Source: Geminicoccaceae bacterium
Lineage (GTDB): Bacteria > Pseudomonadota > Alphaproteobacteria > Geminicoccales > Geminicoccaceae
Direction: 5' to 3'
DNA: 64,000 nucleotides
Assembly (NCBI GenBank): GCA_028285265.1
Contig: JANQPX010000009.1
Location: 1 to 64,000, forward strand
The translations under genes and the position numbers were made by a program. This document shows positions 1 to 64,000 of this stretch, piece by piece. Below the pieces are notes generated by a model. That model made no database searches, had not been told where the DNA came from, and was given only the letters and a program-made list of their open reading frames with translations. The first letter of the stretch is position 1; each line of letters opens with the position of its first letter.

Positions 1-1637
1 CCGACCACAGCCGCCTCTGAAACACTGGGATGCGCAACCAGGGCGCTCTCGACCTCGGCGGTGCCCATGCGGTGGCCGGACACATTGATGACATCATCGA
101 CACGACCGGTGATCCACCAGTAGCCGTCAGCATCACGTTTTGCCCCGTCGCCGGTGAAGTATCGGCCGGGGAAGGTCGAGAAGTAGGTCTGGATAAAGCG
201 CTCATGGTCGCCATAGACCGTGCGCATCTGGCCGGGCCAGCTGTCGGTGATGATCAGGTTGCCTTCGGTGGCACCCTCAAGGATCTTGCCGTCATTGTCG
301 ACAAGGGCAGGCTGAATGCCGAAGAACGGACGTGTCGCTGAGCCAGGTTTCAGCTCGGTCGCGCCGGGAAGCGGTGTGATCAGGATGCCGCCGGTCTCGG
401 TTTGCCACCAGGTGTCGACGATCGGGCAGCGGCCGTCGCCGACGACGTTGTAATACCAAAGCCACGCTTCAGGATTGATCGGCTCGCCGACCGACCCGAG
501 CGTGCGAAGCGAGGCCCTCGAGGTCGCTTTCACCGGCTCGTCACCAAGGCGCATCAACGCGCGGATCGCGGTGGGGGCGGTGTAAAAGATATTCACGCTG
601 TGTTTGTCGACGACCTGCCAGAACCGTGAGGCATCTGGATAGTTCGGCACCCCTTCGAACATCAGCGTGATTGCACCATTGGCCAGCGGGCCATAGACGA
701 TGTAGCTATGACCCGTGACCCAGCCGACATCGGCGGTACACCAATAAACGTCGCCGTCGTGATAATCGAAAACATATTGGTGGGTCATGGACGCATAAAC
801 GAGATAGCCGCCGGTGGTGTGCAGAACCCCCTTGGGCTTTCCGGTTGAACCTGAGGTGTAGAGGATAAAGAGGGGATCCTCGGCATTCATCGGCTCAGGC
901 GCGCAGTCGGCTGAGGCGGCGTCCATCAAGGCATAGGCATCGTAATCACGACCGGCGACCTCCGTGACATCGGTGCCGGCATATTTGAACATCAGGACTT
1001 TCACGCCATCCGGGCATTTCTCTAGCGCGGCATCGGTGTTGGGCTTCAAGGGAATGTTCCGTCCGCCGCGCTTGCCGCCATCGGTGGTGATCACCAGGTT
1101 GCTGTCGCAGTCCTTGATGCGATCGGCGAGACTGTCGGGTGAGAAGCCGCCAAAGACGATGGAGTGGACGGCGCCGACGCGGGCGCAAGCGAGCATGGCA
1201 AAGGCGGCTTCTGGGATCATCGGCATATAAAGAGTGACACGATCACCCTTCTTGACGCCGAGATCCTTCAAAACATTGGCGAGCCGACAGACTTTCTCAT
1301 GGAGCTCTTTATAGGTAATGGCGGCGTCCTGACTGGGCTCATCACCTTCCCAGAGGATCGCCGTCTGATCACCGCGGGTCGCCAGATGCCGATCGATGCA
1401 GTTGGCTGATACGTTGAGGACACCATCCTCATACCAGCGGATGCGTGCCCGGTCAGCATAGTCAACATCCTTGATTTTGGTCGGGAAGGTCACCCAATCC
1501 AAGCGCTTCGCCTGGTCCGCCCAGAACGCTTCAGGATCATCGATCGACTGTTGGTACATTTCCTCGTAGCGAGTCGCATTGATATGGGATGTTTTCGCGA
1601 ACGACGAAGGGACTGGGTAAAGGGTTTGGTCGGTCAT
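1..1637 (-). CDS. acs: Acetyl-CoA synthetase (3' end cut by window edge)
   Basis: Makes acetyl-CoA from acetate, ATP and CoA through an acetyl-adenylate in the cytoplasm. The start is the ATG ending at 1637; the protein opens [13 protein letters not shown] and contains [12 protein letters not shown], typical of the AcsA N-terminal domain. Near the left edge the reverse strand reads [20 protein letters not shown] followed by [20 protein letters not shown], the conserved AMP-forming ligase core and hinge. About 545 of the usual ~650 residues are present, so the C-terminal lid domain with its acetylatable lysine lies outside the window. An FNR/FixK-like box lies about 320 bp upstream. A CrbS-like symporter-kinase 9 kb away suggests an acetate-responsive locus. 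The identity is sure; the regulation is inferred. Confidence 0.95.
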
Positions 1638-1956
1638 CGTTTCGTTTTCCCCGAATTGACGTTTGGCGTTGGTTCTTGGGCGATCATTTGCCGAGAGCAT
1701 CAGGTTGTCTGATCGATGAATACCTTCGTTCATGAGCCCGATGATGTCCGCATCCACATTCAGCGATTTGACATGACGGCTCCTCGTTAGCCCGTCCTCG
1801 ACCTATCGGCATTTGCCCAGTTGATAGAGACAAAGATTATGAATGCTGCGATGCAACATAATTTCATGATACACAAAACAACTCCAGAAACAACAAGAAT
1901 TGTGCATTGCAGCAAAACAAATAGGTAAGTAGCCGTTGAATATTTTCTGTTGCAAT

Positions 1957-1970
1957 TTGATCAGAATCAA
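1957..1970. promoter_or_regulatory. FNR/FixK-type box in the acs upstream region
   Basis: TTGATCAGAATCAA matches the FNR/FixK/Anr consensus TTGAT-N4-ATCAA at every defined position. It sits in the AT-rich interval 1638-2160, between the acs start and the 3' end of the DHp/STAS-like gene. The only gene start facing this interval is acs, about 320 bp away, which is far for a class II activator site, so a distant acs promoter or an unseen transcript is possible. The rest of the interval also has a CATTGCAATG palindrome at 2052-2061 but no gene that I can support. Confidence 0.5.
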
Positions 1971-2160
1971 AGTGCCAGAGTATTTAACTCTTTTGGCTTG
2001 AGACAAAGTTCACTTTTCTTACGGCGGCGGAGCGCAATGCCGTCAGCGCTACATTGCAATGCTAGTTCAATCGCTCCTATCGTAACGCCTCAGTATTGTT
2101 CTCCCTTAGACATAAGACGACACGTGTCGTGCACATCGTCCCCAACACGTTTTCTGAACT

Positions 2161-2823
2161 CTATGCTGTCATGGCCAATTTCATCTCTTCGATTTTGGCA
2201 ATGGCCGCCTCACGTGATGGAAACAAATCCGAGGTGCTACTGACATCGTCGTCACTTTCATTGTCAGCGCGCACGGCGTAACGCACCGTGCCTAGAGCGT
2301 GCGTCACGTTTATCCGTTTGCCGCGATGAGCAAAAGCAACCCAAGCCTCCGGCCAAACACTGCAGTCTTTAAAATTGACCAGGAAGTACCAATTGCGGCC
2401 GGTTTGATCGATGATCCACTCGATGACGTCATAGAATTCGTTGACGACTCGTGAGTTGCTGAACTCAAAGTCACTGAAGTCGAGCTCGATAATTTCATGA
2501 TTTTCAAGGACTTCAACACGATCCGCATAGACTCTGTATTGATCCGGTGTAAGACCAGAAGACGGAGAGAGCTCCCCGAGCTGTCCGGCGGCGTAGACCG
2601 CCTTGGCAAGATCGTCGACACTCTGCTCAAGCTTAGAGCAGCCCGTCAAAGCGGTTTTCAAGAATCGGTCGCGGTCGTCCTCCGAGAGTTCTGGAAAGTC
2701 TCTGAGAATCTCCAGAGCACCGCGAAGCGACGTCAAGGGCGAAACGAAGTCCTCCTCGACTTTGGTGCTGAGCGCCAGCGTGGAGAGAGCGCTAGACCGA
2801 TCTCTAGGCCATTCCTTGGGCAT
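2161..2823 (-). CDS. DHp-like helical hairpin fused to STAS-like domain; no phosphoacceptor His
   Basis: No named family can be assigned with certainty. Residues about 15-80 look like the dimerisation/phosphoacceptor helices of a histidine kinase (FVSPLTSLRGALEIL, then DDRDRF). They align without gaps to the H-box of the symporter-kinase at 10468-13140, but the phosphoacceptor His is Glu24. There is no catalytic ATPase domain. Residues about 88-195 (ELDFSDFEFSNSRVVNEFYD, then WPEAWVAFAHRG) look like a STAS-type fold. The start ATG ends at 2823, 29 bp after livF, so it is probably the last gene of the liv operon. It could act as a pseudo-phosphotransfer or anti-regulator protein tied to the acetate kinase; that is inference. 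Confidence 0.6.
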   Translation of the reverse strand: MPKEWPRDRSSALSTLALSTKVEEDFVSPLTSLRGALEILRDFPELSEDDRDRFLKTALTGCSKLEQSVDDLAKAVYAAGQLGELSPSSGLTPDQYRVYADRVEVLENHEIIELDFSDFEFSNSRVVNEFYDVIEWIIDQTGRNWYFLVNFKDCSVWPEAWVAFAHRGKRINVTHALGTVRYAVRADNESDDDVSSTSDLFPSREAAIAKIEEMKLAMTA

Positions 2824-2852
2824 AGGACGCGGTTTCCAATGGCTGCTATTCT

Positions 2853-3686
2853 CTAAATCGCCAGATATTGTTGACGCAGATCAGCGTCGTCGAGCACCTC
2901 CTGAGAAGTGCCATCGAACACGACCTGTCCCATGTCCAGGATAATGGCGCGGTCGGCGAGATGGAGAGCTGCGATTGCATTCTGCTCGACAATGATGGTG
3001 GTCATGCCAAGCGATTTGATCTGTTCTAGGGTTTTCTCGATTTCCTGCACGATCACCGGCGCGAGCCCTTCATAGGGCTCATCGAGCAGCAAGAGTTTAA
3101 CGTCGCGTGCGAGCGTTCGTCCGAGCGCTAACATTTGCTGCTCGCCGCCAGACAACGTCGTACCTTCCTGATTGCGGCGCTCGCCGAGCCTCGGAAACAG
3201 ATCGTAAATGCGGTCGATCGACCAGCCAACCGGCGGGGCGATTTGGGCGAGTTTGAGATTTTCCTCGACGGTCAGGCCTTGAATGATGCGTCGATCTTCC
3301 GGCACCAATCCGATGCCTGCTTGCGCCGCCTGATGGGCCTTCATTTCGTGGAGAGGCTTGTGATCAAGCCAGACTTCGCCTTGCCTAAGGGCCGGATCAT
3401 CAGCGCGAGCGATGGCGCGCAGTGTTGACGTCTTGCCGGCGCCATTGCGCCCAAGGAGGGCGACGATCTCGCCCTCGCGGACATCAAAGCTGACGCCCTG
3501 AACAATATAGCTTTCGCCATAATAGGCGTGGATATCCCAGCAGGAGAAATAAGCTGGCTGACCTCCAGCAGCAAGTGTGGGCTTCGTACCAGGCGCCTTG
3601 GCACCAGCAAGGGGATCGCCAAGCAGCTGGGTCGATCTTTGAGTCTCCGTATCCATCTTACCCTCTGTCTGGTTCAACGCGTTCAT
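2853..3686 (-). CDS. livF: Branched-chain amino-acid-type ABC transporter ATPase LivF
   Basis: One of two ATPases that energise the importer encoded by this operon, on the cytoplasmic face. Walker A is GRNGAGKT at residues 79-86, the ABC signature is LSGGEQQ, and Walker B is LLLLDEP. The family is usually about 235 residues; this protein is 277 because of a roughly 45-residue Pro/Ala-rich N-terminal extension. The start overlaps the livG stop by ATGA (3683-3686), so the two are translationally coupled. A shorter start at MDTETQ is possible but still leaves an extension. The family assignment is secure; the solute is not known from sequence. Confidence 0.9.
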   Translation of the reverse strand: MNALNQTEGKMDTETQRSTQLLGDPLAGAKAPGTKPTLAAGGQPAYFSCWDIHAYYGESYIVQGVSFDVREGEIVALLGRNGAGKTSTLRAIARADDPALRQGEVWLDHKPLHEMKAHQAAQAGIGLVPEDRRIIQGLTVEENLKLAQIAPPVGWSIDRIYDLFPRLGERRNQEGTTLSGGEQQMLALGRTLARDVKLLLLDEPYEGLAPVIVQEIEKTLEQIKSLGMTTIIVEQNAIAALHLADRAIILDMGQVVFDGTSQEVLDDADLRQQYLAI

Positions 3687-4438
3687 AGATGCGCTCCACC
3701 CAGATAAGCCTCTTGAACCTTGGGGTTGCCTTTGATCTTTTCCGGAAGGTCCTCAGCAATAACAGTGCCTTGCGCTAAGACAGAAATCTTGTCGGCGAGC
3801 GAGAACACGACGTGCATGTCATGCTCAATCACAACCATTGTGACGCCGGTCTCTGCGATGCGCTTCATCAACTCGATCGTATTGTTGGTATCGGCACGCG
3901 CCATGCCCGCCGTCGGTTCGTCGAGCAACAGAAGCTTAGGCTCTTGTACCAGGCACATAGCGAGTTCGAGCCGTCGCTTGTCGCCGCGTGACAGTTGAGC
4001 GGCGATGTCATGCGCCTTGGTATCGAGGCCGACATCGCTCAGCATCGTCATTGCCTTGGTATGGAGATCATTCTGACCGGAAACAGGATTCCAGGCATTC
4101 ATCGTGAATGATCCGTCACGCTTGGCAAACGCTGGGATCATGACGTTTTCGAGCAAGCTTAGGTCGCCGAAGATCTCCGGAGTCTGAAAAACCCGACTGA
4201 CTCCGGCTTGGTTGATCTCATGGGGTTTGATGCCGAGGAGAGACTTGCCATCAAAGGTAACATTGCCAGTGTCGGGCACGAGCCGCCCAACAAAGCAGTT
4301 TAAAAGGGTTGATTTGCCGGCGCCATTGGGACCGATGATGGCGTGTACCGTGCCCGCATCGACCTCGAGGTTGACGTTGTTCAGTGCCTTGAGGCCGCCA
4401 AAATTCTTATTGACGTTCTGAACTGAAAGGATGGTCAT
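3683..4438 (-). CDS. livG: Branched-chain amino-acid-type ABC transporter ATPase LivG
   Basis: The second ATPase of the Liv-type importer. Walker A is GPNGAGKS at residues 36-43. The signature region reads LSRGDKRRLE, with the LSxGD form common in LivG proteins, followed by Walker B LLLLDEPTAGM. Its length of 251 residues is normal. A G-rich ribosome site lies just before the ATG ending at 4438, 12 bp after livM, and the 3' end overlaps livF. Pairing with livF, livM, livH and a binding protein on one strand shows a complete five-part importer. Confidence 0.92.
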   Translation of the reverse strand: MTILSVQNVNKNFGGLKALNNVNLEVDAGTVHAIIGPNGAGKSTLLNCFVGRLVPDTGNVTFDGKSLLGIKPHEINQAGVSRVFQTPEIFGDLSLLENVMIPAFAKRDGSFTMNAWNPVSGQNDLHTKAMTMLSDVGLDTKAHDIAAQLSRGDKRRLELAMCLVQEPKLLLLDEPTAGMARADTNNTIELMKRIAETGVTMVVIEHDMHVVFSLADKISVLAQGTVIAEDLPEKIKGNPKVQEAYLGGAHL

Positions 4439-4450
4439 GGCATTCCCCCC

Positions 4451-5596
4451 TTAGGCAGTTGCAGGTTCGGCTGAGCCGCCGCTGCCGCCACCGAACCGGC
4501 CGACGAACCAGTTTCGCAATCTGTTGAAGCCTTCCATCAGCCCACCGGGTAGGAAGATAACGATCAGCATAAAGAGGGCGCCGAGCGTAAGATGCCATCC
4601 CTCACCGACGAACAGCGAGGACAGAGAAACGGCCGCATGCTGGAGCGTCTCCGGTAAAAAGTCGAAGAACCTCGTGAGGATTCCCTCGTTGAATGCTGAG
4701 AAGATGTTCTCGAAGTACTTGATGACACCGGCTCCGATAACAGGGCCAAGCAAGGTGCCCGCGCCACCAAGGATGGTCATCAACACAACTTCACCAGACG
4801 CGGTCCACTGCATCCGTTCAGCGCCGGCAAGCGGATCTGTAACCGCCATCAAACCGCCTGCTAGGCCCGCAAACATGCCTGAAATGACGAACGCCGCCAT
4901 AGCGTAAGGACGCGTGTTGAGGCCTGTGTAGTTCATGCGGTTCTGGTTGGATTTTACCGCGCGCAGCATCATGCCGAAGGGGGAGCGGAAGATCCGAAGT
5001 GTGATCAGAAAGCAGAGGATCAGGACCACTGCGCAGAAATAGAAGCCAGGATACCCAGTCATGGTGATGCCGAACAGGTCCGAAGAAGGCAGCACGGCGC
5101 CATAGTCACGACCGAACATCGTATCGAGAACCCGTGGGTCTGACTGGGCGAGCTGAAGTCCAGTCTCACCGTTGGTGATAGGCGTCAGCACTGAGTAAGC
5201 CAGATTGTAGCTCATCTGAGCGAAGGCCAGGGTCAAGATCGAGAAGTAAATGCCGGTTCGTCGCAACGAAATGAACCCGATGATGGTGGCGAACAACCCG
5301 CCAGCCAAAGTCGCCAGGATGATTGCTGGCACGGGGTTCATACTCAAAAGCTTGAACGTCCAGACGGCCGTGTAGGAGCCCACGCCGAGAAAAGCGGCAT
5401 GACCAAACGACAAATAACCGGTCAATCCAAAGAGAATGTTGAAGCCGAGCGCGAAGATCCCAAAGATCGCAAACTTCTGCAGCAAATCGGGATAGCCAGC
5501 GCCGATCGGAGCAAAGATGATCGGACCGGCGAGCACGACCGCAGTAAAGCAGGCGAACAGGATCAGGTCATTGCGGTTCATGGCGAATAGGCTCAT
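4451..5596 (-). CDS. livM: Liv-type ABC transporter permease LivM
   Basis: Inner-membrane permease of the importer, 381 residues with about ten hydrophobic segments. The early segment [20 protein letters not shown] is the LivM family motif, and [14 protein letters not shown] near residue 275 is the conserved cytoplasmic loop that meets the ATPase. The C-terminus is rich in Gly, Ser and Ala. The ATG ending at 5596 was chosen because a GGAG, overlapping the livH stop, lies about 9 bp upstream. It is cotranscribed with livH, which ends 6 bp before it. Confidence 0.92.
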
Positions 5597-5602
5597 GGCT
5601 CA

Positions 5603-6628
5603 CTACTCCATGACGCCCTTGCGACCCATCAGGCCGCGGGGGCGAACGAGAAGAATGACGACGGCAATCAAGTAGATGATGATCTGGTCGATGCCCGGGA
5701 AGATGTTCTTAACCTCATTCATGGAGGCAAAGCTCTGCAAGATACCGAGCAAGAACCCGGCAGCGACGGCACCGCCGAGCGAGCCCATGCCGCCGACCAC
5801 GACGACGACAAAGCTCAATACCAGAAAGTCCATGCCCATGTGGTAGTCGGGGCTAAGGATTGGCGTGTACATGACGCCGGCTAGACCGGCGACAACGGCA
5901 GCCAGTCCGAACACGATGGTGAAGCGTCGGTCAATGTCGATCCCAAGTAAGCCGACAGTCTCGCGATCGGCCATACCGGCACGCACCACCATGCCGAAGG
6001 TGGTGAACTGGAGAAAGGCGAAGACACCGCCGATGACGATTAGTGAGAACAGAAAGTAGATCAGGCGCCATGCGGGATAGACAACATTGCCGGCATTCAA
6101 ACCAATGGCGGCGCCAAAGTCGATCATGCCGCGCGCTACATCGGGCGCTGGTTGCGGTATCGGGTTGGCCCCATAGAAGCTTTTGATGATTTCCTGCAGA
6201 ACAATAGCCAGCCCAAACGTCACCAAAATTTGTTCGGCATGTGGACGCTTATAGAAGAAGCGGATAAGGCCGCGTTCCATCGCGATGCCGATAATCAGCA
6301 TTACCGGGATAGCGGCGAGAATGGAGACAGGCACGGAAAAATCGACCAGTGTCGCGCCAAAGTCGCCAAACCACGCTTCGACATAAGGCTCTCGAATCTC
6401 GCTCGGTGATCCCCATGCCGTCAGGTTTTCCTCATCTAAGGTCACTTTTTCCGCACTCAGCAGCGTCTTGATCGTGACAGCGCAGAAGGCGCCCAGCATA
6501 AACAGCGCGCCGTGGGCAAAATTGACGACACCAAGCGTGCCGAAAATAATGGTGAGGCCGAGGGCGATCAGCGCGTAAGCGCCGCCCTTGTCCAGACCAT
6601 TTAAGATCTGCAGCAGAATTGCGTCCAT
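5603..6628 (-). CDS. livH: Liv-type ABC transporter permease LivH
   Basis: Partner permease of LivM. It opens LNGLDKGGAYALIALGLTII and reads FGTLGVVNFAHGALFMLG, both typical of LivH, and has GGMGSLGGAVAAGFLLG as the ATPase-coupling loop near residue 280. The 341 residues exceed the usual ~300 because of an insert at about residues 55-90 (KVTLDEENLTAWGSP and after) between the first helices. Such an insert is seen in permeases of some urea- or amide-type Liv importers, so a solute other than leucine is plausible. A 74-bp gap with a strong hairpin separates it from the binding-protein gene. Confidence 0.9.
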   Translation of the reverse strand: MDAILLQILNGLDKGGAYALIALGLTIIFGTLGVVNFAHGALFMLGAFCAVTIKTLLSAEKVTLDEENLTAWGSPSEIREPYVEAWFGDFGATLVDFSVPVSILAAIPVMLIIGIAMERGLIRFFYKRPHAEQILVTFGLAIVLQEIIKSFYGANPIPQPAPDVARGMIDFGAAIGLNAGNVVYPAWRLIYFLFSLIVIGGVFAFLQFTTFGMVVRAGMADRETVGLLGIDIDRRFTIVFGLAAVVAGLAGVMYTPILSPDYHMGMDFLVLSFVVVVVGGMGSLGGAVAAGFLLGILQSFASMNEVKNIFPGIDQIIIYLIAVVILLVRPRGLMGRKGVME

Positions 6629-6653
6629 CGTGCCGGACCTATCGTGAGAAGCC

Positions 6654-6683
6654 GGCTACCCCCGGCCGAAACCGGGAGCAGCC
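6654..6683 (-). repeat. Hairpin between the binding-protein gene and livH
   Basis: The 74-bp spacer holds GGCT(6654-6657)/AGCC(6680-6683) around CCCGG(6661-6665)/CCGGG(6672-6676), a stable GC-rich stem-loop in the transcript. It has no following U-run, so it is unlikely to stop transcription fully. Such stem-loops after binding-protein genes commonly protect the upstream message and raise binding protein over permease. That role is inferred from position. Confidence 0.5.
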
Positions 6684-6702
6684 GTATTTGCAGGGAGGTT
6701 GA

Positions 6703-8037
6703 TTAGGCGCCGTCGTTGTACGGACCAAGTTCGCCGCCAAGCAAGTCAGCGGGGTACTCGACCTGGGAACGTGGCGTCACTTCGACTACCTCAAGGACGT
6801 CGAACTTCGAGTCAGGGTTTTCCTTACCCTTCACAACCAGCACATCCTTGAAGCACTGGTGATCCTCGGCACGGTACTCGGTTGGACCGTTGCCAAGTCC
6901 ATCGAAGGTGAAGCCTTCAAGCGCTGCGCCGACCTCAGACGGACGGAACGTTCCGGCACGCTGACAGGCATCGGCATAAAGAAGAGCCTGGCAGTAGCAG
7001 GTGTGCGCAGCCTGGCTTGGTGGGAAGCCATATTTCTGGCCAAACGACTTGACGAACGCCTTGGAGCCCTCGTCTTGCAATGACCAGTGCCAGTTGGTCG
7101 ACCCGAAGATGCCTTTAACGTTCTCGCCAGCACCCTGAGCCATCAGACGACTGTAGAGCGGAACAACGACAGCAAAGTCTTTGCCGTTGGCCTGTTTGTC
7201 ACGAAGGCCGAACTGGACCGCTTGGGTCAGCGAGTTGACCATATCGCGGCCATAGTGGTTCAACACGAGAACATCGGCATCCGAGTTGAGCACGGGCGTG
7301 ATGTATTGCGAGAAGTCACCAGCGCCGAGCGGTGTGCGGACGGCCGCTTCGGTCTGCCATCCAAGCTCCTCGGTATACTTCTTGATCGAGCCTTCCTGCG
7401 ACCAACCCCAGTTGTAATCGGCCGTCAGATGGTACGCGACACGATCTTCACCAAATGCATTCTTCAGCACGGGGGCAAGAGCAGCACCCGACATCTCGGT
7501 GTTGAAGAAGTGCCGGAAACCATTGGCGCGCTTGTCTTTGCCAGTGGTATCGTTCGAGTGCGTAAGGCCGGCCATGAAAATGACGCCGACTTCTTGGCAA
7601 AGACCCTGAACAGCGACCGCAACACCGGATGACGACCCGCCGGTGATCATCACTGCGCCGTCTTTTTCAATCATACGCTTGGCGCTGGCACGCGCAGCAT
7701 CGGACTTCGTCTGGGTGTCGCCCGTTACGAACTCGACCTTCTTTCCGTTAATACCGTCGCCTTTAAGCTCCTTCGAGGAGAAGGTGTTGAGCATACCGCC
7801 GTCACCTTCACCATTGATGTGCTCAACGGCCAGCTCATAAGCGCGCAGCTCATCGGCGCCCTCGTCGGCATAAGCCCCGGTCTGCGGGACATTAAAGCCG
7901 AGGATCACGGAGCCGCCCGTTGGCTCGTTGGTGTAAGCCCACGATTTCTTGGTAAAGATCATCGGTGCTGCAAGAGCTGCACCGCCCAACGCTGTTCCCT
8001 TAAGGACAGTGCGGCGGGTGATATCCAATTTGCTCAT
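6703..8037 (-). CDS. Periplasmic solute-binding protein of the Liv-type importer, Tat-exported
   Basis: Binds the solute in the periplasm and delivers it to LivHM. The N-terminus holds a twin-arginine signal (ITRRTVLKG, Arg8-Arg9) followed by an Ala/Gly-rich core, so export folded through Tat is likely. The mature part reads VILGFNVPQTGAYADEGADE, the type I periplasmic-fold opening of amide/branched-chain binding proteins. An AAAGGAGAG ribosome site lies before the ATG ending at 8037; a TTG 21 bp upstream would lie in the ribosome site and is not the start. Length is 444 residues, longer than typical LivK (~370). The ligand is unknown; the neighbouring acs makes a short-chain acid or amide attractive but unproven. 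Confidence 0.88.
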   Translation of the reverse strand: MSKLDITRRTVLKGTALGGAALAAPMIFTKKSWAYTNEPTGGSVILGFNVPQTGAYADEGADELRAYELAVEHINGEGDGGMLNTFSSKELKGDGINGKKVEFVTGDTQTKSDAARASAKRMIEKDGAVMITGGSSSGVAVAVQGLCQEVGVIFMAGLTHSNDTTGKDKRANGFRHFFNTEMSGAALAPVLKNAFGEDRVAYHLTADYNWGWSQEGSIKKYTEELGWQTEAAVRTPLGAGDFSQYITPVLNSDADVLVLNHYGRDMVNSLTQAVQFGLRDKQANGKDFAVVVPLYSRLMAQGAGENVKGIFGSTNWHWSLQDEGSKAFVKSFGQKYGFPPSQAAHTCYCQALLYADACQRAGTFRPSEVGAALEGFTFDGLGNGPTEYRAEDHQCFKDVLVVKGKENPDSKFDVLEVVEVTPRSQVEYPADLLGGELGPYNDGA

Positions 8038-8231
8038 TACTAAGCCTCTCCTTTTCAAGCGTTCTTCGCTAGATCTCAGCGATCCAAGCCAAAGGCAGGC
8101 GTCTTTAGCGCCATAACCCTTAAAGCTCCGGACGAACTCGTCCTGAGCTGACGATGAGCTTATCCTGTTAATCAGTCAATAAGTAATTGACTTTATTGAA
8201 ATTATTTGTCATAAGATTTGCATCAATAAAA

Positions 8232-8255
8232 ACAAATTTGTAAATTATTTACAAA
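8232..8255. promoter_or_regulatory. Palindromic operator in the divergent liv/XRE promoter region
   Basis: Two overlapping palindromes sit in a very AT-rich stretch: ACAAATTTGT (8232-8241) and TTTGTAAA-TTA-TTTACAAA (8237-8255, an 8-bp inverted repeat with a 3-bp spacer). They lie 41 bp before the TTG start of the XRE regulator and about 195 bp from the binding-protein start. RamB/ScfR-type regulators are known to bind TTTGCAAA-like sites, so this is a likely self-regulated operator controlling both directions. That last step is inference. Confidence 0.55.
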
Positions 8256-8295
8256 ATCTTTTAGCGAACCTAGGGAGCGACAAGGAGACTCTGCG

Positions 8296-9690
8296 TTGCC
8301 GGACACCATCGTCGGAACCCGGATACGACAACGCCGGCGCGAGATGGGCATGACACAGGCTGATCTGGCGAAGGTCGTCGGCATTTCCGCATCCTACCTC
8401 AATCTCATCGAGTGGAACAAACGTCGGATCGCCGGCGGCCGCTTGAACAAGATCGCTGACGCGCTGAAGATTTCGCCCGATGATTTGGCAGGTTCTTCAG
8501 AGCGTCGTCTCTTGGAGGTCTTGACGGAAATCGCCCACCTTCCATCCCTTCGGACACTCGGCATTGAGACCGGTCGGACGAGCGAGTTGATCGCCCGCTT
8601 TCCCGGTTGGGCGAAAGGCTTGGCCGCTTTGGTACGCTCCGAACGCGAAGCGGTGGCCCATGCGCAAACCTTGTCTGACCGTCTGTCCAATGATCCGTTT
8701 TTGAGCGAGACGGTGCACCGGATGCTCTCGCGTATTGCTGCGATACGCTCGGCTGCCGATATCTTGACCGAATATCCCACTCTTTCCGCTGAACGTCGTG
8801 GTCGCTTCGACCGCATGATTCACGATGAAAGCCTCGCCTTATCAGAAGTTGCTGAAGCCCTTGCGAGCTATTTGGATAAAGCGGAAGATGCGGACCGCGT
8901 TCTGACGCCGCTCGACGAAGTGGAAGCGCTGTTCGAGGCTCGTGACAACCACTTCGGCGAAATCGAGGCCGTCGCAGACGCTCTTCCCTATGCGCCCAGC
9001 GATGCGCGGCCGATCTCCCGTCGCCTCAAGGCCCGGAGCCTCGTTGAGGAACATATCAGCGACCTGATCGACGACTTGATTGCCAATCAGCCTCAAATCA
9101 AGACAGCTGCGGCACGCCGTCGTGCCCATCAAGCACTGTTCGAATATGCCATCGGCGCAATTCTGATGCCGATGACAGCGTTTGCCGAGCGTGCGGCGGT
9201 ACTTCGCTACGACATTGAGGCCTTAGCAGAAGCGTTCTCGGTCGAAGTTGAGGCAGTCTGTCATCGTTTGACTGCTCTGCCAGAGGGCAAGGATGTGCCG
9301 CGTTTTGGTTACTTTTGCGCGAACGCTGCGGGAACCATTATTGAAAAGCTCGGATTGGAGGGATTGGCCCTGCCGCGCTACGCAGCCGCCTGCCCTCTTT
9401 GGGTGCTCTATCGTGCACAGCAATCGCCAGAGGCTGCGATCCGGCAACGCGCCCTGTTCCCTTCAGGCGCTCGCTTCGTCTTCGTTGCCCGAGCAAGGCA
9501 CCAGGGAGCGACTGGGTTCGGAAAGCCTCGCCACTACATTACGGACATGATAGCGATGAAGGAAGGGGAGGCACGGCACACCGTCTACGCACCAGATGTA
9601 TCGGCACCGGTAGAGGAAGTCGGCCCTGCTTGCCGTCTCTGTACCCGCCGGACATGCCGACATCGGGTGGAAGACCCGCTGGCGGCCTAG
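8296..9690 (+). CDS. XRE-family regulator of ScfR/RamB type with degenerate IrrE-like domain and DHp-like insert
   Basis: Likely transcription factor for short-chain acid use. Residues about 5-60 form the HTH (MTQADLAKVVGISASYLNLI). The C-terminus has the family hallmark ACPLWVLYR and a Cys cluster CRLCTRRTCRHR. The middle region near residues 260-310 (LFEYAIGAILMPMTAFAERA) resembles the IrrE/ImmA peptidase-like domain, but the metal-binding HExxH is not present. Unusually, residues 135-195 (FLSETVHRMLSRIAAIRSA) align without gaps to the H-box helices of the kinase at 10468-13140, keeping His141. The start is TTG at 8296 with AAGGAG 8 bp upstream. It is divergent from the liv genes. Confidence 0.8.
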   Translation: MPDTIVGTRIRQRRREMGMTQADLAKVVGISASYLNLIEWNKRRIAGGRLNKIADALKISPDDLAGSSERRLLEVLTEIAHLPSLRTLGIETGRTSELIARFPGWAKGLAALVRSEREAVAHAQTLSDRLSNDPFLSETVHRMLSRIAAIRSAADILTEYPTLSAERRGRFDRMIHDESLALSEVAEALASYLDKAEDADRVLTPLDEVEALFEARDNHFGEIEAVADALPYAPSDARPISRRLKARSLVEEHISDLIDDLIANQPQIKTAAARRRAHQALFEYAIGAILMPMTAFAERAAVLRYDIEALAEAFSVEVEAVCHRLTALPEGKDVPRFGYFCANAAGTIIEKLGLEGLALPRYAAACPLWVLYRAQQSPEAAIRQRALFPSGARFVFVARARHQGATGFGKPRHYITDMIAMKEGEARHTVYAPDVSAPVEEVGPACRLCTRRTCRHRVEDPLAA

Positions 9691-9805
9691 TCGATGGTCA
9701 AGCTATAAGCAAGATGCCCAAGATTGCAGCAGCGTGCTTTGTAAGGTCTAATAGAGAGACCGAAGCCATGCACAAGTGGGCGTCAGGGAGAGGAATTCGA
9801 GTGTC

Positions 9806-10186
9806 ATGACCAAACGGGTGCTCCTGGCCGAAGACGAGCCGAACATTGTGGAGTCACTGACCTTCCTTTTGGAGCGGGCAGGTTTTGCAGTGACGGTGGA
9901 AACCAATGGACGAAAGGCGCTGAACGCAGCGCTTGATGATCAACCCGACGTCCTCTTTCTCGACGTCATGTTGCCGGAGCTGGATGGCTATGAAGTCCTT
10001 CGCCAACTACGAGCAGATCGACGGACTGAGAAACTTCCGGTTGTGATGTTAACCGCTAAAGGACAGCGCGAGGATCGCGAGACCGCGCTGGCATGCGGTG
10101 CTGACCTCTTTATCAAAAAGCCATTCGCCAACTCTGAAATCATTGCGGCAGTCAAACAACTCATCAACGAAGGCTCTGATGCTTAG
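9806..10186 (+). CDS. Single-domain response regulator (receiver only)
   Basis: 126 residues make one receiver domain and nothing else. The acid pocket is around Glu9-Asp10-Glu11, the phosphoacceptor is Asp53 (FLDVMLPELDGYE), the switch Thr lies in VVMLTAKG, and the conserved Lys105-Pro106 closes the domain. It has no DNA-binding output, so it must act by phosphotransfer or by protein contact. It lies between the XRE regulator and the symporter-kinase on the same strand, so it is the expected partner of that kinase. ATG at 9806 was chosen over an upstream in-frame ATG because homology begins at MTKRVLL. Confidence 0.9.
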   Translation: MTKRVLLAEDEPNIVESLTFLLERAGFAVTVETNGRKALNAALDDQPDVLFLDVMLPELDGYEVLRQLRADRRTEKLPVVMLTAKGQREDRETALACGADLFIKKPFANSEIIAAVKQLINEGSDA

Positions 10187-10204
10187 ACAAAAGGAGCATC
10201 CTTA

Positions 10205-10468
10205 ATGGATCGCGCCGAGCTCCAGCTGTTGCGACGTAAGGTGCGTGATCGATCGATCGCGCTGGCGCTCGTTGGCACGGTGCTTTTGATGCCGCCGGTC
10301 GTCGGCGCCTCCCTCGTCGATGGGAGCATTGGAGGCATCCCTGCCCCCTTCCTTTATGTCTTCGTTGTTTGGATTGGATTGATTGTTGGTGCTGCAATTC
10401 TTGCAAGACCGCTTCTCGACACGGAGGAAACCCCGTCATCGACGGCGCTCCCTAATCCAGACAGCTAA
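10205..10468 (+). CDS. Small two-helix membrane protein coupled to the symporter-kinase
   Basis: 87 residues: a basic N-terminus (LRRKVRDRS), one hydrophobic helix (IALALVGTVLLMPPVVGA), a short loop, a second helix (FLYVFVVWIGLIVGAAILA) and a polar tail. AAGGAG lies 8 bp before the ATG, and the stop overlaps the kinase start as TAATG, so expression is coupled one to one. Small two-helix proteins of the DUF485 (YjcH) and DUF4212 families are encoded just upstream of SSS transporters such as ActP; this protein has the same layout but I cannot place it in either family from sequence alone. Confidence 0.75.
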   Translation: MDRAELQLLRRKVRDRSIALALVGTVLLMPPVVGASLVDGSIGGIPAPFLYVFVVWIGLIVGAAILARPLLDTEETPSSTALPNPDS

Positions 10469-13140
10469 TGCTTTCCCTCAACATACTCCTTGCAGTCTGT
10501 CTCGGCTATGTCGCGCTCTTGTTTTTGGTTGCGTTTGTTGTCGACCGTCGGGCGCGCCGGGCACCCATCCAACTTCTCCACTCTCCCGTCGTCTACACGC
10601 TATCAATTTCGGTCTATTGCACGTCTTGGACATTTTATGGTGCCGTCGGGTCGGCGGCGCGCAATGGACTTGAGTTCATCACCATCTATCTCGGACCGAC
10701 GCTCGTGTTTGTTGGTTGGTGGTGGCTACTTCGAAAACTAGTCCGTATTGGTCGGGTACACAGAATTACCTCGATCGCAGATCTGATCTCGTCCCGCTAC
10801 GGCAAGAGCACAAGCCTGGCCGTGCTAGTGACTATCATCGCGGTGATTGCAACAACGCCTTATATCGCCCTTCAACTGCAGTCAGTGACGCGGAGCTATC
10901 AGGTCATCGCGGGCGGTGTCGACGAAGTGACGACCGCCTTTTGGATTGCCGCCGGCATGGCGTTGTTTACGATCTTGTTCGGCACTCGAAATCTTGACGC
11001 CAACGAACGCCATCACGGCGTCGTTGCCGCAATTGCCCTCGAGGCCATCGTCAAACTCTTCGCTCTCATCGCTGTTGGCGTTTTTGCCACCTATGGGCTC
11101 GCTAACGGCTTTAGTGATGTCTTCGCCAATGTCTCTGATGAAGACATCCGAGGGGCTGGCGACATTTTTGGCGCGCGCTGGGCTGTGCTGACATTCCTGT
11201 CAGCAACAGCCATCATCTGCCTTCCAAGGCAGTTTCAGGTCACTGTGGTCGAGAATATCGAGGAACGCCAATTAGCGACGGCTTCATGGCTGTTTCCACT
11301 CTATCTGCTGGGGATGACGGCCTTCATTATGCCGATTGCCCTCGTTGGGCAACAAGTCCTGCCCCAAGGCGCCAATCCCGATCTCTACGTCCTGACTCTT
11401 CCCCTGACGGCACAGCGCCATGAACTCGCACTGCTCGCCTTTCTCGGGGGCTTTTCCTCCGCGACCTCCATGGTCATCGTTGCTGCGATTGCGGTCTCAA
11501 CGATGGTGTCCAACCATATCGTTATGCCGGTAGCACTGAGACTGCTGGCCGCCAGCAATGCTGTCAGTGGGGACGTTCGAAGCATCGTCCTCACATCTCG
11601 CCGCATCAGCATCGGCGTCGTTCTCGGTCTCGGGTTCCTCTATTTTTACGCCAGCGGTGGATCCGATGCACTCGCCGCGATCGGACTGATCGCCTTTGTC
11701 GGTGTGGCGCAGTTCTTGCCGAGCTTGCTCGGCGGCATTTTTTGGCGCGGTGCCACACGTGCAGGGGCCCTAAGTGGACTCGTAGTCGGTTTCGCGCTTT
11801 GGGCTTACACCTTGTTCTTGCCAAGCTTCGGCGGTGATCTGATTCTCAGTGCCAATGCTTTGAGTGTTGGGCCTTGGGGCTTAGAGGTTCTCCGCCCACA
11901 ATCGCTTTTCGGGCTTCAGGAGTTCGATCCTCTCGTACATGCCGTCGTCTGGAGCATCGGGGCCAATACCCTCACCTTTGTTATGGTTTCTAGTCTCACT
12001 CAGCCTGGTGAGCTCGAACGACTTCAAGGGGCATTGTTTGTTGACGTCGATGTCGACCGATCAGCCGGCGGCGCGCTATCCGGCTTTTCTTCAAGCTCCG
12101 CGAACTCGGAAGATCTCTTTGTGCTTGCGCAACGAATTCTCGGAACGGAACCAGCACGACGCCTTTTCGACGAGATGGCAAGGGCTCAAGGCACAGCCAA
12201 AGGACTGCCGCATGCGACCGACGTGGTCATTGCCAGGCTGGAACGCGAACTTGCGGGCTCGATAGGCGCGGTTTCGGCGCATGCCATGGTGACCAGTATC
12301 GCCGGGCGCCAGACTGTTGGCATTACGGAGCTGATTGATATCGCTGATGAGACTCAGGAACTAATCGAAACATCCAGGCAGCTCGCGCAAAAATCAAACG
12401 AGCTGGAGCGTGCGGCAAAGCAACTTCGCCAGGCAAACGAGCGTCTCCGAGCTTTGGATGCGCAAAAGGATGCGTTTCTAAGCCAAGTCAGCCACGAACT
12501 CAGAACACCGATGACGTCGATTAGATCGTTTTCGGAAATTCTGGTCGACGACGCCGAACTTACCGGTGACGAACGACAACGCTTTGTCTCGATCATTCAC
12601 GAGGAATGCATTCGTCTGACCCGCCTTCTCGACGAACTCCTGGATATTAACCGACTGGAGTCTGGCACCACTGAACTCAGTGTCGAGCCGATCGACGTGA
12701 ATAGCGCGGTCGCTGCAGCGCTGGACACGATTTCCGGGCTCACCAAGAGCGCAGGCGTCATGGTGAAAACCTCCCCTGCCCCTGATGAACTTTCAATCCG
12801 CGCGAATGAAGATCGGCTTCGTCAGGTTCTCATTAATGTTCTGTCCAACGCGGTGAAGTACAATGACTCCGGCAAGCCGGAAATCGAGGTGCGCACAGGG
12901 TTGCGGCATCATGCAGTGCATATCGACGTCATCGACAATGGCGGTGGTGTAACTCGCGACGATGCAACGATGGTTTTTGACAAATTTGCTCGTGGCAACC
13001 GTTCTGACCGGAGTCAGGGTGCCGGGCTCGGTCTTCCAATCAGCCGGGCAATCATGCGCGCTATGCAGGGTGATCTTACCGTCGAGTTCGCTGCCGATGG
13101 CACCAGCTTCTTCCGCCTTACTATGCCACAGAATAGTTAG
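10468..13140 (+). CDS. Sodium:solute-symporter/histidine kinase fusion (CbrA/CrbS-like)
   Basis: 890 residues. Residues 1 to about 500 form an SLC5/SSS transporter-like domain with about 13 helices, the sensor and perhaps a real transporter. Residues about 545-640 are a linker that matches the STAC domain position known in CbrA. A coiled coil (LERAAKQLRQANERLRALDA) leads to the H-box SQVSHELRTPMTSIRS with phosphoacceptor His676. The ATPase domain has the N-box (LINVLSNAVKYND), G1 (VIDNGGG), F-box (FDKFARG) and G2 (GAGLGLPIS). CrbS of Vibrio and Pseudomonas has this plan and controls acs in response to acetate; acs is 9 kb away here. The usual DNA-binding partner CrbR is absent; a receiver-only protein sits beside it instead. 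Confidence 0.9.
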   Translation: MLSLNILLAVCLGYVALLFLVAFVVDRRARRAPIQLLHSPVVYTLSISVYCTSWTFYGAVGSAARNGLEFITIYLGPTLVFVGWWWLLRKLVRIGRVHRITSIADLISSRYGKSTSLAVLVTIIAVIATTPYIALQLQSVTRSYQVIAGGVDEVTTAFWIAAGMALFTILFGTRNLDANERHHGVVAAIALEAIVKLFALIAVGVFATYGLANGFSDVFANVSDEDIRGAGDIFGARWAVLTFLSATAIICLPRQFQVTVVENIEERQLATASWLFPLYLLGMTAFIMPIALVGQQVLPQGANPDLYVLTLPLTAQRHELALLAFLGGFSSATSMVIVAAIAVSTMVSNHIVMPVALRLLAASNAVSGDVRSIVLTSRRISIGVVLGLGFLYFYASGGSDALAAIGLIAFVGVAQFLPSLLGGIFWRGATRAGALSGLVVGFALWAYTLFLPSFGGDLILSANALSVGPWGLEVLRPQSLFGLQEFDPLVHAVVWSIGANTLTFVMVSSLTQPGELERLQGALFVDVDVDRSAGGALSGFSSSSANSEDLFVLAQRILGTEPARRLFDEMARAQGTAKGLPHATDVVIARLERELAGSIGAVSAHAMVTSIAGRQTVGITELIDIADETQELIETSRQLAQKSNELERAAKQLRQANERLRALDAQKDAFLSQVSHELRTPMTSIRSFSEILVDDAELTGDERQRFVSIIHEECIRLTRLLDELLDINRLESGTTELSVEPIDVNSAVAAALDTISGLTKSAGVMVKTSPAPDELSIRANEDRLRQVLINVLSNAVKYNDSGKPEIEVRTGLRHHAVHIDVIDNGGGVTRDDATMVFDKFARGNRSDRSQGAGLGLPISRAIMRAMQGDLTVEFAADGTSFFRLTMPQNS

Positions 13141-13374
13141 AGCACAGTTGTTTCTCCGCGGAGGTTTCCGTTCTGAGCCTGAGCACGCGTCCTGATAGCT
13201 GATGGTGCACTTCTGACGAGTGGTCGCCGACAAGCTGCGTCCTCATATTATCGGAAGCGGCCAATACTCAACGAGTATCTGTCTTCGAATTACCGGAACA
13301 TGATCCCCGTAAGGTGCCTGCACACCAGGTGGATCAATGAGCTGCCGACGCTTTGGGACTGATGAGGGGGTGTC

Positions 13375-14136
13375 ATGATCGACTTCGAAGGGGAACGCGT
13401 CGTGATTACCGGTGCCGGAGGAGGCGTTGGCCAAGCATTGGTCGAGGTCTTTTCCAACTTTGGTGCCGCTGTCGTTGCCTGCGACCTACCTGGTGCTGAC
13501 ATCTCTGAGGGCCATGTTGCAGAGATGTATCGCTTTGACCTTATGGATGAGCAGGCACTCGATGACACGACGTTGCACATCTTGCATCGCGGTGCACCCT
13601 GCGCAGTGATATCAAATGCTGGCTATACACATGCTGAGACCCTGGACGATGTGACCGTGGCCGCGCTGGATAGGGAAATGGCGGTGAATTTCGAACGTGC
13701 TGCGCGCTTTTCGAAAGCGTTTGTCCCAGCCATGCGCAGTCGGTCCAAAGGCGCTGCTTTTGTTTTTATTTCCTCGGTCAATGCCGCCGTTCACTTCGGC
13801 AATCCCGCCTACGCGGCGGCCAAGGCGGCACTCCAAGCCTGGATGCGCGCAATTGCGACAGAGGAAGGAAAGCATGGCATCCGCGCAAACGCCATCGTAC
13901 CAGGGTCTATCAACACGCCCGCTTGGAAGCATCGGCTTGCGGAGAAACCATCAATTGTTGAGGCCGTCGGCCGTCTCTACCCGCTGGGCCGGCTGGTGGA
14001 GCCAGTGGAGGTTGCTCATACTGCTGCCTTTCTCGCCTCGCCGTTCGCTAGCGGCATCACCGGCGCCTCCATTCCAGTGGACGCTGGTATCAGCGCCGGT
14101 AATCTGCCCTTTCTCGATCAGATAGCCGGCAGCTGA
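13375..14136 (+). CDS. Short-chain dehydrogenase/reductase
   Basis: A 253-residue classical SDR using NAD(P)H. The cofactor loop is TGAGGGVGQAL near residue 12, followed by CDLPGAD where an Asp suggests NAD preference, then SNAGYTHAETL in place of NNAG, the catalytic Ser in FISSVNAAV, and YAAAKAAL with the catalytic Tyr and Lys. The C-terminus ends in the usual ITGASIPVDAG. Only 26 bp separate it from the next gene, so the two are probably cotranscribed. The substrate cannot be read from sequence. Confidence 0.88.
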   Translation: MIDFEGERVVITGAGGGVGQALVEVFSNFGAAVVACDLPGADISEGHVAEMYRFDLMDEQALDDTTLHILHRGAPCAVISNAGYTHAETLDDVTVAALDREMAVNFERAARFSKAFVPAMRSRSKGAAFVFISSVNAAVHFGNPAYAAAKAALQAWMRAIATEEGKHGIRANAIVPGSINTPAWKHRLAEKPSIVEAVGRLYPLGRLVEPVEVAHTAAFLASPFASGITGASIPVDAGISAGNLPFLDQIAGS

Positions 14137-14162
14137 GCATGGAAACACAAGGAGCCGATAAC

Positions 14163-14651
14163 GTGCAGTTCGATAAAAACCCATTCCCCGTTAGCGATGC
14201 TGATCGACATGCACTTTGGGAAATGCTCGTGCGCCGTGACATTGACGCCTTTCTCGCTCAGGACTGGTCGATGGTCGAAAACGACTTCATTGCCGAGAAT
14301 TTCTTCGGAATGCATGCCCATTTGCTCGATGATGCCGATGCCTGGCGACTGCAGTTCCCGAGACTTGAGGTTTATCGGGACGAATGGCTGCGTCAGGCAA
14401 AAGAGACGGCAGCCGTAAGTTTCGACGAGCCGCTTCGCCCTGCACTCTTCCGCATCACCAACTTGCGCGACATCGATGTCGATGGTGACCGTGCTGTTCT
14501 GCACAAGAAATTCAATGGAGTCATCGCCAAGCAAGGTGGCGACCAGCACCTTCGCTGGCAGACACTCTATTTCTGCCAACGCGTTGAGGGTGTCTGGAAG
14601 ATCTTAGGCTTCGTAGGCTACATGCCCAACCCTTTGAGGCAATCATCATAA
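14163..14651 (+). CDS. NTF2-like (SnoaL/DUF4440-type) protein
   Basis: About 162 residues with an alpha+beta cone layout: an N-terminal helix (LWEMLVRRDIDAFLAQDW), a long helix around WRLQFPRLEVYRDEWL, and beta strands DIDVDGDRAVLHKKF and WKILGFVGYMP. The family includes small isomerases, cyclases and ligand-binding proteins; no catalytic set is clear. GTG at 14163 is preferred as start because AAGGAG lies 8 bp upstream; an ATG at 14139 has no ribosome site. It follows the SDR closely, suggesting that both act on one substrate. Confidence 0.65.
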   Translation: MQFDKNPFPVSDADRHALWEMLVRRDIDAFLAQDWSMVENDFIAENFFGMHAHLLDDADAWRLQFPRLEVYRDEWLRQAKETAAVSFDEPLRPALFRITNLRDIDVDGDRAVLHKKFNGVIAKQGGDQHLRWQTLYFCQRVEGVWKILGFVGYMPNPLRQSS

Positions 14652-14694
14652 CCCGGCAATTCAACAAAATTGGTTGCTGTGGCAGATACAAGTG

Positions 14695-14719
14695 GTGAAA
14701 TTTTTATTGATTTTTTCAC
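14695..14719. promoter_or_regulatory. Inverted repeat upstream of the XRE-cupin regulator
   Basis: GTGAAA (14695-14700) and TTTCAC (14714-14719) form an inverted repeat in a T-rich stretch, and the palindrome TTCATGAA follows about 12 bp downstream. All lie within 75 bp before the XRE-cupin regulator start, so an autoregulatory operator is plausible. The half-sites are short and this could be chance. Confidence 0.3.
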
Positions 14720-14767
14720 GAGTATGATGCTTCATGAAATTCCTCGCTGTTCATTTCTCGGTTTGTC

Positions 14768-15373
14768 ATGGGTATTGCTGGTCCTAAGAAAACGCGCCAG
14801 AAGGCTGATCCTGTCGACGACGGTGAGTGGGCTGTTGGCGCCGATATTCGCGCACTGCGTAAGAGGCGTTCCATAACGTTAACCGAGCTGGCAAGCCATC
14901 TTGGCCGTTCTGTAGGATTTGTCAGCCAGATCGAACGCGGATTATCCGAGCCCTCGATCAATGACCTGCGCAAAATCGCTGAGGCGTTCGATGTGCCCCT
15001 CAGCTTCCTGTTCGGCAAAAATCGCGGCGATCCGCAGGAAACGCGCTATGTTGTCCGCGCTCATGCACGGCGTCGTCTCGGCAACGCTGAAGGCGGCTTG
15101 ATTGAAGAACTCTTGTCGCCCGATCTTAGTGGTTCCTTCGAAATTCTGAGAAGCGAATTCGCGGCCAATTCGGCGCTTGAGAAACCGATCCTGCGCAACA
15201 CCGAAGAAGCTGGTTTCGTCGTATCCGGCACGCTGGAGATCGCCATCGGCGGCAAGTGGCATGTCCTGGAAGCCGGCGATTCATTCAGATTTGCTGGTGA
15301 GCCCTACTGTTGGCGCAATCCAGGAAACCAGCCCGCCATTGTCATCTGGGTCATCGCCCCACCAACCTACTAA
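14768..15373 (+). CDS. XRE-cupin transcriptional regulator
   Basis: 201 residues. Residues about 25-85 are an HTH (ITLTELASHLGRSVGFVSQI, then ERGLSEPSINDLRKIAEA), and residues about 125-195 are a cupin barrel (GFVSGTLEI-like strands, VLEAGDSFRFAGEPYCWRN). This is the plan of PuuR- and SutR-like regulators, in which the cupin senses a small amine, acid or sulfur ligand. It sits 20 bp before the first FAD/GcvT dehydrogenase and is probably the switch for that operon. Confidence 0.9.
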   Translation: MGIAGPKKTRQKADPVDDGEWAVGADIRALRKRRSITLTELASHLGRSVGFVSQIERGLSEPSINDLRKIAEAFDVPLSFLFGKNRGDPQETRYVVRAHARRRLGNAEGGLIEELLSPDLSGSFEILRSEFAANSALEKPILRNTEEAGFVVSGTLEIAIGGKWHVLEAGDSFRFAGEPYCWRNPGNQPAIVIWVIAPPTY

Positions 15374-15393
15374 GATCAAGAGGAAGAACCGTC

Positions 15394-17835
15394 ATGAAAG
15401 ACCTCCCCTCGACTGCTCGTGTCGTCATCATTGGCGGCGGAGCTGTAGGCGTCTCAGGGCTCTATCACCTCGCGAAAGCTGGTTGGACCGATTGCGTGCT
15501 CTTGGAGAAGAACGAGCTGACGTCAGGCTCAACCTGGCATGCCGCTGGTAACTGCCCGAACTTCAGCAGCTCCTGGGCGGTCATGAACATGCAGCGCTAT
15601 TCGCTGGAGATGTATCGAAATCTCGCCGACGATGTCGACTATCCCATGAACTATCACGTTACAGGCGCTTTGCGGCTTGCCCACACGAAGGAGCGCATGC
15701 AGGAGTTCGAGCGCGTCGCAGGAATGGGCCGCTACCAGGGGCTGCAGATGGACATTTGCACGCCTAACGATTTGCAGCAGCACTTCCCATTCATGGAACT
15801 TCACGATCTGGCCGGGGGGCTCTGGGACCCGCTGGACGGTGACATCGATCCTGCGCAACTGACACAAGCGATGGCCAAAGGTGCCCGTGATCTTGGCCAG
15901 AAGATCCTGCGCTTTACACCGGCGACCGGCATCTCGCGTGAAGGCGACGAGTGGATCATCCAGACGGACAAAGGAAACATCCGTTGCGAATATGTCGTCA
16001 ACGCTGCCGGCTATTATGCGCAGAAGGTGGGCGAATGGTTCAAGCCCTATGGCGGCCGGACGGTACCCATGGTGGTCATGAGCCACCAGTACTTCTTAAC
16101 CGAGGAGATTCCGGAGATCGAGCAGTGGACCAAGGAAAACGGCCGCAAACTGCCGATGGTCCGCGACGTCGATACTTCCTACTATTTGCGTCAGGACAAG
16201 CACGGCCTGAACCTCGGGCCCTATGAACGCCACTGCAGGGCGCACTGGGTGACGCCCGACGATCCCATGCCGGATGACTTTTCTTTCCAGCTTTTTCCAG
16301 ACGATCTAGATCGTCTAGAGTTTTACATCGAGGACGCCATGGCCCGCGTACCGTTGCTTGGCTCGCAAGGTGTCGGTCGGGTCATCAACGGTCCGATTCC
16401 TTACGCGCCGGATGGTTTGCCGTTAATTGGCCCAATGCCAGGCGTGCGCAACGCGTTTGAAGCCCACAGTTTCTCATTCGGTATTGTCCAAGCCGGCGGT
16501 GCCGGCAAAGTCCTTGCAGAGTGGATTGTCGAAGGCACGACGGAGTGGGACATGTGGGCCGTCGATCCGCGGCGCTACACTGACTACACCGATCACGACT
16601 ACTGCTACCAAAAGGCCATGGAGACATATGGCCATGAGTACGCCATGCACTTCCCCCACTTCGAATGGCCGGCCGGTCGTGACAAAAAGCACTCCCCCAT
16701 CCACGATACGCTAGCGAAACTTGGCGCCCAGTTCGGTGCCGTCAACGGCTGGGAACGCGTAAACTGGTTTGCGGCAGGTGGCGATGACATTTCATCGGAG
16801 CGAGCCCAGACGTGGGAACGCGATGGGCCGTGGGAACAGCGCGTGCGCGAAGAATGCGAAGCCGTGCGCGATCATGTTGGTGTTCTTGATCTCTGCGGTT
16901 TCTCGCGCTTTCAGCTGACGGGCGATGGCGCTGCCACCTGGTTACGCTCCCAGATTACGGGCGCGCTGCCAAAAGTCGGGCGTGTAGGCCTTGGCTACTT
17001 TGCCGATGATCAAGGACGCATTGTCACCGAGATGTCGGTAACGCGGCTGGCGGATGATGCGTTTGTCCTCATTACCGCCGCGGCAGCGCAATGGCATGAT
17101 TATGAGCTTCTGGCGAAATCACTTCCCGACGGCCTGTCACTGACCGATTTGACGACAGAATACAGCACGCTCGTTGTCACCGGACCGCGATCACGTGACG
17201 TTTTGTCAGGCCTCACGGACGCTGACCTTTCCTTGCCTTGGTTGACCCATCAGGAGGCACAGCTTGTCGGTCGGCCAGCGCGGCTCGTTCGTGTATCCTT
17301 TGCAGGCGAGCTGGGTTGGGAGATCCATGCAAAGAACGCCGAGATACCCGGCATTTACGAAGCCTTGCTTGAGCGTGGCGTAAAGCCTTATGGCATGTAT
17401 GCAATGAACGCTCTCCGACTTGAAAAAGGATACCGCGCCTGGAAGCAAGATCTGTCGACTGACTACTCAATGTTGGAAGGCGGTCTCGAGCGGTTCATCA
17501 AATGGGACAAGGCTGACTTCGTCGGCAAGGGGGCTCTCTTACGCGAAAAGCAACGCGGACCCGCCAAGCGATTTGCGACTTTCATTATCGAGTCCAACGG
17601 TCATGACGCGCCCTACATGTCAACGGTCTGGCATGGCAATGACGTTGTCGGCGAGATCACATCCAGTGGCTATGGCTATCGTGTCAATGCGTCGATCGCG
17701 TTGGGCGTGGTTCGCGCCGATCTTTCGGAACCCGGAACAGAGCTTGAAATTGAGATTTTTGGTAAACGCTGCAAAGCGATGGTGCAAAAAGACCAACCGC
17801 TTTGGGATCCTGAGAACGTGAGACTAAGAGCATGA
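15394..17835 (+). CDS. FAD-dependent N-methyl amine dehydrogenase with GcvT-like domain, copy 1 (DMGDH-like)
   Basis: 813 residues. Residues 1-430 are a DAO-type FAD domain: the dinucleotide loop VVIIGGGAVGVSGLYHLAKA at about 10-29, then GSTWHAAGN, whose His corresponds to the residue that carries covalent FAD in mammalian dimethylglycine and sarcosine dehydrogenases. Residues about 470-813 are a GcvT/aminomethyltransferase-like domain (GELGWEIHAK; MNALRLEKGYRAW) that in the family captures the one-carbon unit on tetrahydrofolate. The start ATG at 15394 has AAGAGGAAG before it. It overlaps copy 2 by ATGA. The substrate is unknown: dimethylglycine, sarcosine or another N-methylated amine. Confidence 0.85.
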   Translation: MKDLPSTARVVIIGGGAVGVSGLYHLAKAGWTDCVLLEKNELTSGSTWHAAGNCPNFSSSWAVMNMQRYSLEMYRNLADDVDYPMNYHVTGALRLAHTKERMQEFERVAGMGRYQGLQMDICTPNDLQQHFPFMELHDLAGGLWDPLDGDIDPAQLTQAMAKGARDLGQKILRFTPATGISREGDEWIIQTDKGNIRCEYVVNAAGYYAQKVGEWFKPYGGRTVPMVVMSHQYFLTEEIPEIEQWTKENGRKLPMVRDVDTSYYLRQDKHGLNLGPYERHCRAHWVTPDDPMPDDFSFQLFPDDLDRLEFYIEDAMARVPLLGSQGVGRVINGPIPYAPDGLPLIGPMPGVRNAFEAHSFSFGIVQAGGAGKVLAEWIVEGTTEWDMWAVDPRRYTDYTDHDYCYQKAMETYGHEYAMHFPHFEWPAGRDKKHSPIHDTLAKLGAQFGAVNGWERVNWFAAGGDDISSERAQTWERDGPWEQRVREECEAVRDHVGVLDLCGFSRFQLTGDGAATWLRSQITGALPKVGRVGLGYFADDQGRIVTEMSVTRLADDAFVLITAAAAQWHDYELLAKSLPDGLSLTDLTTEYSTLVVTGPRSRDVLSGLTDADLSLPWLTHQEAQLVGRPARLVRVSFAGELGWEIHAKNAEIPGIYEALLERGVKPYGMYAMNALRLEKGYRAWKQDLSTDYSMLEGGLERFIKWDKADFVGKGALLREKQRGPAKRFATFIIESNGHDAPYMSTVWHGNDVVGEITSSGYGYRVNASIALGVVRADLSEPGTELEIEIFGKRCKAMVQKDQPLWDPENVRLRA

Positions 17836-20279
17836 CCCAGCGACCACCTTCACACGCCCGGGCCGTCATCATTGGTGGTGGTATTGCCGGATGTTCGATT
17901 GCCTATCATTTAGCCAAGCAGGGCTGGACAGACGTTGTGCTTCTCGAGGCCAACCAATTGACCAGCGGGACGACTTGGCACGCTGCTGGCCTGATTGCGC
18001 AACTGCGTGCCTCCAAGAATATGACCAAGCTGGCCAAATACAGCCAGGAGCTCTACGGCAATCTGGAAGCCGAAACTGGTGTCGCTACCGGCTTTAGGCG
18101 CTGCGGGTCGATCACGGTAGCGCTGACGGATGAACGGAAGGAAGAAATCTACCGGCAAGCATCGATGGCTCGAGCCTTTGGTGTCGAAGTCGAGGAAATT
18201 ACAGCCGACGAAGCCAAAGATCGGTATCCTTACCTGAATGCCGAGGATGTAACCGGCGCGGTCTACTTGCCGAAGGATGGACAGGGTGATCCCGGCAACA
18301 TTGCCCAGGCACTTGCGAAAGGTGCCCGTCTCAATGGTGCAACGATTGTCGAAGGTGTGCGCGTTACGGATATTCAGCAGGCCAATGGCCGAGTGACCGG
18401 CGTTTCCTGGACGGGCAACAACGATCAGGGATCGATTGCAGCCGATTACGTGGTCAATTGTGGCGGTATGTGGGGACATCATATCGGGCGGCTGGCTAAT
18501 GTCGTTGTACCGTTACACGCATGCGAACATTTCTACATCGTTACCGAAGCCATCCCGGGCTTAAAGCAGTTACCGGTCCTGCGCGTGCCCGACGAATGCG
18601 CCTACTACAAGGAGGATGCGGGTAAGCTTCTGCTCGGCGCCTTCGAGCCGATTGCCAAGCCATGGGGGATGGACGGCATCCCGGATGACTTTTGCTTCGA
18701 CCAACTGCCGGAGGACTTCGAGCATTTCGAGCCGATTTTGGAGAAGGCCGTCAACCGCTTTCCAATCCTGGCAGAAACAGGCATTCACACGTTCTTCAAC
18801 GGGCCGGAGAGCTTTACGCCGGATGATGCCTATCACCTGGGCGAGGCACCCAATCTGCGAAACTTTTTTGTCTGTGCTGGCTTCAACTCCATCGGTATCC
18901 AATCATCCGGTGGTGCCGGCATGGCCCTAGCCTACTGGATGGAGAACGGTCATCCGCCTTTCGATGTATCGGACGTCGACATTCGTCGCATGCAGCCCTT
19001 CCAAGGCAATAAGACATACCTTTTCGAGCGCTCCAAAGAGACCTTGGGTCTCCTCTATGCCGACCACTTTCCCTACCGGCAGATGGCAACGGCGCGCGGT
19101 GTTCGTCGTTCGCCTTTCCATGAGTACCTGAAGGCCGAAGGCGCGGTATTCGGTGAAGTTGCTGGCTGGGAACGGGCGAATTGGTTCGCACGCGAGGATC
19201 AAAAAGGCGAGTACCGCTATTCCTGGAAGCGCCAGAACTGGTTTGACAACAGCCGGGATGAACATCTGGCCGTGAGAACGAATGTGGGCATGTATGACAT
19301 GACCTCGTTCGGAAAGATTCGCGTCGAAGGTCCGGACGCGGAAACGTTTCTCAACTATATCTGCGGCAATGACGTCGCCGTGGCGCCTGGCAAAATCGTC
19401 TACACCCAATTTCTCAATGCCCGCGGCGGTATCGAGGCAGACGTCACCGTGACCCGCCTGTCTGAGACGTCATACGTTGTCGTGACACCGGCTGCGACGG
19501 TGCAGCGTGAGTTGTCCTGGATGAACCGGCACAAAGAGCGCTACAACGTGGTCGTACTCGATGTCACATCCGGGGAAGGTGTGCTTGCGATTATGGGACC
19601 CAACGCGCGCGAACTCCTGAAAAAGGTCTCGCCGCATGATTGGTCCAATGAGAATCATCCCTTCGGTACCGCACATCATATCGAACTGGGTATGGGGCTC
19701 GCACGCGCGCACCGCGTAACGTATGTGGGTGAACTTGGATGGGAAATCTACGTGCCAACAGAGATGGCCGCCCATGCTTTCGAGACGATCCGCGACGCAG
19801 GACATGACATCGGCTTGACCTTGTGCGGCATGCATATGATGGATTCGGCCCGGATTGAAAAAGCCTTCCGACACTTTGGCCATGACATCACGGACGAGGA
19901 TCACGTTCTCGAAGCCGGGCTTGGTTTCGCCGTCAAAACGGGCAAAGCAGATTTCATCGGCCGTAATGCCGTTCTGCAGAAAAAGGACGAGGGCCTCAAC
20001 GCCCGCCTTGTTCAATTCTTGCTGCAGGACACGGAACCCTTGCTGTTCCATCATGAACCCATCGTCCGTGATGGTGAGATCGTATCCTATCTCACGTCTG
20101 GCAATTACGGACATCATCTGGGCGGCGCGATTGGTCTGGGCTATGTTCCTTGCAAAGGCGAGAGTGTCGACCAGTTGCTCTCCTCGTCTTATGAGATCGA
20201 GATTGCCGGAACGCGCGTCAAGGCCGTAGCGTCGGTCCGACCGCTGTACGATCCGAAATCCGAACGTGTCCGGGTCTAG
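17832..20279 (+). CDS. FAD-dependent N-methyl amine dehydrogenase with GcvT-like domain, copy 2 (DMGDH-like)
   Basis: 815 residues with the same two-domain plan as copy 1: FAD loop AVIIGGGIAGCSIAYHLAKQ, covalent-FAD type motif GTTWHAAGL, and a C-terminal GcvT domain (YVGELGWEIYVPTE; MDSARIEKAFRHFGHD). It matches canonical dimethylglycine dehydrogenases more closely than copy 1 does (AAGL rather than AAGN; the DGQGDP motif). Start and stop of the pair overlap, so the two proteins are made together and may work as a heteromer or on successive methyl groups. The heteromer idea is inference. Confidence 0.88.
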   Translation: MTQRPPSHARAVIIGGGIAGCSIAYHLAKQGWTDVVLLEANQLTSGTTWHAAGLIAQLRASKNMTKLAKYSQELYGNLEAETGVATGFRRCGSITVALTDERKEEIYRQASMARAFGVEVEEITADEAKDRYPYLNAEDVTGAVYLPKDGQGDPGNIAQALAKGARLNGATIVEGVRVTDIQQANGRVTGVSWTGNNDQGSIAADYVVNCGGMWGHHIGRLANVVVPLHACEHFYIVTEAIPGLKQLPVLRVPDECAYYKEDAGKLLLGAFEPIAKPWGMDGIPDDFCFDQLPEDFEHFEPILEKAVNRFPILAETGIHTFFNGPESFTPDDAYHLGEAPNLRNFFVCAGFNSIGIQSSGGAGMALAYWMENGHPPFDVSDVDIRRMQPFQGNKTYLFERSKETLGLLYADHFPYRQMATARGVRRSPFHEYLKAEGAVFGEVAGWERANWFAREDQKGEYRYSWKRQNWFDNSRDEHLAVRTNVGMYDMTSFGKIRVEGPDAETFLNYICGNDVAVAPGKIVYTQFLNARGGIEADVTVTRLSETSYVVVTPAATVQRELSWMNRHKERYNVVVLDVTSGEGVLAIMGPNARELLKKVSPHDWSNENHPFGTAHHIELGMGLARAHRVTYVGELGWEIYVPTEMAAHAFETIRDAGHDIGLTLCGMHMMDSARIEKAFRHFGHDITDEDHVLEAGLGFAVKTGKADFIGRNAVLQKKDEGLNARLVQFLLQDTEPLLFHHEPIVRDGEIVSYLTSGNYGHHLGGAIGLGYVPCKGESVDQLLSSSYEIEIAGTRVKAVASVRPLYDPKSERVRV

Positions 20280-20425
20280 CGGAGAACTCTCTGGAACGGC
20301 ATCGTAAAGTGCTCTAACGACGTCAATCTGGTCTCGTTGCGCGCGTGAGCAGCGGTGGCAGCTCGGTCTTTTGGCCTGCTACTCATACCGCCTGAAACAG
20401 GCGACGAATAAGAAAGGAAATGCCA

Positions 20426-21559
20426 ATGATCGATCCTGTGTCTGCTGTCGATCCCGACGGACTCCTTGAGTACTCCGTCGTCTTTACAGATCGCTCGCTC
20501 AATCATATGTCCAATCGCTTCCAGCACGTCATGCGCGATATCCACGCCGTACTGAAGGATGTCTATAATGCTGATGGCGCCGTCGTCGTCCCCGGCGGTG
20601 GAACGGTTGGCATGGAGGCTGTCGCGCGCCAGTTTGCTACCGACAAGAACGTTATGATTGTTCGAAATGGCTGGTTCTCCTATCGCTGGTCACAAATCAT
20701 AGAGACTGGCAACATTGCCAAAACTACTCACGTGATGAAGGCGGCTCGAATCGGGACGCATCACCAGGCACCGTTTGCGCCTCCCGCAATCGAGGATGTT
20801 GTTGCTGAAATCAGCAACCGAAAACCTGACATTGTCTTCGCGCCGCACGTCGAAACATCTTCGGGAATCATGCTGCCCGACGATTATATCGAAGCCATTG
20901 CAGAGGCCGTTCATGCAGGTGGTGGGTTATTTGTCCTGGATTGCATTGCTTCAGGTGCGATGTGGGTCGATATGGGCGCTAGAGGCGTTGATGTCCTGAT
21001 CAGCGCGCCTCAAAAGGGCTGGAGCTCGTCGCCATCCAGCGGCCTCATCATGTTGAGTGAGGCTGCCATTGGCAGGCTTGCGGAGACCACCAGCACGAGC
21101 TTCGCTATTGATCTCGCGAAGTGGCATCAGATCATGCAAGCTTACCTCAAGGGCGGTCACGCCTATCATTCAACAATGCCGACGGATTCGTTGACCGCGT
21201 TTCGAGACACGCTTTTGGAAACGCGTGACTATGGTTTCGAGAAACTTCGGTCCGCGCAGGAAGCCTTAGGAAGACGTGTGCGCGAGGTACTCGCACAAAA
21301 GGGCTATGCCAGTGTTGCGGCCCGCGGCTTTGAAGCCCCTGGTGTCGTCGTGAGTTACACGGACGATCCCTCGATTCAAAATGGTAGCGCCTTTGCCGCT
21401 CATGGTATGCAAGTGGCGGCTGGCGTTCCTCTCCAATGCGATGAGCCGGAGGATTATTCAACGTTCCGCTTGGGTCTATTCGGGCTGGATAAACTGCAAG
21501 ATGTGAATCGAGCCGTCGAGCGCTTAGTCAATGTTCTCGACGCTATTGAGCCTCACTAA
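20426..21559 (+). CDS. Class V aminotransferase, alanine/serine-glyoxylate type
   Basis: About 377 residues of fold-type I PLP enzyme. The PLP lysine is Lys197 in SAPQKGWSSSPSSG, the phosphate loop is VPGGGTVGMEAVAR, and the PLP-ring Asp lies in FVLDCIASGAMWVDMG. The closest well-known relatives are AGXT/SGAT enzymes that move an amino group to glyoxylate. Two in-frame ATGs exist; the second (20426) is 7 bp after AAGGAA, whereas the first (20420) almost touches it. It follows the two DMGDH-like genes after 146 bp and probably handles the glycine- or alanine-like product. Confidence 0.85.
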   Translation: MIDPVSAVDPDGLLEYSVVFTDRSLNHMSNRFQHVMRDIHAVLKDVYNADGAVVVPGGGTVGMEAVARQFATDKNVMIVRNGWFSYRWSQIIETGNIAKTTHVMKAARIGTHHQAPFAPPAIEDVVAEISNRKPDIVFAPHVETSSGIMLPDDYIEAIAEAVHAGGGLFVLDCIASGAMWVDMGARGVDVLISAPQKGWSSSPSSGLIMLSEAAIGRLAETTSTSFAIDLAKWHQIMQAYLKGGHAYHSTMPTDSLTAFRDTLLETRDYGFEKLRSAQEALGRRVREVLAQKGYASVAARGFEAPGVVVSYTDDPSIQNGSAFAAHGMQVAAGVPLQCDEPEDYSTFRLGLFGLDKLQDVNRAVERLVNVLDAIEPH

Positions 21560-21611
21560 GCACCAATTTGACGTCCAGGGGGCGACGCTGTTTGCCGACG
21601 GCTCGAAAGTC

Positions 21612-22523
21612 TCATGCGTGCGCCTCCAAGAGACATTCAAGAAAGACCTGGGTGATCCGGGAGGGTTTGGGATGTCGCCTAACGACGGCGAAGAATTCGG
21701 TCTCGTAGCGATAGCGATCAGGTCGGAGTTTTCTGATCAATCCTTGTCTCACAAAAGATTGGGCAAAGTGATCGGGTAGGAAGCCGATATAACGTCCCGA
21801 CTGGACTAGGATGGCGAGCGCCTCTTGGTCATTGGCCTGCGCATGGCAATTCAGCCCCTCTTGCTGGCTAACCGCCATGTTCGGCGAAAAAAACTCAAGG
21901 CCGGCATAGCGACCTGCTAGAATTTCACGAGGCGAGATATCTTTGTCTTGGCGCGAAAACCAGGGGTGCGTTGCACCGCAAAACAGATACATTTGCTCTG
22001 TGTATAGAGAATGGTAGTCGAGGCTGGACGACTTCCGATATGTGGGGACAATGCCAATATGGACTTCGCCGCTGAGCAGGTCTCTTTCTGTGTCGTTCGT
22101 ACCCAGCACCCGAACCCTCAAACTGACGTCCGGAGCAATCTCGTCGAATGTGCGGAATGCCGTTGCGACCTGAGCGTTTGGGTTTGTCAACGTCATGTCG
22201 AAGAGGGCAATCGACAAGCGTCCAACAAGGCGGTCATTAACTTCGTTAACTTCAACCGCGAAGTTATCAACGGACGCCAATAGGCGGTTCGTCGCCTCGA
22301 AGACGCGAGCACCCTCGGCCGTTAGCGCGAACCCGCCTGGTCCCCGATCACACAACTTGACGCCCAAGCGTAGCTCGAGGTCGCTGAGCTGACGACTGAT
22401 TGTGGACCTGCCTACATTCATGATCATTTCCGCAGCGGAGATGCCACCCGACTGCACGATCGTTTGGAAAACACGGAGCAACCGGATATCGGTCTGCTGG
22501 ATATGGGGTGGTCGTTTCGCCAT
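21612..22523 (-). CDS. LysR-family transcriptional regulator
   Basis: About 303 residues. The N-terminal HTH reads DIRLLRVFQTIVQSGGISAA followed by GRSTISRQLSDLELRLGVKL, and the C-terminal part is the LysR effector domain. It is convergent with the class V aminotransferase and divergent from the class III aminotransferase at 22736, the classic position for a LysR controlling its neighbour. The ATG ending at 22523 is preferred to the GTG one codon upstream; both are near a GAGG. Confidence 0.92.
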   Translation of the reverse strand: MAKRPPHIQQTDIRLLRVFQTIVQSGGISAAEMIMNVGRSTISRQLSDLELRLGVKLCDRGPGGFALTAEGARVFEATNRLLASVDNFAVEVNEVNDRLVGRLSIALFDMTLTNPNAQVATAFRTFDEIAPDVSLRVRVLGTNDTERDLLSGEVHIGIVPTYRKSSSLDYHSLYTEQMYLFCGATHPWFSRQDKDISPREILAGRYAGLEFFSPNMAVSQQEGLNCHAQANDQEALAILVQSGRYIGFLPDHFAQSFVRQGLIRKLRPDRYRYETEFFAVVRRHPKPSRITQVFLECLLEAHA

Positions 22524-22544
22524 CACCTCATTGTTTCACATCTA

Positions 22545-22579
22545 TGCAACCAAGTGTGCAAAATATCCAATTGATGCAA
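22545..22579. promoter_or_regulatory. Three TGCAA repeats in the LysR/aminotransferase divergent promoter
   Basis: TGCAA occurs at 22545-22549, 22557-22561 and 22575-22579, just before the LysR start. The first two sit about one helical turn apart, and TGCAACCAAGTGTGCA fits a loose LysR-type site. This is a plausible LysR binding region; the spacing of the third copy is less regular. Confidence 0.3.
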
Positions 22580-22735
22580 TCTTATCGGCATGTCATTGTA
22601 CTGGGAATACCGGCTCGATCAGCCTGATAGCAAAAGCTGTGAGAGAGCCATTACGTCTGCCGAGGGTCTTGGTTCGTTTGTGAACTCGGCAGTGACCGGC
22701 GACAGGAACACCAACGCAAGAAAGAGTACCGTACT

Positions 22736-24121
22736 ATGCTGGATCCAGGGCAGAATGACATTGAGCATGTTATCGAGGCCGATCGCGCCAACGTCTGGCA
22801 TCACCTTGCCCAGCACAAAAAGTTCGAAAGCGTCGACCCGCTGATCATTATCGAAGGCAAGGGAATGCGGGTTTGGAATGCGGCAGGACGTGAGCACCTC
22901 GACGCTGTCTCTGGTGGTGTCTGGACGGTCAACGTCGGTTATGGTCGTGAATCGATCGCCAATGCCGTGCGTGACCAACTCGTCAAGCTCAACTACTTCG
23001 CCAACACGGCAGGCAATGTGCCAGGGGCACTATTTGCCGAACGGCTAATCGAGAAGATGCCCGGTATGAGCCGTGTCTATTTCTCGAACTCAGGCTCCGA
23101 GGCCAATGAAAAGGCCTATAAAATTGTCCGCCAGATTGCGCACAACAAATATGGCGGCAAAAAGCACAAGATCCTCTATCGCAACCGTGACTATCACGGC
23201 ACCACAATCACGGCACTCTCGTCCTGCGGCCAAGACCAACGCAAAGATCAATATGGCCCCTTCACGCCCGGCTTCATCGAGGTGCCGCATTGCTTGGAAT
23301 ACCGCTCACAGTGGGGCGAAGTCGACGACTATGGCATTAGGGCGGCCGACGCCATCGAAGACGTCATCCTGCGCGAAGGTGCCGACACCGTCGGAGGTTT
23401 GATCCTTGAGCCGATTACGGCGGGTGGTGGTGTGATCGTGCCACCCAGAGGGTATTGGGAACGTGTCCAGGAGATCTGCAAGAAACACGATGTGCTCTTG
23501 ATCATTGACGAGGTTGTCTGTGGCATGGGCCGCACGGGCAAATGGTTTGGTTACCAACATTATGGCATCAAGCCCGATATCGTGACGATGGCCAAGGGCG
23601 TTGCCTCAGGCTATGCGGCAATTTCCTGTACGGTGACGACGGAAGCTGTGTTCAATGAGTTCAAAGCCGATCCTAGCGATCCGATGAGTTACTTCCGGGA
23701 CATTTCAACGTTCGGCGGATGCGCCAGCGGCCCGGCTGCCGCACTCGAGAACATGCGGATCCTCGAGAACGAGAATCTCCTCGAGAATTGCGCCGATATG
23801 GGTGACTATCTCATCGAAAAACTTGAGGAACTGAAATCAAGGCATGCGATCATCGGGGATGTGCGTGGCAAGGGCCTATTCTGTGGCGCTGAACTTGTCA
23901 CAGACCGTGAAACGAAAAAGCCGATCGATGAGAGCATCGCTCAAGCTGTTGTCGCTGATTGCATGACCCATTCCGCCGTCGTCATTGGCGCCACCAACCG
24001 CTCGCTGGCGGGACTCAACAATACGCTATGCCTGAGCCCAGCGCTCATTTGCACGAAATCCGATATCGACGAAATCGTTGCAGCAATCGATGGTGCGTTG
24101 ACTCGCGTTACAGCGCAATGA
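22736..24121 (+). CDS. Class III aminotransferase, taurine:pyruvate aminotransferase-like
   Basis: 461 residues of fold-type I PLP enzyme. The PLP lysine is Lys287 in TMAKGVASGY; SNSGSEANEKAYKI is the phosphate-binding loop and LLIIDEVVCGMGRTG holds the PLP-ring Asp. The N-terminal HHLAQHKKFE and LDAVSGGVWTVNVGYGRESI strongly recall taurine:pyruvate aminotransferases (Tpa), which make sulfoacetaldehyde. No sulfoacetaldehyde acetyltransferase (Xsc) is in the window, so hypotaurine, beta-alanine or another omega-amino acid are also possible substrates. It is divergent from a LysR gene, its likely regulator. Confidence 0.8.
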   Translation: MLDPGQNDIEHVIEADRANVWHHLAQHKKFESVDPLIIIEGKGMRVWNAAGREHLDAVSGGVWTVNVGYGRESIANAVRDQLVKLNYFANTAGNVPGALFAERLIEKMPGMSRVYFSNSGSEANEKAYKIVRQIAHNKYGGKKHKILYRNRDYHGTTITALSSCGQDQRKDQYGPFTPGFIEVPHCLEYRSQWGEVDDYGIRAADAIEDVILREGADTVGGLILEPITAGGGVIVPPRGYWERVQEICKKHDVLLIIDEVVCGMGRTGKWFGYQHYGIKPDIVTMAKGVASGYAAISCTVTTEAVFNEFKADPSDPMSYFRDISTFGGCASGPAAALENMRILENENLLENCADMGDYLIEKLEELKSRHAIIGDVRGKGLFCGAELVTDRETKKPIDESIAQAVVADCMTHSAVVIGATNRSLAGLNNTLCLSPALICTKSDIDEIVAAIDGALTRVTAQ

Positions 24122-24994
24122 TCCAAAGCGGGTTTCTGGATCCATCCTAGGCGGGAAAGGACCGACAGAAAACAGCGGTCACAAGGGCTCGACGCTTGGC
24201 CTCGTCTTCACTGAAATGCGCGTTCCAATGTTTGTTGGCCGCCAGTTATTGCAGGTCTTGATCCAGAAAACCGCTGAGCGACCGTCGGAATCCGATCGCG
24301 GGCTTAAAGCAGCTCTATCGCAGTGTTGAAGCGATGAGATGACCTAAGCGGCGATCTCGGGATGGTCAAGTGACGCCCCCCGATGCCGAGGGACGCCAGC
24401 GTTTCCTGTACGATCTGAGCTAGACACAGCTTCGATTTGTCTTGTCTCAATCAGCGCCGAATTTGAACGCTGACGTGGCAGAAGTCCTCCGTTGTCGTTC
24501 GAGGTCGACTCGGAACGATCTTAACGATAGGGCAAGTCAGTGCCGACTGCCTAAACATAAGGCATGATTGAATCCGCATGTCTCTCGATGCTGAATATGG
24601 GATCGACAAAGTCACCGTTATCGCACTCAAGAGGGACAGCATAGAAATCCGTGGCATCCGACGCAGCGCGAAAGAGCCATGATATCCTCAGTTTTTGGGA
24701 CGTGACTCAGCAATTGCCTCAAGACGCAGGTCGTGGCGTGTGGTCAGCTTTTTCTCGAGCATCTCACGATCGGCTGGATGTGAGGCAGTTCACAGTATGC
24801 TTTTCGGGTCCCTCTTATCATTGGAAAACAACGCATTGTCGCTGATTCAGTCGCTTTGATTTGTGAGATGCAGATATGGACGGATTCATACGCCAAACGC
24901 GTCACTCTCAGTGGCTCGGAAAAGGAAACCGTCATACCGAAATTGGTCTGTCAGGTCCGGTCATGAGCGGGTCCAATCGGTCCGCGGTCAGATC
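24122..24994. other. Intergenic stretch without a recognisable gene
   Basis: No open frame here reads like a known protein on either strand. An imperfect inverted repeat (GGTTTCTGGATC at 24131-24142 and its near complement at 24260-24272) flanks the first 140 bp. A 34-codon frame at 24578-24682 is open but has no ribosome site. The rest could be decayed sequence plus the promoter of the cytochrome/patatin pair. Confidence 0.4.
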
Positions 24995-26533
24995 ATGACG
25001 GACGAGAAGATGGCGACCAACAATTCGCCAAATGAAAGCGGCTCGAACAAGTTGCATGACTGGCAAGGCCCGCTGCTCGTTCTGTCCATCGTAATAGTCG
25101 CGGTATGTTCCATCAACTTAAAGTTCTTTCGTGTCGAGCCACAGAAAGTTTGTGATCCCATCAACGACACCGCCGACCATTGTGCCGCTCAGCAGTTTAA
25201 ATATGGCACGCTAGGTGGCGAGGTGGCGGTCGGTATTCCCTTCCGCATCTTCACAGTTTTGCCAAAAGTATTCGGTGTCGATGGCTACGAAGCTTTCGGT
25301 TTTCGCTATGAGCTCGAATGCGACAAAGATGCCTGCTCTGGCGATCACTGCGACGAGAAGAAGCCATGTCGCAAAAGGCGTGACCTTCCCGTTGGCTTTT
25401 CGAAATCCCGTATGGGCTATGAACGCGTCACCGTAAATTGCGCTCTTTGCCACGTCACCAGCTACCGTTTACCTGACGAGCAGGCCTCACGCCTCTTCAT
25501 CGGCGGGCCGGCGCATACGGTCGATATCCAGGCATTTCTTGAGTTTCTCAACCGTGTCGCCCATTCGAACCAACATGACGACGAGATTCTCGAGGCGATT
25601 GAAGGGCTGGGTTGGCTTGATCGCGTCATTTACAAATGGCGTCTCATCCCACGGACCCGGGCCAAGCTCAGAGCCCAGGCGAAGCGCTTTGCCTGGATCC
25701 ATGACGGCGAGCCCTCCAACTGGGGACCAGGCCGTAGCGATCCGATCAACCGAATCAAGGCGGAAGTCATCGGCATCAAGAAGGATGACAGCGCCGGACA
25801 AACGGACTTTCCGGACATCTGGAGCCTAGGTCAGCGTCGCGACCGGGCTATTTTTTGGGGCGGTGAAATGCGCTCCATCGACGGCGCCCTGATCGATCAT
25901 GCGCTGGCCATCGGGGCTCCGCCAGGGCCTGAGACGGTGCAGCGGCTGAAAGATATTCGCGACCTCATGTCAGTTAGGCAGCCTCCACGTTATCCCAAAA
26001 AAATTGCAATCAACCAGAACGCTGTAGCTAAGGGCAGAAAGCTTTTCCGAGACTACTGCGCCAAGTGCCACGGCTGGAACGGGAAGCATTCCGGCGGCAT
26101 CGTGCCGATCAATGTCATCGGCACGGACTCGTCGCGTTTCAACGCCTGGAGCGAACAGCATGCGGACGCAATGAACTCGGCAATCATCGGACTCGGCATT
26201 GAGCGCGAGCCGATGGTCAAGACCAAAGGTTATGTCGCCCCTGCCCTCCACGGCCTCTGGCTGAGGGCGCCCTATCTCCACAACGGTTCCGTGCCGACGC
26301 TTTGGGACCTGCTCACCCCTCCGGAAGATCGGCCAAGGCGCTTTATCAAGGGTATCGACATACTCGACCTAAAGAATGTCGGTTTCTTAGCGCCCGAATG
26401 CGATCCAAAGGATGAGCGCGGATACTGCTTCGATACGGAAGAACGTGGCAACGGCAAGGGCGGTCATGATTACGGCACCTCCCTTCCAGACGAAGAAAAA
26501 CGGCAGCTGATCGAATATCTAAAAACCTTGTGA
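24995..26533 (+). CDS. Membrane-anchored dihaem cytochrome c (RoxA/peroxidase-like)
   Basis: 512 residues. One N-terminal helix (LLVLSIVIVAVCSI) anchors it, with the rest periplasmic. Two haem c sites are present: CALCH at Cys149-His153 and CAKCH at Cys355-His359. The segment APALHGLWLRAPYLHNGSVP near residue 425 is the signature of the dihaem cytochrome c peroxidase/rubber-oxygenase (RoxA/LatA) superfamily. A Cys/Lys-rich stretch CDKDACSGDHCDEKKPC near residue 110 is unusual and may bind a metal or form disulfides. ATG at 24995 precedes the helix closely; its ribosome site is weak. It ends 9 bp before the patatin gene, so they form an operon. The substrate is unknown. Confidence 0.75.
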   Translation: MTDEKMATNNSPNESGSNKLHDWQGPLLVLSIVIVAVCSINLKFFRVEPQKVCDPINDTADHCAAQQFKYGTLGGEVAVGIPFRIFTVLPKVFGVDGYEAFGFRYELECDKDACSGDHCDEKKPCRKRRDLPVGFSKSRMGYERVTVNCALCHVTSYRLPDEQASRLFIGGPAHTVDIQAFLEFLNRVAHSNQHDDEILEAIEGLGWLDRVIYKWRLIPRTRAKLRAQAKRFAWIHDGEPSNWGPGRSDPINRIKAEVIGIKKDDSAGQTDFPDIWSLGQRRDRAIFWGGEMRSIDGALIDHALAIGAPPGPETVQRLKDIRDLMSVRQPPRYPKKIAINQNAVAKGRKLFRDYCAKCHGWNGKHSGGIVPINVIGTDSSRFNAWSEQHADAMNSAIIGLGIEREPMVKTKGYVAPALHGLWLRAPYLHNGSVPTLWDLLTPPEDRPRRFIKGIDILDLKNVGFLAPECDPKDERGYCFDTEERGNGKGGHDYGTSLPDEEKRQLIEYLKTL

Positions 26534-26542
26534 GACGACGCC

Positions 26543-29521
26543 ATGACCACGCAACACGCTGACCAAGGGTCGTCGATAGAAAGCGGCCAGGCGGAAGAAA
26601 CTGTCTGGACGTCCGATCGCAAGCTCATTGAAGCGGAACTGCGCGCCATCGATCGGGCCTCAGAGAATGACAATGCCAGATCTGACCATGTGCGAGCACT
26701 TATCGACCGTTTGTCTCGACCCGAAAGCCATACCGACAATCCCCCCTACTTGATCGGCCTTGCCCTCTCAGGTGGCGGCATTCGTTCGGCAACGTTTTCG
26801 CTCGGCGTCATGCAGCGTCTGGCCAAGGCCGGCATTCTTAAACATGTCGATTATCTATCGACTGTTTCCGGTGGCGGTTATATTGGCTCAGCGCTCTCCT
26901 GGTGGCTTAGTGGCAACGCCGGCGCCAACACCCCGCACTTCGGGACCACCAAAAAAAGCTTTCCCTTCAGCACGCGTGATCCAAAAAATCCCGGACGAAA
27001 TGGCGGCGAACGCATTCTCGAATATCTGCGTGTACACGGGAATTATCTGACACCTGGCAACGGCATCACGGTTTGGTCGGGAGTGGCGATCACCATCCGC
27101 ACACTGCTCCTGAACCTCCTCGTCTGGCTGCCTGTGACAGCGTTCGCATTTTGGGTGCTTCGCCTCATTGGCTCGCTGCCGTTTATGAACGGTCTGCCGC
27201 ATATGGTGTCGTCGATCCTGCCGGGTGCGTTGTCGCAGATCGTGGAGGCCGTCGGCGGCGACGGCAGCATATCGACGATCGGAATCCTACCACCGACATT
27301 CCTATTGGCACTCCTTTTGGCTTTCGCCTCTTTGATCGTCTTTATCTTCGGCGTCATCAACTATTCGCTGCTTTCCTGGGTGACTCATGTCGATCCCCGC
27401 GGACATGATCGTATGGAGAAACCCAGTAAGCCAGGGATTCGCCGCTGGCTGGTAAGCTTGCTGGTCGGGATCGTCGGACTTGCCATTCTCTATATTGTCG
27501 CAAACGAGGTTTGGGCTCTCAGCAGCTCGCTCTTCGCGACTGACCCACCTGAGCCGCAAGACCATGCCGTACTCCAGGAGTATTGGTTTGTTTTCTTCGG
27601 TGTCGCCCTTGCCGTCGCCTGGATCTTTGTCACACTCGATAGCAGTCGGAGCCTCTATAGCTTTAAGGCTTGGCTCAAGCCGATAAAGGATTGGCGAAAG
27701 CTGGTCCAAGCTCTCAAATTCAGAGGTGTCGTTTACATCTTGATGTCTCTGCTCCTGCTCGACTTCGTTTTTGTGAGGTTTGAAGCAAGCGATATCAATG
27801 GCTGGCCTGAGTGGTTCGCGACGCCGACGCGGGTTGCGTATATTGCCGCCTTCGTGGCTTGGATCGGTATCCTTGGATTTGCGAATTTCTGGACTGGCTA
27901 TTATATCCGGCGGCTTTTGCGCGAGGACGGCATTTCCATCACCTATGGTGCTCGCCGGCTGTTCGAAACCTACTTCGGCCTGTCGCTCAAGATCGCCTTC
28001 CTGTTGCTGGTGTTGGGCACCATTCCGTTAATCTACACCTATCTTAAAGAATCAGGCGGCATTGAAGGCATCATCTCGCTGGCGATCGGGGCAGGTTCCG
28101 TCCTCATTTCTCGCCTTCGCAATCTTACTGGCTCTGACGGTGAACGTGTCCCTCTTATCTTCGTGATTGCATCTTATGCCTTCGCCTATGGTGTCCTCCT
28201 GCTCGGCTATCGTTGGTCCGCACTGTTCGTGGAAGGTGACGAAGCAACGCGTGCGATCATCGCGGTTTCCGTCATGCTGGCCTTCATTCTCGGTATCTTC
28301 ACCAACATCAATTACATCGGCTTTCACCGTTACTATCGCGACCGCCTGATGGAGGCGTTTATGCCTGACTGGCAAGCCGTCGAAAAAGGGGTGACGGAGC
28401 CTGCGACCCATGCCGATGGCCTTCGTCTGTCGTCCCTTTGGCCCGTGATGCATGGCATGCGCAAGGATAAGAACCAGCCCCGTATTCCTTTCCATATCAT
28501 CAACGCCAACGCGGTGCTGTCGAACTCAAAGCAGCGGCGTCTTCGTCTTCGTGGGGGCGACAATTTCATTTTGACGCCTTTGGCCTGCGGCAGCGATGCG
28601 ACGGGTTGGGTCGACACCAAACGGTTCATAAGGGACGGCATGACGCTGGCAACAGCGATGGCGATCTCAGGAGCAGCTGCGAATCCGCGTACAGGTGCTG
28701 GTGGCAAGGGCGTCACCCGCAACAACTTCGTCTCAATCGCGATGGGGTTGTTGGGCATTCGCCTAGGTTATTGGGTCCATAATCCCCGTAGCTATCGCCT
28801 GAACGGGAATTGGAAGCGAAGCTTCACGTTCAATCAGTTCTTTCCCGCTGGTGTCTATGCGCTCTTGGGCAGAGGCTATCGGGAAGATAGTGCCTATCTC
28901 GAACTCTCCGACGGAGGTCATTTCGAGAATCTCGCAATCTACGAGCTCGCCCGTCGCCAATGCGGCCTGATCATTCTTTGTGATGGCGGGCAGGACAACG
29001 AGACGTCCTATGCGGATTTCGTATCGGCCATCCAGCGTCTCGGTCAAGACATGAACGCGACCATCCGTTTCGATATGCAGGTGAATGAAAGTCGAGAAGA
29101 GCCGGCCTGGCATTCGTCCGACCCGGCACAGCTTATCGCGCGGCCCGACGACAAAGAATATCCGAAGTCGTCAGACTACGCTGACAAAGGTTACTTTGTC
29201 GCGACCATCGACTATGGAGACAATGGATGCGAAGGCTGGCCAAGGGAGGCGACCGTCGTCTACCTGAAGTCTTCAATGATCCGCGATCTGGATATTGTTG
29301 CGAAGGGATACAAAGGAGCAAATCCAAGCTTCCCCAATCAGACCACCGCGGATCAATTTTTCGATGAGGAGCAATTCGAAGCCTATCGTGAGGTCGGCTA
29401 CCGCGTAGCTGAGCAGATGCTCAACGATCTCGATCTTTCAACACTGTTCAAAAAAGAACGCCCTCCATTAGTCAGTCTTCGAGCGAATGATCGCTTTCGC
29501 AAGATGCCTGAACCTGGATGA
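26543..29521 (+). CDS. Large membrane patatin-like phospholipase
   Basis: 992 residues. The patatin catalytic parts are split: the oxyanion loop LSGGGIRSATFSLGV near residue 75 and the nucleophile Ser109 in TVSGGGYIGS (a bacterial variant of GxSxG) are at the front, while the catalytic Asp790 in LSDGGHFENLAIYEL comes about 680 residues later. Between them lie about 9-11 hydrophobic helices (residues ~175-620), so the lipase core is interrupted by a membrane domain. Patatins cleave acyl esters of membrane lipids. The immediate operon partner is a dihaem cytochrome c, suggesting linked lipid or polymer oxidation and hydrolysis at the membrane; that is inference. Confidence 0.8.
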   Translation: MTTQHADQGSSIESGQAEETVWTSDRKLIEAELRAIDRASENDNARSDHVRALIDRLSRPESHTDNPPYLIGLALSGGGIRSATFSLGVMQRLAKAGILKHVDYLSTVSGGGYIGSALSWWLSGNAGANTPHFGTTKKSFPFSTRDPKNPGRNGGERILEYLRVHGNYLTPGNGITVWSGVAITIRTLLLNLLVWLPVTAFAFWVLRLIGSLPFMNGLPHMVSSILPGALSQIVEAVGGDGSISTIGILPPTFLLALLLAFASLIVFIFGVINYSLLSWVTHVDPRGHDRMEKPSKPGIRRWLVSLLVGIVGLAILYIVANEVWALSSSLFATDPPEPQDHAVLQEYWFVFFGVALAVAWIFVTLDSSRSLYSFKAWLKPIKDWRKLVQALKFRGVVYILMSLLLLDFVFVRFEASDINGWPEWFATPTRVAYIAAFVAWIGILGFANFWTGYYIRRLLREDGISITYGARRLFETYFGLSLKIAFLLLVLGTIPLIYTYLKESGGIEGIISLAIGAGSVLISRLRNLTGSDGERVPLIFVIASYAFAYGVLLLGYRWSALFVEGDEATRAIIAVSVMLAFILGIFTNINYIGFHRYYRDRLMEAFMPDWQAVEKGVTEPATHADGLRLSSLWPVMHGMRKDKNQPRIPFHIINANAVLSNSKQRRLRLRGGDNFILTPLACGSDATGWVDTKRFIRDGMTLATAMAISGAAANPRTGAGGKGVTRNNFVSIAMGLLGIRLGYWVHNPRSYRLNGNWKRSFTFNQFFPAGVYALLGRGYREDSAYLELSDGGHFENLAIYELARRQCGLIILCDGGQDNETSYADFVSAIQRLGQDMNATIRFDMQVNESREEPAWHSSDPAQLIARPDDKEYPKSSDYADKGYFVATIDYGDNGCEGWPREATVVYLKSSMIRDLDIVAKGYKGANPSFPNQTTADQFFDEEQFEAYREVGYRVAEQMLNDLDLSTLFKKERPPLVSLRANDRFRKMPEPG

Positions 29522-29756
29522 GCCTCCTTGTTGAGTCAGCGAGTGGGCTCGACGTGGTCAGGTTGCATTGATCGTCAGGCGCAAACGACAACTTGATTGC
29601 CATGGGAGTCTTCCGAAGCTGCAACGCATCGAGCGTTCGTCGTCAGGCCCTTTGGACGGACATCTGCCTGAATGACGAGGACTTTGGCCTGTTTGATGAG
29701 TCGATTTAGAAAGCAGCGATGATACGCTGATGAAACAGCGCGGCGGACACTTTGAT

Positions 29757-29924
29757 CTAGCCATTCTCGGGATCCTCTAGGGTTGCGTTGGCCGCGTCGA
29801 TGTCGTCGTGTCGGTTCAGGACTGCTGCGATACAGCCATGGATGCCGTCCGGGTAGACCGCGCCGACGTTGGGTTGGTGCGCTCATGGATGTTTTCGTTC
29901 CTAACCAGGACCCGTAGCCGTCAT
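29757..29924 (-). pseudogene. thuA: Decayed N-terminal fragment of a ThuA-like protein
   Basis: On the minus strand two frames in succession read VLVRNENIHERTNP and then GAVYPDGIHGCIAAVLNRHD with LEDPENG and a stop. ThuA (trehalose-utilisation, glutamine-amidotransferase-like fold) proteins open exactly so (V-W-NE/EN-HE...P...YPDGIH..IA, then TL.EPEHG). A frameshift separates the two parts, another lies near the start ATG, and about 200 C-terminal residues are missing. The remaining sequence 29522-29756 holds one frame ending NQVVVCA that faintly recalls a transposase, which I cannot confirm. Position downstream of a sugar importer and dehydrogenase fits a former thuA. Confidence 0.6.
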
Positions 29925-29955
29925 CGCTTATCCCTCGTCGGTGCAGGGCACCCGG

Positions 29956-30990
29956 TTACGTCGACCGGCCTGTGTAGAGCGGTACCAGCTCCGGCTGGGC
30001 GATTTGCAGGCGCACCGGCGGAAGACCGTTCGCCATCAGTTCGAGATCGTCGACCACAAGCCTGCCGATCGCGCGCCTCTCCTTTCGGATTGACGCGGCG
30101 CGGTGAGCTGACAGGATCACGTTCGGCGCCTTTCGGATCGGGTGATCGGCAGGCAGGGGCTCTTCCGGAAAGACATCGATTGCCGCCTGCAAGCGATTGG
30201 CGTAAAGCGCATCCGTCAAGGCATCGAAATCAACGAGGTGTGAGCGGCTGATTACCAGGAGAAGGCTGCCGGGCTGCATGGTCTCCAACTCACCTGCTCC
30301 GATCAGCCCCTCGTTCTCCGTCGTTGGAACAGCAAGCAGGATGACAATCCGGCTTTCGCGAAGCACCTCTTGCAAAGACGCAGGCTCGCATCCCATCTGC
30401 TCGATTACGCTCTTCGGCAACCAGGGATCATGGGCCTTGATCCGACAGTCAAAGGGCTGGAGCAAGGGAAGAAGTGCTCTTGCGATCGAGCCTGCGCCGA
30501 CCAGACCAACCGTCTGACCAAAGAGTGAAAAGTCCCATCTCTCACGATCATTCTGCCAGTGCTCCTTGGCGCGCCGAAAGGTCTCATGTTCCGCCACCAG
30601 GCCACGCCCAGCCGCGAGCATCATGGCAAGTGTCATCTCGGCGACTTGCGCGCCAAAGGCGGGCGCACAGCTCAGCACCCGGACCTGGCGGGTGAAGCAA
30701 GCATCATAGTCGACATCATCTGGAAACCTGCCTGCGACCTCGACGATCGCCTTGAGGTTCGGCGCTGCCTCCAGCAGGGTTTTGTCGACGCTCGGTCGTG
30801 CCGTGACAAACGCCCACATATCGCCGGCATGCCTGGCGAGTTCGTCGGCTGGGATGGGCTCATCCTTCGTCCAGACGACGTTCGCGAAACTCCTTAGACG
30901 TCGAAGATCTTCCTCGCTGAAGATCTCCTCGACTCGGCGAAAATGTGGCGAGAGGACGACCTTAGGCAGGCCCTCTCGGAACGCCGTCAT
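29956..30990 (-). CDS. D-isomer-specific 2-hydroxyacid dehydrogenase
   Basis: 344 residues. The NAD-binding loop is GLVGAGSIARALLPLL near residue 165; the catalytic trio shows as Arg in SRSHLVDFDAL, Glu in FPEEPLPADH and His in LSAHRAAS. The family reduces 2-oxoacids or oxidises D-2-hydroxyacids such as glycerate, glyoxylate or phosphoglycerate. The start overlaps the stop of the upstream permease (ATGA at 30987-30990), so it belongs to the sugar transport operon and likely handles a sugar-acid intermediate. The substrate is not determined. Confidence 0.9.
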   Translation of the reverse strand: MTAFREGLPKVVLSPHFRRVEEIFSEEDLRRLRSFANVVWTKDEPIPADELARHAGDMWAFVTARPSVDKTLLEAAPNLKAIVEVAGRFPDDVDYDACFTRQVRVLSCAPAFGAQVAEMTLAMMLAAGRGLVAEHETFRRAKEHWQNDRERWDFSLFGQTVGLVGAGSIARALLPLLQPFDCRIKAHDPWLPKSVIEQMGCEPASLQEVLRESRIVILLAVPTTENEGLIGAGELETMQPGSLLLVISRSHLVDFDALTDALYANRLQAAIDVFPEEPLPADHPIRKAPNVILSAHRAASIRKERRAIGRLVVDDLELMANGLPPVRLQIAQPELVPLYTGRST

Positions 30991-31805
30991 TTGACCGCCC
31001 CTGCAGTCATGCCCTGCATGAATTGCCGCTGGAACGTCAGAAACAGAATGACGATGGGAATAGCCATAATCACGGCGGCTGCGGTGATGCCGGCGACGTT
31101 TCTGGTCATTGTGCCCTGGAAAAAGAGCAACCCGACTGTAAGCGTGCGCAGGCTGTCGGTGGTCAGGAAGACGAGCCGCAGCAAGAGATCGTTCCAGCTA
31201 AAGAGAAACTCCAGGAGCGCCACGGTGATCACAGCTGGCTTGGCGAGCGGCAGCATCACGCTCCAGAAGGTGCGCAATTCGCCGGCGCCATCGATCTTGG
31301 CGGCGTCATGCAACTCCTTCGGCAGCTTCACGAAAAAGGCGTACATCAGGAACACGAAGAGCGGTAGGGCGAGCGCGACATCGGCGAGGATGACGCCCAG
31401 ATGGGTATTCACCAGATCGAAGCTTCGAATCGTGGTGTAGAGCGGTAGGATGATGGCGACCGGTGGCACGATCAAACCTGCGAGGAACAGCAGGAGCAGG
31501 CTCCGGCGGCCGGGGATGTTCAGGAACACCAGGCCGTAGGCCGTCATCGACGCGAGCGGCACCATGATGAGGACGTCGATGGTTGAGATGATGACGCTGT
31601 TCAGGAAATACTGATCGAACCGCCCCTCGGACCAAGCGGTGGCGAAGTTGGTGAGGACGGGTGGATCAGGCAGGAGCCAGGGGGCTTCGGCGATTTGCGC
31701 CGGTGGCTTGAACGCGGTGAACAGGGTCAGGATCAGGGGTGCCAGCAAGAGCACCGAGACCGCCGTGAGAACGGCGTAGATCGGAAGGGCGCGCGACATG
31801 ATCAT
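30987..31805 (-). CDS. Carbohydrate ABC transporter permease, MalG type
   Basis: 272 residues with six hydrophobic helices. The EAA loop for ATPase contact reads HDAAKIDGAGELRTFWSVML followed by PLAKPA near residue 190, and the C-terminus ends QFMQGMTAGAVK, typical of the CUT1 family. Start ATG ends at 31805, 2 bp after the MalF-type gene stop. No ATP-binding subunit is encoded nearby, so the importer must borrow one, as MsmK/UgpC-like ATPases do in other bacteria. Confidence 0.93.
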   Translation of the reverse strand: MIMSRALPIYAVLTAVSVLLLAPLILTLFTAFKPPAQIAEAPWLLPDPPVLTNFATAWSEGRFDQYFLNSVIISTIDVLIMVPLASMTAYGLVFLNIPGRRSLLLLFLAGLIVPPVAIILPLYTTIRSFDLVNTHLGVILADVALALPLFVFLMYAFFVKLPKELHDAAKIDGAGELRTFWSVMLPLAKPAVITVALLEFLFSWNDLLLRLVFLTTDSLRTLTVGLLFFQGTMTRNVAGITAAAVIMAIPIVILFLTFQRQFMQGMTAGAVK

Positions 31806-31807
31806 GG

Positions 31808-32695
31808 CTATGATTCCTGCCGCTGCTGCCAGAGGAGATAGATCGCCATGACGGCGCTCACCACCAACAGCAAGGCCACCGCGATCGCCGAGCCATAGCC
31901 GTAATTGTTCTCGAGGATCCCACGTTTATACATATAGGTGCCGAGAATTTCGGTGGCGCGGATCGGCCCGCCTTGGGTCGTGCCCCAGATCAGATCGAAC
32001 GCCTTGAAGCAGGTGGTCACCACCAGGATGAAGACGACAGCCGTGACCGGCCGGAGGGACGGCATGGTCACATGCCAGAACGACTGAAGCGTGTTGGCGC
32101 CGTCGATCTTGGCGGCCTCATAGACCTGGGGATCGATCGCCTGAAGTCCGGCGACATAGATGACGACGCTGAGCCCAATGGTCGACCAGGCGTGGGCGAC
32201 AGCAAGGGCCGGCAGCGCCCAGGTGAAATCGCCGAGCCAAGGTCTCGCCAGGACGTCGAGGCCGAGTGCCGCCAGAGTGGCGTTGGCGGCGCCATCAGGC
32301 TGATACATCCAGCGCCAGATCACGGCTGTCGTGATCGGCGCCTGGATGACCGGGAGGAAATAGGTGACCTGGAAAAAGGTCCGGCCCCTGATCTTTTGGG
32401 CCAAGAGGCTCGCGAGAACTAACCCTCCAAGGACATTGATCACCACGATGATCAGGGTCCAGTAGATGTTGTTTCTGAACGCCTCCCAGAAGATCTTGTC
32501 GGCCATGAGTTCCTGATAGTTCTTAAGGCCGACCCAGTCCTTCTCCGGCGAGATGCCATCCCATTGAAAGAACGAGACCCGAATGATCTCGATCGTCGGC
32601 CCGACGACGAAGATCACGTAGAGTAGGACTGCCGGCCCGAGGAACAAGAGCGCGTGTCCCCATGTCGCCCATCGCTCGCGAGCGCCCACGATCAC
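31808..32695 (-). CDS. Carbohydrate ABC transporter permease, MalF type
   Basis: 295 residues, six helices, opening GHALLFLGPAVLLYVIFVVG. The EAA loop reads YEAAKIDGANTLQSFWHVTM followed by PSLRPV, the CUT1 signature. The annotated start is GTG at 32695, close to a GGGGAGG; a second GTG two codons on (32689) has better spacing, so the start is uncertain by two residues. It pairs with the MalG-type gene 2 bp downstream and with the binding protein 53 bp upstream. Confidence 0.92.
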   Translation of the reverse strand: MIVGARERWATWGHALLFLGPAVLLYVIFVVGPTIEIIRVSFFQWDGISPEKDWVGLKNYQELMADKIFWEAFRNNIYWTLIIVVINVLGGLVLASLLAQKIRGRTFFQVTYFLPVIQAPITTAVIWRWMYQPDGAANATLAALGLDVLARPWLGDFTWALPALAVAHAWSTIGLSVVIYVAGLQAIDPQVYEAAKIDGANTLQSFWHVTMPSLRPVTAVVFILVVTTCFKAFDLIWGTTQGGPIRATEILGTYMYKRGILENNYGYGSAIAVALLLVVSAVMAIYLLWQQRQES

Positions 32696-32748
32696 CCTCC
32701 CCTTCGGCAGCCACCAGCAGGCACGACCATGCTCGGCACAGCTGGCGG

Positions 32749-34074
32749 TTAAGGCTTGGCGACACCACCTGGTTTCAGGATCAGGTCCTCGGCCTTCGCC
32801 TTGGCCCAGGCTTCTTGCAGGCTCGCTGTGAAGTCCTCCGGCGACATCTGGCCGATCAGGAGGGCTTGGAGACCGTCATAGGTGACATTGGTCAAGTTGG
32901 CGGGCTGGACCGTGTCGAGGAAGGCGTGGACGGTGCCGTTCTCTCGATCACGGTCAGAAAGGGCTCGAATCTCGGCGGCGAGCGTTGGAATCTCAGCCTG
33001 TTCCAGGAGATCGTCGACCGGACCGACCGGGACGTTGCCAGCACTCTCCAGGAGCATGATCCGCGATTCGGGCCTGAAGAAGTAGAAGTCCAGAATATCC
33101 GCCGCCACGTCGGCATGCTCGGTCGAAGCACCGATATACCAGCCGCTGCCGATATCCTCGGTCGGATAGATCGTCTGATCCGTTTCAAACGGCGGCATCT
33201 GGAAAACAGAGAATTTCGCGATCGCGTCGCCCAGATTGGAAATCGCATCGTCGATCACCCATGGGCCTGTGAATGTCATGGGAATGTCGCCGCGCCAAAA
33301 AGCATCCATGACCTCGGGATAGCCGCGCGCAATCGGGCTCGGGCCGAAATAGCCGTCATTGGCCATGTCCTGCAGCCGCTGCATGGAGGCAACGAAGGGC
33401 GCTTCATCCCACTGCCCATCGCCGAACATGACATTGTCGACGCCGTCTGGGCTGGCGAAGCGGCCGAACAGCATGGACTGCCAGTGAGAAATCGGCCATT
33501 TGTCTGCACCACCAAGGCCGATCGGCGTATCGAAACCGGCTTCTTTCAGCGCCGCGACCACGGCCTCGAACGCCGCCCAGTCGGCGGGGATCTCAAGACC
33601 GAGTTCGGCGAAGATGTCCTTATTGTAGAACATGACGGTGGTTTCAACAGCATCACCGACTGCCCAGAGCTTACCGTCGGAGGACGTCGTGCTGACCACG
33701 GTTGTCGGAATCACCTTGTCCCAACCGAGCTCGAAGTAATAGGAGGTGAGATCCAGAACGAGGCCGCTTCCGATCACGGCGGCCGGCTGCCCAGGACCGG
33801 TGCCGAATTGAAAGACGTCTGGGCCTTCTCCTGCACTTAGCGCTGGCACCAGGGTGGGGTTGAATAAATCGCTACCGACGAAGGTGGTGTTGATGGTGAC
33901 ATCGGGATGCTCGGCCATATAGGCGTCGGCGAGTTCGGTGAAGACATTCACAGTTCCGGGCTCGCCGCCGAGCCAAAGTTCGATTTCCGTTTGTGCCGCC
34001 ACGGGAGTGGCAACCAGCTGCAGCAACGCCGCCCCTGCCGCATAGCCTAATAGCCGACCTGATTGCATCTCCAT
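32749..34074 (-). CDS. Sugar ABC transporter substrate-binding protein
   Basis: 441 residues exported to the periplasm. A signal peptide (LLGYAAGAALLQLVATPVAA) should be cut after AAQ or VAA near residue 28. The mature protein reads EIELWLGGEPGTVNVFTELA and GDIPMTFTGPWVIDD, typical of cluster B binding proteins for sugars and polyols. GGAGGAAACC precedes the ATG ending at 34074. Its promoter carries two near-identical LacI-type operators, so the operon is probably induced by its own sugar. The ligand is unknown. Confidence 0.92.
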   Translation of the reverse strand: MEMQSGRLLGYAAGAALLQLVATPVAAQTEIELWLGGEPGTVNVFTELADAYMAEHPDVTINTTFVGSDLFNPTLVPALSAGEGPDVFQFGTGPGQPAAVIGSGLVLDLTSYYFELGWDKVIPTTVVSTTSSDGKLWAVGDAVETTVMFYNKDIFAELGLEIPADWAAFEAVVAALKEAGFDTPIGLGGADKWPISHWQSMLFGRFASPDGVDNVMFGDGQWDEAPFVASMQRLQDMANDGYFGPSPIARGYPEVMDAFWRGDIPMTFTGPWVIDDAISNLGDAIAKFSVFQMPPFETDQTIYPTEDIGSGWYIGASTEHADVAADILDFYFFRPESRIMLLESAGNVPVGPVDDLLEQAEIPTLAAEIRALSDRDRENGTVHAFLDTVQPANLTNVTYDGLQALLIGQMSPEDFTASLQEAWAKAKAEDLILKPGGVAKP

Positions 34075-34123
34075 GGTTTCCTCCCCGTTATCGGTTCATT
34101 CGGATCTACGCTAATTTGGCTAA

Positions 34124-34137
34124 TGTAATCCGTTACA
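34124..34137. promoter_or_regulatory. LacI-type operator 1
   Basis: TGTAATCCGTTACA is a palindrome (TGTAA-N4-TTACA) with a central CG; the symmetry extends to AATGTAA/TTACATT at 34122-34139. It lies about 50 bp upstream of the sugar-binding-protein start and about 65 bp beyond the LacI gene stop. Its twin lies 22 bp away. Confidence 0.7.
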
Positions 34138-34145
34138 TTGGTCTC

Positions 34146-34159
34146 TGTAAAGCGTTACA
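34146..34159. promoter_or_regulatory. LacI-type operator 2
   Basis: TGTAAAGCGTTACA repeats operator 1 with the same TGTAA-N4-TTACA arms and a central CG. Centre-to-centre spacing of the two is 22 bp, about two helical turns, so two repressor dimers could bind the same DNA face. The adjacent LacI regulator is the obvious ligand; this is inferred from position. Confidence 0.7.
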
Positions 34160-34201
34160 TCGCTGTTACTACTGTATTTGCCAAGACACATCTGGTCGGC
34201 T

Positions 34202-35203
34202 TTAGACAAGGTGCTTCGTCGTCTCACGTACAACCAGTTCTGTCGGCAGTCGAACATCAACTCGTTCGACACGCCCTTCGGTCAGCCCTTCGATCATGAC
34301 GGTCATCGACCGCCGCCCGATTTCGAATCGGGGCACGCGAACAGTGGTGATCGCTGGATTGTAGGAGGCGCCGAACTTGATGTCGTCGAACCCAACAAGG
34401 GAACAATGCTCAGGTACGGCGAGGCCGCGTGTCGCGAGGGCACGAATGGCACCAATCGCCATTTCGTCATTGCCGACAAAAAGCGCCGTTGGCGGCTCCT
34501 CGACGTTCATCAAATGCTCAAGGCCAGACGCCGCACAGTCGATCGAATAGTCCCCCTCATATTCGAGGTTGGGAGAAGGTGTTTCGCCCGCGTCGAGCAT
34601 GGCTTGGCGATAGCCTTCCAGTTTGTCCCGGCTGCTCGCCGCCGATAACCGCCCCGACAGATGCCCGATCCGGCGGTGACCGAGAGAAAGGAGATGGCGA
34701 ACTGCAGATTTGGCAGCCTCGACATAATCGATGCTGACTGAGGGGAACCTGTCTTCGGGATCGCCATTACTTGCAAGGACGATCGGAACGTTTACTCCAT
34801 CTCCGATGTTCGGCGGGAGCTTTGCGCTCATCAGGACGATGCCATCCGCGCGACGCGCGCGCACCAGATCGACGTAGGAGGCACCATTCTCAGGGTCGGT
34901 CGACAGATCGCCGATGAGGACGCTGTAACCATGCTCACGCGCGGTCTCCTCGGCCCCCTTAAAGACGTCAGCGTAGTAGGGATTGGCGATATCGGAGACC
35001 AGAACCACGACCGTGCGTGTTTCGAGCCGGCGCAGGCTGACCGCCATGGAATTCGGCTGATAGCCAGTGGTTGCAACCGCGCGCATCACCGCTTCACGTG
35101 TCGTTTTGGCGACCACGTCGGGATGTGACAGCGTGCGTGAGACCGTCGCCGTGGAAACGCCGGCGATCCGGGCGACGTCGCGAATGGTGCTGTGCCTGCT
35201 CAT
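34202..35203 (-). CDS. LacI-family transcriptional repressor
   Basis: 333 residues. The HTH reads STIRDVARIAGVSTATVSRT at the N-terminus, followed by the hinge helix (PNSMAVSLRR) and a periplasmic-binding-like effector domain (VVVLVSDIANPYYADVFKG; LVGFDDIKFG). The ATG ending at 35203 starts the protein right before the HTH; the in-frame extension of 21 residues upstream does not resemble the family. It sits upstream of the sugar transport operon on the same strand, with two operators between it and the binding protein gene. Confidence 0.93.
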   Translation of the reverse strand: MSRHSTIRDVARIAGVSTATVSRTLSHPDVVAKTTREAVMRAVATTGYQPNSMAVSLRRLETRTVVVLVSDIANPYYADVFKGAEETAREHGYSVLIGDLSTDPENGASYVDLVRARRADGIVLMSAKLPPNIGDGVNVPIVLASNGDPEDRFPSVSIDYVEAAKSAVRHLLSLGHRRIGHLSGRLSAASSRDKLEGYRQAMLDAGETPSPNLEYEGDYSIDCAASGLEHLMNVEEPPTALFVGNDEMAIGAIRALATRGLAVPEHCSLVGFDDIKFGASYNPAITTVRVPRFEIGRRSMTVMIEGLTEGRVERVDVRLPTELVVRETTKHLV

Positions 35204-35411
35204 TCTGTGCGTTGAAGATCCTATCGAATCCGCTAAGCCCTTGCCGGCATATAAGGGCTGGGGCACCGAAAACGCCGGATGTCCGCATTCTGATCGTTCA
35301 TCCGGGAGGTATGAAGACTAGCGAGTGCAGAGTCTCCCATATGAAGAATACAAAGCCTTTCTATCTAGAATCAATATCGCCATAGGCCATCACTGCACTC
35401 TACGACTTTGA

Positions 35412-35513
35412 GGCGCCAGGATAGTCAATCCACTCTTCACCTTTCCGGGCGGACGAAGCTTCCACTTCGAGGATCCAGACGGCTATGAATTCGCTGTCTG
35501 GTCCGACAAATAG
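35412..35513 (+). pseudogene. C-terminal remnant of a VOC/glyoxalase-family protein
   Basis: A plus-strand frame reads FPGGRSFHFEDPDGYEFAVW then SDK and a stop. H/F-EDPDGYEFAVW is the last-strand signature of glyoxalase/bleomycin-resistance (VOC) proteins, with the metal-binding Glu. The frame is closed by a TGA at 35409 after only about 33 codons and no N-terminal part can be found upstream, so it is a scrap of a lost gene. It overlaps the 3' part of the SDR remnant on the other strand. Confidence 0.55.
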
Positions 35514-35886
35514 TGGCGGCATCGGGCGGGACTGCAAGTCCCTGAATGGATTTCTCGACGACGATTTGAGGACTAATAACAGTATGACAATCTCGTGCAG
35601 GCGACTGACTAGCGGGATCACTAAGTTGATGACACAAACCTCTAAAATGTAGCGCTTCCATCTCCTCGCGAACCCTAGCCATAGTAGCGACAAGCGCATC
35701 CAGATCGGACACACCGCAAGGATAGGACCTGGTTCCCTCGATCTTGTTTTGAAGATCGGCAAGCCGTTCGGCATCGCGTTCCAGCATTGCGACCTGATAG
35801 CCACTTTTCGCAAAGCGCCGCGAGATCTCGGCCCCGGTGCCATGCTCGGGCCCGACGCCTGTCACCAAACAAACTTGCTTCGTCAT
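35437..35886 (-). pseudogene. Truncated short-chain dehydrogenase
   Basis: Begins as a normal SDR: MTKQVCLVTGVG with the cofactor loop (GPEHGTGAEISRRFAKSGYQ), then VAMLERDAERLADLQNKIEG and VREEMEALHF at about residue 85. After that SDR similarity ends; there is no NNAG, no catalytic Ser and no YxxxK. GGGGAG lies 6 bp before the ATG ending at 35886, so it may once have been well translated. The 149-residue frame is much shorter than the ~250 of the family, and its tail overlaps a VOC fragment on the other strand. The gene is very probably dead. Confidence 0.6.
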
Positions 35887-35941
35887 CCTCATCTCCCCGA
35901 CCGTCTTCGAACGTTTGTTGATCGCGCTGATGGGTGCAACA

Positions 35942-36817
35942 CTAATTCAACGCAGCAACGTCCCAATCAGGTGTCCGGTTCCAAGCGTGCGGCTCGATGT
36001 CCGGACCTGGTGGCAGGAGGAGGTCAGCAATCTGGAGCCGCGATGCTTTCGGCCAATCATCAAGGGTCGTCAGCTCGGCGCCTCCAGGATCGGTATCGAC
36101 GCCTCGCCGATCGAAGATCTGGCGAATGCGCGCCCTCATGGCGGCAGGAAGGCGCCTATAGTTCGGGTGGAACCAGAGCGTGATCAGGCTCCGTTCTACA
36201 TCGGACTGATTGGCATAGGCGGAATGGAGCAAGCGAGCATCGCCGATCACCAGATCACCGGCTTGGACAGGTACAGGCACTTCATCCTTGACCGAGCCAT
36301 AGAGCGGATCATTGGGATCGTCGACGCGAGATAGGCTTTCTCCGTGGGCGGCGTCTGCATCATGTAGCACGTGGCGGTGCCGATGGCTGCCGGGGAGCAC
36401 ACGGAGACACCCATTCTCCGGCTTGGTGTCGGTCAGGTAGTACATGAAATACACTTGCGCGATCTCATCAGTATAGGAGATCGGATCATCCCACCCCCAC
36501 CAATCCTGATGCCAGAAAAGGGCCGGTCCTGAAGGCGGCTTACTGATCAAATAGCCGGAGCTGAAACGAGGATCGTCAAACGACAAGCGTTGAAACACCT
36601 CCCTCGCCTTGGCGTTGCCGATCAAGGGCGCGTAGCCGGGATAATCGGCGATATTGATCAGGCTACCCTGGGAACGATTTTGCGTCCGATGCTCCGATGA
36701 CGTCGCCGAAAGCGCTTCTGCAGACAAAAGGCTGATATCGCTCAGCAGTGCTTCGTCGAGCACTTGCTCGATTACGCAATATCCGTCCTCGCATAGTTGT
36801 TGATATGCGGTGTCCAT
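35942..36817 (-). CDS. Phytanoyl-CoA dioxygenase (PhyH) family protein
   Basis: 291 residues of the Fe(II)/2-oxoglutarate-dependent PhyH family. The iron site shows as His and Asp in FWHQDWWGW near residue 100 and the distal His in GDARLLHSAYANQ near residue 195, followed by RSLITLWFHPNYR with an Arg suited to 2-oxoglutarate. GGGGAGG precedes the ATG ending at 36817. It follows the sugar cluster after the decayed SDR, but whether it belongs to that pathway is unclear. The substrate is unknown. Confidence 0.87.
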   Translation of the reverse strand: MDTAYQQLCEDGYCVIEQVLDEALLSDISLLSAEALSATSSEHRTQNRSQGSLINIADYPGYAPLIGNAKAREVFQRLSFDDPRFSSGYLISKPPSGPALFWHQDWWGWDDPISYTDEIAQVYFMYYLTDTKPENGCLRVLPGSHRHRHVLHDADAAHGESLSRVDDPNDPLYGSVKDEVPVPVQAGDLVIGDARLLHSAYANQSDVERSLITLWFHPNYRRLPAAMRARIRQIFDRRGVDTDPGGAELTTLDDWPKASRLQIADLLLPPGPDIEPHAWNRTPDWDVAALN

Positions 36818-37332
36818 GACGCTGCCTCCCCTGTCATGCGGGCCTTGCTAGCTTGCCTTAGACTTAGAGGCTAGCACCGATCATGACGTAACAGCTATGT
36901 GTCGTGCTATAAGAGGCTGGAGGTAGTATGGGAATCGCGAGCACAACCATGCTGGACTCCCAGGACTGGACATTAGCATTCGTCGTTGTCTGCTAGGGCG
37001 CATTGCGATCTTGGTGATGTTGCGTTGGGCGTCGTGTCCAGGCAGTGATCGGCGTCATAATTTGATCCTGGCAAGTGGCCTTCTGCGATGTTGGCGCGGC
37101 TACCGCAAGAGTTACGGCGCTGACATGGGCCGGTCTGACCGTTTCCGTGTCTGGGTCCAGCATGTCAACGTTGGATTTTGGAGGCGCACATCGAGAGATC
37201 AGAATAGCTCACAACGTTGTTCCCTGGTCTCTGATGTTTGCCTAGCCTTGCCGTTACCGTATCCTGCTCACGCTAGTCTCGATCAACCTCACCTTCCGCC
37301 GATCGAACTCATGGACAACGAGGAGCAAGGGC
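36818..37332. other. 515-bp intergenic stretch, no supported gene
   Basis: It separates the divergent PhyH and amidotransferase genes and should hold both promoters. A 22-codon frame at 36928-36996 has GGAGG four bp upstream but no known relative. Open frames on both strands around 37066-37250 look protein-like in composition, yet I recognise none. Nothing else is supported. Confidence 0.4.
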
Positions 37333-38094
37333 ATGAACACCGGCTATCGAATTGCGCTAGTTGGCGATTACAGCCCCGATGTCACGGCCCATGTCGCGAT
37401 CCCGAAAGCTTTGGACATCTCGTCCAATGCGACAGATCATCCTGTCAAAGCTGTTTGGGTGCCGACAAATGAACTCTCAGCGTCGGCTGACGCGTTGCAG
37501 GGGTTTGACGGCGTTTGGTGCGTGCCTGCCAGTCCTTACGCCAGCATGGATGGGGCTTTGAATGCAATCCGCTATGCGCGGGAGAACAACGTGTCGTTTC
37601 TCGGAACCTGTGGTGGTTATCAGCACGCGGTACTGGAGTTTGCGCGGCATGTTCTTGGCTTGACGCATGCCGACAACAGCGAGGTCAATCCCGATGCCGA
37701 GATGCCTCTTATCGCACCTCTGACCTGTGCACTGGTGGAGCAAAACGGGAATGTCGAGTTCGCGGAGGGATCGAAAATGGCGAGGATCCATGGCACGACT
37801 CTCGTCAATGAACGATATCACTGCAGTTTTGGAGTTGCGCCTGGCCTTGTAAGCCTGTTCGAAGATAGTGCGTTGAGCATGGTGGGATTTGACGTCGACG
37901 GGGATCCTCGAGCCTTTGAAGTGGATTCGCATCCCTTTTTTGTTGGCACTGCCTATCAACCCGAACGCTCTGGCTTATTGGGCCAGCCACATGCTTTGAT
38001 CAATGCATTTGTCTGCTCGACTGCTGGTGCATTATCGCTGCCCTCTCTTGGGGATTCTGTCTCTAGGTCATGCGATGTCGGGGACGCATTATGA
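37333..38094 (+). CDS. Atypical class I glutamine amidotransferase-like protein (CTP synthase C-terminal-related)
   Basis: 253 residues resembling the glutaminase domain of CTP synthase but standing alone. The nucleophile elbow FLGTCGGYQHAVLEFARHV contains Cys93. At the place where class I amidotransferases have Q-F-H-P-E this protein has A-Y-Q-P-E, so the usual catalytic His is Gln209; His200, nine residues before, might serve instead. This matches the group often labelled CTP synthase C-terminal region-related (seleno)protein, with Cys here. Function is unknown. Its stop overlaps the start of the LysE gene (ATGA), so the pair is coupled. Confidence 0.75.
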   Translation: MNTGYRIALVGDYSPDVTAHVAIPKALDISSNATDHPVKAVWVPTNELSASADALQGFDGVWCVPASPYASMDGALNAIRYARENNVSFLGTCGGYQHAVLEFARHVLGLTHADNSEVNPDAEMPLIAPLTCALVEQNGNVEFAEGSKMARIHGTTLVNERYHCSFGVAPGLVSLFEDSALSMVGFDVDGDPRAFEVDSHPFFVGTAYQPERSGLLGQPHALINAFVCSTAGALSLPSLGDSVSRSCDVGDAL

Positions 38095-38702
38095 ACCTTG
38101 AGTTCTTTGTTACGTCAGTCGTCGTCATCTTGCTCCCTGGAACTGGGGTTCTTTACACGATCGCTATCGGCCTTGGTCGCGGCTTTCAGTCATCGGTCAT
38201 CGCTGCGTTTGGCTGTACTCTTGGCATTCTTCCAAGCGCTCTCGCCAGCATCGTCGGGCTGGCCACCATTTTTCACGCCAGTGCTTTAGCTTTTCAGCTC
38301 GTCAAGTATGCGGGAGTTGCCTACCTCTTTTACATGGCGTGGACCATGCTCCGTGATGGCGGTGCCATGCACCTATCCGAACGGCAGGACCGCATTGGAG
38401 CGATGCGGATCACCCGGGACGGCATGCTGCTCAATGTGTTGAACCCCAAGCTGTCTCTCTTCTTCTTGGCATTTCTGCCGCAATTCGTTCCTGCTGAGGC
38501 AGCAAGCGCAACGCTAACGCTTGTCAGTCTGGCTTTAGCGTTCATGGTCCTGACCTTTATCGTATTTGTCGGCTATGGGGCGTGCGCTGCCCTAGCCCGG
38601 GACTATGTCATTTCGAGGCCGGCCGTGATGATCTGGGTCAAGCGCTCCTTCGCTGGGATCTTTGGCCTCTTGGGTCTTCGTCTCGCATTGACCGAGCGAT
38701 AG
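38091..38702 (+). CDS. LysE/RhtB-family amino-acid exporter
   Basis: 203 residues, about six hydrophobic helices. LLPGTGVLYTIAIGLGRGFQ near residue 15 is the LysE signature (PGP replaced by PGT), and MLLNVLNPKLSLFFLAFLPQ near residue 115 is the second conserved block. The ATG at 38091 overlaps the amidotransferase stop; seven upstream codons in frame are not needed. It exports amino acids or small metabolites, perhaps a product related to its partner. Confidence 0.9.
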   Translation: MNLEFFVTSVVVILLPGTGVLYTIAIGLGRGFQSSVIAAFGCTLGILPSALASIVGLATIFHASALAFQLVKYAGVAYLFYMAWTMLRDGGAMHLSERQDRIGAMRITRDGMLLNVLNPKLSLFFLAFLPQFVPAEAASATLTLVSLALAFMVLTFIVFVGYGACAALARDYVISRPAVMIWVKRSFAGIFGLLGLRLALTER

Positions 38703-38830
38703 ATCGATATTCGGTAAACCCTGCCGAGAGCCTTCAGTCGTCGTTCAGGATACAGTCGGCCGGTGGTGGGGAACGGTCTTCATCGCATCAGCAACTTCTC
38801 TTTGAATGCATTGTTTCGATTTGTTGTGTA

Positions 38831-38898
38831 GTATTGAAGTCCAAGATTGCTGGCGTTGTTCTCGCCAAAGCCAGACATCTATTCCCGATCTTCAATAC
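38831..38898. repeat. Nested inverted repeats before the OmpA-domain genes
   Basis: GTATTGAAG (38831-38839) is perfectly complementary to CTTCAATAC (38890-38898), and inside them TGGCG (38851-38855) pairs with CGCCA (38863-38867). The set lies in the 351-bp gap 38703-39053, about 155 bp before the first OmpA-domain gene. It could fold in RNA or DNA; there is no U-run, so it is not a simple terminator. Nothing else is seen in the gap. Confidence 0.4.
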
Positions 38899-39053
38899 CA
38901 GAAGGCTAGCGAACTCGTTCGGTAGTTTCTTCTAGGATGAACGCTTGCACATCAAGAAAAGGTGATATGACAGCGCGAAATTTTTCAGCTATTTAGGCTA
39001 GCTACTTCGCTACCAAAGGTGGCGCTGTCACGCCAAAGTCGGGGGAAAATCCA

Positions 39054-39518
39054 ATGATCATCAAGACCGTGTTGGGTCGGGCATTCGTTATCGCGTTGTT
39101 GGCGGGAACGGTCGGCATATCGACTCCATCCATCGAAGCAACCGCTGATGAAGCATTTGGACCTTTTATTAAACTGAATGACGGCGAAGAGCTTCTCGCA
39201 GAAATCCACTTTGACACCAATAGCACCCAGCCAACCTATATCGGGCAAAAGAAAATAGAGAGTGTAATTGCTGGGTTGAAGGAGACCAAGGCCACCCAGC
39301 TGCGGATTGTTGGATTCACGGATCGGACAGGTTCGAAAGCAGTCAACAAGGCCATCGCTGAGGATCGAGCGGAGAGCGTCGCAGATCTCTTGCAACAGAG
39401 TGGGTTGGACATTCCCGTCGTTATTGATCCAAGGGGCGAAGAGGGACTGCTCTTTCCAACACCTGATGGCGAGACCGAGCCTCTGAATCGTTGTGTCGGT
39501 ATCATTGCGATGCGCTAG
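39054..39518 (+). CDS. Small OmpA/MotB-domain periplasmic protein
   Basis: 154 residues: a signal peptide (VLGRAFVIALLAGTVGIS), then an OmpA C-terminal-like domain. IHFDTNSTQP is the first strand, LRIVGFTDRTGSKAVNKAIA matches the peptidoglycan-binding G-(H/F)-TD-x-x-G motif with A-E-DRAESVADLL, and NRCVGIIA is the final strand. It lacks a beta-barrel or lipobox, so it is soluble in the periplasm. GGGGGAA precedes the ATG. A second OmpA-domain gene follows after 60 bp, likely in the same operon. Confidence 0.82.
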   Translation: MIIKTVLGRAFVIALLAGTVGISTPSIEATADEAFGPFIKLNDGEELLAEIHFDTNSTQPTYIGQKKIESVIAGLKETKATQLRIVGFTDRTGSKAVNKAIAEDRAESVADLLQQSGLDIPVVIDPRGEEGLLFPTPDGETEPLNRCVGIIAMR

Positions 39519-39578
39519 CGCACCCGTCCCGAAGCAGGGTGAAGACTAAGTCTCCACAGGCCGAAAGAGTGAGGGCCG

Positions 39579-40679
39579 ATGATGAATCGATCTTTCCGCT
39601 GGCCGTTCCATGCCGTCACGGTCGGACTTTGCCTGATCGCGAGTAGCGGTCTGGCGCAAAATCAAGAAGCACCGAATAGGCCTTTACTTCGGCTCGTTGC
39701 TGATAGTGGCGATTCTCAATCCCGATCCATTGCTGTTGGGATGAGCTCGCTTGCCAATGCAAAGATTGAGGCGCTCGATATCGATATCGATTGGGCCGGC
39801 TTTCAGGATGACCCCATCGAACTGACGCGGCGAGACAGCAGCGATTTAGCATTGTTGAACCTCGCTGACTTCGATCCAAGTCTTCTCGGCAGTTCTGATG
39901 ATCTAAGGGCGGTGATGAAGGCTTGGAAAGTTCACGACCAAAGCGATGACGGTCAAGCTTATCTCTTGGTCGCCAAATCAAGTGTCGACTCCGGGCTCAT
40001 AAAAGATTTCTTGGTCGCCGTGCAATCAGACACGATCGTTCTGAAAGCAGCCAAGTTGGATGTCGACAAGTTAGTTCCTTCCGTCGCTATGACCGATCTT
40101 CCGCTTCGGCTTCATGGGGGTGCCGAAGAGTTTCTTGCGATGCCAACCGCTGACACTGAAACAACCACGGCTGTAGCCGGGCCAGAAGTGACGGATGCCA
40201 TCGAAAGTTCTGGCGAGCAGTACGCCGCAATATCCAGCCTTCACCAAAGTGCCGATAAGCTGCCGGCAAGCTCAGCCGGGGAGCCTGCGCGCTCTGACAG
40301 TGATCAACCTGACCAGACGCCCCTCCAGAGTAGGATCAACAACGCAAGGTCATACGTTCTCTATTTCGACACAAATCAGGCGACGATCGACAAAGAACAT
40401 TTCAGGTCAGTCGCGAGGGCCTGTCGATATGCAGCGAAGCTCCCACGGGCCAAGTTTGTTATTTCTGGACATACCGATACCGCCGGTTCATCCGCGTACA
40501 ATGACGATCTGGCGAAACGGCGAGCTGGTGCTGTTGCCGATGCAATCCGAAATGATCCGCGCTTCCGCGAGGCGCTTAGTGTCGTCGAATTCGGTGAGAC
40601 AAAGCCGGCACTCAAAACGGATGATGGCGTTGCAGAACAGATGAACCGCCGCGTTGTGGTGACGATCCTGCCGGACTAG
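39579..40679 (+). CDS. OmpA-domain protein with TAXI-like N-terminal region
   Basis: 366 residues: a signal peptide ending SSGLAQ, an N-terminal domain of about 170 residues, a Ser/Ala/Asp-rich linker (~195-245) and a C-terminal OmpA domain (YVLYFDTNQATIDKEHF; FVISGHTDTAGSSAYNDDLA; NRRVVVTIL). The N-terminal domain starts LLRLVADSGDSQSRSIAVGM and closes DLPLRLHGGAEEFL, which recalls the opening and the PLHPGA ending of TAXI-type solute receptors. A receptor tied to peptidoglycan would be unusual. The OmpA part is sure; the TAXI link is tentative. Confidence 0.75.
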   Translation: MMNRSFRWPFHAVTVGLCLIASSGLAQNQEAPNRPLLRLVADSGDSQSRSIAVGMSSLANAKIEALDIDIDWAGFQDDPIELTRRDSSDLALLNLADFDPSLLGSSDDLRAVMKAWKVHDQSDDGQAYLLVAKSSVDSGLIKDFLVAVQSDTIVLKAAKLDVDKLVPSVAMTDLPLRLHGGAEEFLAMPTADTETTTAVAGPEVTDAIESSGEQYAAISSLHQSADKLPASSAGEPARSDSDQPDQTPLQSRINNARSYVLYFDTNQATIDKEHFRSVARACRYAAKLPRAKFVISGHTDTAGSSAYNDDLAKRRAGAVADAIRNDPRFREALSVVEFGETKPALKTDDGVAEQMNRRVVVTILPD

Positions 40680-40796
40680 ATGGTCGCCACGTGACTCCCC
40701 TCCCCCCTCAATCCATAGAAGGAGTGATTTGGCCGGAGATATGATCTGATTTCACGATGAAACAATTTTGACGCAAATTTATTCCGTAGTTCACGC

Positions 40797-40818
40797 TTTT
40801 GTGATCGATATCGCAAAA
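40797..40818. promoter_or_regulatory. Imperfect palindrome between convergent genes
   Basis: TTTTGTGATCGATATCGCAAAA is an operator-like imperfect palindrome in AT-rich DNA. The flanking genes both end toward this 453-bp gap (40680-41132), so no annotated gene start is near. With the hairpins that follow it suggests an unannotated transcript. Confidence 0.3.
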
Positions 40819-40870
40819 CAACGGGTTTTCAATGCGCCTGGAGACGTTAGGCTCACATCGTTGATGTTAC

Positions 40871-40888
40871 CTCTCTGACGAAAGAGAG
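40871..40888. repeat. Short perfect hairpin
   Basis: CTCTCT (40871-40876) pairs with AGAGAG (40883-40888) across the loop GACGAA. No U-run follows on either strand, so it is not an intrinsic terminator. It neighbours the larger inverted repeat at 40909-40969. Confidence 0.4.
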
Positions 40889-40908
40889 TGCCCCGTTCTT
40901 TGCTCGAA

Positions 40909-40969
40909 GGTGGTTCGGTCTGCGCGGTTGTTCCCCCCCGCAATTCTCACCGCAAAAGGCCGAACCACC
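40909..40969. repeat. Long-loop inverted repeat, possible structured RNA
   Basis: GGTGGTTCGG (40909-40918) is perfectly complementary to CCGAACCACC (40960-40969). The 41-nt loop contains a run of seven C and further pairing options (GCGG with CCGC). It lies between the convergent OmpA-domain and malQ genes, where it might cap one or both messages or be part of a small RNA. Confidence 0.4.
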
Positions 40970-41132
40970 CTCTTTGCGCATTTCCACCTTTAGCCTAAGA
41001 AAAGTCGTTGTAATCAGCGTGTTAACGTGAAGCGCGTCACGACTTCTATCCGTCAAAATTTGGGAAAGCTGATCGTCGTACGGGCCTTATGGATCGGTGC
41101 ATACAGGTACCGCAACGATTTTCGCAGAGCAG

Positions 41133-43301
41133 CTAGGGTAAGGGAGGCTTAGCCACGGCCCTAATGAGATGGACGAGCCTTTCGTCCGAGCGCAAATCTT
41201 CAATAGAGGCGTTAATCCTCCGACGCCAATTGGGGTATTCATCGACTGTACCAGGAAGATTAGCCTGTTCTTGAGCACCGACGGCATCTTCGAGTTGCAC
41301 AGCTTTTAGCAATGCTGGTGTTAGGCCAAGAAAGTTGTGGAAGGCTAAGACGAGCGGCTCCGTCAGGGCCATCGGTGGCTCGTTAGGATCGACGCCCTGG
41401 GGCAAAAGCCCTTCCGCCTCGAGACAACGAAGAAGTTTCATTTTGACGTCTTCCCGATCCTGTCGATCAGAAAGCATCTTTTCGACGTCTGCATAAAACC
41501 CCAACTGTTCGCGCCAAGCGATGTCTCGACCATCCCAGAATCCCCTGAGGGTCGGAAGATCGTGTGTGCCAATCGACGCGATGCTGCTTCGCGGATAGTC
41601 CTTTGGAGGACGGCAGCCGCCATCCTCATCACGCTCGAAGTAAAGGAGGCGGCACCCAAGAAGGCCATGATCGTCGAGTGCGGTGCGCAATGTTTGTGGA
41701 ACCGTACCCAGATCTTCGCCAACGACCAAACACCGATGCCTTAGTGATTCAAGCGCCACCAGCCCCACGAGATCCTGGAGCGGATAACGGATGTACGCGC
41801 CGGATAAAGACGATTCTTCCGGCCACCAGAAGCTGCGCGCGAGACCAAGTACATGATCGATGCGAAGTGCACCTGCCGAGCGCATATTGCAGCGAAGCAG
41901 ATCAATGAAAGGGCGATATCGCTGTTCCCGAAGTGCGGTCGGCGAGAACGGTAGGAGGCCCCAATTCTGTCCGTGGGGATTAAAATCATCGGGAGGTGCG
42001 CCTAGTCTAGCACCAGACACTAAAGCATCCTGAAGAGACCATGCTTCAGCACCATCAGGTGCGACACCAACGGCGAGATCGAGATAAAGACCGAGCGCCA
42101 TGCCGGAATCGACCGCGCTGCGTTGTGCTCCGTCAAGCTGTTCGTTGGCAAGCCATTGAAGATAGGCGTAAAAAGTCACCCGGTCCGCGTGCGTCGTCGC
42201 AAAGGCCTGAACGTCGGCCGAAGTAGGTGTCCGATAGCCAGACGGCCAGACTCGCCAGTCTGTTCCACTGGGAGCGGACATCGACATGGCCTCAGCAATC
42301 GCCTCAAATCGAGCATGACGCTCGAGAGGATCGCCGGCTGCCGCTCGAAATGACTCGAATGCCGATCGTCTCGACGATGATGGCGGTAGACTTAAGAAGG
42401 CTTCAAACAGGGGCTCCAAAACCTCTCGCTTGAACGTCGCCACCGCGCTGTAGTCGATGAGTTCGCTAGACCGAAGCGTCGCCAGCCTTGCGCGACCATC
42501 CGCGCCTTCGAAGAACGTTTTGGCTTTCGCCGAGGTTTCTAATTCTGGCGTGCGATCAAGGGCGATGTGGAGGCCGTTTAGGAACAGTCGGCTGGATGGC
42601 GCATAGGGACTGATGCGTCCGGGCTGTGAAGGAAATAGTGCATGCACCGGATTGACGCCGATGAAATCAGCACCGCTCGACGCAACCACTTTCGCAAAGT
42701 CGGCCAAATCGCCAAAATCCCCGATGCCGGCATTCCGGCTTGAGCGGAGGCCGTAAAGGGGAGCTGTCAGGCCAGCTAGGCTGGCCTCTTGCTCGAGACA
42801 TTTGGGCAAGAAAGCGCGATTGGGCGTGACGATAATCTCGATCTCGGCCGCGTCTTTATCGTCGAGAACGAGTGCAAGTTTGTGATAGCCCGGCAAGGAT
42901 CTAAGCGGCAAGTCTAGAGAGCGTTGTGTCTTAGCTCCTACAGCTCCAGTGACGGCGAGATCGGCAATCACCGCCTCACCTTCGATCGTCTCGCCATGCT
43001 CGGATGTAAAGGTCCAGATAAGCCGATCGGATTGATCCGCATCCACGGTTACGGGGAAGATAATCGGTTTACCTTCAGCGATGACCAGGACGACAGGAGC
43101 AAACCGCTCAAAGGGTCGCTGGCGCGCTTTTCTCAAGCTTGCTTTGATCGCGCTGTCGTCTTCGCATGGTACACCCATCGCGCCCAGAAGGGCTCGTTTC
43201 GTGTCATCACTGATTAAATGGCGATTGCCCCAAATATCGACATAGTCTCGCTCGATGTGATGGGCTTGGGCTAGAAGATCGAGTGATTGATGAGATGTCA
43301 C
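41133..43301 (-). CDS. malQ: 4-alpha-glucanotransferase (amylomaltase)
   Basis: Transfers maltodextrin pieces between chains and releases glucose in the cytoplasm. 722 residues, with the long N-terminal domain of the E. coli type and then the GH77 barrel. The nucleophile Asp is in GALRIDHVLGLARSFWWP, the acid/base Glu in CLVVGEDLGTVPQTLR and the third acid in IGTHDLPTLRGFWDGRD. The start overlaps the glgX stop (43298-43301). It is the last gene of the glycogen operon and reworks the short chains left by GlgP and GlgX. Confidence 0.95.
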   Translation of the reverse strand: MTSHQSLDLLAQAHHIERDYVDIWGNRHLISDDTKRALLGAMGVPCEDDSAIKASLRKARQRPFERFAPVVLVIAEGKPIIFPVTVDADQSDRLIWTFTSEHGETIEGEAVIADLAVTGAVGAKTQRSLDLPLRSLPGYHKLALVLDDKDAAEIEIIVTPNRAFLPKCLEQEASLAGLTAPLYGLRSSRNAGIGDFGDLADFAKVVASSGADFIGVNPVHALFPSQPGRISPYAPSSRLFLNGLHIALDRTPELETSAKAKTFFEGADGRARLATLRSSELIDYSAVATFKREVLEPLFEAFLSLPPSSSRRSAFESFRAAAGDPLERHARFEAIAEAMSMSAPSGTDWRVWPSGYRTPTSADVQAFATTHADRVTFYAYLQWLANEQLDGAQRSAVDSGMALGLYLDLAVGVAPDGAEAWSLQDALVSGARLGAPPDDFNPHGQNWGLLPFSPTALREQRYRPFIDLLRCNMRSAGALRIDHVLGLARSFWWPEESSLSGAYIRYPLQDLVGLVALESLRHRCLVVGEDLGTVPQTLRTALDDHGLLGCRLLYFERDEDGGCRPPKDYPRSSIASIGTHDLPTLRGFWDGRDIAWREQLGFYADVEKMLSDRQDREDVKMKLLRCLEAEGLLPQGVDPNEPPMALTEPLVLAFHNFLGLTPALLKAVQLEDAVGAQEQANLPGTVDEYPNWRRRINASIEDLRSDERLVHLIRAVAKPPLP

Positions 43302-45451
43302 GAAGACTTGTCCAAACGCCAGACAAGAAGGCTTCGTCCGGTAACCAAGATACCATCGCCTTGCGCATGGCCCGCGATTTCATCGGAATCGAGGTTTGGC
43401 ACATTCGTGTCGATTTCCAATCGCCAACTTCCGCGAACACGAAGTCTCGGCAGAATGAATTCGACCGCCTCGTGGTGTGCATTCAACATGATGACGAGGA
43501 CGTCATCTGTAAGTGGTGTGCCGCGCCCATCTCGATCGTTCCCCGCGTTCCCGGCAAGCATCAGACCGATCGAACGAGCCCAACCATTTGTCCAGTGCTC
43601 TGCGGTCTTCTCCCGCCCATCAGGGCTGAGCCAGGTGACATCCTTTAAGCCATCAGGTGACATCGTGCTGCCATGAAGGAAACGTCCACGACGCAACACC
43701 GGATGGTTCTTCCGAAAGGCGATCAGCATCCGAACAAACGCTAAGTCGTCATCGTCGGTCCATGCTAGTTCATCGTCCTGAAGGCGGTCTGGCCAAGTGA
43801 GCCATCCGGTGTCGTTGTCCTGGCAATAAGCGTTATTGTTGCCTTGTTGAGAGTTACCGATCTCGTCCCCGGCTAGCAGCATTGGCGTCCCTTGTGAAAG
43901 GAGAAGCGTGGCTAGCATATTGCGTTTTTGTCGGGCTCGTAGCTTAAGGATCTCCTGATCATCGCTCCGACCTTCGATACCATGATTCCAGCTGTGGTTG
44001 GCGTCATGGCCGTCGCGATTGCCCTCACCATTCGCGTCGTTATGCTTTTGGTCAAAGCTGACCAAGTCCTCGAGCGTGAAGCCATCATGAGAGGTGATGA
44101 AGTTAATACCGGCGAAGGGTAAGCGTCCCCGATGCTCGAAGAGATTGCTTGAGCCTAGGAGAGTGCGGGCGAGATCCGGGAGCATGGCATCATCACCTCG
44201 CCAAAATCGACGGATCGTATCACGGTAATGATCGTTCCATTCTGAAAAGCCAGGCGGGAAATTGCCGAGCTGATAACCACCAGGGCCGACATCCCAGGGT
44301 TCAGCAATAAGCTTCTTTGTGCTTAGGACCGGATCCTGCCTGATGGCATCGAGAAAGCCACCATGAGGATCATAGCCATAGGTTTCGCGACCGAGGACCG
44401 TCGCAAGATCGAAACGGAAGCCGTCGACATGCATCACCTCCACCCAGTAGCGGAGACTGTCCATGACCATCTGCACCACACGCGGATGGGTCATGTTAAG
44501 CGTGTTGCCACAGCCGGTGTCGTTGACGTAGTAGCGGGGATTATCGTCCTGTAGCCGGTAGTAGCTTACATTGTCGATGCCACGAAAGCAGAGCGTTGGG
44601 CCGAGCTCATTGCCTTCAGCCGTATGATTGTAAACGACATCGAGAATGACCTCGATACCGGCATCATGTAGGCGGTGCACCATGGACTGAAAGTCGCGAA
44701 TCCCGCCGGGACCAAGATAGCGAGGCTCCGGTGCGAAGAAGCCGATACTGTTGTAGCCCCAGTAATTGGACAGTCCCTTTTCGAGCAAATGCGGCTCGTC
44801 AAGAAACGCATGCACCGGTAAAAGCTCAAGGGCTGTAATGCCCAGCCCAACCAGATGATCCAGCATTGGCGGTGCCGTGAGGCTATTGAACAAGCCGCGG
44901 GCGGCTACAGGAATGTCCGGCTGCTTCATGGTGGCGCCACGCACATGCGCCTCATAGAGGACAGTTTCCGACCAAGGCGTCGACGGCGATCGATCATCAC
45001 CCCAAGCATAGGCAGGATCGACGACCACAGATTTGGGCATGGCAAACGCACTGTCGCGCCGGTCCTGAGAGAGGTCGAGACGGCCGCTACCGACCCGATA
45101 GCCGTAGAGGGAGTCGGACCAACGGATACTTTTGGTGATCTGCTTGGCATAGGGGTCGAGCAGCAGCTTGGCCGGATTAAAGCGATGCCCTGCCTCGGGA
45201 CGATATGCGCCATGAACGCGATAGCCGTAGAGCTGGCCCGGCATGATGTCTGGCAGATAGCCATGCCAGACCTCATCGGTGTGTTCGGGTAGATCGACGC
45301 GTATGATCTCGCGTCCTTGAGAGGAAAACAGGCAGAGCTCGACACGCTGTGCATGCGCGGAAAACAGCGCAAAGTTGACGCCGCCGCCATCGAACGTTGC
45401 GCCCATTGGATAGGGTTTACCCGGATGAACGGTAAAATCTTGCATCGCCAT
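43298..45451 (-). CDS. glgX: Glycogen debranching enzyme, isoamylase type
   Basis: Hydrolyses alpha-1,6 branches of phosphorylase-limit glycogen. About 717 residues: an N-terminal CBM48 domain (PYPMGATFDGGGVNFALFSA) then a GH13 barrel with VDGFRFDLATVLGRE (nucleophile Asp), KKLIAEPWDVGPGGYQLG (acid/base Glu) and NFITSHDGFTLEDLVSF (third Asp). The start is uncertain between ATGs ending at 45451 and 45445; the longer frame to 45532 runs into glgA and is rejected. Coupled to malQ by ATGA. Confidence 0.94.
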   Translation of the reverse strand: MAMQDFTVHPGKPYPMGATFDGGGVNFALFSAHAQRVELCLFSSQGREIIRVDLPEHTDEVWHGYLPDIMPGQLYGYRVHGAYRPEAGHRFNPAKLLLDPYAKQITKSIRWSDSLYGYRVGSGRLDLSQDRRDSAFAMPKSVVVDPAYAWGDDRSPSTPWSETVLYEAHVRGATMKQPDIPVAARGLFNSLTAPPMLDHLVGLGITALELLPVHAFLDEPHLLEKGLSNYWGYNSIGFFAPEPRYLGPGGIRDFQSMVHRLHDAGIEVILDVVYNHTAEGNELGPTLCFRGIDNVSYYRLQDDNPRYYVNDTGCGNTLNMTHPRVVQMVMDSLRYWVEVMHVDGFRFDLATVLGRETYGYDPHGGFLDAIRQDPVLSTKKLIAEPWDVGPGGYQLGNFPPGFSEWNDHYRDTIRRFWRGDDAMLPDLARTLLGSSNLFEHRGRLPFAGINFITSHDGFTLEDLVSFDQKHNDANGEGNRDGHDANHSWNHGIEGRSDDQEILKLRARQKRNMLATLLLSQGTPMLLAGDEIGNSQQGNNNAYCQDNDTGWLTWPDRLQDDELAWTDDDDLAFVRMLIAFRKNHPVLRRGRFLHGSTMSPDGLKDVTWLSPDGREKTAEHWTNGWARSIGLMLAGNAGNDRDGRGTPLTDDVLVIMLNAHHEAVEFILPRLRVRGSWRLEIDTNVPNLDSDEIAGHAQGDGILVTGRSLLVWRLDKSS

Positions 45452-45459
45452 AATGGAGA

Positions 45460-46914
45460 TCAGGACACCAAAGTTGTCGCCGAGCAAAGCTCGCGATAAA
45501 GGGCAGTGTAGGTTTTTGCGGCGGCGGACCAACCCACATTCCGGCTCATGGCGCGGCGCTGGACCTGCTGCCAGGCCTCCTTGTTACGATAGAGGATAAA
45601 GGCACGTTCGATCGCTGTACGGAGCTCAGTGACACTATCGGAACCAAATTGAAATCCTGTGGCGACGCCGTCGACGAGAGCAGCCTGATTGGCGTCGATC
45701 ACTGTGTCAGCAAGCCCGCCGACACGCGCGACGATCGGGAGCGTGCCATAACGAAGCCCGTAAAGCTGGGTGAGGCCGCAAGGCTCAAAGCGGGACGGGA
45801 TGAGAATGGCATCTGCCCCCGCTTGAAGCTGATGCGAAAGTGGTTCGTCATAACCAAAAACCGCGCCAATCTGGCCAGGGTTCCTGCGCACCGTATCGGC
45901 AAAAGCCGCTTCTAGCTTGGCATCACCGCTACCAAGCAGGGCGAGTTGGCCGCCCTGCTCGAGAAGCGTCGGGAGTGCTTCGAGGAGAAGGTCAAATCCC
46001 TTTTGCGCTGTCAGCCGACTAATGACGCAGAACAACAGGGTATCGGGGTCATTTTCGAGCCCCAGTCGGGCCTGCAAAGCTGCTTTGTTGGCCAACTTGG
46101 CGTCGAGGCAGTCGCCGGTGTAAGGATGCAGCACATTGGGATCGTCGCCCGGATTCCAGACAACGCAATCGATGCCGTTGGTAATGCCCGTCAGCACATC
46201 CTTCCTTTGGCGCAGCACACCATCCAACCCCACGCCGACATCGGGTGTGCAGATTTCGCGCGCATAGGTCGGGCTAACCGTCGTGACACGATCAGCGTAC
46301 TGAATGCCGCCTTTCAAAAAGCTAATCTTACCCCAATATTCCAGGCCATCCATCGTAAAGCTGGATGGCGGCAATCGAAGAGCCGTGAGTTCGGTCGCTG
46401 GGACGATCCCCTGAAAGGCCAGGTTGTGGATGGTCATTACTGTCGCCGGTCTCGACTCGATGCCAGCTAAGTAAACCGGCGCAAGAGCCGCCTGCCAATC
46501 ATGACCATGGATCACATCGGGCCGATAGCCCTCGATCAAGCCTTTGCCGATTTCCGCTGCCGTCCAGGCAAGGGCTGCAAAGCGGAAATGATTATCCGGC
46601 CAATCCATACCATCCGGCCCCAGGTAGGGATTGCCTGCACGGGCAAACAGGTGCGGTGCATCGAGCACGAGCAGTTCGGTGCCATCTTGCGCTCGAGCAT
46701 CGAGCAGTGTTGCATCGCCGCCGAACAGATCACCCAGTGACGATATGGCTCCTGCGCTTGAGATCCCCGCTATCACATCGGAATAGCCCGGCAGTAGTGT
46801 GCGCATGACCACATTCTCATCGGCGAGTGCACGCGGTAATGCACCAGCGACATCGGCAAGGCCGCCAGTCTTAATCAAAGGAAAGAATTCGGATGTGACC
46901 GAAAGAACTTGCAT
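45460..46914 (-). CDS. glgA: Glycogen synthase (ADP-glucose dependent)
   Basis: Adds glucose from ADP-glucose to glycogen ends. 484 residues, GT5. The ADP-glucose motif KTGGLADV is at residues 15-22, and the C-terminal part has SRFEPCGLTQLYGLRYGTLP, with the catalytic Glu, and RVGGLADTV. The ATG ending at 46914 begins MQVLSVTSEFFPLIKTGG as expected; an upstream frame extension into glgC is not needed. It lies 14 bp after glgC, so the activated sugar and the synthase are made from one message. Confidence 0.96.
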   Translation of the reverse strand: MQVLSVTSEFFPLIKTGGLADVAGALPRALADENVVMRTLLPGYSDVIAGISSAGAISSLGDLFGGDATLLDARAQDGTELLVLDAPHLFARAGNPYLGPDGMDWPDNHFRFAALAWTAAEIGKGLIEGYRPDVIHGHDWQAALAPVYLAGIESRPATVMTIHNLAFQGIVPATELTALRLPPSSFTMDGLEYWGKISFLKGGIQYADRVTTVSPTYAREICTPDVGVGLDGVLRQRKDVLTGITNGIDCVVWNPGDDPNVLHPYTGDCLDAKLANKAALQARLGLENDPDTLLFCVISRLTAQKGFDLLLEALPTLLEQGGQLALLGSGDAKLEAAFADTVRRNPGQIGAVFGYDEPLSHQLQAGADAILIPSRFEPCGLTQLYGLRYGTLPIVARVGGLADTVIDANQAALVDGVATGFQFGSDSVTELRTAIERAFILYRNKEAWQQVQRRAMSRNVGWSAAAKTYTALYRELCSATTLVS

Positions 46915-46928
46915 CCTTAAATCCGTCG

Positions 46929-48203
46929 TTAGATCGATAGGCGCTCGATCATCGGCTTGGTGATCAAACAAATACCATTGTCCGTACGCCGAAAACGCTT
47001 GGCATCCTCCTCCGGATCCTCGCCAACCACCAAACCCTCGGGGATCTCAACGCCTCGGTCGATCACCACGTTCTTAAGCCGAGCATGCCGTCGGATCTGG
47101 ACATAAGGCAAAGCGACGACACCTTCCAGCTCGCTGTAGGAATGCGCATGCACGCCGGTGAACAGCAAGGCCCGATCGATCTTCGAACCGGAAACGATGC
47201 AGCCGCCAGAGACCATCGAGCTGGTCGCCATGCCGCGGCGATTGACTTCATCATGAATGAATTTCGCTGGGGGTGTGATTTCCGCATAGGTCCAAATCGG
47301 CCACTCTTGATCATAAAGATCGAGGGCCGGCGTGAAGTCGGTGAGATCGATATTAGCCTGCCAGTAGGCATCGATGGTGCCGACATCCCGCCAATAGGGC
47401 TCGTCTGACCCTTCAGCGCCGCTTTTGACGCAAGACGTTGGAAAACGGTGGGCAACGGCTTTGCCGTTCTTCACGAGATAAGGGATGATGTTCTTGCCGA
47501 AATCGCGTGCGCTGTCCGGATCATTCGCGTCCCGTCGTAGCTCTCCAAACATGAAATCCGTCTTGAAGACATAGATACCCATGCTGGCAAGGGCCATCTT
47601 CGGCTTATCCGGCATGCCAGGCGGGTCAGCCGGCTTTTCGAGAAACTCGATGATTCGATCCTCTTTGTCGACATGCATCACACCAAAGCCAGTAGCCTCC
47701 GCCCGTGGCACCTCAAGACACCCAACGGTGACATCGGCGCCGGAGTTGACGTGCTGTGCCAGCATCAACTCATAGTCCATCTTGTAGACATGATCGCCTG
47801 CCAGAATCACCATGTATTCAGGCGCATAGCTCTCAATGATATCGATGTTTTGGTAAACCGCGTCGGCCGTACCTTCATACCACTGGGTCTCGGAAACGCG
47901 TTGTGACGCGGGCAAGATGTCGAAGCCTTCGTTCCGCTCTGGTCTCAGGAAGTTCCAGCCACGTTGGAGATGGCGGATCAAAGAGTGCGCTTTGTATTGT
48001 GTCGCGACGCCAATGCGCCGAATGCCGGAATTCAAAGCGTTGGATAAAGCGAAGTCGATAATTCTGCTTTTGCCACCGAAGAATACCGATGGCTTCGCTC
48101 GTTTATCCGTCAATTCAAGCAGCCTGGATCCACGTCCGCCTGCGAGAACATACGCCATGCTGTAGCGCGCGAGCTGTGTGCTCCGCTGGACTGCTGTCGC
48201 CAT
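46929..48203 (-). CDS. glgC: Glucose-1-phosphate adenylyltransferase
   Basis: Makes ADP-glucose from ATP and glucose-1-phosphate, the controlled step of glycogen synthesis. 424 residues. [20 protein letters not shown] is the nucleotide-binding P-loop and activator region; [16 protein letters not shown] holds the metal Asp; the C-terminal part is a left-handed beta-helix. GGGGAGACGAAC precedes the ATG ending at 48203, which beats the longer frame to 48251. It follows glgB by 26 bp. Confidence 0.96.
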
Positions 48204-48229
48204 GTTCGTCTCCCCGGGATATTGTTTGT

Positions 48230-50419
48230 TTAGTCTTCTAGCCTGAACCACACTGTGGCTAACGGCGGTAATGTGATGCTAGCTGAGTAAGGTCGGTCAT
48301 GGCTTGTGATCTCTTCGGTCTCGATCACGCCCATATTGCCCATACCCGAGCCACCATAGATCTCGGCATCGCTATTTAGGATCTCACGCCATCGGCCGGG
48401 CACTGGCAGCCCCAAGCGATAGCGCTCATGGGGCATTGGTGTGAAGTTGCAGATCACTAAAATGGGCGATGTGCCGTCGCGACTCCTTCGAAGCCAAGCC
48501 AGCACGGACCCTTCTGAGTCATTGGCCTCAAGCCATTCAAAGCCGGCACCGTCGCAATCCAATTGATGTAACGCCGGCTCCTCGCGATAACGTCGGTTCA
48601 GATCTCTCACGAGAGACTGAACACCTTGGTGCCAGTTCACATCGAGAAGATGCCAATCCAGCGACTGATCCGCATTCCACTCGGCGCCTTGGGCGAATTC
48701 CTGCCCCATAAACAGAAGCTTTTTGCCGGGATGGCCCCACATAAAGGCGTAATAGGCTCGAAGATTGGCAAATTGCTGCCAGGTATCACCAGGCATGCGG
48801 GTGAGGATTGAGCCTTTGCCGTGCACGACCTCGTCATGGGAGAGTGGCAGGACGAAATTCTCACTGAACGCATAAAGGAGACCAAAGGTCATCTGATGGT
48901 GATGCCAGCGGCGATGAACCGGATCCTTGCCCATGTAGAGCAACGTGTCGTGCATCCAGCCCATGTTCCATTTGAAGCCAAATCCGAGCCCGCCAGCGAA
49001 GGTCGGCTTCGATACGCCGGGCCAGGCAGTCGACTCTTCAGCGACCGTCATGATACCGGGATGGACGCCATAAGCGAGTTCATTGGTGCGCTTTAGGAAG
49101 TCTATCGCTTCCAAATTTTCCCGACCGCCAAAGCGATTGGGCACCCACTGTCCCTCGTCACGCGAGTAGTCGAGATAGAGCATGGAAGCAACGGCATCGA
49201 CACGAAGCCCGTCGAGGTGATAGCGGTCCATCCAGAAAAGAGCGTTGGCATGCAGGTAGTTTGCGACTTCAGGGCGCCCGTAATTGTAAATCAGGGTGTT
49301 CCAGTCCTGATGGAAGCCTTGCCGTGGGTCGGCATGCTCATAAAGAGCGGTGCCGTCGAAGCGCCCAAGACCATGCTCGTCTGTTGGAAAATGACCCGGC
49401 ACCCAGTCCAGCAACACCCCAATATTAGCCTGGTGGCATCGGTCGACAAAACGCGCGAAGGCGGCAGGATCGCCATGACGCGCTGTTGGCGCGAACAAGC
49501 CGATCGGCTGATATCCCCAGGAGCCATCGAAGGGATGCTCAGTGATGGGTAAGAGTTCAATATGAGAAAAACCCATGTCTACGACATAGCCAATGAGCTC
49601 ATCGGCTAGCTCATCGTAGGTCAAAAACGCATTGTTCGCTCCGCGTTTCCAAGAACCCAGATGAACTTCGTAAATGCTGATCGGCGCGTCGACGGCTGCC
49701 CGCGCCTGCCTCGTGCCTAACCAGTCGCCATCCTGCCATGCAAACCGCTGGACGTCGCGCACCACAGACGCTGTCTTTGGGCGAAGCTCGGCGCCAAACG
49801 CAAAAGGATCGGCTTTGAGTGGGAGGCAATGGCCCGTTTGATCCTTGATTTCGAACTTGTAGGCAGCTCCCTCTGTGAGCTCTGGCAGAAAAATCTCCCA
49901 AACGCCTGTGCCGGGGTGGAGGCGCATGGGATGCTGACGTCCGTCCCATTGATTGAAGTCACCGACCACCGAGACACGGCGTGCATTCGGCGCCCAAACC
50001 GCGAAGTGCACGCCGTGAACGCCTTGATGTTCCACCAGATGGGCACCGAGGCGTTCCCATAGCCGCCGATGGCTTCCCTCCCCCAAGAGATGATTGTCGA
50101 CATCACCGATGACGGGGGCAAACCGATAGGGATCGTCAAAGGTCCAAGAATAGCCTCCACGGACGGCCCGAAGTCGATAGGCAAGCGCAGTCGGTCGATT
50201 CTTGATCAAACCATTGAATAGGCCAGCCCCGTCGATCATCTCGAGGGCAGTCTCGTCGCCTGTATCCTCGATCACCTCGACCGTCTCGGCGCCCGGGACG
50301 AAGGCCGTGATCCGAACACCGCCTGCGGCCGGATGAGGCCCAAGAGCTGCGAAGGGATCCGCATGGTCGCCAGCAACGATCGCCTGGATCGTTCCCGACG
50401 ACACGATGCTCCCCGCCAT
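48230..50419 (-). CDS. glgB: 1,4-alpha-glucan branching enzyme
   Basis: Makes alpha-1,6 branches in glycogen. 729 residues: N-terminal domain, CBM48 ([20 protein letters not shown]), then a GH13 barrel. The nucleophile Asp is in [18 protein letters not shown], the acid/base Glu in [15 protein letters not shown], and the third acid in [21 protein letters not shown] lies 6 bp before the ATG ending at 50419; the longer frame into glgP is rejected. It starts 10 bp after glgP. Confidence 0.96.
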
Positions 50420-50429
50420 GCTCGTCCTC

Positions 50430-52889
50430 CTACTTTGCCTCATCGAGGTCGATGCCCCAGATGTCATGAGCATAGCCCCGAATAGTACGATCTGACGAGA
50501 ACCAGCCGGCATGCGCCGTGTTCAGAATAGCCCGACGCATCCAGGTATCCTGCTCTAAAAAGTCCTGGTCGACCCTTCTCTGTGTCTCAGCGTAAGTGGC
50601 AAAATCGGCTGTGACCATGAAATAGTCATGGTCAATCAGCCCGTTAATCAGCGGCTTAAATCGATCCGGATCGTTTGGTGAAAAGACGCCTCTTCGAATG
50701 TCATCAAGCGTTTGTTTAAGCGCTGGTGTTCGTTCGATTGTCGCTTTGGCATCGTAGCCAACCCGCCTTGCTTCCAACACATCGTCAGCTTCGAGACCGA
50801 AAATGAAAATGTTCTCATCACCGACCCGCTCTTTGATCTCGACATTCGCGCCATCGAGGGTACCGATCGTAAGAGCGCCATTAAGTGCGAACTTCATATT
50901 GCCGGTGCCGGACGCTTCCATGCCTGCGGTCGAAATCTGCTCGGAGAGATCCGCCGCCGGGATGATCTTCTCAGCAAGCGAGACACGATAATCCGGCAAA
51001 TAGACGATCTTCAAACGATCACCAATGACGGGGTCGTTGTTGACGACCGATGCGACGTCGTTGATCAATTTGATGATCATTTTGGCGACGTGATAGGAGG
51101 CGGCAGCCTTCCCACCGAAAATTTTGACCCGTGGTGTCCAGTCGGCGGTTGGGTGAGCGCGGATCTCGGTCGCAAGCGCGATAGCTTCCAAAATATTCAG
51201 GAGCTGACGCTTGTATTCATGAATACGTTTGATCTGCACGTCGAACATTGCCGCTGGATCGACGCTTATCCCGAGGATGTCTTGGATCGTATCCCGCAGG
51301 GCCGTCTTGTTGGTCCCTTTCACCGCGGCAAACCGTTCGCGAAAACTAGTGTCGTCGGCAAATGGAGCAAGGGCCTCGATGCGTTCAAGATCGCCGATCC
51401 AGTGATCACCGATCGCTTCGGTCACCAAGGCGGACAGCTTTGGATTACACTGTTTCAACCATCGCCTTGGCGTAATGCCGTTGGTTTGGTTGACGATACG
51501 CTCGGGATATCGGTCGTGTAGTGCCTTGAACACCGTTTCTTTCATCAGCTCAGAATGCAGCGCTGAAACGCCGTTGACGTGATGCGAGCCGAAGAAGGCG
51601 ATATTGCCCATGCGCACGCGAGGCTCATCTGTCTGGTCGATCAAAGCAAGATCTCGGAGTGTTTGTGCGTTCTTGGTGCCTTCCGCTTTAAGCGCCTTCA
51701 TCTGATCAGAATGGAGCAGGTTAATGATCTGCATATGGCGCGGCAACAGACGCTCGATGAGCGACACCGGCCAGCTTTCAAGAGCTTCTGGCATGAGCGT
51801 GTGATTGGTGTATGCAATGCAGCCGGTGGTAATCCGCCAAGCGTCTGCCCAGGCGAGATCATGGACATCCAAGAGGAGTCGCATCAGCTCCGGCACGGCG
51901 AGCGCGGGATGGGTGTCGTTCAGCTGGATCGCTGCCTTTTCTGGCAAATTATCCAATCGCCCATATTGATCCAAATGTCGATGGATGAGATCTTGTAGCG
52001 AGGCCGCCACGAAAAAATATTCCTGTCGGACGCGGAGCTCCTGGCCGATTTCCGTCGAGTCATCGGGATAAAGAACGCGCGAAATGCTCTCCGCCTCCGC
52101 CTGATCAGCAAGCGCACCGAGATAGTCGCCCCGATTGAACTCCTCGAGGCGCATAAGATCAGGCGAGCGTGCTGACCAAAGACGAAGTGTATTCACACGT
52201 TCGCCTTGCCAGCCAGCAATCGGCGTATCGTAAGCGACCGCCAAGACACGTTTGGAAGGCCGCCAGGACCCCTTTCGCGCCGCTGAACTCGTGTCGTCGG
52301 GTTCGACCATGCCACCATAGCCGATTTCGTAAATCACCTCAGGCCGTTCGAATTGCCAGGGATTGCCGAAGGACAGCCAGTCTTCGGGCTTTTCGATCTG
52401 AACGCCATCGTCAAAGCTTTGGCGAAACAGGCCATGATCGTAACGAATGCCATAGCCGAAACCGGCGACACCGATCGAGCTCATGCTTTCCAAAAAACAG
52501 GCTGCGAGCCGTCCTAGTCCACCATTGCCGAGCGCAGCGTCCGGCTCCAATTCCCTTAAGTCATCAAGAGATTGCCCCAATTCAGCGAGCGCTTGCTCGC
52601 ATGTTGTGTCCAGCTGAAGATTGGACATCACATCCGTCAGAAGGCGGCCAATCAAGAATTCCATCGAGAGGTAATAAACGCGCTTTTCCTGATTGGCATA
52701 GATCCGGCGTGTGCTTTCCATCCAGCGAAGGGCAAGATGGTCGCGGACCGTGAGGGCCGTTGCCATCAACCAGTCTCGTTTGGTGGCATGCTCCGGATCT
52801 TTGCCCACAGCCAATGTTAGTTTGGCAAGGAGATCGTCCCTAAAGCGCGCGACATCATCGGATGCAATGGGCGCAGGTAATGATGACAT
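50430..52889 (-). CDS. glgP: Glycogen phosphorylase
   Basis: Releases glucose-1-phosphate from glycogen ends using phosphate and PLP. 819 residues, GT35. The PLP lysine is in [20 protein letters not shown] near residue 665; the N-terminal [14 protein letters not shown] and the [17 protein letters not shown] loop are typical. GAGGAAATACAGC precedes the ATG ending at 52889. It leads the operon glgP-glgB-glgC-glgA-glgX-malQ, in which every junction is 26 bp or less or overlaps, so synthesis and breakdown enzymes are made together. Confidence 0.96.
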
Positions 52890-52916
52890 GCTGTATTTCC
52901 TCGCAGTCTCGGCAAG

Positions 52917-54146
52917 TCAAAGACTAGAACGTGTTGGTTCGTGTGAACGTTTCCGAGCGGTTTGCGCATCGATGGCATCAACAAACCGTTCGGTTGACCA
53001 GGCTTCGTTCAACGCTTCGCGCAGGAGATCCTGTTGACTCGGCGGCGCCATGCCAGACAAGGGCGAATCAATGTCTAAATTCACCGGGAATGGATACCCT
53101 TCGGCCGTCGCTTGCACCACGTTATCAATATCCCGATCACTCAACGCACCGGATTGCTTGAGGGATAGTAATCGCGGATAGAGGGCCTTGCTCATGCGTG
53201 CACGATCGACGATCTCGATGGATCGACCATAACCGGAGCCAATCTGCATAAGATTGGCGATGCGGTGGACATCCTTGGTCCGGTTCTCACCCGCAGCGTG
53301 GAAGGTCGCCGGGTTAAAGAACATCGCATCGCCTTTAGAAAGCGGCAGCTGAACATAGTGCTCCTCGAAATAATCGCGGAAGGCCGGGAGGTGCGCTGCG
53401 AAATAGCCGGGCAGATAGGTTTGCGAATAAGGCAAGAGTTTTGTGGGGCCCGACTCGACAGGCATGTCGCAGTGAGCGATCGCTCCCTGGAGAGTCAAGG
53501 CGGCCGATACGGGATGAATATGGGCCGGATACTCCCTTAACTCACCGCACGTCTGAAACCCCATATGATAGTCTCGATGACATGTTTGGGCCTGGCCGCC
53601 CGGTCGCACGACATTGACCTGTGTCGTGACCTGAAACAACGGACCCAGCCAGGATCGACTGACTAAGGGAATAAGGGCGTTAGCATTGTAGCGGGCAAAA
53701 AGTTCGGGGTCTGCCATGCAGAGTTTCTCATGCGCATTCCAAACCCGGCTATTCGCGCCGGCGGTGGCGAAATGGTCGCCAGCGCCTGCTGACGTTGCCT
53801 CTTCCTCTTCGATAATCGCATTCAAGACGCCGGTGACATCATCGACGATTTGAAGGTCAGAATAGGCGTTTCGAAAGGCAACAATGCCAGCTCCATGTCC
53901 AAAGATCTGAGCCCATTCGGCCATGTAGGCTCTGATTTTGCCGGCATCGTCCAGGGATCTCTCAATCTTTTCGCTGTCATAGACAGGGATTTTGCTGACG
54001 ATTTCATCAGCTAATGGCACGCTTGCCGCATGGGTTTCCACATCGACGGTGCGCGCAAACTCTTCAATGCAGCAGCTTCCCTGGTCAATCCAGACTGCTT
54101 GGCTCGACGGCATCATCAGCTCCATATCCAGTTCGCTCAGGCTCAT
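52917..54146 (-). CDS. Phytanoyl-CoA dioxygenase-like protein upstream of the glycogen operon
   Basis: About 409 residues. The Fe(II) site shows as His and Asp in TCHRDYHMGFQ and a distal His in FFNPATFHAAGENRT, with a following Arg (HRIANLM) suited to 2-oxoglutarate. The N-terminal ~90 residues are an extension without clear similarity. Start is either ATG at 54146 or GTG at 54155. It ends 27 bp before glgP on the same strand, so it may be cotranscribed, although a link to glycogen is not known. It is not similar enough to the PhyH at 35942-36817 to be a recent duplicate. Confidence 0.78.
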   Translation of the reverse strand: MSLSELDMELMMPSSQAVWIDQGSCCIEEFARTVDVETHAASVPLADEIVSKIPVYDSEKIERSLDDAGKIRAYMAEWAQIFGHGAGIVAFRNAYSDLQIVDDVTGVLNAIIEEEEATSAGAGDHFATAGANSRVWNAHEKLCMADPELFARYNANALIPLVSRSWLGPLFQVTTQVNVVRPGGQAQTCHRDYHMGFQTCGELREYPAHIHPVSAALTLQGAIAHCDMPVESGPTKLLPYSQTYLPGYFAAHLPAFRDYFEEHYVQLPLSKGDAMFFNPATFHAAGENRTKDVHRIANLMQIGSGYGRSIEIVDRARMSKALYPRLLSLKQSGALSDRDIDNVVQATAEGYPFPVNLDIDSPLSGMAPPSQQDLLREALNEAWSTERFVDAIDAQTARKRSHEPTRSSL

Positions 54147-54155
54147 GTTAGCCAC

Positions 54156-54464
54156 AATTCCTCAAGATGCAGAACAGCAGTCGTCTCGTTCTGATAACAG
54201 AATTCATTGCCGGCAAGAGCCATATGCCGCGAATCCGACGATGCTAGGGCCGGTTAAGGACAGGCCGTGTTCGACGTTTCTAGACGGCCTTGTCGGGGAG
54301 GTGTCTGCGGTGTGCCTATCCTTGTTGGAAGAGCCGCTGGATCGAGCGTCAATGATTCTAATGAGGCATGCCTTATTCGGCAGTATGGTCCGTTCTCGCC
54401 CCTAGAGGGAACGCTATTTTGGGGTATCATGACGTCAATAATGCATGCCTCGGGAGGATGATCA
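54156..54464. other. 309-bp divergent intergenic region
   Basis: It separates the PhyH-like gene (minus) and the YbjQ gene (plus). I see no gene, repeat or clear promoter except the GGGAGG ribosome site at 54452-54457 that serves YbjQ. Confidence 0.4.
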
Positions 54465-54788
54465 GTGATCGTGACAACAACAGACGGTGTCGAAGATGCC
54501 AAGATTGCGAGCTATCTGGGCATTGTCACAGGTGAGGCCGTGCTTGGCGCCAACATCTTCAAAGATCTCTTTGCAGGGATAAGAGACATTGTTGGTGGGC
54601 GATCGGCTGCTTATGAGGGCGAGCTTCGAAAGGCCAAAGACACAGCAATTCAGGAGATGTCAGACCGTGCGCGCGAGCTTGGTGCTGATGCGATCGTCGG
54701 TGTGGATCTCGATTATGAAGCCATCAGCGGAGGTAACATGCTCATGGTGAGCGCGAATGGAACCGCCGTTAAACTTCAGCGAAGCTAA
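54465..54788 (+). CDS. YbjQ/UPF0145 family protein
   Basis: 107 residues. [20 protein letters not shown]-like start ([19 protein letters not shown]) and [17 protein letters not shown] are the hallmarks of this small beta-rich family, which forms pentamers and is thought to bind heavy metals or stress ligands, though its function is open. GGGAGG lies 7 bp before the GTG start at 54465. It stands alone between divergent and downstream genes. Confidence 0.92.
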
Positions 54789-54889
54789 TCTCAAAAGAGT
54801 AGCCCATTACACCGACTTCGTGTGTGATCAGAACGACTAGTCGCTTCATGACGACGATTTCGCCTATTTGATTTTTGAGGATCTAAAAC

Positions 54890-55282
54890 ATGGACCGATT
54901 CACAGGCAGCTGCCTTTGTGGCAACGTTAAGATTGTTGCCTTAGGGCGTCCTTACCGGGTGGGTATCTGCCATTGCCTTGATTGTCGTAAACATCATGGC
55001 GCCCTCTTCCATGCTTCCGCCGTCTTTCCTGAAAACGCGGTGATCATTGAAGGCGAGACGCAAAGCTATGCTGGACGGTTCTTCTGTCCCGTATGCGGCT
55101 CCTCAATATTCTCGCGCTCAGCCGATGAAATCGAAGTGAACCTGGGATCGCTGGACGCTCCCGACCAATTGAGGCCAACCTACGAACTTTGGGTTACCCG
55201 CCGGGAGTCCTGGTTGCCATCTCTTCCTCTAAAAAGACGTTATGAGCGTGATCGGGATGCTGGGAGCCGCTTCGAAACCTAG
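54890..55282 (+). CDS. GFA/CENP-V family zinc protein
   Basis: 130 residues of the family named for glutathione-dependent formaldehyde-activating enzyme. Zinc ligands show as CLCGNV near residue 8, CHCLDCRKHHG near residue 28 and CPVCGSSIF near residue 68. Members bind two zinc ions; glutathione-formaldehyde activity is proven for few, and most are uncharacterised. It follows YbjQ after 101 bp on the same strand and converges on the response regulator at 55321. Confidence 0.93.
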   Translation: MDRFTGSCLCGNVKIVALGRPYRVGICHCLDCRKHHGALFHASAVFPENAVIIEGETQSYAGRFFCPVCGSSIFSRSADEIEVNLGSLDAPDQLRPTYELWVTRRESWLPSLPLKRRYERDRDAGSRFET

Positions 55283-55320
55283 GCTGCATCAGGGATCGAA
55301 ATGGTAATCAAACGATAGGA

Positions 55321-56037
55321 TCAAGGCTTAGCCTGGCGCGATGCCTTCCCAACAAATTCTGTGGTGATCATATAGCCCTGGCCACGGACCGTTTCGATCG
55401 TGACCGATCCGAGATTGTTGTCCAGCTTGCGTCGAAGATGGCGGATGTAAACGTCGACAATATTGGTAAGGGGGTCCTGCTCGGTGTGCCAAACCAACTT
55501 GAGAATCTTGTCTCGGCTCAACACTTTGTTCGCGTGCTGGATGAGCACGGCCATCAGTCGGAACTCCGTGGCTGTCAGATCGAATTCATGGCCGTCCAAA
55601 TACGCTCGTCGAGCGCTGACATCGAGCTCGATATTGCCAAGTTTAAGGGATGGTGATTCTAAATCTTGGAAGTCATTCGAACGCCGCCGCAACGATCTAA
55701 GCCTTGCCAACAGGACATCGAAGTCAAACGGCTTGGTGAGATAATCATCGGCACCCTTGTTGAGCCCGCGTACGATATCATCGACGCTGTCTAACGCCGT
55801 GAGCATGATGATTGGTGTCCTGACACGACGCTGACGCAGTTCATGACAAACCTCATGGCCGTGCATGTCCGGCAACAAAAGGTCTAGAATGATGACGTCG
55901 TAACGCGTCGCGCGATGAGCTTCATACAGCGCGGTCTCACCATCGCCGACGCTCAATAGGCTGTAGCCTTCAGCGGTTAGCCCGCGCTCGATAAATGAAA
56001 CGATCCTCGGATCGTCTTCAACAAGTAGAACTTTCAT
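55321..56037 (-). CDS. OmpR-family response regulator
   Basis: 238 residues: a receiver domain with phosphoacceptor Asp52 (ILDLLLPDMHGHE), acid pair EDDP at residues 7-10 and Lys in YLTKPFDFD; then a winged-helix DNA-binding domain (FDLTATEFRLMAVLIQHANK; VDVYIRHLRRKLDN). Its start overlaps the kinase stop by ATGA. It forms a three-gene unit with the kinase and the PhnD-like binding protein and probably controls that unit's promoter, which is rich in GTCGC inverted repeats. Confidence 0.95.
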   Translation of the reverse strand: MKVLLVEDDPRIVSFIERGLTAEGYSLLSVGDGETALYEAHRATRYDVIILDLLLPDMHGHEVCHELRQRRVRTPIIMLTALDSVDDIVRGLNKGADDYLTKPFDFDVLLARLRSLRRRSNDFQDLESPSLKLGNIELDVSARRAYLDGHEFDLTATEFRLMAVLIQHANKVLSRDKILKLVWHTEQDPLTNIVDVYIRHLRRKLDNNLGSVTIETVRGQGYMITTEFVGKASRQAKP

Positions 56038-57620
56038 CCCTGATATCCATTATGGCTCTCGAGCGGCAAATTGATCGAAACTGTTGTGCCGCAATCCGCT
56101 CGAGCGGCGATGTCAATCGTCCCGCTATGAGCGTCTGAGATCTTCTTTGCAATCGACAGACCAAGGCCACTTCCTGAAGGAAACAGCCGCTGAGCTGTTT
56201 TTCCACGATAGAACGGATCGAACATCCGCGCACCGTCACTAGGCTCCAACCCTACACCTTGATCAGATATCTGTATTTTGACCTTACCATTCTGGACATC
56301 GGTACGAATCTCGATAGAGCCGCCATCCGGTGAATAGTTGATCGCGTTCTTGATGAAGATCAGCAAGAGCTGACTGAGCTTTTGTCGGTCGCCACGGATA
56401 GTGAGATTATTCTTCTTATTCTCCTTGGTAATTTTTAGATTGTTTGACTCAGCCAGTGTTTGAGCAGCTTTATTGGCGCTATCGACAATCTCCTCGATCT
56501 GAATCCGCTCGAATTCATACTCAGTCAGATGATCATCCAGACGCGCCAGGATCATGAGATCATCAACGAGCTTACGCATAACGGCGCCTTGTTCGGTTAT
56601 AACAGACAACGAATCTTGATAGGGCGCCACCTCGCCGTCCGCCAGGCGGGTTGCGACTTGGGCCTCACCGTGGATGATCGTAAGTGGCGTTCGTAATTCA
56701 TGGCTGACTTCAGTCAGGAATTGACGTCGATGAAGATCACGTTGTTCAAGCTGTAAATTGGCACGCTCGAGTTCGGCCGTTCGGATTTGGATTTCTTTTT
56801 CGAGATGCGTTCTTGAGATCATCGATTCTTCGATCTCAGTCGCCATATGCTTCAGGGAACGCGCGAGTTCGCCGAGTTCGTCAGAGCGGCGCTCAGGGAT
56901 GGAGACGCGAAAGTTACGGCGTGCAATTTGTCGAGTCATGCTTGTGAGCGCCTGGATGGGCCTGATGAGCTGTCCGGCGCATGCGTAGCCCACAAAAGCG
57001 CCGAGAAACGTCAGGATCACGACGAAACCGACAAAATTTCGCAGATGCTTATCAGCACCTTCTTGGTTCATGGCAGCCAGCTCACCGTCCAACTGCATCA
57101 TGTGGTCTTGAAAGCGGCCTAGCGACACCACGACCTCGACGGCTCCCAGGGTTTGGCCTGCTGTCTGGATCGGAGAGCAAATTTTGAGCGTCGTCTCACC
57201 CAACTTGCTCAAGACCTGACCGTCTTCTAACACAACCTGTCTCAGCTTGTCGGAAGCGACGGTGCCATACGACGAAATCTCTTTAGTGCCGTCATGGATA
57301 ACCTTGCCTTCTCGATCATAGATCAAGATCGCCGTGACGTCGGGCAGTAAGCGAACAGAACGAGAAATGTTGAAGAGTTCTTCAAAATCTAGCTTAGCCA
57401 AGGGCTCGACGAGGCCATCGGCAAGCACCGAAGCAAGCTGCATGGTAGCCAGTTCCGCTTCGCGCCGCAGGGCGTCGGACATCGCTTCGGAGCTCGAATG
57501 CTCAACATCTTGAGCAAGCCGAATCGCTTCTCGATAGCTGACGAACTGCACAGTCGAAGCGACCGCGACTGCCGACAGCGCGATCATCAAAGCGTAACGT
57601 AGACGTAGCCCGACGCGCAT
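56034..57620 (-). CDS. Membrane sensor histidine kinase
   Basis: 528 residues: a first helix (ALMIALSAVAVASTVQFV), a periplasmic sensor region of about 150 residues that resembles a single Cache/PAS-like fold (VTAILIYDREGKVIHDGT), a second helix (FVGFVVILTFLGAFVGYA), HAMP, a coiled coil, and the kinase core. The phosphoacceptor is His307 in EVSHELRTPLTIIHGE; the ATPase has LLLIFIKNAINYSPDG, ISDQGVGLEP and GSGLGLSIAKK. It is 11 bp downstream of the PhnD-like gene, which probably presents the ligand to it. Confidence 0.94.
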   Translation of the reverse strand: MRVGLRLRYALMIALSAVAVASTVQFVSYREAIRLAQDVEHSSSEAMSDALRREAELATMQLASVLADGLVEPLAKLDFEELFNISRSVRLLPDVTAILIYDREGKVIHDGTKEISSYGTVASDKLRQVVLEDGQVLSKLGETTLKICSPIQTAGQTLGAVEVVVSLGRFQDHMMQLDGELAAMNQEGADKHLRNFVGFVVILTFLGAFVGYACAGQLIRPIQALTSMTRQIARRNFRVSIPERRSDELGELARSLKHMATEIEESMISRTHLEKEIQIRTAELERANLQLEQRDLHRRQFLTEVSHELRTPLTIIHGEAQVATRLADGEVAPYQDSLSVITEQGAVMRKLVDDLMILARLDDHLTEYEFERIQIEEIVDSANKAAQTLAESNNLKITKENKKNNLTIRGDRQKLSQLLLIFIKNAINYSPDGGSIEIRTDVQNGKVKIQISDQGVGLEPSDGARMFDPFYRGKTAQRLFPSGSGLGLSIAKKISDAHSGTIDIAARADCGTTVSINLPLESHNGYQG

Positions 57621-57631
57621 CTTGATCCGTG

Positions 57632-58597
57632 CTATAGAGGTGGCGTATCGCCTAGGTGATCGTAGAGTGCCCGAACATGATCAAGGCTATCCTTGGCATC
57701 ATCAACAAGGCTGTCAAATTTCGTCGTCTTATAGAATGCCTCGAGCGCTGCTTGACCGCCATCGCTTTCATGCATGCTAAGAAGTGTTTGAGTGATGCTG
57801 TCACGTTGCCCTTCGTCCAGTCGAGGGCCAACAATCATCACGGACCGAATGATGTCTGGCGTTGTGTGGAAGATGCGAAGCTGGCGTTTGAGACCCAACG
57901 GGGCACGTGAGGCGTCGTTCCAATGAAGATTGCTCGTGACGCCAACATCCACCTTGTCCCGCGCCACCCACGCGACGACATTCACCTCTGAATCAGCGAA
58001 GAGATAACCGACATCGGTGGTACCTCTCGGTTCATCCGCAAACTTCAACGGCATACCAAGATTAGCGATCGTCGCTTTTGGCACGAAGTAGCCGGACGTC
58101 GATCCACTGTCTTCAAAAGCAATCAGGTGTCCGGCCAAATCCTGAAGTCTCTGAATATCACTGTCCTTCCGGGCAAAGAAGACGGTGTTGTAACTCGCTT
58201 GCCCCTCTTTCCATTGCCGCAGCAAGATCTCAGCATCAGCCAAACGTTCGTATTCAATGGCGGAAAAGGCTGTCTCCGATACCAAATCGATCTTTCCTGC
58301 ACGCAGCAATTCGATCATTTCGTGATTGTCTTTAGCAAGCCGCGTTTCGTGCCGGACAAAGTCGTCAGAATGTTGAACGAGATAATTCCCGAGGGCATCA
58401 AGGGCCGCATAGTGCTTTCTTGGGTTATTTGAAACGCGACCGAGGACAATCGTATCCGGCGCTTGAACGGCTTCGCTTTCATCAGCCAGAACCGATGCAT
58501 GATGCAAAGGCCATAGCAGAGCAATCAGAAGCCACGTAAACACCATACTGATACGGCGCCAACCGTCAGAAATGAGGCGCTTGGCTAATACCGACAT
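57632..58597 (-). CDS. PhnD-like periplasmic binding protein, sensor component
   Basis: 321 residues with an N-terminal signal or anchor (MVFTWLLIALLWPLHHASVL). The mature part reads LGRVSNNPRKHYAALDALGN and IAFEDSGSTSGYFVPKATIA, the oxyanion (phosphate/phosphonate/phosphite) binding plan of the PhnD family; the S-G-S-T-S-G-Y motif is the usual anion loop. No PhnC or PhnE transporter is near; a kinase and regulator follow directly. So it is best seen as the ligand-sensing arm of a three-part signalling system, as known for other binding-protein/kinase pairs. Confidence 0.85.
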   Translation of the reverse strand: MSVLAKRLISDGWRRISMVFTWLLIALLWPLHHASVLADESEAVQAPDTIVLGRVSNNPRKHYAALDALGNYLVQHSDDFVRHETRLAKDNHEMIELLRAGKIDLVSETAFSAIEYERLADAEILLRQWKEGQASYNTVFFARKDSDIQRLQDLAGHLIAFEDSGSTSGYFVPKATIANLGMPLKFADEPRGTTDVGYLFADSEVNVVAWVARDKVDVGVTSNLHWNDASRAPLGLKRQLRIFHTTPDIIRSVMIVGPRLDEGQRDSITQTLLSMHESDGGQAALEAFYKTTKFDSLVDDAKDSLDHVRALYDHLGDTPPL

Positions 58598-58627
58598 CTC
58601 ATCATCTCCATCTTCGCCCCAATGGCT

Positions 58628-58732
58628 GTCGCCACCTTTCCTGGCGACCTCAAATGGTCAGTGTTGACCGCATTCACCATGCTGAAACGCTTTGCGACAC
58701 GTCGCGACAACAGACTTAGGTCTGTGGTCGCC
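58628..58732. repeat. Cluster of GTCGC/GCGAC inverted repeats upstream of the PhnD-like operon
   Basis: Three stem-capable repeats fall within 105 bp: GTCGCCA/TGGCGAC at 58628-58648 (7-nt loop), GCGAC/GTCGC at 58695-58706 (2-bp spacer), and a 12-bp stem GCGACaACAGAC/GTCTGTgGTCGC at 58705-58732 with one mismatch and loop TTAG. They fill the gap between the NYN gene stop and the PhnD-like start. None is followed by a U-run, so operator or leader structure is more likely than a terminator. Confidence 0.55.
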
Positions 58733-58743
58733 AAAGAAGGTCA

Positions 58744-59325
58744 TCATGCTGTTTGATGCAGTTGGGCGGGCTGTTGACGGCGCTTCGCCACAAACGGCAG
58801 GAGTGTTCGCAGATCAATATAGGTGTCGGCTTGCCGACGTAGATCATCGCTCACCATCGAGGACGTCCCAATTGCCGGCCCGACAATGGTCGTTCGCACG
58901 GTTCGCCGCTGTAACGACTGGATCAAGCGCAGAAAGTCGCCATTCCCGGAGAACAAGATGACATGCTCAAGCTTCGCAGACAGCTCAAGAGCATCGACGG
59001 CGAGCTCGACCAAGATGCCGCGGTCGCCTCGTCGGGCTGCTTCGTCATCCTGCCCAGCCCGGCCGGATCTCGTCACCACAACAAATCCATTGTAACTCAG
59101 CCAATCGATCAATGGGCGAAGCGGCGAGTATGATTGGTCATTCGCGATCGTCGCATAGAAGCGAGCCTGCACGAGATACCCAGCTTCAGCGAAAATACTA
59201 CGAAGCGCGCGATAATCGATGTCGACGTCAAGCGATCGACAGATTTGATGAATACTTGGACCATCAATAAAAATCGCGCAGCGCTCATCTTCGTAAATGA
59301 TGTCTTGCAGCATCGGGCATTGCAT
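58744..59325 (-). CDS. NYN-domain (LabA/DUF88) putative ribonuclease
   Basis: About 193 residues. The PIN-like fold shows as CAIFIDGPSIHQI (first metal Asp), a mid-region with RRGDRGILVELAVDALELSA (K/R-G-x-D/V-type second acid region) and VILFSGNGDFLRLIQSLQRR (S-G-N-G-D with the third acid). Family members cut or mature RNA. ATG at 59325 has a GGGGGG-AT ribosome site; a longer frame is not needed. It is monocistronic here, and no toxin or antitoxin partner is apparent. Confidence 0.9.
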   Translation of the reverse strand: MQCPMLQDIIYEDERCAIFIDGPSIHQICRSLDVDIDYRALRSIFAEAGYLVQARFYATIANDQSYSPLRPLIDWLSYNGFVVVTRSGRAGQDDEAARRGDRGILVELAVDALELSAKLEHVILFSGNGDFLRLIQSLQRRTVRTTIVGPAIGTSSMVSDDLRRQADTYIDLRTLLPFVAKRRQQPAQLHQTA

Positions 59326-59529
59326 CGTGAAATCCCCCCAAAACACGTCAGCTTGATTTGGTTTTGTCGTTAAAGCTGTATGAAAAGCGCCCTCATTCTA
59401 GCATAGGGGTGGTCGGCTCTGATCGGCTTTAACCAGAATTTAATGGCGCTAGATTCATGGCTGATCGGCGTGCCAAGCGAACTGGCAATCTGCTTTGTCA
59501 TCAACAAGCCATGTTGAACTTTGTGATTG

Positions 59530-59718
59530 TCAGTCGTTTCGATCTTCTTGTTGGCCGTCTGTTTCGACGACATTAATTGTCACCCGCGCGCCATCGCGAC
59601 TTTCCTCACCCAAGTAATGCTGCGCGTAATCAATGGCTTCTTCAGGCTCGCGTGCGACGTAATCGCCCATGGGGGTGTCATCTGGTCCGTATGCAATAAC
59701 AATATACTCTGGCGTCAT
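59530..59718 (-). CDS. Small conserved-looking acidic protein
   Basis: 62 residues beginning MTPEYIVIAYGPDDTPMGDY, then VAREPEEAIDYAQHYLGEES and RVTINVVETDG. The pattern strand-helix-strand and the AAGGAG 7 bp before the ATG ending at 59718 argue for a real gene. It has no helix that would cross the membrane. No family is recognised; function unknown. Confidence 0.65.
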   Translation of the reverse strand: MTPEYIVIAYGPDDTPMGDYVAREPEEAIDYAQHYLGEESRDGARVTINVVETDGQQEDRND

Positions 59719-60024
59719 GAAGGCTCCTTCCGTTTTGCGTGCGCTGCTGCCGATGGATGAATCCATCTTTGGTTGACGATTGTCTACGGGTGCCGCTGCG
59801 CCGACGCAATTAGCACCGTCAATTTTAATGAAAAATTAACCTGGTTGGTGTCAGCAGATTGGCTACTCGAATTTCACGTAGCGGACAGCGATTGACAGCA
59901 CCTCTATCCCGTCCAACCTGGCGCCAATCTTCTCGGACGCTGGACTCGTCGTCTCACCGGTAGCGGTCGCTCATGAAATGCTGTCGATGTTGCCGAGCGT
60001 CGACGACCATGAGAGATTGAGCTG

Positions 60025-60627
60025 ATGTCGATCGAGGCTGATTCCATCCCCGACCTCTACGAACGACACGCAACGGCCTATGACCAGGGCCGTGGACGTG
60101 ACCTCATGGAGAAAACATGGCTGGATCGTCTGCTCACCCTGACGGTGCCGCCGCGTTCCGTGCTCGATCTCGGTTGTGGCTCAGGCGAACCGATCGCCCA
60201 CTACCTCATTGAACAGGGTTGCGAACTCACCGGCATCGACCTCTCGCCGACCTTGATTAGTTTATGTCGGCGGCGGTTCCCCGGTCATCGTTGGACGGTT
60301 GCCGACATGCGGTCTCTTTCCTTGAACCGCCAATTTCAAGGAATCATCGCCTGGGACAGTTTCTTTCACTTAAGGCCATCAGACCAAGAGCGTATGTTTT
60401 CAGTGTTTCGCCGACATGCCGCGCCTGGGGCAACGTTGATGTTTACATCCGGACCCGAACGCGGCGTCGCGATCGGTACCTATCAAAACGAACCTCTCTA
60501 TCATGCTAGCTTGGACGCGTCGGAGTACAAAAAGCTGCTCAACGATAACGGATTTCACGTCGTCGCTCATAGGGTCGAAGATCCGGACTGTGGTCGCCAT
60601 ACGGTGTGGTTGGCTCAACAAGACTGA
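60025..60627 (+). CDS. Class I SAM-dependent methyltransferase
   Basis: 200 residues. Motif I is VLDLGCGSGEPIAHYLIEQG, the acidic loop after strand two is LTGIDLSPTLI, and the strand-four motif is IIAWDSFFHLRP. The C-terminal part has the antiparallel sheet of small-molecule methyltransferases. The acceptor is unknown. It is convergent with the DUF4166 gene and has no operon partner. Confidence 0.92.
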   Translation: MSIEADSIPDLYERHATAYDQGRGRDLMEKTWLDRLLTLTVPPRSVLDLGCGSGEPIAHYLIEQGCELTGIDLSPTLISLCRRRFPGHRWTVADMRSLSLNRQFQGIIAWDSFFHLRPSDQERMFSVFRRHAAPGATLMFTSGPERGVAIGTYQNEPLYHASLDASEYKKLLNDNGFHVVAHRVEDPDCGRHTVWLAQQD

Positions 60628-60646
60628 AGCTGTCTGACGTGCCGTA

Positions 60647-61231
60647 TCACTCTGCGATGCCCTGGGAAACTGGCAGCAGCCAACCTTGGTAGCGAACGAT
60701 CAGACCCAGGCCGAATGGCGCCAATACGACGATGTCGAAATGAAACTTGTTCTCATGAACGAATTCGCGGCTTTCGCTCTTGGACAGAAGCGTACTGGGA
60801 ATGGGAAGGCCCAGACACCAGCCTCGTCGAATAGGTAGGCTGATACCATCGTCGGTGACATTCAAGGCGAGCTCGAAGGTGAAAACGCCAAGTCGCTCCC
60901 GAACATGATAGCGTTGAGGTGATGGTAGGCAGGTAGAATGAAAAACACGTCCTTGAAAATTGCGCTCCCACACCTCCCCCGCCTCACGACAGGCCTTCGT
61001 GACCATGACAGGAACCGCCTTACCGGCGGGTGGAAATCCGACAGCCCAGGCGATGAGCTCCGAGAGAACTGACCCGCCGCGCGAGATTTGCGCGACACCC
61101 GAAAAGGTCGCCTTGTCTTGCGAGCTATCCAGCGTCTGTAACGCCTTCGGCAACTGCTGCCAGCGATCAGCGAGGGCCGACTGGAAAAGTGTTAGGTTCT
61201 TTTCATCTGTTGCTTCGCTGGATCGGGACAT
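60647..61231 (-). CDS. DUF4166-domain protein
   Basis: 194 residues. FQSALADRWQQLPKALQTL, KATFSGVAQISRGGS, VWERNFQGRVF and the C-terminal GLGLIVRYQGWLLP are hallmarks of DUF4166, a domain often joined to DUF393 or saccharopine-dehydrogenase-like proteins. ATG at 61231 has a GGAGG 11 bp upstream; a GTG at 61258 overlapping the previous stop is an alternative. It is directly downstream of the DCC-family gene, so the two probably act together. Function is unknown. Confidence 0.9.
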   Translation of the reverse strand: MSRSSEATDEKNLTLFQSALADRWQQLPKALQTLDSSQDKATFSGVAQISRGGSVLSELIAWAVGFPPAGKAVPVMVTKACREAGEVWERNFQGRVFHSTCLPSPQRYHVRERLGVFTFELALNVTDDGISLPIRRGWCLGLPIPSTLLSKSESREFVHENKFHFDIVVLAPFGLGLIVRYQGWLLPVSQGIAE

Positions 61232-61254
61232 GCCCAGAATCGCCTCCAAGATCG

Positions 61255-61677
61255 TCACTCCATCAATCTTGAGCGTAGCGTTGCATCCGGTAGTGCGCAC
61301 ATATCTTGGCGGCCGAACAAACGAAGGCGGTTCTCCGCTATGTGCCGATAGATCCAATTTTGCAACGATCGGGGGAGAAGGCGTAGAGGCTGAAGCAGCC
61401 AACCGAGGCCCCCGAGCCTGCTCCCGACACGTATGACGGCATCAAGCGACTCATAAGCCTCACCATCAACAAGGTAGATCCAGCTTTCGGGATTATCGGG
61501 ATCCAGACCGTAGTGACAAAGGACGGCACGCCCCATTGTCGTCTGTATGGGACAAATTCGAAACGCGCCAACCCTGTCGAACCGAAGGATCAACCGTGCC
61601 GACGTGGTGCATAAGGCGCAATCGCCATCCATGAGGACGATGGGCCCCCGTGTCGTCGAATGTCGGAACAGAGGCAT
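61255..61677 (-). CDS. DCC-family thiol-disulfide oxidoreductase-like protein (DUF393)
   Basis: 140 residues. PIVLMDGDCALCTTSARLIL contains the DxxCxxC motif that names the family, a thioredoxin-like fold with a redox dithiol. GDRxxxA-like YLVDGEAYESLDAVIRV and LPRSLQNWIYRHIAENR complete it. It lies 23 bp upstream of the DUF4166 gene (or overlaps it if the GTG start is used). The partner pairing of DUF393 and DUF4166 is recurrent; the substrate is not known. Confidence 0.92.
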   Translation of the reverse strand: MPLFRHSTTRGPIVLMDGDCALCTTSARLILRFDRVGAFRICPIQTTMGRAVLCHYGLDPDNPESWIYLVDGEAYESLDAVIRVGSRLGGLGWLLQPLRLLPRSLQNWIYRHIAENRLRLFGRQDMCALPDATLRSRLME

Positions 61678-61842
61678 CTTGGCGGTAGGAATAGGCAGCC
61701 TTGTTCATCGTCAACCGATTTCCTGAAAAGCATCAGCAGCTTTGGCCAAGCTTAGTGGTCCGTATCCTTCTGCCAAGTTAGCACCATGTTTCTTTGACTG
61801 ATGCTGGAATTTCGGCCGTCCTGATTCAGTGTGCTTCATGTG

Positions 61843-61857
61843 CAACACAATGTGTTG
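61843..61857. promoter_or_regulatory. Short palindrome upstream of the small secreted protein
   Basis: CAACAC-AAT-GTGTTG is a perfect inverted repeat about 100 bp before the small gene at 61954 and next to a TTGACA at 61861. It may be an operator; there is no direct support. Confidence 0.3.
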
Positions 61858-61953
61858 TGATTGACACATGAGCATCAATTAGCTCTTTCAGAATCTCTGC
61901 ATATCGGGGTACATACACGGCGTGGACATCGAAGACCTGAAGGGACCAGAATT

Positions 61954-62109
61954 ATGCATCGTCTAGTGTTTATCGGAATTTTGGCCCTCGGCTTCACCTG
62001 CGCGATCTCGCTTACAGTGCCCTCTCATTATGATCGTGCAACGCCTGGATCGATTAGTGATCAACTGTTGCAGCTCGACCAAGATCAGGTCAGCAACCCT
62101 TTCAGCTGA
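61954..62109 (+). CDS. Small protein with N-terminal signal or helix
   Basis: 51 residues: MHRLVFIGILALGFTCAISL is a hydrophobic signal-like start, followed by a polar tail. AAGGGA lies 9 bp before the ATG. No family is recognised. The start and hydrophobic profile suggest a real short exported or membrane peptide, but length alone leaves doubt. Confidence 0.4.
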   Translation: MHRLVFIGILALGFTCAISLTVPSHYDRATPGSISDQLLQLDQDQVSNPFS

Positions 62110-62320
62110 GACCCGGTTTCCTGCTTGGCTTTCAGAAGACTACCCCTTTCGTCGCCGTTTAGGACAACAGACTTGAGCGCTACACCTTACCTAGGAGTGG
62201 GAAGTCTCCTCGGATCGGCGTGGTAAAGCGGTTTCGAATTCTAACAACGCCAGAACACGACAGACGCCGCTTTCTTTGTCCCGAACGACGTCAGTACCTC
62301 TTCCAGATCTCCTTGATTTT

Positions 62321-62345
62321 AAAGCCCGGCTTCGTCCGGGCTTTT
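62321..62345 (+). terminator. Intrinsic terminator upstream of glutaminase
   Basis: AAAGCCCGG (62321-62329) pairs with CCGGGCTTT (62336-62344) around the loop CTTCGT, followed by TTCTTTA. It lies 130 bp before the glutaminase start. Upstream, 62190-62275 contains AGGAG/CTCCT and two stems that exclude each other (GGCGT 62217-62221 with ACGCC 62264-62268; AAAGCGG 62225-62231 with CCGCTTT 62267-62273). It may end the small gene, a small RNA, or act in a leader of glutaminase. Confidence 0.75.
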
Positions 62346-62474
62346 CTTTACGTGGTCAATCTTGGCGCCAATGAAGGCGCTGATCGTGGCCGACGTCGCG
62401 GCCGGACATTGTCTCAGCGCGTGATCAATCGTAGTTGATGGGTCCCCGTATCCAGACATCCAGGTGGATAGCCT

Positions 62475-63398
62475 TTGAGCCGCATAGACTATCAAGGCGT
62501 TCTCGATGAGATCATCGACGAGGTGCAAAGCGAATTCGGCAAAGGACATGTTGCGAGCTATATCCCTGCCCTAAAACGCGTACCGCCTCGAAAGTTCGGG
62601 ATGGCAGCCGTAACGGTCGATGGCGATGTGTTCAGCGTCGGCGATGCCTTCGAAGCCTTCTCGATCCAGAGTATTTCTAAAGTCTTCACCCTATCCATGG
62701 CACTGAACGCCAAGGGCGTGGCACTATGGCAACGGGTTGGGCGAGAGCCATCGGGCGACCCGTTCAACTCGCTGGTGCAGCTTGAGCACGAACGCGGCGT
62801 GCCGCGCAACCCGTTCATCAATGCCGGGGCCCTCGTCATCACCGACTGTCTGGTGGCTTCTACGGTTAACGCCAGACGGCAAATCATCGATTTCATCCGC
62901 CGTCGTTCCGGAAATGCCGGCCTTTGCTACGACGTGGAGGTGGCACGATCGGAAAAGACCCACGGTCATCTCAATGCGGCCATGGCCTATTTCCTGAAAA
63001 GCCATGACAACCTGAACTCGGATGTCGAAGCCGTGCTCGACGTCTACTTCCATCAATGCGCCATTGCGATGTCCTGCGTCGACCTGGCGCGTGGGTTTCT
63101 CTATCTCGCGAATGGCGGGGACTGCCCATTGAGTGGTGTCAGTGTCCATGAGCGAAGCCGTGCTAAGCGTATCAATGCGTTGATGATGACCTGCGGTCTC
63201 TATGACAGTGTCGGTAGTTTTGCATTCCGCGTCGGCATGCCCGCCAAGAGCGGGGTTGGCGGCGGCATTGTCGGGGTCATTCCGAGAGTGTTGTCGGTCG
63301 CCGTCTGGTCGCCGGAGCTCGATCCGTCCGGAAACTCCCATGTTGGTACTAAGGCGCTTGAGCTCTTTACGACAAAGACCGGAATGTCGGTTTTCTAA
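62475..63398 (+). CDS. glsA: Glutaminase (serine-dependent, GlsA family)
   Basis: Converts glutamine to glutamate and ammonia. 307 residues, the normal length. FSIQSISKVFTLSMAL has the catalytic Ser-x-x-Lys; NPFINAGALVITDCL, and the C-terminal SGVGGGIVGVIPR, are conserved blocks of the family. The start is TTG at 62475 with GGTGGA 7 bp upstream. A structured leader with an intrinsic terminator precedes it. It converges on the partial LysR gene. Confidence 0.95.
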   Translation: MSRIDYQGVLDEIIDEVQSEFGKGHVASYIPALKRVPPRKFGMAAVTVDGDVFSVGDAFEAFSIQSISKVFTLSMALNAKGVALWQRVGREPSGDPFNSLVQLEHERGVPRNPFINAGALVITDCLVASTVNARRQIIDFIRRRSGNAGLCYDVEVARSEKTHGHLNAAMAYFLKSHDNLNSDVEAVLDVYFHQCAIAMSCVDLARGFLYLANGGDCPLSGVSVHERSRAKRINALMMTCGLYDSVGSFAFRVGMPAKSGVGGGIVGVIPRVLSVAVWSPELDPSGNSHVGTKALELFTTKTGMSVF

Positions 63399-63439
63399 TC
63401 CAATGAATTTTTCTTTTTGAGCTTGATCGTCTCTTGTCC

Positions 63440-64000
63440 TCAGAGGTAGCCGCTTTGTTGATTGCGAGTGAACCACGCTGCCAGGTGTTCAATCAGGGCC
63501 CGAATGCGGGCTGTCAGATGCCGGTTGGGCGGATAAACGGCATATAGCGTTGTGGCATTGGCCTCTTGCTCCTCAAAGAGAATCTCAAGGGCATCACGTT
63601 CTAGAAACGGCTTGGCCGTGTAATAGGGACACCGGCCAATGCCCATGTCCCCCGCCGCCATGTAAGCAACGGCCCGAGGTGAATTCGCCCTAAAGGAGCC
63701 GTTGACCCGCACCGACATCTCTTCACCGTCAATCGCGAACGTCCAGGTCGTGGGATCAGCAGCGGTGAGTTGTAGGAGGCAGTTGTGGGTTGCCAGGGCG
63801 CTCGGGTGATCAGGCCTTCCGTGTTTGGCGAGATAAGCGGGCGATGCAATCACCACCACACGCATGTCCATCAGTTTCCTGGCAACCAGGCTTGAATCCT
63901 TGAGAGCACCGAACCGCACCGCAAGATCAATGCCTTCATCAATGATGGCGACGTGGTGATCTGACAATTGGAGTTGGATGGAGACGTTGGGATTGGCGCG
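63440..64000 (-). CDS. LysR-family regulator, 5' end beyond window
   Basis: The last 187 residues of a LysR effector domain. It reads ANPNVSIQLQLSDHHVAIID then EGIDLAVRFGALKDSSLVAR, MRVVVIASPAYLAKHGRPDH and a mid-domain VAYMAAGDMGIGRCPYYTA, typical of the AaeR/DmlR-like subgroup. The frame stays open to the right edge, so the HTH lies outside. It is convergent with glutaminase, so it is not obviously its regulator. Confidence 0.9.
   Translation of the reverse strand, partial: RANPNVSIQLQLSDHHVAIIDEGIDLAVRFGALKDSSLVARKLMDMRVVVIASPAYLAKHGRPDHPSALATHNCLLQLTAADPTTWTFAIDGEEMSVRVNGSFRANSPRAVAYMAAGDMGIGRCPYYTAKPFLERDALEILFEEQEANATTLYAVYPPNRHLTARIRALIEHLAAWFTRNQQSGYL

Follow-up and report, generated by a model that had tools for sequence, protein, structure and literature searches.

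A DHp-like domain in an ScfR-family regulator may receive the signal of an SLC5-STAC histidine kinase through a receiver-only protein

Phosphorelays of the Spo0F–Spo0B and ChpT kind pair a stand-alone receiver with a phosphotransferase of the DHp type. The kinases CrbS and RpuS are described in PMC9100948 as hybrids with PAS and receiver domains that use LuxR-type regulators, and the same paper reports that CrbS/R acts in an alphaproteobacterium. CbrB is presented as a receiver-AAA-HTH regulator (PMC13022988). Among the regulators of acyl metabolism, PrpR has a CX2CX4C motif plus an upstream cysteine in a [4Fe4S] pattern (PMC6765138). For RamB of Paracoccus, an 80-bp fragment with 17-bp ends holds two boxes and an 18-bp spacer (PMC10370305), from which it follows that the boxes are 14 bp long and stand 32 bp apart from start to start. 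Literature searches over open-licence PMC papers listed none in which a DHp domain is described for an ScfR or XRE regulator.

The window analysed here is a stretch of 64,000 nucleotides from a Geminicoccaceae bacterium (assembly GCA_028285265.1, contig JANQPX010000009.1, positions 1 to 64,000). An earlier note on this DNA had proposed a CrbS-like SSS-STAC kinase with a receiver-only partner instead of the LuxR-type CrbR, a RamB/ScfR-type XRE regulator and acs in the same locus. The three plus-strand reading frames were confirmed (Table 1), and so was much of their description: the kinase matches HisKA and HATPase_c at residues 667–888 and, by profile, the structure 10ed_A; PF00072 spans residues 5–117 of the receiver; and the regulator reaches 76.5 bits with PF09856 (cut-off 24), along with HTH_3 and M78. 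The acs gene is indeed in the locus (TIGR02188, 872 bits against a cut-off of 725, the match reaching position 533 of 629), and the gene order does recur in relatives, a lack of recurrence having been named beforehand as one result that would refute the proposal. An Rfam scan of positions 1–22000 gave no match.

Table 1. Features of the locus and their positions in the window.
Feature	Position	Strand	Details
acs, acetate-CoA ligase	3..1757	-	cut by contig start; 3' end on another contig
220-aa protein	2161..2823	-	DHp-like helical hairpin, His replaced by Glu (E24), then alpha/beta domain
ABC transporter, branched-chain amino acid/urea type	2853..6628	-	Pfam ABC_tran, BPD_transp_2
ABC transporter ATPases	2853-3686, 3683-4438	-	
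ABC transporter permeases	4451-5596, 5603-6628	-	
Substrate-binding protein of the ABC transporter	6703..8040	-	Peripla_BP_6, 228 bits
Boxes in the ABC/scfR divergent promoter region	8205..8255		
Degenerate box copy TTTGTCAT	8205-8212		2 mismatches; exactly 32 bp upstream of the TTTGTAAA box
Box TTTGTAAA	8237-8244		inverted copy 8248-8255
ScfR-family XRE regulator	8296..9690	+	464 aa; TTG start
DHp-like domain within the ScfR regulator	8677..8880	+	residues 128-195; His141 codon 8716-8718
Receiver-only response regulator	9806..10186	+	126 aa; PF00072, 98 bits; alternative longer GTG start at 9776; Asp53 codon 9962-9964
Two-helix membrane protein, CbrX-like	10205..10468	+	87 aa; stop overlaps kinase start (TAATG)
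SLC5-STAC-DHp-CA histidine kinase	10468..13140	+	890 aa; Lys196 codon 11053-11055; His676 codon 12493-12495

At E ≤ 0.01, Pfam gives only HisKA and HATPase_c in the 890 residues of the kinase; no PAS domain or fused receiver was found, and the Pfam SSF model gave no match at this threshold. With a profile of 24 kinase relatives, 10ed_A, an SLC5-STAC structure, was matched at profile positions 5–619 (E 8e-112), and the single kinase sequence did so over residues 3–456 (E 4e-71). In this alignment, Lys196 corresponds to the lysine of the Na2 site in the CbrA structure. The SLC5-STAC kinases form a non-hybrid class of 885–1073 aa, to which the window kinase belongs, and a hybrid class of 1100–1317 aa that is accompanied by LuxR-sized regulators and follows the CrbS/RpuS plan. 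The "CrbS-like" label thus gives way to a separate non-hybrid class with a CbrX-like partner, and membership of CrbS/R was rejected on architecture (PAS, fused receiver and LuxR partner all lacking). Both classes are present together in 6 of the 53 genomes with the non-hybrid class against 5.4 expected by chance (53 × 39/385). Mutual exclusion, looked for in 385 genomes, was not found, and this chance rate indicates that the two classes are independent and not alternatives, which speaks against CrbR having been "replaced". The small reading frame at the kinase start, overlooked in the earlier note, has a two-helix counterpart in the same position in 125 of 133 loci; CbrX (10ed_X) is the best PDB match of this family, but a weak one (E 0.015).

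The gene order is far beyond chance: a receiver-only gene lies at most 3 kb upstream of the kinase, on the same strand, in 126 of the 133 loci with the same kinase type. These upstream receivers have at most 50 residues after Lys105 (median 19), and the Asp and Lys are kept in all 126; the window receiver has no output domain. The kinase class was present in 53 of 385 sampled alphaproteobacterial genomes and was found in many Rhodobacteraceae; Paracoccus beibuensis also has the locus. The ScfR regulator with the DHp-like domain was encoded in 44 of these 53 genomes, being absent from nine, and in none of 331 others (Fisher 3e-49, a value that ignores shared descent). It should be noted that the relatives compared are mostly Rhodobacteraceae, so the rows are not independent. 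The 44 genomes are those with full-length matches at E 1.9e-91 or better; weaker, near-full matches in G326, G012 and G379 (a second copy) were checked and are without the DHp-like domain, and G064, which has fragments of both genes, was left out of both sides of the count. The kinase search had matched 89 genomes; in two of them (G229 and G064) the match was too weak or fragmentary (E about 1e-14) for a 20-kb locus to be taken. The second match in G335 is the same broken gene, and a kinase fragment (L139) was placed in neither class.

The ScfR regulator consists of an HTH (residues 1–65), the DHp-like domain, a shortened M78 remnant and the ScfR C-terminal domain. Among the 71 members of alignment A4, which holds ScfR relatives, HTH_3 was found in all and PF09856 in 70. 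The four cysteines of the C-terminal domain (366, 446, 449 and 454) are each kept in 104–105 of 106 sequences, and the predicted structure matches the PrpR fold (Z 27.1, rmsd 2.6, 260 aligned). This genome encodes one ScfR protein only. The name RamB does not apply to it, the equivalog model scoring 171 bits against a cut-off of 700. A plasmid search with the protein returned only relatives below 60% identity.

The DHp-like domain had been overlooked in the earlier note, and we judge it to be the key feature of the locus. As read from its sequence, it is a predicted helical hairpin whose putative phospho-acceptor histidine aligns with that of the kinases. The comparison with the kinase DHp domains by hhalign gave 99.4% and E 3.5e-21 over 60 ungapped columns, with His over His; all rows were taken for this (105 and 132), whereas 24 and 71 rows had been chosen for A1 and A4, respectively. 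When the own genome was searched with the ScfR-DHp profile, the domain itself (101 bits) was followed by the DHp of the same-locus kinase (66.5), another kinase (36.2), the 220-aa protein beside acs (30.2) and the next match at 21.5. In the PDB, the profile matched HK853 (E 2e-5); staphylococcal protein A ranked above it through weak repeat matches, each with an i-Evalue of at least 18, which were taken as chance. The predicted structure has helices at 134–159 and 165–198, with a block pLDDT of 79–96 over residues 131–190. Of 109 relatives, 103 retain the histidine, which is the best-conserved residue of the N-terminal helix, and T, S or N is kept four positions after it in 105 of 106. For the count of 109, the 106-row alignment was supplemented with L087, L088, L091 and L093, in which the ScfR gene runs off the end of the locus, and L204, a non-adjacent ScfR without the domain, was excluded. 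Phenylalanine replaces the histidine in one lineage (the same four loci and L219) and asparagine does so in L194; therefore, phosphotransfer cannot be universal.

In a tree of rows thinned by identity, the ScfR DHp-like domains formed one clade (support 100/98), drawn beside the window kinase class with weak support for the join (54/63). The domain was absent from all 12 control ScfRs. Pfam HisKA did not match the window protein at its gathering score and, at E ≤ 0.01, reported 2 of the 71 ScfR domains. Foldseek with the whole 464-aa model brought up PrpR and HTH folds, and the 50 matches listed include no histidine kinase; a second fold search with this model gave no known DHp structure among the matches listed, by which the fold is not excluded. 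The DHp assignment therefore rests on the sequence profiles and the predicted hairpin.

The box of ScfR regulators is TTTGCAAA, and boxes of this type mark the divergent promoter regions. Of 77 such regions, 53 hold a box, whereas shuffled sequences gave 3.9; the density is 2.85 per kb there and 0.027 elsewhere in the loci. In 33 of the 77 regions, direct copies stand at a spacing of 32 bp; the 32-bp pair of the window itself is degenerate, which counts against the model proposed below.

The main constant neighbour of these genes is the ABC transporter; only a minority of the loci show linkage to acs. The substrate-binding protein gene is divergent upstream in 80 of 133 loci, or in 77 of the 119 with at least 6.5 kb upstream, and of the 65 loci whose flank extends to 9.3 kb or more, 15 have acs upstream. 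Strong acs scores were obtained in 24 of 133 loci, the window included, six of them with the order acs-receiver-X-kinase in one direction. In the six examined loci where the regulator and kinase genes are apart, the regulator adjoins the ABC operon every time. The earlier note had overlooked this divergent operon. As to the transported substrate, the urea-binding-protein models score far below their cut-offs (54–57 bits against about 494), and a literature search on acetate uptake in roseobacters yielded nothing specific. In the window, acs is the last gene of a separate operon on the opposite strand, 8.7 kb from the kinase, and 99-bp identical overlaps link the contig start with contigs C75 and C76.

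Two further proteins have DHp-like domains. The 220-aa protein matches HisKA (E 5e-5), and a relative of it directly adjoins the kinase in one locus (L140); its alpha/beta domain might be STAS-like, a guess from sequence, as the model is poor (pLDDT 60). In related loci, a DnaQ-like exonuclease with a DHp-like domain was confirmed by Pfam (L089, L090, L095, L098 and L100) or by similarity (L092 and L099), and its histidine is missing in eight of eight aligned sequences.

Gene order, domain homology, conservation, co-occurrence and box enrichment were observed, and on them we build the following model. The transporter-like kinase would sense a solute or its transport, with the small partner protein probably packed onto its SLC5 part in the way that CbrX sits on CbrA, and would phosphorylate the stand-alone receiver. 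The receiver would then act on the ScfR regulator through its DHp-like domain; phosphoryl transfer to His141 is the most likely way, and docking alone a possible one. The regulator appears to keep the acyl-CoA and [4Fe4S] machinery of its family and so would combine an internal acyl-CoA signal with the membrane signal. It would bind the TTTGTAAA boxes of the divergent promoter and control its own operon and the ABC transporter operon, with acs at the end of the latter here and in some other genomes. We infer here the phosphoryl flow, the docking, the ligands, the ownership of the boxes and the direction of control. That the receiver relays the kinase signal to the ScfR DHp-like domain, and thereby gives the acyl-CoA sensor in control of the transporter and acs an input from the membrane, seems to us fairly probable.

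The loss of the histidine in the whole Phe lineage (5/5), in the 220-aa protein and in all aligned exonucleases would fit docking without phosphotransfer, in which the DHp-like domain is recognised by the phosphorylated receiver in the same way as its kinase would be, and dimerisation or DNA binding is altered, the histidine being interface only. The kinase–receiver specificity sites, which we assume to lie at +8, +11, +15, +34 and +37 as in HK853, point the same way: in 103 pairs of ScfR and kinase, their mean identity is 0.48, while that of the remaining domain positions is 0.29. However, docking does not demand a histidine, and this residue is kept nearly throughout together with the one at +4, which makes us regard docking alone as somewhat unlikely. 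The +4 Thr/Ser/Asn, at the position that phosphatase residues presumably occupy in HisKA domains, would also suit a phosphatase or sink for the receiver, by which the acyl-CoA state feeds back while the real target of the receiver is elsewhere; in loci without ScfR, receiver-only proteins do need other targets. We consider this very unlikely, as the ScfR regulator, encoded next to the receiver, is itself the DNA-binding output, boxes of the ScfR type lie in the promoter, and no other target recurs across the 133 loci surveyed.

The version of the earlier note is a CrbS acetate switch rewired so that acs is turned on not through CrbR but through the XRE regulator, which takes its input from kinase and receiver. 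The acs gene is indeed in this locus and scores strongly in others, but the architecture is not that of CrbS, hybrid kinases coexist at the chance rate and the ABC transporter is linked more often than acs, so that we find this version quite improbable. Finally, the helices could be a dimerisation coiled coil that resembles a DHp by chance, with independent regulators as its neighbours; all-helical hairpins are common, and Pfam HisKA is mostly silent. Given the hhalign, own-genome and PDB profile matches, the control ScfRs, the single clade and the nearly invariant histidine, such a coincidence is hardly credible.

The relay from kinase through receiver to the ScfR regulator offers a concrete answer to how an output-less receiver could control transcription, namely via a DHp-like domain in a transcription factor. 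If true, one regulator joins extracellular sensing by the transporter-like kinase to intracellular acyl-CoA sensing, and Pden_1785-type regulators and these ABC transporters gain a testable context. We further propose, tentatively and as something plausible but short of probable, a phosphorelay in whose last step a lone receiver passes the phosphoryl group to the DHp histidine of a DNA-binding protein, the reverse of the usual receiver-DNA-binding output. One receiver may then serve several kinase-derived DHp-like clients: the acyl-CoA-sensing transcription factor, the PAS-DHp-DnaQ exonuclease and the protein joining a DHp to a STAS-like domain.

Among known systems, CbrX–CbrA of Pseudomonas resembles the locus in that the SLC5-STAC region aligns nearly end to end with the window kinase and a small two-helix reading frame overlaps the kinase start here too. 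Unlike CbrA/CbrB, the window kinase has no detected PAS domain, and its partners are the receiver-only protein and the ScfR regulator; no CbrB-type receiver-AAA-HTH regulator was found among the annotated genes of 2161–20279. CrbS/R and RpuS/R (Vibrio, Pseudomonas, Sinorhizobium) share the SLC5-STAC kinase and control acetate or pyruvate genes, with acs nearby here, whereas the window kinase is non-hybrid and without a LuxR-type partner. With the ScfR/IsaR regulators (RamB, PccR, MccR, PrpR), the window protein has in common the XRE HTH, PF09856 and the PrpR fold; it has the CX2CX4C of PrpR (Cys446, Cys449, Cys454) and one upstream cysteine (Cys366), and the box spacing of 32 bp is that of Paracoccus RamB (PMC10370305). 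It differs in the DHp-like insert between HTH and core and in the shortened M78 part. Pden_1785 of Paracoccus denitrificans is also counted among the closest systems. The locus resembles Spo0F–Spo0B and ChpT in the stand-alone receiver with intact Asp/Lys and in a predicted DHp-like domain that has the histidine and no ATPase domain; here, however, this domain is attached to the DNA-binding protein itself.

The genes of the ScfR-family XRE regulator, the receiver and the kinase were found at the positions first claimed for them, and acs indeed lies within the same locus. The features of the locus are collected in the table.

Features of the kinase locus and its surroundings in the window
Feature	Position	Strand	Remarks
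Contig start	1-99		begins within acs
acs	3-1757	-	at the end of the ABC transporter operon
220-aa protein	2161-2823	-	beside acs
Divergent promoter	8205-8255		contains boxes
ScfR regulator	8296-9690	+	DHp-like domain at residues 128-195
Receiver-only protein	9806-10186	+	locus gene 2; no domain after the receiver
Two-helix protein (small ORF)	10205-10468	+	87 aa; overlaps the kinase start as TAATG
Kinase	10468-13140	+	890 aa; HisKA + HATPase_c
Downstream genes	13375-20279		SDR dehydrogenase, small ORF, XRE regulator, two GcvT/sarcosine-dehydrogenase-like proteins

Pfam gave no match over the kinase residues up to 660. A profile built from 24 relatives matched 10ed_A with an E-value of 8e-112 (positions 5-619); this sequence belongs to a histidine kinase fragment of 606 aa with a solved structure. 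The same entry has a 58-aa chain X. From its chain lengths and names, we regard this entry as the SLC5-STAC structure of CbrXA in PMC13022988. According to that paper, the Na2 site of CbrA is filled by Lys196. As Lys196 of the window kinase aligns with this residue and is unchanged across all 24 relatives, the SLC5 cycle of the kinase is likely to be proton-coupled rather than sodium-coupled. The small ORF is present at the kinase start in 125/133 loci of the same kinase class, and CbrX is the top PDB hit for its family, although a weak one (E 0.015). CbrX is described as binding the SLC5 domain of CbrA (PMC13022988).

A search of 385 alphaproteobacterial genomes gave a match to the SLC5-STAC region in 89 of them, and 93 loci were fetched. 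The kinases fall into two classes, namely non-hybrid proteins of 885-1073 aa, accompanied by a receiver-only gene, the small ORF and, in most cases, an ScfR gene, and hybrids of 1100-1317 aa (40 loci), mostly with a LuxR-sized regulator. The window kinase belongs to the non-hybrid class, which is present in 53 of the 385 genomes; the earlier description of it as CrbS-like was therefore dropped. Locus L080 has a non-hybrid kinase (8375-11403), a receiver-only gene and a small ORF, yet a LuxR-type regulator (7538-8200) lies downstream; it is possibly an intermediate between the two classes. The locus was also seen in L188, whose record is labelled Enemella evansiae, and in L140, labelled "Gammaproteobacteria" MAG; both are probably contamination or mislabelled bins.

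The regulator carries the PF09856 domain (76.5 bits), its core has the PrpR fold (Z 27.1, rmsd 2.6, 260 aligned), and the four cysteines of the ScfR family (a family feature in PMC6765138) are kept. Of the earlier assignment to a RamB/ScfR type, the ScfR family held by fold and motif, and RamB did not. The four cysteines suggest that the regulator probably still senses acyl-CoA.

The window kinase used as a query matched residues in the ScfR gene unaided (E 3e-5). The hhalign comparison of 105 ScfR with 132 kinase domains gave 99.4% and an E-value of 3.5e-21, aligning His with His over 60 columns without gaps. When the window's own genome (G000) was searched with the ScfR-domain profile, the domain itself came first (101 bits), followed by the kinase of the same locus (66.5 bits), another kinase (G000:C43:9223-9411, 36.2 bits) and the 220-aa protein (30.2 bits); all others stayed at or below 21.5 bits. 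AlphaFold predicted a helical hairpin with helices 134-159 and 165-198, and Pfam HisKA detected the domain in only 2/71 members. The His is kept in 103/109 DHp-like domains and replaced by Phe in five (one lineage) and Asn in one. A Glu follows it in 58/106 ScfR domains versus 103/103 of their paired kinases, and of HELRTP the ScfR domains nearly always lack the Arg and Pro; such losses would fit a domain that does not need to serve an ATPase domain. In the domain tree, all 60 ScfR DHp-like domains form one clade (100/98) that adjoins the non-hybrid kinases with weak support (54/63), which points to one capture, probably from that kinase lineage.

Full-length matches to the DHp-bearing ScfR were obtained in 44 genomes, all within the 53, while ordinary ScfRs matched in the C-terminal part only. 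The domain was absent from 12 control ScfRs and present in seven others. In a phylum-wide sample of 398 genomes, full-length matches were confined to the class. Fisher's test of the co-occurrence gave 3e-49, with shared descent not removed. Among the nine genomes without this ScfR, seven have a DnaQ-like exonuclease gene between the receiver and the small ORF or kinase. These seven are loci L089, L090, L092, L095, L098, L099 and L100; such an exonuclease is also found in L078, L083 and L085. Of the seven, Pfam RNase_T identified it in 5/5 tested and similarity in the other two; its DHp-like stretch (14.8-26.4 bits) lacks the His, and some of the exonucleases have PAS. The remaining two genomes have the LuxR-type regulator downstream (L080) or a receiver ending a 573-aa protein (L086). 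The 220-aa protein, which has Glu at the His site and a relative adjoining the kinase in L140, is a candidate for a further DHp-like client in the window.

On the basis of sequence, the kinase would phosphorylate the receiver in a standard step, and the receiver would act on ScfR through the DHp-like domain. The latter step is proposed because of the domain itself, its conserved His, the co-occurrence and the finding that the same kinase is its closest relative. Our first choice is that the phosphoryl group would be transferred to His141 of ScfR. The main rival is that the receiver docks on the DHp-like domain without transfer, and the lineages lacking the His lend credibility to docking alone.

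The ABC transporter operon and acs are the candidate targets of the regulator. A branched-chain/urea-type ABC substrate-binding protein is encoded divergently upstream in 80/133 loci with non-hybrid kinases (77/119 of those with at least 6.5 kb upstream), and acs is upstream in 15/65 with at least 9.3 kb. In six loci acs, receiver, small ORF and kinase are co-directional, and transporter genes precede acs in five. In six genomes with the ScfR gene separated from the kinase, the transporter operon still adjoins the regulator gene (6/6). The boxes TTTGTAAA, TTTACAAA or TTTGCAAA occur in 53/77 divergent regions versus 3.9 (maximum 10) in shuffles, at 2.85 per kb versus 0.027 elsewhere in these loci; among AT-matched control windows, 9/207 had them. 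Direct copies, allowing one mismatch, are spaced by exactly 32 bp in 33/77 regions. In PMC10370305 the Paracoccus RamB site is described on an 80-bp fragment whose ends take up 17 bp each, its two boxes being separated by an 18-bp spacer; by arithmetic this gives the same 32 bp. Since a genome search found no second ScfR, the window protein would be the natural owner of the boxes in its genome.

The first 99 bases of the window are identical to the ends of C75 and C76. These two contigs show a difference of ~10% between them and may represent two acs versions or two strains; the assembly contamination is 6.95%. The genes downstream of the kinase, including a small ORF that looks NTF2-like, are scarcely conserved beside it in relatives.

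The closest published hint that we found is one sentence in PMC10370305 on Pden_1785 beside a two-component system. The window system, an SLC5-STAC kinase system outside CrbS/R, would work like the phosphorelays in which a stand-alone receiver is combined with a DHp-type phosphotransferase. Unlike in these, its putative phosphotransferase part is joined to a DNA-binding protein.

Follow-up and report, generated by a model that had tools for sequence, protein, structure and literature searches.

Two adjacent, co-directional genes in the window (the whole stretch of 64,000 nucleotides that was analysed) encode a di-haem cytochrome c and a patatin split by a membrane domain. We tentatively favour the reading that they form an oxylipin-type lipid-oxidation cassette of a phospholipase and a haem oxygenase, for which we infer activity and substrate from sequence comparison. 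The cytochrome ORF (512 aa) runs on the forward strand from an ATG at 24995 to a stop at 26533, with an alternative GTG start for the same frame at 24863, and the patatin ORF (992 aa, 26543 to 29521, forward strand, ATG at 26543) follows after 9 bp; ORFs and spacing are as described in an earlier, sequence-only reading of this DNA. Upstream lie an intergenic stretch (24122 to 24994 on the forward strand, GC 0.53) and a class III aminotransferase gene, and the gene downstream, on the opposite strand, encodes a D-2-hydroxyacid dehydrogenase; the transcription unit appears to consist of cytochrome and patatin with no further member. Elsewhere, the window carries two adjacent DAO + GCV_T dehydrogenases of the dimethylglycine/sarcosine dehydrogenase type (15310–20279) and, on the minus strand, an ordinary glycogen cluster (41133–52889) with phosphorylase, GlgB, a GlgC-type protein, GlgA, a debranching-type enzyme and MalQ.

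Judged by profile scores, the cytochrome is a member of NCBIfam family NF040606 and of the RoxA-like superfamily, outside RoxA, RoxB and RoxC. It scores 184.2 bits against NF040606 (curated cut-off 150), a family named di-haem cytochrome C peroxidase, and matches the Pfam families RoxA-like_Cyt-c (8e-18; the C-terminal segment, PF21419) and Cytochrom_C (2e-7), in agreement with the RoxA/peroxidase-type segment reported earlier. Assignment as a rubber oxygenase was rejected, the scores for RoxA, RoxB and RoxC (64.1, 70.8 and 80.2 bits) falling short of the respective cut-offs (1000, 900 and 900) by more than ten-fold. The protein has a single N-terminal membrane helix (approximately residues 24–45) and two CXXCH motifs (CALCH, 149–153; CAKCH, 355–359), together with the MauG/RoxA-type signature PYLH429NGSVP and the sequence GGH491DYG, in which His491 aligns with the RoxA haem-2 ligand His641; it thus has three sequence features of the FadCcp type: two CXXCH motifs, a PYxHNGSVP motif and a distal His for haem 2. 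RoxA residues F301-W302 correspond to F287-W288 and F317 corresponds to Leu304, in a region where the alignment is weak. Substitutions of F317 in RoxA, Leu included, drastically reduced or abolished activity (PMC6797691). An AlphaFold2 model of the cytochrome, built with nine sequences, reached a pLDDT of only 44, too low for the model to be used. The Cys-rich stretch described as odd is a real insertion (CDKDACSGDHCDEKKPC, 25319 to 25372 on the forward strand, residues 109–126) with 4 Cys in 17–18 residues before the first haem motif; among 46 aligned cytochromes it is present only in the window protein and in 0 of its 45 relatives, and it may bind a metal or form disulfides close to the first haem.

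The patatin matches the Pfam family PF01734 at 7.9e-9 (36.4 bits, gathering threshold 27.7), only over residues 73–126, the part bearing the nucleophile. This nucleophile half contains GGGIRS and TVSGG, with Ser109, and the C-terminal half contains DGGH, with Asp790, and a conserved FPxxTTxDQFFDEEQFEAYR motif, so that a score above gathering, the oxyanion glycines, the nucleophile Ser and a catalytic DG[GA] were all found. Between Ser109 and Asp790 lie ten hydrophobic segments (approximately residues 188–589), as the sequence-only reading had noted, and the same split, by 4–10 hydrophobic helices, was found in 40/40 aligned relatives from at least eight phyla, with G77-G79, R81, S109 and D790-G-G-H793 among the invariant positions. 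Conservation argues that the Ser109-Asp790 dyad is real. Lys and Arg residues number 5–7 in each loop that follows helix 2, 4 or 6 and 0–2 in each that follows helix 1, 3 or 5, a pattern from which the positive-inside rule predicts a cytoplasmic location for the two parts of the active site. An AlphaFold2 model (pLDDT 77, pTM 0.80) compared with the PDB by Foldseek gave human cPLA2 (1cjy) as the top match (E 2.4e-4, probability 1.0, with a TM-score of 0.2–0.3 and an rmsd of 18.6), followed by other cPLA2s, VipD and PlpD, and a profile search against PDB sequences gave only weak matches to cPLA2 and VipD as well as spurious ones to membrane proteins in the helix region; the predicted resemblance to cPLA2 is thus suggestive only. 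Such an arrangement, with a membrane domain between the two dyad residues, does not seem to have been described for a patatin family. In distant lineages, members of this family lie beside TIR, SLOG cluster2 and nSTAND1 genes (loci L025, L030, L033, L035 and L039), which suggests that the split patatin has a further role there, attacking membranes as the effector in conflict systems.

Among 48 loci collected by the patatin alone, four (L010, L011, L013 and L045) have an orthologous cytochrome gene directly upstream of the patatin gene with gaps of 9–16 bp, a recurrence that is more than chance. All four genomes are of Aestuariivirgaceae type and belong to Taklimakanibacter, Aestuariivirga and two Hyphomicrobiales. 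The pair was not upheld as a self-contained two-gene unit: in these four genomes it forms the last two genes of a six-gene operon in the order di-haem protein of 820 aa, 316-aa protein, 328-aa protein with one CXXCH, di-haem protein of 547 aa, di-haem protein of 510 aa and patatin, and the window has the last two alone. The window cytochrome falls within the clade of fifth genes (support 100/100), where it clusters with the patatin-linked copies (support 93/88), and is therefore orthologous to the operon's fifth gene. The run without patatin was found in four further genomes (G369, G293, G197 and G126); in G126 no 328-aa gene was detected and the contig stops right after the last cytochrome. 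The 820-aa secreted di-haem protein and the two Pfam-less proteins that accompany it (316 aa; 328–560 aa with one CXXCH) are encoded at L013 594–4886, with equivalents in L010, L045, L083, L084 and L086, and this alphaproteobacterial cytochrome operon is apparently undescribed. The partner is missing beside most relatives of either gene, 44/48 patatin loci having no cytochrome. In a class-wide sample of 385 genomes, the cytochrome was found in at least 11 and the patatin in at least 9, and both were found, among the candidates scored, only in the window's own genome; as up to three candidates were scored per genome in these large scans, the presence counts are lower bounds. The co-occurrence across genomes on which the sequence-only reading had made its proposal depend therefore holds for the adjacent pair in four other genomes and fails for most relatives of each gene.

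No remnants of operon genes g1 to g4 were found between 24122 and 24994 or in the rest of the own genome (G000), in which there were 0 matches to g1, no ortholog of g4 and no second close cytochrome. Given the lack of a g1 match and of a second close cytochrome, we read the window pair as a shortened version of the six-gene operon. The assembly itself is 8.5 Mb with 6.95% contamination, compared with 2–5.9 Mb for relatives in the family, so that it is possibly a mixed assembly and the assignment of the window's contig (C55) to this host is unsure.

The strongest evidence for a lipid role, as judged from gene neighbourhoods, is that relatives of the cytochrome are found beside other lipases where the split patatin is replaced. 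A Tle1-like phospholipase gene (1e-76) lies 12 bp from a cytochrome relative in G369, a patatin of CapV size lies 0.5 kb away in G178 and a patatin lipoprotein lies 2.3 kb away in G383. Of 15 genomes chosen by the cytochrome alone, with no lipase criterion, 3 have a patatin or Tle1 gene no more than 5 kb from the cytochrome, compared with 0.15 expected (P about 5e-4); this enrichment consists of three loci and, given the breadth of the lipase types, part of it could reflect generic lipid metabolism. Alpha/beta hydrolase genes are located directly downstream in G012 and Qingshengfaniella, and one fused to a GMC oxidoreductase is located upstream in G523 (loci L094 and L115; fusion L122). Rhizobium plasmids, pRL11 among others, carry a run of genes for an FMN oxidoreductase, a di-haem protein, a 143-aa protein, two di-haem proteins, a GMC oxidoreductase and a patatin; this membrane patatin differs from that of the window, being alignable at the nucleophile motif only.

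Haem peroxidases of the COX type (PF03098) are encoded in or beside cytochrome loci in G178, G241, G484, G712 and Qingshengfaniella. In the class sample, PF03098 was enriched among cytochrome-bearing genomes with an odds ratio of 23- to 29-fold, and the co-occurrence at genome level had a Fisher p of 2e-5 with the own genome and 2e-4 without it; these figures are approximate because the two samples are slightly unequal in size. On the conjugative plasmid pRetR611c of R. phaseoli, a 942-aa catalase-peroxidase fusion (L116 4066–6891), with a catalase-like N-terminal and an animal haem peroxidase C-terminal domain, is encoded directly upstream of a RoxA-like di-haem cytochrome. A catalase-like gene also lies next to a sister cytochrome in G241, and on the window's own contig (C55:86993–90231, L060 6993–10231), about 60 kb from the window pair, a gene for a catalase-like protein is followed by one for a second NF040606 di-haem protein (514 bits) with a lipoprotein-like N-terminus. 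No PF03098 gene adjoins the window pair, the nearest in the own genome being on contigs C34 and C70. At C34 (G000:C34:206606–210210, L129 7608–11211), a PF03098 peroxidase gene (8.7e-112) adjoins that of a protein composed of cNMP-binding, NTE P-loop and patatin (4e-32) domains, so that the genome contains another haem-oxidase/patatin pair, one not homologous to that of the window.

In the proposed lipid-oxidation cassette, the patatin would reside in the inner membrane and, with its active site at the cytoplasmic face, cut acyl chains off phospholipids as a phospholipase A. The freed unsaturated fatty acid would pass across the inner membrane to the periplasm, where the anchored di-haem enzyme would oxygenate it at the N-terminal haem using O2, like RoxA and the 10S-dioxygenase of Pseudomonas, with the C-terminal haem passing electrons during the reaction. 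The two extra di-haem proteins of the relatives and the flavoenzymes of other lineages probably extend this chemistry. Three published statements bear on the scheme: in RoxA, the N-terminal haem is the site of O2 binding (PMC6797691), PA2077 and PA2078, periplasmic RoxA-like di-haem proteins of P. aeruginosa, convert oleate to a 10S-hydroperoxide and a 7,10-diol (PMC4496055, PMC5155153), and a review proposes that unsaturated envelope fatty acids may be oxidised by the related RoxC lipoproteins (PMC10837239). The window pair conserves the invariant Ser-Asp dyad, two haem sites, the PYLHNGSV signature and the distal haem-2 His. Since the patatin dyad is predicted to be cytoplasmic and the c-type haem domain is necessarily periplasmic, the two proteins would form a pathway with no joined active site. 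The earlier suggestion of lipid oxidation and hydrolysis thus stands as the best fit to the comparative evidence (recurrence of the pair, other lipases, COX-type and catalase-like neighbours), without the single joined enzyme site that went with it. Speaking against the cassette are the need for the free fatty acid to cross the bilayer between sites on opposite faces, the many relatives of each gene that lack the partner, Leu304 at the F317 position (weak alignment), the low TM-score of the cPLA2 match and the three loci on which the lipase enrichment is based. A bolder version seems to us rather unlikely: a cPLA2-like patatin and a periplasmic di-haem dioxygenase would be the bacterial equivalent of the eicosanoid-type route from cPLA2 to a dioxygenase and would make oxylipins that act as signals or are otherwise bioactive, as one instance among several in which unrelated lipases were combined with haem fatty-acid oxygenases.

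The main rival, with which the oxylipin-type cassette has most of its evidence in common, is lipid-peroxide repair, in which the patatin would clip oxidised acyl chains and the di-haem protein, as a peroxidase, would use respiratory-chain electrons to reduce lipid hydroperoxides. A phospholipase would be a natural partner for taking out oxidised chains, and the name of NF040606 and the catalase-like genes adjoining sister cytochromes in G241 and on C55 point in the same direction. However, the cytochrome belongs to the RoxA-like group, and in RoxA the acid-base residues typical of true peroxidases are missing (PMC6797691); moreover, the tandem or triple di-haem copies and the GMC and FMN oxidoreductases look more like parts of a pathway for biosynthesis or degradation than of plain detoxification, and no oxidative-stress regulator was found among the neighbours of the window pair. 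We regard repair as a serious but improbable alternative. Lower still we place a catabolic pathway for a hydrophobic isoprenoid (a carotenoid, hopanoid, sterol ester or polyisoprenoid), in which the di-haem proteins would cleave or oxidise the molecule and the patatin or another lipase would split an ester; the sequence-only reading had named a hydrophobic polymer as an alternative to lipids. RoxA cleaves polyisoprene, and the operons of Rhizobium, G383, G013 and G523 also encode FMN reductases and GMC oxidoreductases, to whose family sterol and choline oxidases belong, but the RoxA/B/C equivalog cut-offs are missed more than ten-fold, the patatin site is predicted to be cytoplasmic and neither a GMC nor an FMN enzyme is encoded with the window pair. 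It is very unlikely that the pair is a decayed remnant or an assembly join with no function of its own: the absence of g1 to g4 and the size and contamination of the assembly would fit such an origin, but both frames are intact, all motifs are conserved, the operon spacing is kept and the GC content is that of the window. Least credible is an anti-phage conflict system with the patatin as membrane-damaging effector and the cytochrome as bystander or redox sensor, a defence role which the TIR, SLOG cluster2 and nSTAND1 neighbours of the family elsewhere would favour, since neither protein matches a PADLOC family, the window neighbours are metabolic with no sensor or nucleotide-signal gene adjoining, and the orthologous pair sits inside a cytochrome operon in four genomes.

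Bacterial oxylipins have so far been tied to one well-studied di-haem pair, that of P. aeruginosa, with the source of the fatty acid lying outside the described operon. If the lipid-oxidation cassette is real, di-haem lipid oxygenation would extend to Alphaproteobacteria that live in soil or with plants, conjugative Rhizobium plasmids included, and would be linked to a dedicated phospholipase, a bacterial parallel, in outline, to the animal phospholipase-oxygenase (prostaglandin) route.

Searches of the open-access PMC literature gave no report of a patatin associated with a RoxA-like di-haem protein, in line with the earlier statement that no described system with this pair was known. The closest known system is FadCcp, the oleate-diol synthase formed by PA2077 (10S-DOX) and PA2078 (7,10-DS), for which no paired lipase is mentioned in PMC4496055 and PMC5155153. 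The window cytochrome resembles these proteins in being a RoxA-like di-haem protein in the range of about 500–630 aa with two CXXCH motifs, PY[FL]HNGSVP, a C-terminal distal His and a Trp at the W302 position, and its relatives in L010, L011, L013 and L045 have FadCcp-like tandem di-haem genes; unlike FadCcp, it is single and membrane-anchored, carries a Cys-rich insert, has Leu304 where RoxA has F317 and is encoded beside a phospholipase-like partner. With RoxA, RoxB and RoxC it shares the C-terminal RoxA-like segment (PF21419; residues 498–662 of 4b2n align) and the haem-2 ligand corresponding to His641, but it is about 150 aa shorter, membrane-anchored instead of secreted and not accompanied by rubber-related genes. 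The patatin has the oxyanion glycines, the Ser in VSGG and the DGG Asp of the cPLA2/PlpD/CapV superfamily, and in cPLA2 the Ser and Asp are likewise far apart in sequence; however, it differs from all of these in the 4–10 helix membrane domain inserted between the two residues, and the structural match is local with a low TM-score. Pairs of a cyclooxygenase or linoleate dioxygenase with a catalase-related enzyme occur in bacteria and cyanobacteria. These are comparable in joining a haem oxygenase to a partner that acts on lipid hydroperoxides or releases lipids, and PF03098 and catalase-like genes lie near sister cytochromes, but the haem peroxidase fold is unrelated to that of the di-haem cytochromes. 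What we rate as new here is the association of di-haem lipid oxygenation, itself of a known kind, with a dedicated lipase.
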